Of a stretch of 33,072 bases of DNA, positions 1 to 33,072 are shown piece by piece. The stretch is from Catenulispora pinistramenti (GTDB taxonomy: Bacteria; Actinomycetota; Actinomycetes; Streptomycetales; Catenulisporaceae), in assembly GCF_018274385.1 (NCBI RefSeq), contig NZ_JAAFYZ010000107.1:1-33072 (forward strand), read 5' to 3'. The stretch's first letter is position 1. Every line of letters starts with the position of its first letter. The translations under genes and the position numbers were made by a program. The notes under the pieces were generated by a model. The model saw only the letters and a list, made by a program, of their open reading frames with translations, was not told the DNA's origin and searched no databases.

Positions 1-2
1 CC

Positions 3-473
3 ACCAGCTCGTCCAGCCCCAGCGCCCCGGCGACGAGCGGTGCGCCGGCGACGCTGCCGTCGCACCCGGCCCACATGATGACCAACGTCGGCGACGGCCT
101 GTCCGTGGATGTGCAGAGCGAGGACGCCGGCGACGGCAAAGCGGTCGTCGCGTGGGACCAGCACACCACCAACAACGGCCAGTACTGGCAGGTGCAGCCG
201 TACAACGACAGCCAGGTGGCACTCATGACCTACCTGAACACCTACCAGGCCATGACCATGGACCTGTCCTCACACAACGTGATCATGCAGCACTGTGGCA
301 GCGTGTGCGCGACGAACCAGGTGTGGTGGTACGCCGCGTCGAGCATCAACGGCGCCTTCTATGTCCACAACGGATACGCCAAGGACTGCCTGACCGACAA
401 CGGCCGCGACGCACAGCTCACCGTCGAACCATGCACTACCGGGAACAAGGCACAGCTGTGGGAGACGCCCTAA
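3..473 (+). CDS. Ricin-B-type lectin domain protein, 3' end only (5' end outside window)
   Basis: The reading frame is open from the window edge to a TAA stop at 471-473, so only the C-terminal 156 residues are visible. An Ala/Ser/Pro/Thr-rich linker comes first and is followed by one beta-trefoil-like domain. Three Q-x-W motifs, the hallmark of ricin-B/CBM13 repeats, are visible: QYW in GQYWQV, QVW in TNQVWW and QLW in AQLWET. Paired cysteines (CGSVC; CLTD...EPC) fit the disulfides of secreted lectins. In this family such domains bind carbohydrate and usually sit at the C terminus of secreted glycoside hydrolases. The catalytic part and any signal peptide would be upstream of the window. An internal ATG at 75 is probably not the true start, because the linker reads through it. 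The gene is probably unrelated to the cluster that follows. Confidence 0.8.
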   Translation, partial: TSSSSPSAPATSGAPATLPSHPAHMMTNVGDGLSVDVQSEDAGDGKAVVAWDQHTTNNGQYWQVQPYNDSQVALMTYLNTYQAMTMDLSSHNVIMQHCGSVCATNQVWWYAASSINGAFYVHNGYAKDCLTDNGRDAQLTVEPCTTGNKAQLWETP

Positions 474-527
474 GGGTGTCCTGACCCCGCCCTGCCGCAG
501 CCGGCCGACCAATCATCCGCGGTTGGT

Positions 528-533
528 TAAGAT
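528..533 (+). promoter_or_regulatory. Predicted -10 box of a leaderless promoter for the first SARP regulator
   Basis: TAAGAT fits the actinobacterial TANNNT -10 consensus and ends 8 nt before the ATG at 542, so transcription would start at or next to the start codon. No Shine-Dalgarno sequence precedes that ATG, which agrees with a leaderless mRNA. The decarboxylase at 15040 has the same layout. This is inferred from motif and spacing only. Confidence 0.45.
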
Positions 534-541
534 CATCGGCT

Positions 542-3511
542 ATGACTGGCGGGGAACTGATCATCGACGATTCGCTGCGTTTCGCCCTTCTGGGGCCGCT
601 CCGGGGGTGGCACCGCGGAAGGCCGCTCGAACTGGGAGCGCGAGGCCAGCAGATGGTGCTCGCCTCGCTGCTGCTCGACCTGGGCGACGCGGTGCCGGTG
701 GCCGATCTGGTCGGCGCGTTGTGGGGACCGGAGCCGCCGCGGAACGCCTTGGGTACCTTACGCACCTATATATCCCGTTTGCGTAAGGTCATCGTCGCGG
801 CGACGGACAGCGATCCGATCCGCACCATCGGCGACACGTATCTGCTCGACGCGTCGGCCTGCTCGACCGACGTGCAGGACGTCCACAGGACAATGCGACG
901 CATCAGGCAGGCAGGCGCGGCCGGCGAGGCGGCCGAGGCCGAGGAACTGTGTCGCCGGGCGCTCGCGCTGTGGCACGGGACGCCGCTGCTCGGCCTGCCC
1001 GGCTCGGTGTTCGCCGCGCAGCGGGCCCGGCTCGCCGAGCTGCGGGTGTCGCTGGTCTCCGAACACAGCGACGCGCTGTTGGCTCTGGGCCGGCACGCCG
1101 AGGCGGTGCTGGAGCTGAAGCCGCTGGTGGCCGAGTTCCCCTCGCACGAGGCGCTGCGCGGTTCCTTGATGCTCGCGTTGCATGGCAGCGGCCACAGTGG
1201 GGAGGCACTGGCCGGCTACGAAGACCTCCTGCGGCGTCTCGATGACGAGCTCGGCCTGGCCCCCGGACCGGAGATCCAGGCGATCCACGACCGGATCCGG
1301 GCCGAGACCGCCGGCGGCGCCGACCGCGGCGGTCGGGCTGCCGCACCCGGTTCCGCATCCGGTTCGGCACCCGGATCCGCATCCGGTTCGGCACCCGGTT
1401 CCGCATCCGGTTCGGCACCCGGTTCCGCATCCGGTTCGGCACCCGGATCCGCATCGGGTTCGAAACCCGGTTCCGCATCGGCAGCCCGCGACGCGGAAGT
1501 ACCAGCGCAACTGCTCGCCGCGCTTCCCGACTTCACCGGCCGCGCCGCCCAGGCCGCCGAGCTTCGGGCGGCGCTGCTGACCGGATCCGGGGCCGCTTTG
1601 CCCGTGGCGGCGGTGGCCGGAATGGGCGGCGTCGGCAAGACCACGCTGGCCCTGCACGTCGCGCACTCGATCTCGGATCGTTTCCCCGGTGGCCGGCTCT
1701 ACGCCGATCTGCGCGGTGCCGACGGCATCCCGGCTGATCCGCAGGCGGTGCTGCGCGGCTTCCTGACCGCTCTCGGTGTCGCGTCGCAGGACGTCCCGGA
1801 CGAACTCGAAGAACGCTCCGCGCTGTTCCGCACCCTCACCACCGATCGCAGGATCCTGGTCCTGCTGGACAACGCCGCCGACGCCGCACAGGTCGGTCCG
1901 CTGCTGCCGGGCTCCTCGACCTGCGCCGCGCTCATCACCTGCCGGGCCCGGCTCGTCGGGCTGCCCGCCGTCCACACCGTCGACCTGGAGGTGATGCCCG
2001 CGGCGGAGGCGGGGCAGCTACTGCGGCGCATCGTGGGCGCCGCTCGCGCCGACGCCGAGCCCGAAGCCCTCGCTCAGCTCGCCGACGCCTGCGGCCGTCT
2101 GCCCCTGGCCCTGCGGATCGTCGGCACCCGCCTGACCACGCGGGCGGTCTGGAAGCTGGCGGACATGGTGGCCAGGCTCGCCGACGAACGTCGCGCGCTC
2201 GCCGTGCTGCGCACCGGTGACCTGTCCGTCCCGGCGTGCTTCGCGATCGGATACCGGCAACTGGGGACCGAGGCGGCGCGGGCGTTCCGGCTGCTAGCCA
2301 CCTTGGACCTGCCCGAGCTGAGCGCGGAGTTCGCCGCCGCCGGGCTCGGCCTGGCCGAGCAGTCGGCCGAGGACCTGCTGGAGGCGCTGGTCGACGTGGC
2401 TCTCCTGGAGACGCCGAGGCATGGCCGCTATCGGTACCACGACCTGGTGCGGGCGTATGCGCGCTCGGTGGCGGCCGACGACCCCGACGGTGCGTCCGCT
2501 GCCCTCACCGGCATCCTGGACCACGGGTACGCGACCGGCCGTGCCCAACGTCGGCTCGGTGATCCGGACAGCAAGTTCCTGGACGCCTTCCCCGCGCCGC
2601 GCTCCGCCGGCACCGGGTTCGCCGATTTCGGGGAAGCCCGGCGCTGGATGGCCGAGGAAGTACGAGGCCTGACCCTGCTGGCGCGCCAAGCCAGTGCCGG
2701 GACCGACGAGCACTTCCGGGCCGCCGTGCTGGTGATGGCCGTCCTTGACCACGGTGAGGAAGCCGGGGACCTGCTTTCGCTGGAAGCGGACGTCGTCGGT
2801 GTCCTCAGCCGGGAGGCCGCCGCGCGCGGGGACGACCGGACCGGCCGGATCGCGGGGATGCTCCACGTCCACAACCGGTTCATCGCCCGCGACCTCCCCG
2901 AGGCGCTGGAGGCGAGTCTCCCGCTGATCGAGCAGTGCCGGGCGGCCGACGAGGACGTCCTCGTGGCCTGGCTCGCCCACATCGCCGGTACCAGCGCGCA
3001 TCACCTCGGGCAGCGCGACGTGGCCGAGGCCATGCTCCGGCTGTGCCGGGACACCGGGATCGCGCTGGACGACACCAGCCTGGTCAGCACCGCCACCAAA
3101 TGGCTGATCTTCGCCACCGCCATGAGCCCCGGCGGTCAGGTGACCGCCGAGACGTTGCGGCTCGCGCAGAGCGCGTTCGACCTGGACGAGCGCGCCGGCA
3201 ACCGCCTCAACCTCATGGGCGCCTGGCACATGCTCGCCCGCGTCCACGACGCCCTGGGCGAGGAAACCGAGGCCGAACACGCCTACCGGCACACGATCGA
3301 GCTGACCGTCGAGCTCGGCCACCGCGAACGCGAAGTCGTGGCGCGGCGCGAGTCGGCGACCCGACTGCACCGCCTGGGACGCCGAGCCGAAGCCGTCGAG
3401 CAGACACAGCGGGCCCTGGCTGTCGCCCAAGCCGCGCAGCTGGCGACCGAGGAGTCCCGGCTGCGCGAAATGCTCGAGGAGGCCCTGGCCGATCAGAGCG
3501 CCGCCGGCTGA
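542..3511 (+). CDS. SARP/AfsR-family transcriptional regulator with NB-ARC and TPR-like domains
   Basis: A 989-aa protein with the AfsR layout. An OmpR-type winged helix lies at about residues 12-95 (LRFALLGPL; TLRTYISRLRKV) and a bacterial transcriptional activator (BTAD) domain at about 105-255. A repetitive Gly/Ser/Ala/Pro linker spans about 268-315. An NB-ARC ATPase follows, with Walker A GMGGVGKTT at about 360-368 and Walker B-like LVLLDNA near 437, then a TPR-like helical C terminus. SARPs activate antibiotic clusters by binding direct heptamer repeats near the -35 region, so this is probably a pathway-specific activator. Codon 73 (758-760) is a TTA leucine codon, which suggests bldA-dependent translation. 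The gene is convergent with the oxidoreductase, and their 3' ends overlap by 19 bp. The function class is secure; the targets are inferred. Confidence 0.92.
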   Translation: MTGGELIIDDSLRFALLGPLRGWHRGRPLELGARGQQMVLASLLLDLGDAVPVADLVGALWGPEPPRNALGTLRTYISRLRKVIVAATDSDPIRTIGDTYLLDASACSTDVQDVHRTMRRIRQAGAAGEAAEAEELCRRALALWHGTPLLGLPGSVFAAQRARLAELRVSLVSEHSDALLALGRHAEAVLELKPLVAEFPSHEALRGSLMLALHGSGHSGEALAGYEDLLRRLDDELGLAPGPEIQAIHDRIRAETAGGADRGGRAAAPGSASGSAPGSASGSAPGSASGSAPGSASGSAPGSASGSKPGSASAARDAEVPAQLLAALPDFTGRAAQAAELRAALLTGSGAALPVAAVAGMGGVGKTTLALHVAHSISDRFPGGRLYADLRGADGIPADPQAVLRGFLTALGVASQDVPDELEERSALFRTLTTDRRILVLLDNAADAAQVGPLLPGSSTCAALITCRARLVGLPAVHTVDLEVMPAAEAGQLLRRIVGAARADAEPEALAQLADACGRLPLALRIVGTRLTTRAVWKLADMVARLADERRALAVLRTGDLSVPACFAIGYRQLGTEAARAFRLLATLDLPELSAEFAAAGLGLAEQSAEDLLEALVDVALLETPRHGRYRYHDLVRAYARSVAADDPDGASAALTGILDHGYATGRAQRRLGDPDSKFLDAFPAPRSAGTGFADFGEARRWMAEEVRGLTLLARQASAGTDEHFRAAVLVMAVLDHGEEAGDLLSLEADVVGVLSREAAARGDDRTGRIAGMLHVHNRFIARDLPEALEASLPLIEQCRAADEDVLVAWLAHIAGTSAHHLGQRDVAEAMLRLCRDTGIALDDTSLVSTATKWLIFATAMSPGGQVTAETLRLAQSAFDLDERAGNRLNLMGAWHMLARVHDALGEETEAEHAYRHTIELTVELGHREREVVARRESATRLHRLGRRAEAVEQTQRALAVAQAAQLATEESRLREMLEEALADQSAAG
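1349..1480 (+). repeat. In-frame 24-bp tandem repeat coding the SARP interdomain linker
   Basis: Five 24-bp units (1349-1372, 1373-1396, 1397-1420, 1421-1444, 1445-1468) and a partial sixth each encode the octapeptide GSASGSAP or a close variant (the fifth has GSK). They lie between the BTAD and NB-ARC domains. The units alternate GGTTCC and GGATCC at their start and are nearly identical in DNA, so copy number could change by slippage without loss of frame. Confidence 0.9.
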
Positions 3512-4866
3512 TCGGCATCGGTGCGCACGGCGGGCACCGGCGCCGGGATGTTGTGGTTGATCCGGAACACGTTCCCGGGGTCGAAGGCGCGTTTGACGCT
3601 GATGAGCCGGGCGAAGTCCTCTGCTTCGTAGGCCGCGCGCACCGCGTCGGGTGCGGTGTCGGCGGTGCCGAGGAAGTTCGGGAGCGTCCCGCCGGTGAGA
3701 GCGGGTTTCAGGACGGCCAGTGCGGCGTCCAACCGGGCCCGGACCGCCGGGACCGCCTCGCGGTCCGGCGCCATGCCGAAGGCGATCACCGCGTCGGAAG
3801 CGGTGCGGTGGCCGATCGCACCGGGGTGCCTGGGTGCACGCTCCAGCGCGCCCCCGAGGCGCCGGAGCTGCAGGGCGAACGGCGGCTCCAGGGCATCCGG
3901 GCCGGCCACGGCCAGCACCTGCTCGACCGCGCTGTCGTCGAGCTCGCCGATCAACCCGCCGGCATCGACGTAGGCGGCGGGCTCGGTCGGGTCCGCGTAG
4001 ACCTCGCCGATCCGGGCGTAGGGGACTTCGGCGACGGTGTCCACGGCGGGGCCCAGATCGCGCAGCGGCCGAACCGCGGCCGCACCCGCTTCCGGATCGC
4101 CACTCCACACCACGACGACGGTGAACAGGTACTGCCCCCGCTTTTCCGGCGGCAGCTTCTCGATGTCGGGGAACCGCACGAAGGACACTGTGGAGTTCAT
4201 CGTCTCCGGCATCCGGCGCGACCAGTCGCGCCAGACCCGGAACGCCGTCGCCGACAGGGCACCGGGGAAGACCAGGCGTCCGGCATAGACGCTCGCGAGC
4301 GGGAACAGGTCGATCTCCATGGCGGTGACCACACCGAAGTTGCTCTTGCCGCCGCGCACCGCCCAGAACAGGTCGGGTCCGGTCTGCGGCGTCACGTGCC
4401 GCTCGGCGCCGTCGGCGGTGACCAGATCGAAGGCGCGGACGTGATCGGCGGCGTACCCGAACGTGCGCGCCAGCACCGGCAAGCCGCCTCCGAGGTGGTA
4501 GCCGACCGCGCCGACGTCCGGCGCGGTCCCGCACAGCGGGGCGAGGCCGAACGCCGTGGCGGCGGCGATGACGTCCCGCCACCGCGTCCCGCCCTCGAAC
4601 CAGGCCGTACGCCGTTCGGCGTCGACCAGTACCCGGTTCATCCGCCGCATGTTCAGGAGCACGGCGCCGTCGGCGGGCACCCCGATGCCGTGGCCCGTGC
4701 TCTGTACGGCGACCGGCCGGTCGAGCGAAACCGCCCACCGTACGGCCTCGGCGGCCTCGGCGCTGTTCCGCGGTGTGACCACGGCCCTCGGATGGTGGGC
4801 GACGCCCAGGTTGTAGCCGGAGATCTCGGCGTCGAACCCGGCGTCGCCGGGGTACAAGATGTGCAT
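3493..4866 (-). CDS. FAD-dependent oxidoreductase, berberine-bridge-enzyme-like (mono-covalent type)
   Basis: A 457-aa protein starting at ATG 4866 (MHILYPGDAG). An FAD_binding_4 domain comes first, with STGHGIG containing His59, the expected 8-alpha-histidyl flavin site, followed by VGYHLGGG and the hallmark FWAVRGGKSNFGVV. The C terminus has the BBE signature (KRAFDPGNVFRINHNI). In bicovalent family members a Cys precedes PxVG. Here that position is Ala115 (GTAPDVG), so only one covalent flavin bond is expected. The family performs O2-dependent two-electron oxidations of alcohols, amines or C-C forming substrates; the substrate here is unknown. It is transcribed divergently from the cupin gene, with a 13-bp inverted repeat between them. 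A longer upstream frame exists but would run through the cupin gene and lacks family similarity. Confidence 0.9.
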   Translation of the reverse strand: MHILYPGDAGFDAEISGYNLGVAHHPRAVVTPRNSAEAAEAVRWAVSLDRPVAVQSTGHGIGVPADGAVLLNMRRMNRVLVDAERRTAWFEGGTRWRDVIAAATAFGLAPLCGTAPDVGAVGYHLGGGLPVLARTFGYAADHVRAFDLVTADGAERHVTPQTGPDLFWAVRGGKSNFGVVTAMEIDLFPLASVYAGRLVFPGALSATAFRVWRDWSRRMPETMNSTVSFVRFPDIEKLPPEKRGQYLFTVVVVWSGDPEAGAAAVRPLRDLGPAVDTVAEVPYARIGEVYADPTEPAAYVDAGGLIGELDDSAVEQVLAVAGPDALEPPFALQLRRLGGALERAPRHPGAIGHRTASDAVIAFGMAPDREAVPAVRARLDAALAVLKPALTGGTLPNFLGTADTAPDAVRAAYEAEDFARLISVKRAFDPGNVFRINHNIPAPVPAVRTDADQPAAL

Positions 4867-4882
4867 GGCGCCAGTGCACACC

Positions 4883-4942
4883 GGGCCGATTGACGCGTGA
4901 TCAACCAGATCAACTCCCTGCCGACCAGCCGTCAATCGGCCC
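4883..4942. promoter_or_regulatory. Divergent promoter region with a perfect 13-bp inverted repeat (candidate operator)
   Basis: GGGCCGATTGACG (4883-4895) and its exact reverse complement CGTCAATCGGCCC (4930-4942) flank 34 bp between the oxidoreductase and cupin starts. The GGCC end of the left arm lies 17 nt from the oxidoreductase ATG (4866). The right arm lies 18 nt from the cupin's ATG at 4960. A 12-of-13 match, CCGTCTATCGGCC (5564-5576), lies 17 nt before the ATP-grasp ATG (5594). Matched orientation and spacing at three starts indicates a shared promoter or operator element. No binding protein can be named from sequence. Confidence 0.6.
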
Positions 4943-4950
4943 CGGAAACC

Positions 4951-5559
4951 ATGGCGCACATGATCCACGGTTCCAACCTCGACGAGTTCCTGTCCGATCT
5001 CGACCGCTACGCCGCGATCGGAGTCCTGACGCCCCAGCTCACCGCCGACACCCTGCGCAGATACCTGAAGGGCGGCCTGATCGTCCCGGAGGATCTGTGC
5101 GACGGCGAGGCGAGCGGCTACTCGCAGCGGCTGCTCCACGCCTCGCCCTCGCACTCGGTCGTGGTGCTCACCTGGCTGCCCGGACAGCGGACGCCGATCC
5201 ACGACCACATCGCCTGGTGCGTGTCAGGCGTCGTGGAAGGCGCCGAGGTGGACGAGTCGTTCCGGCTGTGGCGCCCGGCCGGCTCCGGACGCAAGGTCCT
5301 GGCCCCGGCCGGCCGCACCACCTGCACACCGGGCCGGGTCCAACTCCTCGTCCCGCCGGATGAGGACATCCACCGCGTGTCGAACGGCGGAACCGGCCGC
5401 GCGGTGTCGCTGCACGTCTACGGCGCCGACATCTCGGACAACGGCGGCAGCTCGATCAACCGGGTCTTCGGACAGGCCGTGGTCGCGATACCGCCCGCCG
5501 GATCGACGCTCGTGAGTTGGCGGGACACCCCCAGCCGTCGTGAATCAATCCACAGCTGA
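4951..5559 (+). CDS. Cysteine-dioxygenase-like cupin (thiol dioxygenase family)
   Basis: About 202 aa from ATG 4951. The cupin iron triad is visible as IHDH (His84, His86) and DIHRVSN (His141), and HVYGAD (Tyr157) is typical of bacterial cysteine/3-mercaptopropionate dioxygenases. These Fe(II) enzymes add O2 to a thiol to give a sulfinate. The start is uncertain. GTG 4897 is in frame, ATG 4951 gives MAHMIHGS, and ATG 4960 (MIHGSNL) has the same spacing to the conserved upstream motif as the neighbouring genes. None has a clear Shine-Dalgarno sequence. The 3' end lies 34 nt before the ATP-grasp ATG. With the group II PLP decarboxylase of this cluster it could form a cysteine-sulfinate to hypotaurine route, but that is only inference and the substrate may be different. 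Confidence 0.82.
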   Translation: MAHMIHGSNLDEFLSDLDRYAAIGVLTPQLTADTLRRYLKGGLIVPEDLCDGEASGYSQRLLHASPSHSVVVLTWLPGQRTPIHDHIAWCVSGVVEGAEVDESFRLWRPAGSGRKVLAPAGRTTCTPGRVQLLVPPDEDIHRVSNGGTGRAVSLHVYGADISDNGGSSINRVFGQAVVAIPPAGSTLVSWRDTPSRRESIHS

Positions 5560-5576
5560 TCCACCGTCTATCGGCC
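5545..5576 (+). promoter_or_regulatory. Candidate regulatory element upstream of the first ATP-grasp gene
   Basis: Three heptamers start at 11-bp steps: TCAATCC (5545), CTGATCC (5556) and TCTATCG (5567), sharing ATC at positions 4-6. The last one is part of CCGTCTATCGGCC (5564-5576), the third near-copy of the inverted-repeat motif at 4883-4942. The 11-bp phase resembles SARP operators, but the heptamers are degenerate. It overlaps the end of the cupin gene. Confidence 0.4.
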
Positions 5577-5593
5577 GGCGGTTTCCTGACGGC

Positions 5594-7033
5594 ATGCACA
5601 TCCTGATCATCAATCGCTGGGACGACGACTTCTCGGACTACGGCGCCTACCTCGACCACGGCGAGCACGAGGTCGGCTACGTGACGGTCCCGGCCCACCT
5701 GCCGCGGGTGCCGCTGACCGCCAAGGCGGTCGAGGCGGTGGCCGCGGACGCGGACGAGGAGACGATCCTCGCCGCCGCCCGCCGTTGTCGGGCCAAGCTC
5801 GGCGGCCTCGACCGGGTCCTGGCGCTGTCGGAGTTCAACCTGCACGTCGGGGGCCGGGTCCGGGACGAGTTCGGCGTCCCGGGCCCCGGAGCCGAGGACC
5901 TGCTGCGGTTCCGCGACAAGCCGCTCATGAAGGAGACGGTCGCCCGCGCGGGTCTGCGCGTGCCGTACCTCGCAGTGGTACGGAACCCAGCCGAAGTGGC
6001 GGCCTTCGCGGCCGAGGCGGCCGGTGCCGTCGTGGTCAAGCCGCGGGCCGGCGCCGCGGCCCGCGGGGTCCGGATCATTCCGCACGGCGCCGACGCGAGC
6101 CGGTACCTGGACGGCGTGGACTTCGGCGATCTGCACGCCGAGGAGTTCGTCGCCGGCACCATCTGGCACGTCGACGGACTCATATGGCGGGGCGGGCCGT
6201 GGTTCGCGTGCGCCTCGCGCTACATCGGCACGCCCCTGGGCTTCTCGCTCGGCGAACCGACCGCGAGCGTGTGCGACCACGGCCCCGACGGTGCCCGGAT
6301 CCGCGAGTTCGCCCTGCGGTGCCTGGACGCGCTCGGGCTGACGGACGGCGCGTTCCACCTGGAGGTCATCGACGCCCCCGGCGGGCCGGTGTTCCTCGAG
6401 GTCGGCGCCCGGGTGGGCGGCGGCCACATCGCTTGGACCGTACGGGACATCCACGGCATCGACTTGGTCGAGGCTTGGATCCGGGTGCAGTCGGGGCAGG
6501 AGCCGCCGATTCCGGCGCCGTTCACGGACCGGGTCGGCGGTGCGCTGTTGATACCGGGCCCGGCCGGCCGCCGGGTGCGGCGGGTCCAGAGCCTGCTCGG
6601 CCGGGTCGAAGGGCTCTACGAGGAGGTGCTGGCAGCGCCCGGGACGGTCCTGGGCGCCGACGAGGAACTGCTGGCCGGGCTGCGATTCGCCGGCCGTGAC
6701 CCGGAGCGGGTGCGGGCGGCGATGGCTCACGCGGTCGAGCTGGCGGCGGCCGAATTCGAGGAGGTCGAGGAGGTCGGAGATGTCGGGGACGTCGCCGGTG
6801 CGGATTCCGGTATCGGCGCCGCTTTCGCGCCGGTGCCCGGGCCCCGGCGCGCGGCCGACGACGCGGCTCAGGGAACTGACGTGCCTCAAGCCGATGCGGC
6901 CGAAGCCGGCGCGGCCGAAGCCGGCGCGGCTCAAGTGAGCGTGCCTCAAGTCAGTGCGCCTCAAGTCAGCGCGGCCGACGCCGAAGCAGTCGAAGCAACT
7001 GACATCGAAGCGGGCTCAAGTGTTCACATCTGA
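5594..7033 (+). CDS. ATP-grasp carboxylate-amine ligase with repetitive C-terminal tail
   Basis: A 479-aa protein starting at ATG 5594 (MHILIINRWDDD). An N-terminal pre-ATP-grasp domain is followed by the ATP-grasp fold: DKPLMKE near 110, VVVKPRAGAAARGV with Lys149 for ATP, and the metal/phosphate-binding LEVGARVGGGH near 266-276. Such enzymes activate a carboxylate as an acyl phosphate and join it to an amine, as in dipeptide antibiotics of the bacilysin and dapdiamide type. After about residue 410 the sequence loses domain character and becomes an Ala/Glu/Val/Gln-rich tail, including seven 5-residue units (430-464). The tail is probably non-catalytic. The gene lies just downstream of the cupin, and its 3' end overlaps the exporter's GTG by 14 bp. 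A GTG at 5540 is a less likely start, because it overlaps the cupin and lies upstream of the conserved motif. Confidence 0.85.
   Translation: MHILIINRWDDDFSDYGAYLDHGEHEVGYVTVPAHLPRVPLTAKAVEAVAADADEETILAAARRCRAKLGGLDRVLALSEFNLHVGGRVRDEFGVPGPGAEDLLRFRDKPLMKETVARAGLRVPYLAVVRNPAEVAAFAAEAAGAVVVKPRAGAAARGVRIIPHGADASRYLDGVDFGDLHAEEFVAGTIWHVDGLIWRGGPWFACASRYIGTPLGFSLGEPTASVCDHGPDGARIREFALRCLDALGLTDGAFHLEVIDAPGGPVFLEVGARVGGGHIAWTVRDIHGIDLVEAWIRVQSGQEPPIPAPFTDRVGGALLIPGPAGRRVRRVQSLLGRVEGLYEEVLAAPGTVLGADEELLAGLRFAGRDPERVRAAMAHAVELAAAEFEEVEEVGDVGDVAGADSGIGAAFAPVPGPRRAADDAAQGTDVPQADAAEAGAAEAGAAQVSVPQVSAPQVSAADAEAVEATDIEAGSSVHI
6881..6985 (+). repeat. Seven 15-bp tandem units coding the ATP-grasp C-terminal tail
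   Basis: Units of 15 bp occur in frame. 6896-6910 and 6911-6925 are identical (GCGGCCGAAGCCGGC, AAEAG). 6881-6895, 6926-6940, 6941-6955 and 6956-6970 are (V/A)-(P/A)-Q-x-x variants, and 6971-6985 is a decayed copy. The array would let tail length vary by slippage without disturbing the frame. Confidence 0.85.
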
Positions 7034-8267
7034 TCCGGGCCCGCCAACCCGCCACCGCTCACCCCGCACCCTGAGCCCACTGCGTTGCCACCTCCTGCGC
7101 ACCACCGACACCCTGGCCTCGACCACGGTGGAGACCGCGGTCCCGCTCATCGTCCTGCGCACTACCGGCAGCGCGGCGTGGTCCGGCGCGAGCTTCGCCG
7201 CCGAATGGATCCTGCGCCTGGCGGCCATTCCGCAGGCCGGCGTCCTGGTCGACCGGGTCGGCGCCGGCGCGGTCTACCGAGTGGCCGGAGCCCTCCGAGC
7301 CGTGTTCGGGGCCTCGGTGGTGGCGGCGCTGACGGTGAGCCCGGCCGCGTGGTGGGTCGCGGTGCTCTTCGGCATCGCCTCGGGCGTGCTGTGTGAGAGC
7401 ACGTACATCGCCGCCGAACAACTCGGCGCCGGACTCGCCGCCGCCGTACCAGAACGTCCGAGCCGCGTGCAGGCCGTCCAGGTCGTCATCGACGAATCGA
7501 CGCGCATGGCCGGTCCCCTGCTCGCCTCGCTCCTGCTCCTGGTCGGCACCGCCGCCCCCATCGGCGCGATCGCGGCGCTGTCGGCGGCCGCCGTACTGCT
7601 CGCCTGGCCCATCCGCCTCGGCGCCGAGCGCGGACGGCAGAGGAAGCAGGAAACGCACCATCCGCTCCGCGACATGGCCGACGGCGCCCGCACAGTCCGC
7701 GACTCGCCGGTACTGCGCCGCGTCACCGTCCTGTACAGCGCCTCGAATCTGCTCTACGCCCTGATGATCGTCGCCACCCCGCCGATCCTGATCCACCGGT
7801 TCGGCTGCTCCGAGGCCGCGATCGGGGGCGTGTGGGCGGCCGGATTCTGCCTTTCGGTGGCCGGGGTGGCCCCGGCGCGGGCGGCCCTGGAGCGGTACGG
7901 CCCGGCCCGGACCGGTGCGATCGCCTTCACAGTGCTGTGCCTGTCAGGCCTGGCCGCCGGTGTGTCGAACACCCTCCTGGCGCGTCTGCTGTGCACCGTC
8001 CTGGTCCTCGGCACGCTCGGCGCGGTCCAGCTCCTGCTGCGCACCGTGCGGAACGCCTCGACGCCGTCGCAGGCCTACGGAACCGTGACCGCGGCCGTGG
8101 TCCTGGCCGCCCTGATGCCCAACGCCGCCGCGGGCCTGCTGGTCGCGGCCGTTCCCGGCCACCTCAGTGCCCTGATCGTGATCGCCGCGCTGCTGGCCGC
8201 CGCGGCGAACACCGCCGCCCTGCGCGGCCTCACCCGAACCGCCGTCCCGAAGCTGGAGTCCCCGTGA
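7020..8267 (+). CDS. MFS-type transporter, probable product exporter
   Basis: About 415 aa from GTG 7020, overlapping the ATP-grasp stop by 14 bp. Hydrophobic helices run throughout (for example WWVAVLFGIASGVL, LLASLLLLVGTAAP, LLCTVLVLGTLGAV, AAVVLAALMPNAAAGLLV). A long charged loop in the middle (LGAERGRQRKQETHHPLRD, about residues 195-215) separates two six-helix halves. This matches the major facilitator fold of drug-efflux type. GTG 6954 is an in-frame alternative that would add 22 residues encoded inside the repeat tail, so it is less likely. The stop overlaps the next gene by GTGA, indicating translational coupling. Its position between two peptide ligases suggests export of, or self-resistance to, the peptide product. 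Confidence 0.85.
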   Translation: MFTSDPGPPTRHRSPRTLSPLRCHLLRTTDTLASTTVETAVPLIVLRTTGSAAWSGASFAAEWILRLAAIPQAGVLVDRVGAGAVYRVAGALRAVFGASVVAALTVSPAAWWVAVLFGIASGVLCESTYIAAEQLGAGLAAAVPERPSRVQAVQVVIDESTRMAGPLLASLLLLVGTAAPIGAIAALSAAAVLLAWPIRLGAERGRQRKQETHHPLRDMADGARTVRDSPVLRRVTVLYSASNLLYALMIVATPPILIHRFGCSEAAIGGVWAAGFCLSVAGVAPARAALERYGPARTGAIAFTVLCLSGLAAGVSNTLLARLLCTVLVLGTLGAVQLLLRTVRNASTPSQAYGTVTAAVVLAALMPNAAAGLLVAAVPGHLSALIVIAALLAAAANTAALRGLTRTAVPKLESP

Positions 8268-9451
8268 CCATACGCGTCGCCATCATCGAACCCGTCTCCT
8301 CCGGCACCGTCCTGGTCGAGCGCGCCGCCGACCTCGGCTGGCAGGCCGTGGTCGTCGGCGCCGGCCGGCCGGTCGACGTCGACCCCAACGACGAAGCCGC
8401 GCTGGCCGAGGCCCTGTGCGACGAGCACCGGCGCGCGCCCCTGGCCGGCATCCTGGCGGGCTGCGAATACTACGTGCCGGCGGTCGCCCGCATCGCCGCC
8501 GCGCTCGGCCTGCCCGGCACCGACCCGGTGACCGTGGACCGCGCCCGTGACAAGGCTCTGATGCGCGCCGCCGTCGCGGCGGCCGGCCTGGCCGGTCCCG
8601 GCTACCTCGAGCTCCAGGATGTGCGCGAGCTCGACCTGGGCTGCGCCCGAATCGGCTTCCCGGCGGTCGTCAAACCCGTCGACAGCTGCGGCAGCATGGG
8701 CGTGCGCAAGGTGGCCGACCTGGACCAGGCCCGCGCGGCGGTGGCCGCGATCCATGCCGAGACCCGCCTGGACCTCGGAGTCCCGCTCGGCCGGCGGGTC
8801 ATCATCGAACGCTATATTCAGGGCCCCGAGTTCAGTGCGGACGGCTACGTCCTGGACGGTGAGACCGTCGTGGTCGCGGTGACCCGCAAACTGCTGGGCC
8901 CGGAGCCGTACTTCGTCGAGCTCGGCCACCTCACCCCGGCCGACCTGCCGGCCGGGGTCGGCGAGCGGATCGGCGAGTACGCCCGCGCTGTCGTCGCCGC
9001 GGTCGGCATCACCGGCGGCCCCTTCCACTGCGAGCTCCGGCTCGCGGGCGAGGAGCCGGTCCTCATGGAGATCGCGGCCCGCCTGCCCGGTGACCGCATC
9101 ATCGACCTGATCGGCGCCACCGAGGGGGTGGACCTGCCGACCGTCGCCCTGGCGGCGGCCACCGGAGGGGACCCGGCCGAACTCGGCGCTTTCCGGGTCC
9201 CGCGGGCCCGAGCCGCCGGTATCCGTTTCCTGACGGCCGACGGTGCCGCCTTCACCGGCCTGGAAGGCTTCGACGACCTCGAAGGCGAGCCGTGGACCGC
9301 CGAAGCGGAGGTCTTCCTGCCCAGCGGCGCGCCGGTGCCGGATCCCGGCGACTTCCGCAGCCGGGTGGCCGCGGTCCGCTTCGAGGCCGACTCTCCGGCC
9401 CACGCGCTCCAGCGGTGGCACGAGGTCGGTGATCGGGTCCGAGTGCGGTGA
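8264..9451 (+). CDS. ATP-grasp ligase (BacD/DdaF-like carboxylate-amine ligase)
   Basis: A 395-aa protein from GTG 8264, coupled to the MFS gene through a 4-bp GTGA overlap. The order is typical of ATP-grasp amino-acid ligases. DKALMR near 97-102 starts the ATP-grasp domain; VVKPVDSCGSMGV (Lys137) forms the ATP clamp; ERYIQGPEFSADGYV and the metal/substrate region CELRL...MEIAARLPGD (Glu269, Arg272) follow. Family members form amide bonds between an amino acid carboxylate and a second amine via an acyl phosphate. It is distinct in sequence from the enzyme at 5594-7033, so the two probably make different bonds, or one made the other redundant. The substrates cannot be read from sequence. Confidence 0.87.
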   Translation: MTIRVAIIEPVSSGTVLVERAADLGWQAVVVGAGRPVDVDPNDEAALAEALCDEHRRAPLAGILAGCEYYVPAVARIAAALGLPGTDPVTVDRARDKALMRAAVAAAGLAGPGYLELQDVRELDLGCARIGFPAVVKPVDSCGSMGVRKVADLDQARAAVAAIHAETRLDLGVPLGRRVIIERYIQGPEFSADGYVLDGETVVVAVTRKLLGPEPYFVELGHLTPADLPAGVGERIGEYARAVVAAVGITGGPFHCELRLAGEEPVLMEIAARLPGDRIIDLIGATEGVDLPTVALAAATGGDPAELGAFRVPRARAAGIRFLTADGAAFTGLEGFDDLEGEPWTAEAEVFLPSGAPVPDPGDFRSRVAAVRFEADSPAHALQRWHEVGDRVRVR

Positions 9452-9474
9452 TGGCCGCCAGTGCGGTGATGGCC
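9442..9474 (+). repeat. Short direct duplication over a stop codon
   Basis: AGTGCGGTGATGGCC occurs at 9442-9456 and 9460-9474, an 18-bp duplication. The first copy contains the TGA stop (9449-9451) of the ATP-grasp gene. This looks like a recent slippage event without evident function. Confidence 0.85.
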
Positions 9475-9528
9475 AGTGGCCGGGTGAGCAGGACAGCGCC
9501 TGACGCGCACGCGAGCGGCCTACTGGCC
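9471..9528. terminator. Candidate bidirectional hairpin between convergent genes
   Basis: GGCCAGTGGCCG (9471-9482) pairs with CGGCCTACTGGCC (9516-9528) with one bulged base and a 33-nt loop. It lies between the convergent ATP-grasp and SARP genes, and its right arm covers the SARP stop codon. There is no U-tract, as is common in actinomycetes. Confidence 0.4.
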
Positions 9529-12528
9529 CGTCGATGCCCGCAGCGCGTCGGCTTCGGCGACCAGGCCGAGGTCGGTGAAGATCTCGAAGGCCTCCCGGCG
9601 CGCGGCCTCGGCCCGCTCGCCCCGCCCCAACCGGGGCAGCGACCCGGCCAGCACGCCCAGCGCGTGTGCCCGGAGCCAGCCGTCGTGAAACGCCTCGCCG
9701 CCGGCCAGGACGTACTCGGCGATCGCCACGGCCTCCTGGTGCCGGCCGGCGGCGGCCCGCAGCGTCGCGATCCGGAACCGGGCGCCGGCCTCCCGGTTCG
9801 GGGTGTTCCCCGCCTGGCACAACCGGATGCACTCGTCGTAGAGCGCCTCGGCCTCGTCGTATTGCCCCAGCCCCTGCAACGCCCAACCGGTCAGGTACAA
9901 GCCGACCATCACGTTCTCGGTGTCGGCCAGTTCACCGGACAGCTCGACACACCGCCGTCCGTGCTCGACGGCCGCCTCGAGGTCCCCGCCGCACGACACC
10001 AAGGTGTACGCCATCGACGAGTCCACCGCGGCCTGCGCCTGCCGGTTCCCGGTGGCCAAGGCCAGTTCGCGCGCCTCGTCCAGGCAGGCCAGCGCTTCCT
10101 CGCGCCGTCGTACCGCGGCCCACATGCAGCCCAACGTGTCCAGCACGTAAGTCAGCAGGATCCGGTCCCCGACCGCCCGGCACAGCTCGACGGTCCGGTT
10201 GTCCGGGCCGCCGCCGACGACCGACTCGAGGAACTCCGCCGAACCCAGGCGGTGGTAGTCGAGGATGTAGCGGGCGCGCGCCTCCGACTGCCGGTCGCCG
10301 GTGCGGGCGGCAGCGTCGGCGAGCGTTTCGGCCACGGATGTCACCATGTCGCGCTGCCACTGCGGGTCCACGGACAGCAGCACCAGGGCCCGGGCCGCGG
10401 CGCTCAGATGCTCGGCGGTGCCGGCGATGGCCTGGCGGAGCACGGCCAGGGTCGCCGGGAGCCGCACGGCCAGGACGGCACGGGTCTCGGCGGCGTCGGC
10501 GAACGTCTGGCCCGGCGACCGCGCCGGTTCCAGGCTGTCCGGGAGCATGCTGCCCGGCTGTGCGAGCCGGAACCCGTTGAGCGCCGTGGCCTGGATCATG
10601 TCCAGCAGCCTGGCCAGACAGGCGTCGGCCTCCTGCGCGCCGTCGATCGCCAGGGCCAGATCGCGGGCGTAGACGTGCACCAGGTCGTGGTAGCGGTAGC
10701 GACCGGGGAGCGGGGACTCCAGCAGCCCCAGGTCCACCAGCGATTCCAGCAGATCCTCGGCCTCGCCGGCGTCCAGCGGGTCCAGGCCGATGATCGACGC
10801 CGCGCCCGCCAACCCCATGTCGGGGAAGGACACGGTGGCCAGCAGCCGGAACGCTTGGGCGGCGTCGGGATCCAGCTGGTGGTAGCTCAGGGCGAAGCAC
10901 CCTTCGATGGACAGGTCGCCGGTCCGCAGCTCCCGGAGCCGCCGCTGTTCGTCGGCCAGCCGCCGGGCGATGTCCTGGACGGTCCAGCTCGGCCGCGCGG
11001 CCAGCCGCGCGCCGACGATGCGGACGGCCAACGGCAGGTACCCGCACGCGGCGACCAGCTCGGCCGCCGCCGGGCCGGCGATGCCGGTCCGGTCCGGGCC
11101 GACGATCCGGCCCAGCAGCTCGGCGGCCTCCGCGCCGTCCATGACCTCCAGGCTGACGCTCGCGGCGGTCGGCAGGCCGACCAGGTGCGGCCGGCTGGTG
11201 ACCAGAGCGGCGTTGCCCGGCGCGCCGGGCAGCAGCGGCCGGACCTGCGCGGCGTCGGAGGCGTTGTCGAGCAGGATCAGGACTCTGCGAGAGGTGAGGA
11301 TCGTGCGGAACAGCGCGGCGCGCTCTTCGAGCGTCGTGGGCACGGTGTTCGGGGCGATACCGAGCGCTGTGAGGAACCGCCCGAGGACGTCGGCCGGGTC
11401 GGCGGGCCGGTCGTCCGCGCCGCGCAGGTCGACGTACAGACAGCCGTCCGGGAACCGGTCGGCGACGGCGTGCGCCGCGTGCGTGGCCAGCGTCGACTTC
11501 CCGACGCCGCCCATGCCGGACACGGTCACGATCACCGCGGAATCGGACACCGAGGCGTCCGTGAGCGCGTCACGGATCTTCTCGATGGCGACGCGGCGGC
11601 CGGAGAAGTCGGGCAGATCGGCCGGGAGCTGTGCCGGAACGGGCATTCGGGGCGCCTGGCTGTGCTCGGCGAGTGCTTGTTCCTGCGCGGCGGTCGGCGG
11701 CGGCCCGGCGGCCCGGGCCGCTCCGATGTCCACCGCTCCGGGCCACACGGGGGCCGCCAGCGCCGGGTCGGCGCAGAGGATCTTCCGGTGCATCTCCCGG
11801 AGTCCGAGCCCGGGCTCGACGCCGAGTTCCTCGTCCAGAAGCCGTCGGGCGTCCGCGTAGGCGACCAGCGCCTCAGCCTGCCGCCCGGACCGGTAAAGAG
11901 CGAGCATCAACGCTTCATACAGCTGCTCCCGCAGCGGATGCTCGGCGATCATCGCCGACGCCTCCGCCACGACGTCGCGGTGACGGCCGAGCTCCAGCTC
12001 GCACTCCAGCAGGGCCTGCCTGGCGTTCAGGCTGGCCTCGACCAGCCAGGTTCGCTGCGTCTCCGCGTACGGCCCCGGGACACCGGCGAGCGGGACCCCC
12101 CGCCAAAGCGCGAGTCCGCGCCGATACAGTTCGGCTGCCTCGCCGGCGCCACCGGCGCCCTGCACCTCGGCTGCCCGCGTGGTCAGGTCGTTGAAGACGG
12201 TCAGGTCGAGCGCATCGGCATCGGCCCTCAGGGCATATCCGGAACCGACGGAGGCCAGCAGCCCCCCGGTCGCCCCCCGGGCCCGCTCGGGTTCCAGCCG
12301 CTTGCGCAGCCGGGCGACGTACGTACGGACGATGCCCAAGGCGCCGTCGGCCGGCTCCTCACCCCACACAGCGTGGATGATCTCATCGGCGCTCACGGTC
12401 CACGAACCAGCCAGCAACAACCGAACGAAGACCGCGACCTGCTGCGGAGAGCCGAGCGCCACCGGCTCGTCGTCCCCTCGCCAGGCCTCCACCGGCCCGA
12501 GGACTCCGAAGCGCAGCCCGTCACCCAT
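9520..12528 (-). CDS. Second SARP/AfsR-family transcriptional regulator
   Basis: About 1002 aa starting at ATG 12528 (MGDGLRFGVLGPVEAW). This start has a GAGGGG Shine-Dalgarno about 9 nt upstream and puts the winged helix at the very N terminus, as usual for SARPs. Domains in order are the winged helix (about 4-95, IVRTYVARLRKRL), BTAD (about 105-250), a Pro/Ala linker, NB-ARC with Walker A GMGGVGKST near 337-345 and LILLDNA near 415, and a TPR-like C terminus. It is an overall paralogue of the regulator at 542-3511 but lacks that protein's Gly-Ser repeat linker. It probably activates one of the two divergent operons around 15050-15500. Four 8-bp GGATC-type repeats lie directly upstream. An ATG at 12537 is a possible alternative start. 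Confidence 0.92.
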   Translation of the reverse strand: MGDGLRFGVLGPVEAWRGDDEPVALGSPQQVAVFVRLLLAGSWTVSADEIIHAVWGEEPADGALGIVRTYVARLRKRLEPERARGATGGLLASVGSGYALRADADALDLTVFNDLTTRAAEVQGAGGAGEAAELYRRGLALWRGVPLAGVPGPYAETQRTWLVEASLNARQALLECELELGRHRDVVAEASAMIAEHPLREQLYEALMLALYRSGRQAEALVAYADARRLLDEELGVEPGLGLREMHRKILCADPALAAPVWPGAVDIGAARAAGPPPTAAQEQALAEHSQAPRMPVPAQLPADLPDFSGRRVAIEKIRDALTDASVSDSAVIVTVSGMGGVGKSTLATHAAHAVADRFPDGCLYVDLRGADDRPADPADVLGRFLTALGIAPNTVPTTLEERAALFRTILTSRRVLILLDNASDAAQVRPLLPGAPGNAALVTSRPHLVGLPTAASVSLEVMDGAEAAELLGRIVGPDRTGIAGPAAAELVAACGYLPLAVRIVGARLAARPSWTVQDIARRLADEQRRLRELRTGDLSIEGCFALSYHQLDPDAAQAFRLLATVSFPDMGLAGAASIIGLDPLDAGEAEDLLESLVDLGLLESPLPGRYRYHDLVHVYARDLALAIDGAQEADACLARLLDMIQATALNGFRLAQPGSMLPDSLEPARSPGQTFADAAETRAVLAVRLPATLAVLRQAIAGTAEHLSAAARALVLLSVDPQWQRDMVTSVAETLADAAARTGDRQSEARARYILDYHRLGSAEFLESVVGGGPDNRTVELCRAVGDRILLTYVLDTLGCMWAAVRRREEALACLDEARELALATGNRQAQAAVDSSMAYTLVSCGGDLEAAVEHGRRCVELSGELADTENVMVGLYLTGWALQGLGQYDEAEALYDECIRLCQAGNTPNREAGARFRIATLRAAAGRHQEAVAIAEYVLAGGEAFHDGWLRAHALGVLAGSLPRLGRGERAEAARREAFEIFTDLGLVAEADALRASTGQ

Positions 12529-12564
12529 GATCAACATCCCCCTCGCCCGCGGTCCATGGTAGCC

Positions 12565-12596
12565 GGATCGGGGGATCGAGGGATCAAGGAATCGAA
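12565..12596. promoter_or_regulatory. Four 8-bp direct repeats upstream of the second SARP gene
   Basis: GGATCGGG, GGATCGAG, GGATCAAG and GAATCGAA follow each other without gaps. On the coding strand of the SARP gene they read as YCGATCC-like units, about 37 bp upstream of its ATG. Such short tandem units are typical of a regulator binding site. The 8-bp phase is not the 11-bp phase known for SARPs, so the binding partner is open. Confidence 0.45.
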
Positions 12597-12708
12597 CGCG
12601 GGGTGTGATCAGGACGGCGGTGCGGCAAGTCCGTGGTCTCCGGCGGCTACCCGTGCGAAGTCCGCGAGTTCTGTCACGTCTGGACCCTGACTTGCTCACG
12701 GGCGTGGC

Positions 12709-13407
12709 TCATTTGCGTAAGTAGGCCAGGCACAGCACGAAGACGGCCCGGCCGAGGTAGGCGATCGACTTCACCGGAGACGCGCTCGGGGCGCCGCCGG
12801 CTCGGGGCCGCATGACGACGGGGATCTGGCGGACGACGTATCCGGCCTTGATGGCCCTGACGAGAGTGTCGATGGTGTCGGCCAGGTATTCGACCGGATA
12901 CCACGCCGCGTAATATTCGATGAGTTCGCGATTGCAGCAACGCAGTCCGGAGGTGGTGTCGGTCAGCCGGACCTTGGCCTGGCCGGAGATGACGAGGCTG
13001 AACAGCGTCATCGCCCAGCGGCGGGGGCCTCGGGCCCGGTAGTCGCCCTCGCCGGCGAACCTCGCGCCGATGACCATGTCGGCGCCGTCCAGGCCGGCGA
13101 TCAGTCCCGGGATGCTCTCGGGCAGGTGCTGGCCGTCGGCGTCGAACTGCACGGCGATCTGGTAGCCCTTGTCCCGGGCGTAGATGTAGCCGAGTCTCCT
13201 GGCTCCGCCCACGCCGAGGTTGAAAGGGAGTTCCAGGACCGCGACGTCGTGCTCGCGGGCCGTCTTCACCGTGGAGTCGGTCGATCCGTCGTCCACCACG
13301 AGGATGTCCACGTCGGGAAGGACATCCTGGATCTCCTGAAGGACGTCGCCGATGGATTCTTCTTCATTCCACGCGGGAATGATGACAAGCACACTTTTCT
13401 GTGTCAC
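12709..13407 (-). CDS. GT2-family glycosyltransferase (dolichol-phosphate-mannose-synthase-like)
   Basis: A 232-aa protein from GTG 13407. It opens with VLVIIPAWNEEESIGDVL, the nucleotide-sugar-binding start of GT-A fold GT2 enzymes. VVDDGST (39-43) and the metal-binding QFDADGQH (Asp89/Asp91) follow. No transmembrane anchor is evident, unlike many polyprenyl-phosphate transferases. It could transfer a sugar to the metabolite or to a lipid carrier; the acceptor is not deducible. The third-last codon (12718-12720 on the plus strand) is TTA, a bldA-type signal. The Shine-Dalgarno is weak. It lies 169 bp downstream of the decarboxylase on the same strand, with an 8-bp palindrome and an 18-bp repeat array in the gap, so the two may be only loosely co-transcribed. 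Confidence 0.85.
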   Translation of the reverse strand: MTQKSVLVIIPAWNEEESIGDVLQEIQDVLPDVDILVVDDGSTDSTVKTAREHDVAVLELPFNLGVGGARRLGYIYARDKGYQIAVQFDADGQHLPESIPGLIAGLDGADMVIGARFAGEGDYRARGPRRWAMTLFSLVISGQAKVRLTDTTSGLRCCNRELIEYYAAWYPVEYLADTIDTLVRAIKAGYVVRQIPVVMRPRAGGAPSASPVKSIAYLGRAVFVLCLAYLRK

Positions 13408-13461
13408 GGGTGCCCTAGCGATGTGATGGCTTCGACATCCATCAAGATATCCGGGCCGGGG

Positions 13462-13485
13462 CCGGCCGTGCTCGCGAACGGCCGG
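13462..13485. other. 8-bp perfect palindrome with 8-nt loop between decarboxylase and glycosyltransferase
   Basis: CCGGCCGT (13462-13469) and ACGGCCGG (13478-13485) form a GC-rich hairpin in the 169-bp gap downstream of the decarboxylase. It could be a partial terminator or an mRNA processing hairpin that sets relative expression of the two genes. There is no U-tract. Confidence 0.4.
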
Positions 13486-13515
13486 ATTCCGGCGATGGCG
13501 AGGCAGTCGAGGACC

Positions 13516-13569
13516 GGCGCGGTGTCGTGGGGTGGTGCGGTGTCGCGGTGTGGTGCGGTGTCGCGGTGT
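13516..13569. repeat. Three 18-bp tandem repeats in the intergenic gap
   Basis: 13534-13551 and 13552-13569 are identical 18-mers (GGTGCGGTGTCGCGGTGT). 13516-13533 is a copy with three mismatches. They lie immediately after the decarboxylase stop codon. No function is apparent. Confidence 0.85.
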
Positions 13570-13576
13570 GACGGGG

Positions 13577-15040
13577 TCACGGCGCCGCGGGGTCGCCGGC
13601 GCGCAGTTGCCGATGGCAGGACCGCAGCGATCGGACGGTCTCGGCGATGTCGTCGGCAGTGGTCGTCCAGTTGGCCATCGAGAAGCGGAGCGCGACCGTT
13701 CCCTTCCAGGAGGTCGTGGCCGCCCAGCCGGAGCCGTCCTGCTGGAAGCGCTTCGCGACGCGCTCGGTGTGCGCGTCGTGGTCGCCGCCCGGGTGCTCGA
13801 AGCGGAGCAGGACCTGGTTGAGGTGCACCTGGTTCAGGACGGTCACACCCGGCTCCGACGCCATCGCCTCAGCCAGCTGGCGGCTCCGGGCACACGTGTT
13901 CTCCACGAGGTCGGCCACGCCCTGCCGGCCGAGCTGACGCAGCGCCGCCCACAGCGGGAACACCCGTGAGCGGCGCGAGATGTCGATGTTGAGCGCGGAC
14001 GGGTGCCGCTCGTCGGGGTTCAGCTGGAGATACGAGGCCTCCAGCGGAAAGGCCTGCCGGTGGGCGTCGGGATCGCGGATGAACGCCACGCCGCAGTCGT
14101 AGGGCGTGTTCAGCCACTTGTGCGTGTCGGTGGCTATGGAGTCGGCCAGTTCCACGCCGTCGAGCAGGCCGGCCCGCAGCCTCGGCGAGGCCGCGGCCCA
14201 CAGCCCGAACGCCGCGTCCAGGTGCACCCAGCCGCCGGCCGCGTGGATCTGGTCGCACAGCGGCCGCAGGCGGTCGACGCCGCCGGTGTTGATCTCGCCG
14301 ATGTGTCCGCACAGCAGCACCGGAACGCCGGGCCGGGCCGCGACCGCCGCGCGGACGTCGGCCACGTCCATTCGGCCGGAGTCGTCCGAGGGCAGCGCGG
14401 TGATCTGTCCGCTCAGGCCCAGGACCTGTAGCGAGCGCGTGACGGCCGGGTGTACGGACTCGTTGATCAGGATATTGATCTCGGGTGCTCCGGACAGCCC
14501 CCGCGCCGTGACGTCCCAGCCGTGCCGGGCGAGCAGACTGTGCCGCGCGACGGTCAGCGCGAGCAGTTCGGCGTAGGTGGTGGACGGAGTGAACGCCACC
14601 GAGGTGTGCTCGTCCAGGCCGAGCAGGTCCACGAGCCAGGCTTCGCAGACCTCCTCGGTGACGGCGGTGGCGGGGGAGCCGTCGTGGACGATGGTGTTCT
14701 GGTCCCAGGTGCTCGTCAGCCAGTCGGCCGCCATCGCCGCCGGCAGCGTCCCGCCGGTGACGTAGCCGAAGTACCGTCCGCGTCCGGAGCGCACCAGGCC
14801 CGGTGCCGTGGCCCGGACGAGTTCGTCCACCACGTCGCGGGCCGGTGTTCCGCCGGCGGCCAGCCGGCCGCCGAGCAGCGCCCGCAGCTGCGCGTCGGTT
14901 CCGACGGGGCCGACCGGCAGGCGGTCTTCGGCGTACTGCTGCCGCAGGTACTCCACCGCGTGTTCGTACGCCCGCCGGAGCACGCTGTCGTAGTCGCTGA
15001 GGAGATCATGAGCCGGTGCGGTCAGAGGTTCAGCGGTCAT
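13577..15040 (-). CDS. Group II PLP-dependent amino-acid decarboxylase
   Basis: A 487-aa protein from ATG 15040 (MTAEPLTAPAHDLL). The fold-type I signature is clear: HLDAAFG (the PLP-nitrogen Asp) and the Schiff-base Lys308 in DTHKWLNTPYDCG. The family covers aromatic amino acid, histidine, diaminobutyrate, glutamate and cysteine-sulfinate decarboxylases, and the substrate is not assignable by eye. It probably supplies an amine building block. Cysteine sulfinate is worth testing because a thiol dioxygenase homologue is in the same cluster. An upstream ATG at 15076 is in frame, but the 15040 start is 8 nt after a TAGAGT box and looks leaderless. It is divergent from the large plus-strand operon. 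Confidence 0.88.
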   Translation of the reverse strand: MTAEPLTAPAHDLLSDYDSVLRRAYEHAVEYLRQQYAEDRLPVGPVGTDAQLRALLGGRLAAGGTPARDVVDELVRATAPGLVRSGRGRYFGYVTGGTLPAAMAADWLTSTWDQNTIVHDGSPATAVTEEVCEAWLVDLLGLDEHTSVAFTPSTTYAELLALTVARHSLLARHGWDVTARGLSGAPEINILINESVHPAVTRSLQVLGLSGQITALPSDDSGRMDVADVRAAVAARPGVPVLLCGHIGEINTGGVDRLRPLCDQIHAAGGWVHLDAAFGLWAAASPRLRAGLLDGVELADSIATDTHKWLNTPYDCGVAFIRDPDAHRQAFPLEASYLQLNPDERHPSALNIDISRRSRVFPLWAALRQLGRQGVADLVENTCARSRQLAEAMASEPGVTVLNQVHLNQVLLRFEHPGGDHDAHTERVAKRFQQDGSGWAATTSWKGTVALRFSMANWTTTADDIAETVRSLRSCHRQLRAGDPAAP

Positions 15041-15048
15041 GATCGAAC

Positions 15049-15054
15049 ACTCTA
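15049..15054 (-). promoter_or_regulatory. Predicted -10 box of a leaderless decarboxylase promoter
   Basis: On the minus strand TAGAGT (15054-15049) fits TANNNT and ends 8 nt before the ATG at 15040, exactly the spacing seen for the SARP gene at 542. A single copy of the CAGGGTTCTGA element (plus-strand TCAGAACCCTG at 15060-15070) lies 5 bp upstream of it. Confidence 0.45.
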
Positions 15055-15158
15055 CTATTTCAGAACCCTGATGCAATGGCCCGAGGCGGTTCGATACCGG
15101 GTGCCGCCCGGCGTCGGTGCCGGTCCGCCGCCCGGCGATCCCGCGCCACTGTAACGAA

Positions 15159-15191
15159 TCAGAGCCCTGTCAGCAATAGATCAGAACCCTG
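15159..15191 (+). promoter_or_regulatory. 11-bp-phased heptamer repeats: candidate SARP binding site
   Basis: TCAGAGC (15159), TCAGCAA (15170) and TCAGAAC (15181) start exactly 11 bp apart. The first and third are followed by the same CCTG. SARP regulators bind direct heptamers spaced by one helical turn (11 bp) or two (22 bp), so this is a good candidate operator for either SARP in the window. A fourth copy, TCAGAACCCTG, lies at 15060-15070. TAGGAC (15205-15210) is a possible -10 for rightward transcription. No box with ideal spacing is seen. Confidence 0.6.
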
Positions 15192-15503
15192 CGAAATGAA
15201 GGGTTAGGACCGCCCCGCTCCGGGGAGGAGTGCGTGCGGCGAGGCGAGTAAGGACCGCTACCGGCATCGCACTGCGACATCACGGCGAGGACAAGGCGCG
15301 CAGAACCGGCGAGGCAGGGCGACGGGAACCCAGACGTCCCGGGCTCATCCGTCGGACCGCGTAGTACTGACCAGGCGTCCGGCGCACCGGCGAAGGTCCA
15401 GATATCGGGCACAGGCGCCGGCATGCCCTGGTGTGATCCGGCGGCTGCGCAGCCTGGCCCGGACAGCCGTGTCGCGGCCGCGTTCTCACGGAGGGAATTC
15501 TTG
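15192..15503 (+). other. Long 5' leader/intergenic stretch before the main biosynthetic operon
   Basis: About 310 bp without a credible gene. A possible -10-like TAGTAC lies at 15362-15367. An in-frame ATG at 15423 would extend the next protein by 27 residues but lacks a ribosome-binding site, whereas ATG 15504 has one. No riboswitch or terminator is recognised. Confidence 0.5.
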
Positions 15504-16871
15504 ATGGATCGATCCAGCCTGACCGAGCAGTACCTCGATCGGCTGCGCCGAGCCAGTGCCACAGCATCGGAACTGATCGGCCGGCAGCCCTCGTTGCCGG
15601 CCAGCTACTATCCCGACGGTTTGCTGCCCCGGCCGCTCTTCCTGGGCCGTCAGGAGCTCGACCGGGTGGTGGCCGACCTGGAGAACTTCCGCGCCGCCCT
15701 GGTCAGCCTGCCGGACAAGGTGTTCGGCGGGGACCTGGCGGCCTTCGCCCGGGCCGCGGGCATGACCGAGCGTCAGATCGCCGCGGTCCTGCGCGGCCCG
15801 CGCGGTGCCCTCTCCCGGATCTGCCGGGTCGACCTGTATCTGAGCGATACCGGATTCAAGGTCCTGGAAGCCAACATGAGCAGCTCGCTCGGCGGCTTCG
15901 ACAACGTCGAGGTCTGCCGGATGCTGCTGGAGCACCCGGTGCTGGCCGAGTTCGCCGACCAGCACGGCTTGGGCTACACGGACACGATGAGCGAGCTGCT
16001 GCACAGCATGTTCGTGGAGACCGGATTCGATCCCGGCGGTGCCGGCCCGGCGCCGGTCGTCGCGGTGGCCGACACGCTGACCAGCTTCACGGGTCGATAC
16101 GGGCCGTTCAACCGGGAGTTCGCCGAGCACCTGCGGGGACTGGGCATCGACGCCGAGGCCTGTCACGTCGGCCAGTTCGACTACCACGACGACCGGGTCT
16201 GGCTCGACGGCCGTGCGGTCGACATCGTCCTGCGGTTCTTCATCGCCGAGGACCTGCTGGAGTCGCCCGACGCGGCCGGCCTGATCGAGCAGGTCCTGGA
16301 CGCGGCCGCGGCGGACCAGGTCAAACTGTTCTCCGCGTTGGACGTGGAGGTGTTCGCCAGTAAAGCCGCGCTGGCGATGCTCTCCGACGAGGCCAACCGC
16401 CATCTGTTCACCGAGCAGGAGCGGGCCAGTCTGGATCGGATCCTGCCCTGGACCCGGATGCTCAGGCCGGGGACCGTGAGCCTGGAGGACGGCTCGCGGG
16501 TGGACCTGATCGGTTACGCGCTCACGCATCAGCGGGAGCTCGCGCTCAAGCCGGCTGGATCCTACGGCGGCAAGGGCGTCGTCCTGGGGTGGGAGGAGGC
16601 TGTCACCCCTGATATCTGGCGCGACCGGGTGACGGCGGCTGTGGGCGGACCGTTCGTGCTCCAACGCAGGATCCAACCGGTCACCGAACTCTTCCCGGAC
16701 GAAGACGGCGAGTTGCGGCCGTGGGTCGTGGTGTGGGGGATGTTCTCGGCCGTCAACGGCTTCGCCGGAGTCCAGGTGCGTGGTGTGGCGCTCGACGCCG
16801 AGACCGGCGTCGTCTGCGTCGCCAACGGTGCCCGTGCCACGTCGGTCCTGCACGAGGCGGGCGTGTCGTGA
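15504..16871 (+). CDS. ATP-grasp-fold ligase, circularly permuted/glutathionylspermidine-synthase-like
   Basis: A 455-aa protein. ATG 15504 is preceded by GGAGGG with 8-nt spacing, the best ribosome-binding site near any cluster start. The likely ATP-binding segment LALKPAGSYGGKGVVLG (Lys349) is in the C-terminal third and is followed by FVLQRRIQPV. An acidic substrate region, FKVLEANMSSSLGG, lies earlier (about 125-138). This order, with the glycine-rich ATP loop late, is typical of circularly permuted ATP-grasp and glutathionylspermidine-synthase-like proteins rather than the classical type at 5594 or 8264. The expected role is amide ligation through an acyl phosphate. It is the first gene of the operon and is coupled by a GTGA overlap to the adenylation protein, so the two may act on the same intermediate. 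Confidence 0.72.
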   Translation: MDRSSLTEQYLDRLRRASATASELIGRQPSLPASYYPDGLLPRPLFLGRQELDRVVADLENFRAALVSLPDKVFGGDLAAFARAAGMTERQIAAVLRGPRGALSRICRVDLYLSDTGFKVLEANMSSSLGGFDNVEVCRMLLEHPVLAEFADQHGLGYTDTMSELLHSMFVETGFDPGGAGPAPVVAVADTLTSFTGRYGPFNREFAEHLRGLGIDAEACHVGQFDYHDDRVWLDGRAVDIVLRFFIAEDLLESPDAAGLIEQVLDAAAADQVKLFSALDVEVFASKAALAMLSDEANRHLFTEQERASLDRILPWTRMLRPGTVSLEDGSRVDLIGYALTHQRELALKPAGSYGGKGVVLGWEEAVTPDIWRDRVTAAVGGPFVLQRRIQPVTELFPDEDGELRPWVVVWGMFSAVNGFAGVQVRGVALDAETGVVCVANGARATSVLHEAGVS

Positions 16872-18121
16872 CCGGTGCCATCCGGGTGGTCAGCTGCTCC
16901 AGGAGCGCTGAGGCCGTCGAGACGGTGATCGACAACATCCGACACCGTCGACACGTCCTCGCGCTGGTCTCGAAGACCAACTCGGCACTCGACGCCGAAG
17001 CCACGGCCCTGTTGGAATCGGCCCGCGATGCGGACCTGCCGCGGGCCGGGTTCGTATTGCACACCTCCGGATCCACCGGCAGGCCGCGATCGATGTGCGT
17101 CTCGACGGATCAGTTGGCGGACTATGCCGCGAGCGTCGGGGACATCTACGGGATCCGCGATTCGGACGTGATCGCGATCAACAACCACGTTGAGGCCGAC
17201 TACTTTCTGGAAGAGTCCGCGATAGCGGCCCATTACGGACTCTCCTACACGGTGGTCCCCGAAGACCTGTCGCCCGCGGACGAACAGTTCACCGATCTGA
17301 TCGGTGAGCAGAACGTCAGTGTCTTGATTCTGCCGCTCGGCGCCTGGCGTCTGTGGAACGACGAGCTGGAGTACGCCGACCGGCGCGTGCCCGAGTGTCT
17401 CAGGGTTCTCGTGGTCGGGGGCGAGAAGCTCATGGACAGCGACCTCGACGCGCTGCTCCGCAGGACTCATGCCGGACAGCTTCTCGTCAACGCGTACGGC
17501 CCGACCGAGACCACCGTGGCCACCCACTTCGACCGGATCTCGCGTACTTCGCGGTCGGCGCAGTACTCGATCGGGCATCCGCGCCCCGGCGTGGCGTGCC
17601 GCGTCGTTGCCACACCGCGATCCTCGGAGCTGTTCGGACCGGGCGTCGGCGAACTTCTGATCGGCGGGCCGGTCGTCGTCGACGGGTACCTCTGGGACGA
17701 GCCGGCGACCGCGGACAAGTTCGAGGTCGACGCTTCGGGGACGCGGTGGTTCAGGACCGGGGACGCCGTACGTAAGGAGCCTGACGGCTCATACGCGTTC
17801 TTCGGAAGGCTGGACCGCGTTTTCAAGGATCGCGGTTGGCTGTTCGACGCGGCGGAGGTCGAAGCGCGGCTGCGCAAGGACCTCGGCAACGACTACCTGG
17901 TCGTCGTCGGGCTGACCGACGCCGACCGTCGGCGGTGCCTGGACGTCACGTATGACCGCGGGCATCCGCCGACCGAGCAGCCCACCACGTTCTCGCTCAA
18001 ACCAGCGCACCACATCGCGCTCCGATGGCTGCCCGCGACCGGTCTGAAAAGGACCCCGGGCGCCAAAGTCATCGTCGGAGCCGACACCGATTCATCAACC
18101 AGACGGGAGTGGGCCGAATGA
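16868..18121 (+). CDS. Stand-alone adenylation (AMP-binding) protein with short N terminus
   Basis: A 417-aa protein from GTG 16868. The ANL-superfamily core is visible: A3 LHTSGSTGRPRS near residue 63, A5 NAYGPTETTV near 215, A7 FRTGD, A8 GRLDRVFKDRGWLFDAAEVE and a degenerate A10, LKRTPGAK. In normal adenylation domains A3 lies near residue 165-190, so about 100 N-terminal residues (A1-A2 region) are missing. No better start exists, because the upstream gene ends here. Aligned by eye to GrsA, the Asp235 position is Ala (VEADYFLEE), so an ordinary alpha-amino acid is unlikely; a beta-amino or plain carboxylic acid is more likely. It probably loads the free PCP encoded immediately downstream (ATGA overlap). 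Activity without the missing segment is uncertain. Confidence 0.82.
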   Translation: MTGAIRVVSCSRSAEAVETVIDNIRHRRHVLALVSKTNSALDAEATALLESARDADLPRAGFVLHTSGSTGRPRSMCVSTDQLADYAASVGDIYGIRDSDVIAINNHVEADYFLEESAIAAHYGLSYTVVPEDLSPADEQFTDLIGEQNVSVLILPLGAWRLWNDELEYADRRVPECLRVLVVGGEKLMDSDLDALLRRTHAGQLLVNAYGPTETTVATHFDRISRTSRSAQYSIGHPRPGVACRVVATPRSSELFGPGVGELLIGGPVVVDGYLWDEPATADKFEVDASGTRWFRTGDAVRKEPDGSYAFFGRLDRVFKDRGWLFDAAEVEARLRKDLGNDYLVVVGLTDADRRRCLDVTYDRGHPPTEQPTTFSLKPAHHIALRWLPATGLKRTPGAKVIVGADTDSSTRREWAE

Positions 18122-18339
18122 GTGAGGGTTATCGGATGGCAGCGGACGCCTTCCATACCTTGCTGAAGACCGAGATAGACGAGAGCACGGACTTCTTCGC
18201 CGCCGGCGGAAACTCTCTGCAGGCGGCACAGATGCTCCGAGGACTGCGCGGGAGCGGTGGGAGCAGGCCGAGGCTGGGGGAGTTCCTGTTGGACCCGACC
18301 CCGGCCGGGCTCGCACGCCAGCTGGTCGGGGAGGACTGA
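18118..18339 (+). CDS. Free-standing peptidyl carrier protein
   Basis: A 73-aa protein starting at ATG 18118, overlapping the adenylation gene stop by ATGA. It has the carrier signature DFFAAGGNSLQAAQML, with Ser33 as the 4'-phosphopantetheine attachment site, and four-helix carrier length. It should carry the acyl or aminoacyl group activated by the upstream protein and present it to the free condensation proteins downstream. The segment between helices II and IV (SGGSRPRLGEFLLDPTPAGL) is short but still carrier-like. Confidence 0.9.
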   Translation: MSEGYRMAADAFHTLLKTEIDESTDFFAAGGNSLQAAQMLRGLRGSGGSRPRLGEFLLDPTPAGLARQLVGED

Positions 18340-18340
18340 C

Positions 18341-19525
18341 ATGGCTCAGAACCGTGTGGCCACCCCGGAAGAAGTGCTGATGCTCCGTCAGGCGTCGGAG
18401 AACCACAACCTCAACGCGGGAATGATGGGGTGGTACGTAGCGGTCCCCCCGGACGTGGAACTCGACGGCCTCGCAGCCGCGATCTCCACGGCCATCGCCG
18501 GATCCGAGGAGTTCTCGGTGCGGTTCGAGGGGGACCCGCGGGATCTCCGCCGGGTGGTCGGGCCGAAGCCGGTGTTGGAGCTGCTCGCGCTGGACGAGCT
18601 GTCGGATGCGGAGCTCAGTGCTCTGGCCCGCCACGTCGCCGGTCAGACGCTCGACGCCTTCTCCGGCCCGTCGATCAACGCGGTGCTGATGCGGAACGGC
18701 CGGGCCGCGTGGCTGGCCGTGGGGATCAACCACCTGCTCATCGACGGCGACGGCTTCGAGCTGTTCTTGTCGCGGGTAGAGGCCGCCTACAGCGAAGCGC
18801 TGCACTCGCAGACGCCGGCGAAGGAACTCCTCTGGGCTACCGAGGCCGATCACGGCCGGTACAACGGTTCTCGCGGTCCGCTGCCCTTCGCGGAGCACTT
18901 CCGCGTGGGCGATGACGAGCTGGGCATCGCGGTATCGGACCTCGACCAGATCGCGCGGATCTGCGGCGGCTCCCGGTTCACTGTGACGCTCGCCTTCTGG
19001 GCTGACGTGGTGTGCCGGGCGACGAACCGGGGCAGCCTGCGCATGGCGGTGCCGCTGGCGACCATCGACGTCAGCGAGGACGTGCCGGACGTCGGCAACT
19101 GGTCGTGGATTCCGACGCTCGAGCTGAAGCAGGCCGGTTCGGTGCGCGAGCGCGTGCAGGCAGCGAAGGGAAGTCTCGCGGAAGCCTTCAGCCGCTACGA
19201 GTCAAGCGCTGGCGAACTGGCCCGCGAGATGGACACCACGCTCGGCGACGTCGAGTTCGCCTGGTTCATCGACATGCCCACCCTCAAGCTCGGCGGGTTG
19301 GAACTGGCGTCGGAGCAGATCAGTCCCACGTCCTTGAAAGCGCCTCTCATGTCCTGGGCGGAGCTGGACGGCGACATCCTCACCTTCCGTTGCTTCGTCC
19401 CGGACCCGGCCGGCCGCGCCGACGCGGTCAGCCGAGCGAGTCTCAGCGCCGCGGCGGCGGGTGCCTGGAAGGACTGGCAGGCTGTGCTCGGACAGGGAGC
19501 GGGCCGCGCCGGAGCCGGTGTCTGA
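18341..19525 (+). CDS. Free-standing condensation-domain protein (NHxxxDG variant)
   Basis: A 394-aa protein starting 1 nt after the PCP stop. The core reads INHLLIDGDGFELF at about residues 128-141, so the HHxxxDG motif has Asn in place of the first His while the catalytic second His and the DG are kept. A second-lobe element, VGNWSWIPTLEL, corresponds to the GxFVNTxxLR region of condensation domains. The family joins the acyl group of one carrier-bound substrate to an amine or alcohol, and stand-alone members often use small amines or a separate carrier. It is somewhat shorter than typical modules (about 430-450 aa). Together with the next gene it gives two non-identical condensation proteins in tandem. 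Confidence 0.82.
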   Translation: MAQNRVATPEEVLMLRQASENHNLNAGMMGWYVAVPPDVELDGLAAAISTAIAGSEEFSVRFEGDPRDLRRVVGPKPVLELLALDELSDAELSALARHVAGQTLDAFSGPSINAVLMRNGRAAWLAVGINHLLIDGDGFELFLSRVEAAYSEALHSQTPAKELLWATEADHGRYNGSRGPLPFAEHFRVGDDELGIAVSDLDQIARICGGSRFTVTLAFWADVVCRATNRGSLRMAVPLATIDVSEDVPDVGNWSWIPTLELKQAGSVRERVQAAKGSLAEAFSRYESSAGELAREMDTTLGDVEFAWFIDMPTLKLGGLELASEQISPTSLKAPLMSWAELDGDILTFRCFVPDPAGRADAVSRASLSAAAAGAWKDWQAVLGQGAGRAGAGV

Positions 19526-19531
19526 TCCCCG

Positions 19532-20719
19532 ATGGAATCACCGATGACTGATGCGCAGCGCATGCTTGCCATCTCGACCGTGAGAACTCCCCATCGAGCA
19601 GATCTGTCGACGCTGACGATCCTGAGGCTGTCCGAGCCGGTATCGCTCCGGCACGTCACGCAGGCCATCGCGGTGTTCGCCAACGATTCCCTGTACGCGC
19701 GGTATCACGTGCGCCGAAGCGAGCGGTCGGAACTGCTCCAGTCGTTCGCCGAGCGGACTGCCAAGACCGTTGCCGACTGGTACATCGCCGACCCGGACGT
19801 ACCGCTCTCCACCTCGCATCCGACCGTCGATGAGGTCATGAAGTGCCCGTGGGACCTCGATGCCCGGCCGCTCATCCGCTTCGTCCTGCGGGTGCGCGAC
19901 GGAGCGGTCCTGGAGATCGCGGTGGTCCTGCACCACCTGCTCGGCGACGGCGCGAGCCATCTCAGGATCATGAGAAACGTGGGTTCCTGGCTCGTCGGCG
20001 ACGGTCGCGATCTCGATGTCGATCGGTATCTGGCCGCGGTCGAGCAGACCCTGGCCGCTGAACGACTGGCCCGGTCCAAGGACCAGGACTACTGGACCGA
20101 TCGCATCGAGGCGTGGAAACCAGGCCGGGCCGACCCGCTGAAGGAAGCGTTCCCGGAGTCGGATGCGGAGACCGGCGGCGTGAGAGCCCGTGCGCTGCTC
20201 CCGCTGGCGCAGGTGTCCGGCGTACCTCGCGCTCCAAGGATCGGCGAGCTGGTCCATGACGTGTACCGCGCCCTGGCGGCGCAGCGGATCAGCGGAATCC
20301 TCGTCTGGATCGCGGCGTCCACCCGTTCCCGTGGTGCCGATACCGAACCGGACTTCGGCTACTTCGTCAGCATGCTGCCGATGCTGCCGTCGGATCCCGA
20401 GGCCGTCGCGGGCGATCCCCTGTGGGCCGATGACATACGCCGACGTTTCCTGTCGCCGGAGGACATCAGGCAGACGCTGTGGGATGCGGACGCGCAGTGG
20501 GGAGAGCTGTATCTGACGTACCGAAAGAGCGTCGCTCAGAACTCGGTGCACCCGATCGGCTCTGGTTCCGCCACGTTCGATCTCCTTCAGCCCTACCACG
20601 CGCCGCTCGGGCACGGTTCCATCCGCTACGCGCAGATCGGTGCCGAGCTCGATCTGCAGGTCGACGGCGACGTCGGAAGCAGCATCTTCCCGCAGCTGGT
20701 TGCCCGGTTCGAGCAGTGA
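19532..20719 (+). CDS. Second free-standing condensation-domain protein
   Basis: A 395-aa protein from ATG 19532 (ATG 19544, MTDAQRML, is an alternative start). It carries an intact catalytic motif, VLHHLLGDGASHL, at about residues 132-144 and an FGYFVSMLPML segment matching the FVNTLPLR region of the second lobe. It starts 6 nt after the previous stop codon. It may catalyse a second amide or ester bond, or form a complex with the preceding protein; sequence divergence between the two argues against simple duplication. Neither is fused to an adenylation or carrier domain, so substrates must arrive in trans from the PCP at 18118 or from the PCP at the end of the 24216-28043 fusion. Confidence 0.82.
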   Translation: MESPMTDAQRMLAISTVRTPHRADLSTLTILRLSEPVSLRHVTQAIAVFANDSLYARYHVRRSERSELLQSFAERTAKTVADWYIADPDVPLSTSHPTVDEVMKCPWDLDARPLIRFVLRVRDGAVLEIAVVLHHLLGDGASHLRIMRNVGSWLVGDGRDLDVDRYLAAVEQTLAAERLARSKDQDYWTDRIEAWKPGRADPLKEAFPESDAETGGVRARALLPLAQVSGVPRAPRIGELVHDVYRALAAQRISGILVWIAASTRSRGADTEPDFGYFVSMLPMLPSDPEAVAGDPLWADDIRRRFLSPEDIRQTLWDADAQWGELYLTYRKSVAQNSVHPIGSGSATFDLLQPYHAPLGHGSIRYAQIGAELDLQVDGDVGSSIFPQLVARFEQ

Positions 20720-20810
20720 CCCGGCACCGGCACCGGCACCGGCGTCCGGCAGCTCGGTGCGGGCGCCTCGTCGGTGGCTCCACCAAAGTCTCAAGGAGGT
20801 GAGTCCGACC

Positions 20811-22298
20811 ATGTCCGAGATCACCACCCCGACCGCGCCGCGGGTCGACGCCGACGGCCAGGGCCTGGTCCGCAGCACCGACTGGAAGGGCGCCTTCGCC
20901 ATCGGTCTGGCCGGCACGATCCTGGTCACCGGGATCGACCCGGCCGCGGTCCAAGCCCTCGGGGCCGCGGCGATCCCGCTGATCGCCGTGCTCACCGCGA
21001 CCGGCGTCGTGCTGTGCCTGATGCTCGCCGAACTCGCCGCGATGATGCCGCACCGTACCGGCGGTCTGCCGTCCTACGCCTACGAGACGTACAAACCGCT
21101 CGGCCGGCGCACGGCCGCGCACGCCGGCGGCCTGTCCGCCTGGGCCTACTGGCTCGGCTGGTTCCCGGTCGCCCCGATCAACATGATCCTGGCCGCGGCC
21201 TACCTGGTCGACATCTTCCATCTGCCCGTCGGGCACCGGTTGCAGGTCTTCGGCTCCATCGGCTCCCCGGTCGGGCTGACCACGCTGATCGTGGCCGTCC
21301 TGGGGATCCTGCTGATGTTCGTGCCCTGCTATCTGGGCATCAAGTTCGGCGCCGGTTTCGCCGCCGTGCTGGGCGTGGCCTCGATGGTGCCGCTGACCCT
21401 GTTCATCCTGCTCCCGCTGGCCCGGCCCTCGAAGTTCCACCTCGCCGCGGTCGCCGGGTTCCACCTGCCGGCCGGCGTGCACGCGAGCTTCGGGCTGTTC
21501 GTCGCCTGGGCCTTCGTGATGACCTGGTCCGTCCTGGCGATGGAGGCCGCGGCGTGCTACATCGGCGAGTGCCGCGAACCGACGCGGGATGCGAAGATCG
21601 CGATGTCGGTCGAGGGCGGCTACGGCCTGTTCACCTTCGTGTTCACCGCGGTGGTGATCGTCGGCGTGGTCGGGGTGACGGCGAACGTGGACCCGTTGAC
21701 CGTCTACACGCAGGTCGTGTCCGAGATCTTCGGCAGCCACGCCGAGGCCGTGCAGTACGTGCTCGGCATCCCGCTGATCATCGCGCTCACGCTGTCCGTG
21801 CTCAACGCGATCGCCGGTTCGGCCCGCTCGCTCTACCAAGTCGCGCACGACGGCATGCTTCCGCGGTGGTTCATGAAGGTGAACCGCCACGGCACGCCGG
21901 CCCGGGCGATGGCGTTCAACGCGGCCGCCTCGATCGTCGTGCTCTTCTTCGGCTCGCCGGTGCGTATCTACGTGTTCTCCAACATGGGGTATCTGTCCTC
22001 GATCGCGGTGGCGCTGTTCGGCTACTTCCTGCACCGGCACTACCGCCCCGAGCTTGCGCGCCCGGTGCGCCTGCCGAGCGGGGCGAAGTGGGTCGCGCTG
22101 GCCCTGGCCCTCGCCTTCGCCTTCATCTGGGCCTACGGCGGCTGGCAGAGCCCGAGGCTGGTCGTGGGCGAGGACAACGAGCGGCTGTTCTTCCTGGGCC
22201 TGGCGGTCTTGCTGGCCTACCTGCCGCTCTACTGGTGGCGCAGGTATTCGGACGGCAAACGCGCGGGCGCCGAACCCCCAGAACGGAATGGGGTCTGA
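20811..22298 (+). CDS. APC-superfamily amino-acid permease
   Basis: A 495-aa membrane protein. ATG 20811 has a near-ideal Shine-Dalgarno, AAGGAGGTGA (20793-20802), 8 nt upstream. About twelve hydrophobic helices are visible, starting with FAIGLAGTILVTGIDPAA, the unwound helix-1 substrate-binding region of APC transporters, followed by LAELAAMMPHRTGGLPSYAYE, a helix-2 family signature. It probably imports an amino acid precursor or exports an amino-acid-like product. The 91-bp gap before it contains a short GCACCG repeat (about 20723-20742) and no recognised promoter. The fresh, strong ribosome-binding site suggests translation independent of the condensation genes. Confidence 0.88.
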   Translation: MSEITTPTAPRVDADGQGLVRSTDWKGAFAIGLAGTILVTGIDPAAVQALGAAAIPLIAVLTATGVVLCLMLAELAAMMPHRTGGLPSYAYETYKPLGRRTAAHAGGLSAWAYWLGWFPVAPINMILAAAYLVDIFHLPVGHRLQVFGSIGSPVGLTTLIVAVLGILLMFVPCYLGIKFGAGFAAVLGVASMVPLTLFILLPLARPSKFHLAAVAGFHLPAGVHASFGLFVAWAFVMTWSVLAMEAAACYIGECREPTRDAKIAMSVEGGYGLFTFVFTAVVIVGVVGVTANVDPLTVYTQVVSEIFGSHAEAVQYVLGIPLIIALTLSVLNAIAGSARSLYQVAHDGMLPRWFMKVNRHGTPARAMAFNAAASIVVLFFGSPVRIYVFSNMGYLSSIAVALFGYFLHRHYRPELARPVRLPSGAKWVALALALAFAFIWAYGGWQSPRLVVGEDNERLFFLGLAVLLAYLPLYWWRRYSDGKRAGAEPPERNGV

Positions 22299-22300
22299 CC

Positions 22301-22813
22301 ATGCAGGGGAGTCCCGTCCTTTCTGTGTTCCGCCGTCGTGCGCCACGCCGCACCGGTCAGGAACCGGTGCCGAGCACAGTGCTGCTGGTCGTCCCGCAGG
22401 AATCTGCCGGGCCCTCGCCCGGCGCGCTGGCTCGTACCACCGAGGCGGCCGGCGCCGGCCCGGTCACGGTGATGACCGTGCTGCGTGTTCACGGCAGCGC
22501 CCTCGGCGTCCCGCATCCCGGTCTGCTGCCGACCGCCGCCGAGCGCGAGCGCGGCCTGGCCTCTGTCGGCGCCGCGCTCGCGGCGCTGCGGGCCAGAAGA
22601 GTCCAGGCCCACGGCGAGATCGTCGTCACCCGCGCCGAAGCCCGCGCCATCTCCCGGACCGCGCGCGCCGTCGGCGCCACGACGGTGGTTCTCGACCTTC
22701 CTCGAACGCGTGGTGCCCGGCGGCTGGTGGAGGGCGACCTCGCCGCCCGGGTGCGCCGCCGGTTGCGGGAGGAGGTGCTCGTCGACTCCGGACCGGCCGG
22801 ACCGTTCCAGTAA
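22301..22813 (+). CDS. Small UspA-like protein
   Basis: A 170-aa protein starting 2 nt after the permease stop. After a basic start (FRRRAPRRTG) it reads as an alternating beta/alpha fold. STVLLVVPQESAG, PVTVMTVLRVHG, an alpha helix with RGLASVGAALAAL, and ISRTARAVGATTVVLDL near the end recall universal stress protein domains, which often follow APC permeases in actinobacteria. The usual ATP-binding GxxGxxxxxxGS motif is replaced by RTRGARRLVEGDLA, so nucleotide binding is doubtful. It may regulate the permease. Assignment is by general resemblance only. Confidence 0.5.
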   Translation: MQGSPVLSVFRRRAPRRTGQEPVPSTVLLVVPQESAGPSPGALARTTEAAGAGPVTVMTVLRVHGSALGVPHPGLLPTAAERERGLASVGAALAALRARRVQAHGEIVVTRAEARAISRTARAVGATTVVLDLPRTRGARRLVEGDLAARVRRRLREEVLVDSGPAGPFQ

Positions 22814-22836
22814 CGATCTTGAGTGGAGGAACACGA

Positions 22837-24171
22837 ATGGACACCGTGACGGACACACTGATGGACGCGCTCCTGGAGGGGGCGAAGCCCGACCAGATCG
22901 CCGAGCTGCCGCTGCCGGACAGCTGTACCGCCGCCTGTCTGCACCGAGAAGACGAGGGGTTGTTCTCCGCGCACGAGGCGGAACCCGACATCACGCGGTC
23001 GATCCACATCGAGCAGGTGCCGGTACCGACCCTCGCCCCGGACGAGGTGCTGGTCGCCGTGTTCGCGAGCGCGATCAACTACAACACCGTCTGGTCGGCG
23101 ATGTTCCGGCCCGCGTCGACCTTCAGCTTTCTGGACCACCAGGCGCGGACGTCGGACTGGGCCGCCCGGCACGCCACCGACCGGCAGGTCATCGGATCGG
23201 ACGCGGCCGGAGTGATCGTCCGCAAGGGCGATTCGGTGCGGCACTGGGAACTCGGCGACAAGGTCGTGGTCTCGGCCGTCTACACCGACGAACAGCAGCC
23301 CGAGGCGCACTGGGACGGCATGCTGGCCTCGAACCAGCTGGCCTGGGGCTTCGAGACCAACTTCGGCGGCCTGGCGCACTACGCCGTGGTGAAGAGCACG
23401 GCGTTGTTGCCGAAGGCGCCGCACCTGTCGTGGGAGGAGGCGGCGGCCAACACGCTGTGCGGGATGACGGCGTACCGCATGCTCGTCAGTTCGCGGGGGG
23501 CGGCGATGAAGCAGGGCGACATCGTCCTCATCTGGGGCGCCTCCGGCGGGCTGGGCGGCTATGCGGTGCAGCTGGTCAAGAACGGCGGCGGCATCGCGGT
23601 CGGCGTCGTGGGGTCCGAGGCCAAACGGGACCTGGCCACGCGGCTCGGATGCGACGCGGTGATCAACCGGCAGGAGTTGGAGGGCGGCTTCGCCGGGGTC
23701 GCGGCCTGGCGCGAGCTCGGCCGGCAGATCCGCGGGCACGTCGGCGAGGATCCGCACATCGTCTTCGAGCACACGGGACAGGACACCTTCGGCGCCTCGG
23801 TGTACGTCGCCCGCCGTGGCGGAACGATCATCACCTGCGGTTCGAGCACCGGATACGAGCACACCTTCGACAACCGGTTCCTGTGGATGAAGATCAAGCG
23901 GATCATCGGCAGCCACGGTGCCAACTATCAGGAAGCCTCCGAGTTCAACCGGCTCGTGGCCATGGGGCACATCGTCCCGACGTTGTCCACCGTCTACCCC
24001 CTGGCCGAAGCCGCCGACGCCGCGCGGTCGGTCCAGCTCAACCAGCACACCGGGAAGGTCGGCGTCCTGTGCATGGCCCCCGAGGAGCAGCTCGGGATCG
24101 AGGACCGCGCCCTGCGCGACCAGATCGGGGAGGAACGGCTGCGACTGTTCCGCGATTTCTCAGGATCCTGA
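22837..24171 (+). CDS. ccr: Crotonyl-CoA carboxylase/reductase homologue
   Basis: A 444-aa MDR-superfamily protein; ATG 22837 has GGAGGA 6 nt upstream. CCR hallmarks are AINYNTVWSAMFRPASTF (about 79-96), GSDAAGVIVRKGD, WGFETNFGGLAHY (170-182), the NADPH loop WGASGGLGGYAVQL (233-246), VFEHTGQDTFGASV and IIGSHGANYQEA (357-367). The CO2-holding residues known from Kitasatospora setae Ccr (Asn81, Phe170, Glu171, His365) have counterparts at Asn81/83, Phe172, Glu173 and His360, so reductive carboxylation of an enoyl thioester is plausible. The residue after that His is Gly where most CCRs have Phe, which may enlarge or reshape the pocket. CCRs usually feed PKS extender units, yet no PKS gene is in the window. 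It sits just before the dehydrogenase fusion that could make its enoyl substrate. Confidence 0.9.
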   Translation: MDTVTDTLMDALLEGAKPDQIAELPLPDSCTAACLHREDEGLFSAHEAEPDITRSIHIEQVPVPTLAPDEVLVAVFASAINYNTVWSAMFRPASTFSFLDHQARTSDWAARHATDRQVIGSDAAGVIVRKGDSVRHWELGDKVVVSAVYTDEQQPEAHWDGMLASNQLAWGFETNFGGLAHYAVVKSTALLPKAPHLSWEEAAANTLCGMTAYRMLVSSRGAAMKQGDIVLIWGASGGLGGYAVQLVKNGGGIAVGVVGSEAKRDLATRLGCDAVINRQELEGGFAGVAAWRELGRQIRGHVGEDPHIVFEHTGQDTFGASVYVARRGGTIITCGSSTGYEHTFDNRFLWMKIKRIIGSHGANYQEASEFNRLVAMGHIVPTLSTVYPLAEAADAARSVQLNQHTGKVGVLCMAPEEQLGIEDRALRDQIGEERLRLFRDFSGS

Positions 24172-24215
24172 CAGCGGCGCACGCGATTCACCCATCTGGA
24201 GAAATGGGGACAGGT

Positions 24216-27200
24216 ATGACACCACTGTTCACCGCCGCGCAGGACGACTTGCGCAGGCGTGTGCGCGCGTTGCTCACCCGCCCGGACAGCCAGGCCGAAC
24301 TGCGCGAGGTGGCCGGTGGCCCGGGCGCCGAAGGGCCGGAGGGGCACCCCTGGCGGCTGTGGCGGCAGCTCGGTGCCCGGGGCTGGCTCGCGCCGCACTG
24401 GCCGGTCCGCTACGGCGGCCTCGGCCTGAGCTGGGTCGACGCGGGCATCGTGACCGAGGAACTGATTCTGCACGGCGTGTCCGACACCCCGATCATCAAC
24501 GGCGTCTTCAACTTCGGCGAGGCCGTGCGCGTCGCCGGAACGCCCCGTCAGAAGCAGCGGTATCTGCCGCGGATCGCCTCCGGACACATCATGGCCAGTG
24601 CGCTGCTGTCAGAGCCCGGCTCGGGTTCGGACTTGGCGTCGTTGGCGTGCGCCGCCACCCCGAGCGCCGACGGCTGGGTGCTGACCGGCACCAAGATCTG
24701 GAACGCCAAAGCCCACATCGCCGAGGTGGCGCTGTGCGCGGCGCGTACCTCGGGCGAGAGCGGCTATGCGGGCATCAGCCTGTTCACCGTTCCGCTGCGC
24801 GGCCCTGGGGTGACGATCACCGCGCTCGACACCACCAGCGCCGAGACCCTGTACAGAATCGAGTTCGACGGGCTCCGGCTCGACCCGGACCAGCTCGTCG
24901 GCACCGCCGGCGAGGCCTGGCCGCCGCTGGTCTCGATCCTCACCCTGGAACGCGCCGGACTCGGCTACCACGCTCGCGCTCGACGGTGGCTCAGTGCTCT
25001 GGCAGAACGGCTGCGACGGGCCGACGACGACGTCGCGGCGGAGCTTCGTCCCCGGGTGGCGGCCCTGGCGCGGCGCACCGCCGTCGGGTCCGAACTCGCC
25101 TGGCAGGCCGTCCGCGAACTCGACGAAGGAGCGGACGTCGCGCTCGCCTCGGCCACCGCCAAATGGTTCAACACCGAGCTCGGCGCGGACATCGTCGACC
25201 TCGCCCAGGAACACGACCTCGGCCTGGCCGGCGACGACGCGGCCAGCCGGGCGCTGGACTACGCCCGGGGCGAGGCGCTGGGCCTCACCCTCGCGGCCGG
25301 CACGTCGGAGATGATGCTCTCGATCATCCAGGGGGACCTGCGCGGCGCGCTCGCCGAGCCCGCCGCGGACCCCGATCTCCCGCGGTCGCCGCTGGAATCG
25401 GCCGTGCGCGCCGGACAGAGCGGCCAGCCGTCTCCCGACCTGGGCAGTGTCCTGATACGGGCTCTGGCTCCGCAGCGCGCGGCCCGTCAGCACCCTGTGT
25501 TAGTCGCGGCGGCTGCCGAGGAACTTCGCAGTCCTGAACATCCGGGACCGCTGGAGGTCACCGAGTCGGACGGCGGCTGGTCGGTCAGCGGCCGTCGGTG
25601 GGCGTACGGCGCGGCCGGCGTCGAGGATCACGTCGACTTGCTGGTCCCGATCCGCCAGGCGGGCCGGGACATCGTCGCCCTGGTGGACGGGACGCGAAAG
25701 GGCGTCCGGATCACCCCTGCCCGTCCGACGAACCGCGGGGAACGACTCGCGGTACTGCGCGTCGACCTGGATGACGTCACGGTCACCGAGGCTGATATCT
25801 GTGGGCCGGGCTCCTACCCCGCCGCACTGGCCGAGGCGCGGCTCGCGGCCGCGGGCTATCTGCTGGGCAGCAGCTGGGCACTGCTTCGCGCCGCCCTGGA
25901 CCGCGCAGAGGACCGACGGCAGTTCGGCCGCCCGATCTCGGCCAACCAGGCGGTGGGGCATCCGCTCGCCGCGGCGTATACGCGGTTGCGGGGTGCGATT
26001 CTGTTTGCCCGGCGGGCTGCCGCCGCGCCGGACAGCACGGCGGCGGCGCAAGCGTTCGTCATGGCAGCCGAAAGCTCGGCGGAGATCGTACGCCTGGCGA
26101 CGCGGGTCCACGGCGCCTCCGGACTGTTGCGCGAAGGGCCCGCCCAGACTGTCGCGGAGCAGGTGGTCTACCCGGCTGTCGCGCTGGGATCGCTCACCGC
26201 CGTGCGCGCCGAGGTGGCCGCCGCCTGCGCCGCGGCGGCGTTCGCATATCCGGCAGAACCGGCGGTCGCGCAAGAGGCGCCGGAGAATGAGTTGACTGAC
26301 TTCGCAGTTCCGGAGCAGTTCGTCCCGGAGCACCGGCTGGTCGAGGCACAGGTCCAGCGCACCCCGGAGGCGATCGCGCTGGTGTGCGCGGGCGAGACGA
26401 TGACGTACGCCGCGCTGAACGCCCGGGCCAACCAGGTCGCGCGCCTCCTGGTCGCGCAGGGCGTCGGGCCCGAGATTCCGGTCGGGGTGTGTCTGGAACG
26501 CGGCCCGGACCAGATCATCGCGGTGCTGGGTGTGCTCAAGGCGGGCGGCGCCTACGTCCCGCTGGATCCCGCGACTCCGCCGTCCCGGTTGCGCGACATG
26601 ATCGACGACGCCGATCCGGCCGTGCTGGTCACCCAGGAATGGATGACCGAGTGGCTTCCCGACGATCGGCTGGTGCTGTGTCTGGACACGGACGCGGAAC
26701 TGCTCACCCAGAACGACACCGACCTTCCCGGCCAGACCCATCCGGACGGCCTGATGTACATCATGTACACGTCCGGTTCGAGCGGCCGGCCCAAGGGCGT
26801 GATGGTGACGCACGGCGGTATCGGCCAGCGCATCTCCTGGGACCGGGAGAGCTTCCCGCTCACCGCGGACGACGCCGTCCTGCAGTTCACCTCGCTCGGC
26901 TTCGACCCCGCCGTCTGGGAGATCTTCGCCGCGCTCACCAGCGGCGCCCGCCTGGTCCTGATCCCGGCCGGCGCCCACGTCGATCCCCGCAAGGTCGTCG
27001 ACATCATGCGGGACGAGCGGGTCAGCGCGTTGTTCGGCGTGCCCTCGCAGCTGGAGCTGCTGATCGAGCAGCGGCCCGGCCTGCTGGACTGCCCGTCGCT
27101 GCGGTACGTGTTCAGCGGCGGCGACGCGATGACGCCGGCGTTGGTCGCGTCCTTCGCCATCGAGGACGCGCCGGAGCTGTACAACATGTACGGCCCGACC

Positions 27201-28043
27201 GAGCTCTCGATCGACGCGACCGCGTGGCGCGCCGAGCCGGTCAGCCACACCGTGCCCATCGGGCACCCGTTGCCGTATGTATCAGCGTACGTAGGCCATC
27301 CCGGGTGGGAGAAGGTCGCGGACGGCGAGGTCGGCGAGCTGTGGGCCGGCGGTGCGGGACTGGCGCGCGGCTACGTGGCGCGCGCGGCCGAGACCGCTTC
27401 GGCGTTCCGGCCGGGTCCGGTCGGCTCGCCGCCGGGCTCCCGGGTCTATCGCACGGGAGACCTGGTGCTGCGCCGGGACGACGGCATCCTGGAGTTCCAC
27501 GGACGCAACGACCGCCAGGTGAAGGTGCGCGGCTACCGGATCGAACCCGCCGAGGTCGAGGCCGCGCTGCTGGAACTGCCGCGGATCTCGCAGGCGGCGG
27601 TCGTCGCCGTGGACGACCGCCTGGTCGCGTTCGTCGTCGCGACGGAGGGCACCGACCCGGCGGGGGTGCGCCGGCGCCTGGCCGAGCGCGTCCCCAAACA
27701 CCTGGTCCCGGGCCGGATCGTGCCGGTCGAGGCGTTGAGCCGGAACCCTTCGGGCAAGATCGACTATGCGGCGTTGCGGGAGCGCGCGCGGGGGTCGGCT
27801 CCGCCGCCGACGGCCGCTGTCTGCGACAGTCCCGACGCGCTGCGCGTCCTGTATGCCAAGGTCCTCGGCCTCGCCGAGGTCGCCGACGACGAGGAGTTCT
27901 TCGCGCTGGGAGGCGATTCGCTCAGCGCGGCCCGTCTGGTCATCCAGGCCACCCGCGATCTCGGCCTGCCGCTGACGCTGGAGATGCTGCTCGGCACGCC
28001 GACGGTCGCGGACTTGGCTACTGCGCTGTACCAGGGGAAGTGA
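24216..28043 (+). CDS. Fused acyl-CoA dehydrogenase (two domains) - adenylation - PCP protein
   Basis: A 1275-aa uninterrupted protein. Residues about 1-385 form a complete acyl-CoA dehydrogenase (LSEPGSGSDLASLA, TGTKIWNAKAH, AAGTSEMMLSIIQGDLRG). Residues about 428-675 form a second one lacking the N-terminal domain (RRQFGRPISANQAVGH, RVHGASGLLREGPAQ), a pairing reminiscent of FadE34-type dehydrogenases. Residues about 705-1190 are a full adenylation domain (A3 YTSGSSGRPKG, A5 NMYGPTELS, A7 YRTGD, A8 GRNDRQVKVRGYRIEPAEVE, A10 NPSGKIDY). By eye against GrsA its specificity residues read D P W F F G M I D K, with the amino-group-binding Asp kept. The PCP has Ser1235 in LGGDSLSAA. Expected reaction: loading an amino acid and oxidising it in cis on the carrier. 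Codon 429 (25500-25502) is TTA, at the start of the second dehydrogenase part. The start is ambiguous between 24204 and 24216. Confidence 0.9.
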   Translation: MTPLFTAAQDDLRRRVRALLTRPDSQAELREVAGGPGAEGPEGHPWRLWRQLGARGWLAPHWPVRYGGLGLSWVDAGIVTEELILHGVSDTPIINGVFNFGEAVRVAGTPRQKQRYLPRIASGHIMASALLSEPGSGSDLASLACAATPSADGWVLTGTKIWNAKAHIAEVALCAARTSGESGYAGISLFTVPLRGPGVTITALDTTSAETLYRIEFDGLRLDPDQLVGTAGEAWPPLVSILTLERAGLGYHARARRWLSALAERLRRADDDVAAELRPRVAALARRTAVGSELAWQAVRELDEGADVALASATAKWFNTELGADIVDLAQEHDLGLAGDDAASRALDYARGEALGLTLAAGTSEMMLSIIQGDLRGALAEPAADPDLPRSPLESAVRAGQSGQPSPDLGSVLIRALAPQRAARQHPVLVAAAAEELRSPEHPGPLEVTESDGGWSVSGRRWAYGAAGVEDHVDLLVPIRQAGRDIVALVDGTRKGVRITPARPTNRGERLAVLRVDLDDVTVTEADICGPGSYPAALAEARLAAAGYLLGSSWALLRAALDRAEDRRQFGRPISANQAVGHPLAAAYTRLRGAILFARRAAAAPDSTAAAQAFVMAAESSAEIVRLATRVHGASGLLREGPAQTVAEQVVYPAVALGSLTAVRAEVAAACAAAAFAYPAEPAVAQEAPENELTDFAVPEQFVPEHRLVEAQVQRTPEAIALVCAGETMTYAALNARANQVARLLVAQGVGPEIPVGVCLERGPDQIIAVLGVLKAGGAYVPLDPATPPSRLRDMIDDADPAVLVTQEWMTEWLPDDRLVLCLDTDAELLTQNDTDLPGQTHPDGLMYIMYTSGSSGRPKGVMVTHGGIGQRISWDRESFPLTADDAVLQFTSLGFDPAVWEIFAALTSGARLVLIPAGAHVDPRKVVDIMRDERVSALFGVPSQLELLIEQRPGLLDCPSLRYVFSGGDAMTPALVASFAIEDAPELYNMYGPTELSIDATAWRAEPVSHTVPIGHPLPYVSAYVGHPGWEKVADGEVGELWAGGAGLARGYVARAAETASAFRPGPVGSPPGSRVYRTGDLVLRRDDGILEFHGRNDRQVKVRGYRIEPAEVEAALLELPRISQAAVVAVDDRLVAFVVATEGTDPAGVRRRLAERVPKHLVPGRIVPVEALSRNPSGKIDYAALRERARGSAPPPTAAVCDSPDALRVLYAKVLGLAEVADDEEFFALGGDSLSAARLVIQATRDLGLPLTLEMLLGTPTVADLATALYQGK

Positions 28044-28046
28044 GCG

Positions 28047-28694
28047 ATGGCAGCCGTCCGATCGCGCCTGCTCTGTTTCCCTCCTGCGGGCGGGTACGCC
28101 GCGCCGTACCGCGCCTGGCAAGGGGAGCTGCCCGCGGGCGTCGAGGTGGTCCCGATCGATCTGGAAGAGGGGCTCCCCGACGTCGGTACCCTGCTCGCCG
28201 CCTTGTTGCCCAAGGCCATCGAGGCCGCGGACCGGCCGGTCGCGCTGTTCGGGCACAGCTTCGGAGCGCTGATCGGCTACGAGCTGGCACAGGACCTGCG
28301 GGACAGAGGCCTGCCCCTGACGCGGCTGTTCGTCTCGGGCTGTCCGGCTCCGCGGCTGGCCCGCGCCCGGCGGCTGCCGGTGCCGGCCGATGCTCCCGAC
28401 CCGGAGCGGCTGCGCTTCTGGTTCGCGTTCGCCGACGGCTACCAGTACGAACCGCGAAAGCCCCTGGACTGCCCGATCTCGGCACTGGGCGGCCTGCGCG
28501 ATCCCCTGGTCCAGCCGGCGGAACTGCGGGCTTGGGAGGAGCGGACCACCAGCGGATTCCGGCTGCGGATGCTGCCGGGTTCGCACGATCTGCTGCGCGA
28601 GAGCGGCACCTACGTTCTGCGGGCGATCACAGCAGACCTCGACCACGATCCGAACCATGATCCGAACCACGATCCGAACGCGGGTGAGGCATGA
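28047..28694 (+). CDS. Type II thioesterase lacking the lid region
   Basis: A 215-aa alpha/beta hydrolase starting 3 nt after the PCP fusion. It has the type II TE start LLCFPPAGGYAAPYRAW, the nucleophile GHSFG (Ser71), Asp152 in GGLRDPLV and His180 in PGSHDLL. Typical family members are about 240-250 aa. The shortfall is mainly the helical lid, which normally separates the core strands around residues 112-132 (here only PVPADAPDPERLRFWF) and covers the active site. Its probable role is to clear misloaded carriers or release small products. The C-terminal tail DPNHDPNHDPN is a 12-bp tandem repeat (GATCCGAAC at 28647, 28659 and 28671). The stop overlaps the MbtH start by ATGA. Confidence 0.87.
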   Translation: MAAVRSRLLCFPPAGGYAAPYRAWQGELPAGVEVVPIDLEEGLPDVGTLLAALLPKAIEAADRPVALFGHSFGALIGYELAQDLRDRGLPLTRLFVSGCPAPRLARARRLPVPADAPDPERLRFWFAFADGYQYEPRKPLDCPISALGGLRDPLVQPAELRAWEERTTSGFRLRMLPGSHDLLRESGTYVLRAITADLDHDPNHDPNHDPNAGEA

Positions 28695-28930
28695 CAAAGG
28701 ACACACAGCTCTGGACCGTCGTGGTCAACCTCGAGGAACAGTATTCGATCTGGCCGGACCGCGAGGAGATCCCCGCCGGCTGGCGCGGTGCCGGCGTCGC
28801 CGGCACGGAGGCCGAATGCCTCGATCACATCGGCCGGGTCTGGACCGACATGCGGCCGCTGTCGCTCCGTCGCTGGATGGAACGGCGCGCCGCGACTTCC
28901 GCTACTGAGAAATGGGGTGACGGCATTTGA
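28691..28930 (+). CDS. MbtH-family adenylation-domain partner protein
   Basis: A 79-aa protein with the full MbtH signature: VVNLEEQYSIWPDREEIPAGW, CLDHIGRVWTDMRPLSLR and the conserved tryptophans. MbtH proteins bind the adenylation domain and are often needed for its solubility and activity, so it most likely serves the adenylation domain of the 24216-28043 fusion. It is coupled to the thioesterase by ATGA and to the next gene by a TTGA overlap. Confidence 0.96.
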   Translation: MTKDTQLWTVVVNLEEQYSIWPDREEIPAGWRGAGVAGTEAECLDHIGRVWTDMRPLSLRRWMERRAATSATEKWGDGI

Positions 28931-30441
28931 GCGAGAAGCTCTGGGGTGGGCGATTCGCATCGGACATCACCGATGACGTGCTGAAGTACACCGAGACGGT
29001 CTCGGTCGACCATCGCATGCTCGAATTCGACATGTGGCAGAACATCGCGCACGTCCTCATGCTGGGCGCGCAGGGAATCAACGACGACGCGGACACCCGC
29101 GTCCTGCTCTCCGGGCTCCTGGCCATGGAGGAGCAGCGTACGGCGGATGGTCTGACACTGGACGTCCGCCACGAGGACGTGCATCTCAACACCGAACAGA
29201 TGCTCATCTCCCGGGTCGGTGAGGTGGGCGGTCGCATGCACACGGCCCGGTCGCGCAACGACCAGGTGCAGACCGATGCCCGCATGGTCACCAGATCCTG
29301 GATCCTGGACGCGGTGCGGGAGCTGGCCGGGTTCGCCGCCGAGCTGTTCGGGTGCCCGGCCGAGGAACTCCAGACGGTGATCCCGGGCTACACCCACAGC
29401 CAGGCGGCACAGCCGATCTCGGTGGCGTTCTGGAAGGCCGCGCACGCCAACGCGTTGCTGCGGGACGCCGACCGGCTGGTCGAGGCGTGGAAACGGGTCA
29501 ACGTCAGTCCCCTGGGCACCTGTGCGCTGGCCGGAACGACCTTCGACCTCGACCGCCGTTACCCCGCCAGGCTGCTCGGCTTCGACGGCGTGCTCCCCAA
29601 CGCCCTGGACGCGACCTCGACGCGGGACTGGACGGTGGAGGTCGCGGCCGCGGCGGCTTCGGGCGCCGCCAACATCTCCCGCATGCAGGAGGAGATCGTG
29701 ACGTGGAGCTCCAACGAGTACGCGCTGGTGCAGGTCCACGACTCGTTCGCCACCGGCAGCTCGATCATGCCGCAGAAGAAGAATCCGGTGGTGGCCGAGC
29801 TCGCCCGGGGCAAGAGCGGCCGCGTGATCGGCGCGCTGGTCCAGCTGCTGGTCATGGAGAAGTCGGTCGGGCTCGGCTACAGCTGTGATCTGCAGGAGGA
29901 CAAACCCTTCTACTGGGCCGGAATCGACACCTATCTGGAGACGATCCGCCTGTGCCGCCAACAGAATCTACGGACCGGGTTCGACGGTGTCCGCGGCGAG
30001 GCTCTGTGCTGGGACAACTTCTCCACGGCCACCGAGCTGGCCAACGCCCTCGTCTCCCGGTTCAAGGTGCCCTTCCGCGCGGCACACCGCATCAGCGGGG
30101 ACGTGGTGGCCACTGTCATGGCCCAGGGCCAGACCTTGCGGAACACCGACCTCGTCTCGCGAACGCTCAAGGACGGGCACGACATCGACCTCGGCGGCGA
30201 CGAGCTGCGTCAGATTCTCGACCCGCGCAACGCGTTGAACGGCTACCGCTCAGAAGGGGCGACCGGCCCGGCGTCCATGCGAGTGCAGCAGGCGGAGGGC
30301 CTGAAGGCGACCGCTGAACGTCTCGCGTGGGCCAAGGAGCGCCGCGCCCGGTTGGACCTGGCCAAGACCGAGACCCTGAAGACAGCCGGCGAGATCGTCA
30401 GCCGGCTGGCGCCGGCATCGGAAGCGGAGGTGGCGCGATGA
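28927..30441 (+). CDS. Argininosuccinate lyase-like enzyme (ArgH paralogue)
   Basis: A 504-aa protein from TTG 28927, overlapping the MbtH stop. It follows ArgH throughout: start KLWGGRF, EDVHLNTE, HTARSRNDQVQTD, YTHSQAAQP (His157), and the superfamily signature GSSIMPQKKNP (277-287, catalytic Ser). Departures from usual ArgH include YTHSQAAQP instead of YTHLQRAQP, GYSCDLQEDK instead of YNKDLQEDK, and about 30 extra residues. It should eliminate fumarate from an N-succinyl-guanidine or amidine type substrate made by the ArgG-like partner. It may act on a pathway intermediate rather than argininosuccinate, since it lies in a coupled NRPS operon without other arginine genes in the window. Confidence 0.87.
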   Translation: MSEKLWGGRFASDITDDVLKYTETVSVDHRMLEFDMWQNIAHVLMLGAQGINDDADTRVLLSGLLAMEEQRTADGLTLDVRHEDVHLNTEQMLISRVGEVGGRMHTARSRNDQVQTDARMVTRSWILDAVRELAGFAAELFGCPAEELQTVIPGYTHSQAAQPISVAFWKAAHANALLRDADRLVEAWKRVNVSPLGTCALAGTTFDLDRRYPARLLGFDGVLPNALDATSTRDWTVEVAAAAASGAANISRMQEEIVTWSSNEYALVQVHDSFATGSSIMPQKKNPVVAELARGKSGRVIGALVQLLVMEKSVGLGYSCDLQEDKPFYWAGIDTYLETIRLCRQQNLRTGFDGVRGEALCWDNFSTATELANALVSRFKVPFRAAHRISGDVVATVMAQGQTLRNTDLVSRTLKDGHDIDLGGDELRQILDPRNALNGYRSEGATGPASMRVQQAEGLKATAERLAWAKERRARLDLAKTETLKTAGEIVSRLAPASEAEVAR

Positions 30442-31658
30442 GCATTGTGCTGGCTTACTCGGGGGGACTGGACACCTCGGTGGCGCTGCATTGGCTGCGG
30501 GAGAGGTACCAGACCGACGTCATCGCGTACTGCGCCGACGTCGGGCAGGTCGAAGACCTCGACACGGTCGCCGAACGGGCCATGGCCTCCGGGGCCAAGG
30601 ACGTCATCGTCGAGGACGTCCGGGAACGGTTCCTGACGGATTTCGCGATGCCGGCGATGGCGGCCGGCGCCGCGTACGAAGGCAAGTACCTGCTGGCGGC
30701 GCCCCTGTCCCGGCCGTTGATCGCCCAGCGGCTGGTCGAAGTGGCGCGCGAACACGGCGCCGACACCGTGGCCCACGGTGCCACCGGCAAGGGCAACGAC
30801 CAGGTCAGGTTCTACACCTCGGTGCGGGCTCTGGCACCGGAGCTCCGGGTCAGCGCGCCGGTCATCGACTGGGAGCTGACCTCCCGCCGCAGCGAGGTCG
30901 CCTACGCCGAGAAGCACGGCATCGACGTCGGCGCCAGCAAGTCGACCCCGTACAGCATCGACACCAATATCTGGGGAACCAGCATCGAGTGCGGCGATCT
31001 GGACCGCATCGACCAGGCACCGCCGGCCGACGCCTGGCAGATCACGGCGTCTGCCCAGGAGGCGCCGGACGAGCGGCTGGTTCTCGAGATCGAGTTCGAG
31101 CGGGGCGTTCCCGTCGCGATCGACGGTACTCGGATGGACTTGGTCCCCCTGGTGTCGCAGCTGTCCGGACTGGCGGCGGCGCACGGGGTCGGCCGAACCG
31201 AGATCCTCGAGAGCCGCATCGTCGGATTCAAGAGCCGGGGCATTTATGAGAGCCCCGCGGCCACGGTCCTGCACGCGGCGCGAAGCGATCTGGAAGCCCT
31301 GGTGCTCGACCGGGAGACATTGCACCACAAGAGGTCTTTCTCCGAGCGCTATGCCGAGCTGGTCTATTACGGCTACTGGTTCAGTGATCTGCGACGCGCC
31401 CTGGACGCCTATTGCTCGACTCTCGCGGCGAGGATGACCGGATCGGTCGTCGTCGAGCTCTACAAGGGTGGGATGCGCTGCGTCGGCCGCACGTCGGAGG
31501 AATTCGGCAGATACGACCTCGGCCTCGCGGACTACGAGGAGGGCGACACTTTCGACCGCACCGCGGGGGCGGGATTCGCATACTGCTGGGCGCTGCCATT
31601 GGTTCCGTCAGGACCCATGGCACCCGGCACGGCTGGTTCTCGGGGGAGGGCACGTTGA
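30438..31658 (+). CDS. Argininosuccinate synthase-like enzyme (ArgG paralogue)
   Basis: A 406-aa protein from ATG 30438 with an ATGA overlap to the lyase gene. It has the PP-loop AYSGGLDTS (6-14), HGATGKGNDQVRF (canonical GCTGKGNDQVRF), STPYSIDTNIWGTSIECG and the tetramerisation/substrate region VGFKSRGIYESPAATVLHAA. The family couples a ureido group (citrulline) to aspartate with ATP. In this operon it may act with the lyase to turn a ureido into a guanidino group, or simply raise arginine supply. The last about 20 residues (GPMAPGTAGSRGRAR) extend past the usual C terminus and overlap the ribosome-binding site of the formyltransferase. The stop overlaps that gene's ATG by 1 nt (TGATG). Confidence 0.9.
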   Translation: MSIVLAYSGGLDTSVALHWLRERYQTDVIAYCADVGQVEDLDTVAERAMASGAKDVIVEDVRERFLTDFAMPAMAAGAAYEGKYLLAAPLSRPLIAQRLVEVAREHGADTVAHGATGKGNDQVRFYTSVRALAPELRVSAPVIDWELTSRRSEVAYAEKHGIDVGASKSTPYSIDTNIWGTSIECGDLDRIDQAPPADAWQITASAQEAPDERLVLEIEFERGVPVAIDGTRMDLVPLVSQLSGLAAAHGVGRTEILESRIVGFKSRGIYESPAATVLHAARSDLEALVLDRETLHHKRSFSERYAELVYYGYWFSDLRRALDAYCSTLAARMTGSVVVELYKGGMRCVGRTSEEFGRYDLGLADYEEGDTFDRTAGAGFAYCWALPLVPSGPMAPGTAGSRGRAR

Positions 31659-32239
31659 TGGGTGACATACGCCAGGTCCTGTTCTCATCCGACAGCTCGT
31701 CGTGGAGCGCTCACGCGTTCAGCTTCCTGGACAAGAGTTTCGACCGCGTCGACTGGTATCCCTGGGACTACGGCACACCGCACAAGCGGTCGTTCGACGA
31801 CTGGCCGGGGTGCGACCTGCTGCTGTCGTTCAAAGCCGACCTGATCATTTCAGACCGGATGCTGTCCCGGGTCCGCAGGTACGCGGTGAACATCCACCCG
31901 TCGATCCCGGACTACCGAGGAATCGGCGGGTACCGCTACGCCATCGATGAAGGCAGGGAGAGCTTCGGGTCGACATGCCACTTCATCACCGGGCGCGTGG
32001 ACGCGGGACCGATCATCGAAGTCTCCCGCTTTCCGATGTGCGCGGGGGAGACCGAGCAGAGCCTGAGCGACCGCACCGCCGCCGTGGCGCTTGAGCAGCT
32101 CTACCGAGTGGTGACGGCCATCAAGGCAGGCCGCGAACTGGTTCCGGACGACCGGGAACACTGGGGCGAGCGGCTGTACACGCGGGCGGCTCTGGACGCG
32201 TACCGGCAGGAACGCCTGGCCGGCGTGACGGGGGCGTAG
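31658..32239 (+). CDS. Formyltransferase-domain protein (N10-formyl-THF dependent type)
   Basis: A 193-aa protein from ATG 31658 with GGGGGAGGG just upstream. It carries the formyltransferase catalytic triad: Asn78 and His80 in VNIHPSIPDYRG, and Asp115 in GRVDAGPII. It is of PurN-like length and has no C-terminal tRNA-binding domain, so it is not a Met-tRNA formyltransferase. It probably formylates an amine of the metabolite or a carrier-bound amino acid. It is the last gene of the coupled operon and is followed by a strong hairpin. Confidence 0.88.
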   Translation: MGDIRQVLFSSDSSSWSAHAFSFLDKSFDRVDWYPWDYGTPHKRSFDDWPGCDLLLSFKADLIISDRMLSRVRRYAVNIHPSIPDYRGIGGYRYAIDEGRESFGSTCHFITGRVDAGPIIEVSRFPMCAGETEQSLSDRTAAVALEQLYRVVTAIKAGRELVPDDREHWGERLYTRAALDAYRQERLAGVTGA

Positions 32240-32252
32240 CCGGCGGTCAGGC

Positions 32253-32291
32253 GTGGCGGGTCGACCTCCGCACCGGCGCTCGACCCGCCAC
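32253..32291 (+). terminator. Strong GC hairpin, probable operon terminator
   Basis: GTGGCGGGTCGA (32253-32264) and TCGACCCGCCAC (32280-32291) form a perfect 12-bp stem with a 15-nt loop, beginning 13 nt after the formyltransferase stop. There is no U-tract, as is usual for actinomycete terminators. Confidence 0.75.
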
Positions 32292-32396
32292 ACCGGCGCC
32301 CGTCTTCGCTGCCTCGCCGCGAGTCGGCTGCTCACTCCGACCTGGCTTTCGGCGAAACTAGTGCTGTATCAGGCAACGTCTGCCCGGGGGTTTTCG

Positions 32397-32444
32397 CGAC
32401 GTGGTTCGTGGCGTGGTTGGCGACGTGGTTCGCGACGTGGTTGG
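32397..32444. repeat. Four 12-bp tandem repeats
   Basis: CGACGTGGTTCG (32397), TGGCGTGGTTGG (32409), CGACGTGGTTCG (32421) and CGACGTGGTTGG (32433), followed by a decayed CGGCGTG. The first and third are identical. Noncoding as far as can be seen. Confidence 0.85.
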
Positions 32445-32683
32445 CGGCGTGCGGGTTGGCGGGCGGGATCCGTTGGTGAGTGGGGTTTGCTGGGGCTGGG
32501 GTTTGTGGGTCGGGTTGGGGTTGGGCTGTGGGTTTTAAATGCTTTTTACGCCTTCGGTCATAGTTGTGCCGGTTCGGGGTTCGGGTCGGCGGGTGTGTTT
32601 GTCGGCTGCCGGTTTCCGCGTTCACAACCCCGCCGCACCTCAGGCCTCTTCAACTCCAGCAAGTCGGAGCAAGGGCAAGAGCC

Positions 32684-32731
32684 AGATCAAAGACCAGATC
32701 AACAGCAAGATCAACATCAAGATCAAGGGCT
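32684..32731. repeat. Four 12-bp-period AGATCAA repeats
   Basis: AGATCAA starts at 32684, 32696, 32708 and 32720, an exact 12-bp period with variable 5-bp spacers. The tract is A-rich in an otherwise GC-rich region. No gene is assigned to it. Confidence 0.85.
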
Positions 32732-32840
32732 GTGATGAAGGGCCGGGCCTCCGGCGGGCCTCGGCAACCTCAGGGAAACTAGCGCGGTTCCCTCGGGTGG
32801 CTGGGTCAGGGCTCAGCGGCGGCGGTTTGTGGGGTGGTGC

Positions 32841-33016
32841 GGTCCGTTCCCCTCGGTCGCGTCGTCAGCCCGGGGGGTACAGCACCGGTGTCCGGGGGTA
32901 AAGTCCGCGCGCTTGCGGTTGGGTGTGTGAGCTGCGGTTTCGTATGGCGCGAACTTGACCCCCGGCCACCGGCACTGTAGGCGAAGCCCTGCCGACGCGA
33001 CCGAGGGGAACGAACC
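32841..33016. repeat. Large imperfect palindrome, 70-nt arms and 36-nt loop
   Basis: The left arm 32841-32910 is the reverse complement of 32947-33016 at 56 of 70 positions. The outer 24 bp match at 23 (32841-32864 with 32993-33016) and the inner 19 bp at 17 (32892-32910 with 32947-32965). The middle 27 bp match at 16. It could be a long hairpin RNA, a MITE-like element or the footprint of a small mobile element. No transposase gene accompanies it. Confidence 0.8.
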
Positions 33017-33072
33017 GAAAACCAGCCGGAAGAATAGCAATCGCAAGGAACGAAGACGCAGGTTAGCGATGC

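What the first reader, a model, noticed from the sequence alone, without database searches (positions are those of the whole stretch)
24216..28043. Acyl-CoA dehydrogenase pair fused to an adenylation-PCP unit
One uninterrupted frame joins a complete acyl-CoA dehydrogenase, a second one without its N-terminal domain, an adenylation domain and a PCP. In pyrrole biosynthesis separate proteins (PltF, PltL, PltE types) load proline on a carrier and oxidise it with a flavin dehydrogenase. Here loading and oxidation would be built into one chain, and the residues lining the adenylation pocket do not look like a proline code to me. This suggests in-cis dehydrogenation of a carrier-bound amino acid to a dehydroamino acyl thioester.
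Basis: partly seen in the sequence, partly recalled or inferred. Interest (0 to 1): 0.82.

Follow-up and report, generated by a model that had tools for sequence, protein, structure and literature searches.

The report
Amino-acid-loading enzyme with built-in dehydrogenase
A soil bacterium seems to make one protein that picks up an amino acid and also contains the flavin enzyme to remove two hydrogens from it, a job that most of the relatives examined divide between separate proteins.

Summary
One frame (24216-28043, 1275 aa) encodes ACAD1-ACAD2-A-PCP, followed by a thioesterase and MbtH. An assembly artefact is unlikely: a collinear fusion occurs in Streptomyces graminilatus (L049; ACAD1 62%, ACAD2 44%, A 65%, PCP 60% identity). 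Six distinct Streptomyces loci carry a half-fused form (ACAD1 | ACAD2-A-PCP | TEII).

The two ACADs are most likely one enzyme. ACAD1 resembles one chain of Fic32-33 (8hk0) and carries the likely base Glu245 but lacks the RxxFG motif for FAD. ACAD2 carries RxxFG and resembles the partner chains of Fic32-33 and ChsE4-ChsE5. I read the tandem as a fused heterodimer with one composite FAD site.

The A-domain code (DPWFFGMIDK) is not proline (2/10) and matches a tyrocidine glutamine code at 7/10; a glutamine- or citrulline-type side chain fits best, and arginine genes lie beside it.

Best reading: the chain loads such an amino acid on its own PCP and removes the alpha and beta hydrogens in cis. 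Precedents: CaeB1 (in trans) and the unrelated Ox domain of indigoidine synthetase (in cis; mechanism recalled). Substrate, activity and product are untested. New variant of a known kind.

The parts
24216..25370 (+). ACAD1, residues 1-385: alpha-type acyl-CoA dehydrogenase half; candidate base Glu245; Ala361 where medium-chain enzymes carry their Glu
   Evidence: Pfam; 8hk0_A 231 bits; VIA Z 35.2; residues
25371..26285 (+). ACAD2, residues 386-690: beta-type half without N-terminal domain; R567-x-x-F570-G571 motif
26301..27815 (+). Adenylation domain, residues about 696-1200; code D897 P898 W901 F940 F966 G968 M991 I999 D1000 K1181
   Evidence: Pfam; code
27816..28043 (+). PCP with phosphopantetheine Ser1235 (LGGDSL), and stop codon
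28047..28694 (+). Free-standing type II thioesterase; 56% identical to the one after the L049 fusion
   Evidence: Pfam
28691..28930 (+). MbtH-like protein
   Evidence: Pfam
28927..30441 (+). Argininosuccinate lyase, an extra copy (one of three places over the argH cut-off in the genome)
30438..31658 (+). Argininosuccinate synthase, one of two copies in the genome
31655..32239 (+). Formyl-transferase-like protein
22837..24171 (+). Crotonyl-CoA carboxylase/reductase-type enzyme, ends 44 bases before the fusion; one of two copies over the cut-off in the genome

Best explanation
The protein is a self-contained aminoacyl-carrier dehydrogenase. (1) The A domain, probably helped by the MbtH protein, activates an alpha-amino acid with a polar amide or ureido side chain (glutamine type; glutamine or citrulline most likely) and loads it on its own PCP. 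(2) The ACAD1-ACAD2 tandem is a heterodimeric acyl-CoA-dehydrogenase-like enzyme fused into one chain. ACAD1 supplies the isoalloxazine pocket and the base (Glu245) that takes the alpha proton; ACAD2 supplies RxxFG for the FAD pyrophosphate; FAD takes the beta hydride. The result is an alpha,beta-dehydroaminoacyl thioester made in cis. (3) The free-standing thioesterase or another enzyme of the cluster takes the product off. Shown by sequence and model: domain order, conservation in a second genus, half-fused and separate relatives, key residues. Inferred: a single FAD site, the substrate class, the in-cis reaction, the release step.
For: Collinear fusion in L049, also followed by TEII. In 41 loci examined: full fusion 1, half-fused 9 (6 distinct), ACAD1 and ACAD2 on separate ORFs 27, ACAD2 not detected 4. 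Fused and half-fused forms group in both trees: ACAD1 96/93, A domain 92/86 (the second is below the tool's star mark). ACAD1: 8hk0_A 231 bits against 107 for the next chain; Z 35.2 over 370 residues at 2.0 A. ACAD2: lowest Foldseek E-value for 4x28_C (ChsE4-ChsE5), tied with the homomeric-looking 5af7_A; 8hk0_C/D and 6wy8_A/C rank 7, 14, 22, 21. Glu245 in 28 of 28 ACAD1 rows; no Glu at the Ala361 column in the 26 rows with a letter there (rows are the window plus 27 of the 71 ACAD1 stretches). RxxFG invariant in 13 of 13 ACAD2 rows, chosen by hand; the only RxxFG in window residues 1-695 lies in ACAD2. Code 7/10 with tyrocidine Gln DAWQFGLIDK, 2/10 with Pro DVQYIAHVTK. CaeB1, an ACAD-like flavoprotein, alpha,beta-dehydrogenates cysteinyl-S-PCP in vitro (PMC8149447 passages).
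Against: No activity, FAD content or substrate has been measured. Code positions were assigned by motif, not on a solved template, and position 278 (Phe here) differs from the Gln codes. On its own the fold does not prove dehydrogenation. By Z the ACAD2 model is tied with many ordinary ACADs. ACAD1 rows L114 and L126 do carry an RHQFG, so its absence from the alpha chain is not universal in the wider family. A free alpha,beta-dehydroamino acid would tautomerise and hydrolyse, so the final product is unclear. The neighbours of L049 (lysine- and preQ0-type genes) differ from the window's.
Confidence: 0.6

Rival explanations
1. The ACAD tandem works on a substrate other than the amino acid on its own PCP (an acyl-CoA, or a chain on another carrier); the fusion only keeps genes together.
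For: Heteromeric relatives such as ChsE4-ChsE5 are acyl-CoA enzymes (recalled); a crotonyl-CoA carboxylase/reductase gene ends 44 bases upstream, which could pair with an enoyl-CoA-forming enzyme.
Against: ACAD2 is joined to A-PCP in the fused and half-fused forms, which group in both trees, and TEII follows in both. ACAD1 is far closer to the Fic32-33 chain (231 bits) than to the ChsE4-ChsE5 chain 4x28_A (106 bits).
Confidence: 0.15
2. The flavoprotein catalyses a redox-neutral or further oxidative step from the alpha carbanion (a KtzA-like cyclisation on a substituted amino acid, a second oxidation, or epoxidation) rather than a simple dehydrogenation.
For: ACAD-like enzymes in natural-product pathways do this: EpxF/EpnF (described in PMC11212132, passages); KtzA (recalled). 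The other full fusion (L049) sits near a BesD-family protein.
Against: The L049 BesD-family protein has an HxD motif (H137-W-D139), which suggests a hydroxylase and not a halogenase. No PF23169 protein was found in the window's genome, though that search rang in no control genome and so proves little. The PhyH proteins of the four half-fused loci looked at (L037-L040) also carry HxD.
Confidence: 0.12
3. The A domain activates arginine, ornithine or lysine rather than a Gln-type amino acid; the oxidation is as proposed.
For: Extra copies of argininosuccinate synthase and lyase lie in this cluster; arginine deiminase lies in the two half-fused loci tested for it (L037, L040); lysine-pathway-like genes lie beside L049; Asp at code position 331 could bind a cation.
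Against: The code shares 7 of 10 letters with a Gln code and 5 of 10 with a recalled Arg code (DVADVGAIDK). The arginine genes fit a ureido substrate (citrulline) equally well.
Confidence: 0.3

Closest known systems
Fic32-33 complex, Streptomyces ficellus (PDB 8hk0)
   Same: Closest solved relative of ACAD1 (231 bits; Z 35.2); its other chains are among the closest for ACAD2. Two different ACAD chains, presumably of the ficellomycin pathway (recalled from the name).
   Different: Separate proteins, not fused to an A-PCP. Its reaction was not read here.
Heteromeric steroid ACADs ChsE4-ChsE5 (4x28) and Tcur3481-Tcur3483 (6wy8/6wy9)
   Same: Same alpha/beta division as inferred here; chains of the two types match the corresponding halves.
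   Different: Separate chains that work on steroid CoA esters (recalled); no NRPS domains.
CaeB1/ColB1 (caerulomycin, collismycin; 7xp7)
   Same: ACAD-like flavoprotein that alpha,beta-dehydrogenates an amino acid bound to a PCP; shown in vitro for CaeB1 (PMC8149447 passages).
   Different: Acts in trans, recruited by a truncated C domain (Ct); likely base Glu372; cysteine substrate.
Indigoidine synthetase (BpsA/IndC type)
   Same: Loading, oxidation, carrier and thioesterase as one unit; code DAWQFGLINK, assigned to L-glutamine (PMC3992020 passages), resembles this one.
   Different: The oxidation domain is embedded in the A domain (same passages) and is of another fold using FMN (recalled); no such domain is found here; the thioesterase here is free-standing.
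PltE/RedW/PigA/AnaB prolyl-carrier oxidases
   Same: ACAD fold; oxidise a carrier-bound amino acid; PigA Z 30.8, AnaB Z 30.5.
   Different: Stand-alone enzymes, proline substrate; the code here is not proline.
BolQ (bolagladins)
   Same: ACAD-like enzyme assigned by gene deletion to the desaturation of a carrier-bound aminoacyl unit (PMC7756342 passages).
   Different: Separate protein; N-acyl-beta-alanyl substrate.

Membership tests
Heteromeric alpha/beta acyl-CoA dehydrogenase (Fic32-33, ChsE4-ChsE5 kind) | Alpha half with a Glu base on the LER helix and no Glu at the medium-chain position | tested here: met
   Glu245 in 28 of 28 rows; Ala361 column Ala/Ser/Gly in the 26 rows with a letter (window plus 27 of the 71 ACAD1 stretches)
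Heteromeric alpha/beta acyl-CoA dehydrogenase (Fic32-33, ChsE4-ChsE5 kind) | RxxFG FAD motif only on the beta half | tested here: met
   R567/F570/G571 invariant in 13 of 13 hand-chosen beta rows; none in ACAD1 of the window. Of the 26 separate ACAD1 rows 22 have none; L051 and L052 have one in the beta domain (by eye); L114 and L126 carry RHQFG
Heteromeric alpha/beta acyl-CoA dehydrogenase (Fic32-33, ChsE4-ChsE5 kind) | Two chains assembling into one FAD site per alpha/beta pair | not testable with these tools
   Here both halves are on one chain; FAD stoichiometry needs protein
Pyrrole-forming prolyl-PCP oxidase (PltE/PigA type) | Proline-activating partner A domain | tested here: not met
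   Code DPWFFGMIDK matches Pro DVQYIAHVTK at 2 of 10
NRPS oxidase (Ox) domain of indigoidine-synthetase type | Ox domain embedded in the A domain | tested here: not met
   Six Pfam families in P0001, none an oxidase of that kind; only about 60 residues between AMP-binding (to 1053) and AMP-binding_C (from 1113)
Glutamine-activating A domain | Specificity code of Gln type | tested here: inconclusive
   7 of 10 letters with DAWQFGLIDK, 6 of 10 with DAWQTGLIDK and with DAWQFGLINK; positions set by motif
Trans-acting PCP-recruited flavoprotein (CaeB1/ColB1) | Separate protein recruited by a Ct domain | tested here: not met
   Fused in cis; no condensation-type domain in P0001

The most novel reading that the evidence does not exclude
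A carrier-bound relay: the fused ACAD makes an alpha,beta-unsaturated citrulline- or glutamine-type thioester on its own PCP, the crotonyl-CoA-carboxylase/reductase homologue encoded 44 bases upstream reductively carboxylates that PCP-bound unit at the alpha carbon, and the argininosuccinate synthase/lyase pair of the cluster turns its ureido group into a guanidine. This would be an unknown route to alpha-carboxylated or dehydro arginine analogues.
Probability: 0.07. Interest if true: 0.82.

Novelty: new variant of a known kind. Interest (0 to 1): 0.56.

Why it matters
Dehydroamino acids are widespread in natural products, and a review says that the formation of many of them in bacterial nonribosomal peptides has remained unanswered (PMC10880069, passages). 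If the reading holds, this is a one-chain module in which an ACAD-type dehydrogenase needs no separate recruiting domain, and separate, half-fused and fully fused forms all exist for comparison. It would be a ready test bed for carrier-bound dehydrogenation and a possible part for engineered peptide synthetases.

Tried and rejected
Two active ACADs in tandem: judged unlikely because RxxFG occurs only in ACAD2, which lacks an N-terminal domain and reads Ala-Arg where ACAD1 has Glu245-Arg246 (by eye; the ACAD2 rows of L055 and L056 have Ala there too). ACAD1 and ACAD2 show no significant pairwise similarity (E 7.1), which by itself says little.

Frameshift or assembly artefact: judged unlikely from the collinear L049 fusion and the unbroken third-position GC.

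Proline code: rejected. Arginine from the neighbours: my first idea; weakened, not excluded, once the codes were compared with published Gln codes.

Cyclopropane formation after lysine chlorination (KtzA logic), suggested by the BesD-family gene in L049: weakened by its HxD motif.

Literature: 'acyl-CoA dehydrogenase domain' with 'nonribosomal peptide synthetase' gave 0 papers; 'radical halogenase', 'lysine', 'BesD', 'HalD' gave 0. No paper on Fic32-33 stood in the rows listed for ficellomycin or azinomycin terms (20 of 46, 1 of 1, 5 of 5). Two broader searches listed 1 and 13 papers, none of which names an ACAD-ACAD-A-PCP protein in title or abstract as shown. So I found no report of such a protein in these searches of open-access papers; subscription journals are not covered. 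The passages seen on dehydroarginine did not describe an ACAD origin.

Further full fusions: none in the 30 loci looked at from genome searches over 391 genomes of the order (19 matches at E<=1e-60), 394 of the class (6), 392 Streptomyces (10 at E<=1e-65) and 14 of the family (5 at E<=1e-45); these samples overlap, the first, second and fourth counts include the window's own genome, and in the three large runs only two candidates per genome were scored. Streptomyces graminilatus itself did not appear in them. Among the best 80 of 277 relatives found by a pattern scan of genome contigs there is one, L049. The scan needed one of two exact short motifs, so others may be missed.

A fold not listed in the VIA-align tables is not excluded by them.
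Full report
OBSERVATION. The frame at 24216-28043 is open for 1275 residues and coding by third-position GC throughout. Pfam gives ACAD_N, ACAD_M, ACAD C-terminal (two stretches), AMP-binding, AMP-binding_C and PP-binding, in that order. The AlphaFold2 model of residues 1-695 (34-row alignment A3; pLDDT 83.7, pTM 0.84) shows one whole ACAD and a second one that has lost nearly all of its N-terminal domain. The contig is exactly the 33,072-base window of an 11.46-Mb genome in 671 contigs, so the 3' end of the cluster is not visible. The genus looks like Catenulispora by the size of a one-contig relative (10,467,782 bases); that is recall, not a test.

PROBABLY NOT AN ARTEFACT. A scan of genome contigs (one genome for each of 84,980 species) with an alignment of the window's tandem and four relatives (A1) matched 372 stretches, of which 277 encode relatives; the best 80 were kept. 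One is a full fusion: Streptomyces graminilatus NRRL B-59124, L049:7992-11879, 1296 codons, ACAD1 62%, ACAD2 44%, A 65% and PCP 60% identical, followed directly by a thioesterase 56% identical to the window's. Five more of the 80 have ACAD2-A-PCP on one ORF, with ACAD1 as a separate gene. No other ORF of the 80 loci joins an A domain to either ACAD at BLAST E<=1e-5.

A SERIES OF ARCHITECTURES. In two trees built from a hand-picked set of loci the fused and half-fused forms group together: ACAD1 96/93 (20 rows), A domain 92/86 (35 rows; short branch, below the tool's star mark). Two of 20 and three of 35 rows are flagged as long. One joining of ACAD2 to A-PCP followed by capture of ACAD1 is the simplest history; this is inference. 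TEII directly follows in the 6 distinct half-fused loci. In L040, whose neighbours were tested, there follow a copper amine oxidase, a PhyH protein over the ectoine-hydroxylase (ThpD) cut-off and an aminobutyraldehyde-dehydrogenase-family protein, with an arginine deiminase and a methyltransferase on the other side; the deiminase was also confirmed in L037. Similar starts of neighbouring proteins in the other loci were seen by eye only.

ONE ENZYME, NOT TWO. ACAD1's best solved match by sequence is 8hk0_A (231 bits; next 107). By fold it is again 8hk0, 'Fic32-33 complex from Streptomyces ficellus', Z 35.2, 370 residues, 2.0 A, 37% identity. ACAD2 modelled alone (13-row alignment; pLDDT 84.2) has its lowest Foldseek E-value with 4x28_C of ChsE4-ChsE5, tied with 5af7_A; 8hk0_C/D and 6wy8_A/C are close behind. 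By Z it is tied with ordinary ACADs, so this part rests on sequence identity (23-26% with those chains against 14-20% for most others listed) and on motifs. Glu245 sits in the 'LER' helix, where isovaleryl- and long-chain enzymes keep their base (recalled), and is Glu in 28 of 28 ACAD1 rows. The medium-chain Glu position (Ala361) is Ala, Ser or Gly in the 26 rows with a letter there (the rows are the window plus 27 of the 71 ACAD1 stretches). The RxxFG motif, which binds the FAD pyrophosphate in ACADs (recalled), is invariant in 13 of 13 hand-chosen ACAD2 rows (R567, F570, G571) and absent from ACAD1 of the window. Against this, ACAD1 rows L114 and L126 carry an RHQFG, and L051 and L052 a RAQFG that lies in the beta domain. 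The tandem is best read as a fused alpha/beta heterodimer with one composite FAD site.

SUBSTRATE. Code residues by motif: window DPWFFGMIDK, L049 DPWTFGMIDK, half-fused DIWAFGFIDK in 4 of 5 loci aligned (L053 DIWAFGFVDK). The A domains upstream of separate ACAD pairs in L033, L055 and L056 read DVFDFGGVAK. Published codes: Gln in tyrocidine DAWQFGLIDK, Gln in McnA DAWQTGLIDK, Pro DVQYIAHVTK (PMC2866473, one passage); Gln assigned for an indigoidine synthetase DAWQFGLINK (PMC3992020, passages). The window matches 7, 6, 2 and 6 of 10. A pocket for a Gln-type side chain is therefore the best guess. Citrulline would also explain the arginine deiminase of L037 and L040 and the extra argininosuccinate synthase and lyase here; higher-scoring copies of both lie elsewhere in the genome, for the synthase only slightly (451 against 445 bits). 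L049 instead lies among lysine-pathway-like genes, preQ0-type genes and a BesD-family protein, which argues against one shared end product.

MECHANISM. Inferred: A loads PCP; the PCP arm reaches the ACAD site on the same or a partner chain; Glu245 takes the alpha proton and FAD the beta hydride; TEII or another enzyme removes the product. Precedent: CaeB1 converts cysteinyl-S-PCP to the dehydro form in vitro, needs FAD, acts in trans and needs a Ct domain for recruitment (PMC8149447, abstract and passages). BolQ deletion gives dihydro products (PMC7756342, passages). Indigoidine synthetase carries an oxidation domain embedded in its Gln-activating A domain, with thiolation and thioesterase domains (PMC3992020, passages); that this domain dehydrogenates carrier-bound Gln is recalled (the mechanism paper cited is not held). 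The window thus combines the in-cis layout of the latter with the fold of the former.

NEIGHBOURHOOD. A crotonyl-CoA carboxylase/reductase homologue (504 bits against a cut-off of 378.55) ends 44 bases upstream; it is one of two over the cut-off in the genome. It keeps INYNTVW, WGFETNFGG and GSHGANY stretches, which by recall hold the CO2-binding residues. Whether it acts on the PCP-bound product is the boldest open question. Two condensation-domain-like proteins, a stand-alone A domain and two ATP-grasp-like proteins (one of them with weak matches only) could carry the product further.

VERDICT. Real, conserved in a second genus, rare in the genomes sampled. A new variant of a known kind: carrier-bound amino acid dehydrogenation by an ACAD-type flavoenzyme, here built into the loading protein.

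Noticed in passing
window 15423-16871 (+): 482-aa protein before the stand-alone A domain without any Pfam or NCBIfam match.
   Followed up: partly
window 18257-19525 and 19532-20719 (+): Two consecutive stand-alone condensation-domain-like proteins, both below the Pfam cut-off (13.8 and 27.0 against 30.6 bits); the first reads NHLLIDG and the second HHLLGDG at the usual active-site motif.
   Followed up: no
window 3493-4870 (-): BBE-type FAD oxidase nearest to the BagK/FevA1 and BagG/FevA2 models, at about half of their cut-offs.
   Followed up: no
window 542-3511 (+) and 9520-12699 (-): Two large SARP-type regulators (BTAD + NB-ARC) in one contig; the first has a long Gly/Ser/Ala/Pro repeat between its domains.
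   Followed up: no
window 28635-28685 (+): The thioesterase ends in a short tandem repeat, HDPN three times.
   Followed up: no
L049:204-6635: QueC- and FolE-like genes, and by eye QueD and QueE, with DapC-, DapD- and LysA-like genes beside the S. graminilatus fusion: an unusual mix of 7-deazaguanine and lysine pathways.
   Followed up: partly
L037-L040, L050, L052: Recurrent Streptomyces cluster around the half-fused form: ACAD1, ACAD2-A-PCP, TEII, then (families tested in L040, the deiminase also in L037; by eye elsewhere) copper amine oxidase, ThpD-like dioxygenase, aminobutyraldehyde-dehydrogenase-family protein, arginine deiminase and methyltransferase; product unknown to me.
   Followed up: partly
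window 26928-27335 (+): The pocket region's best solved match is 8xjz_C, 'Peptide synthetase' (71 bits), whose substrate I do not know.
   Followed up: no
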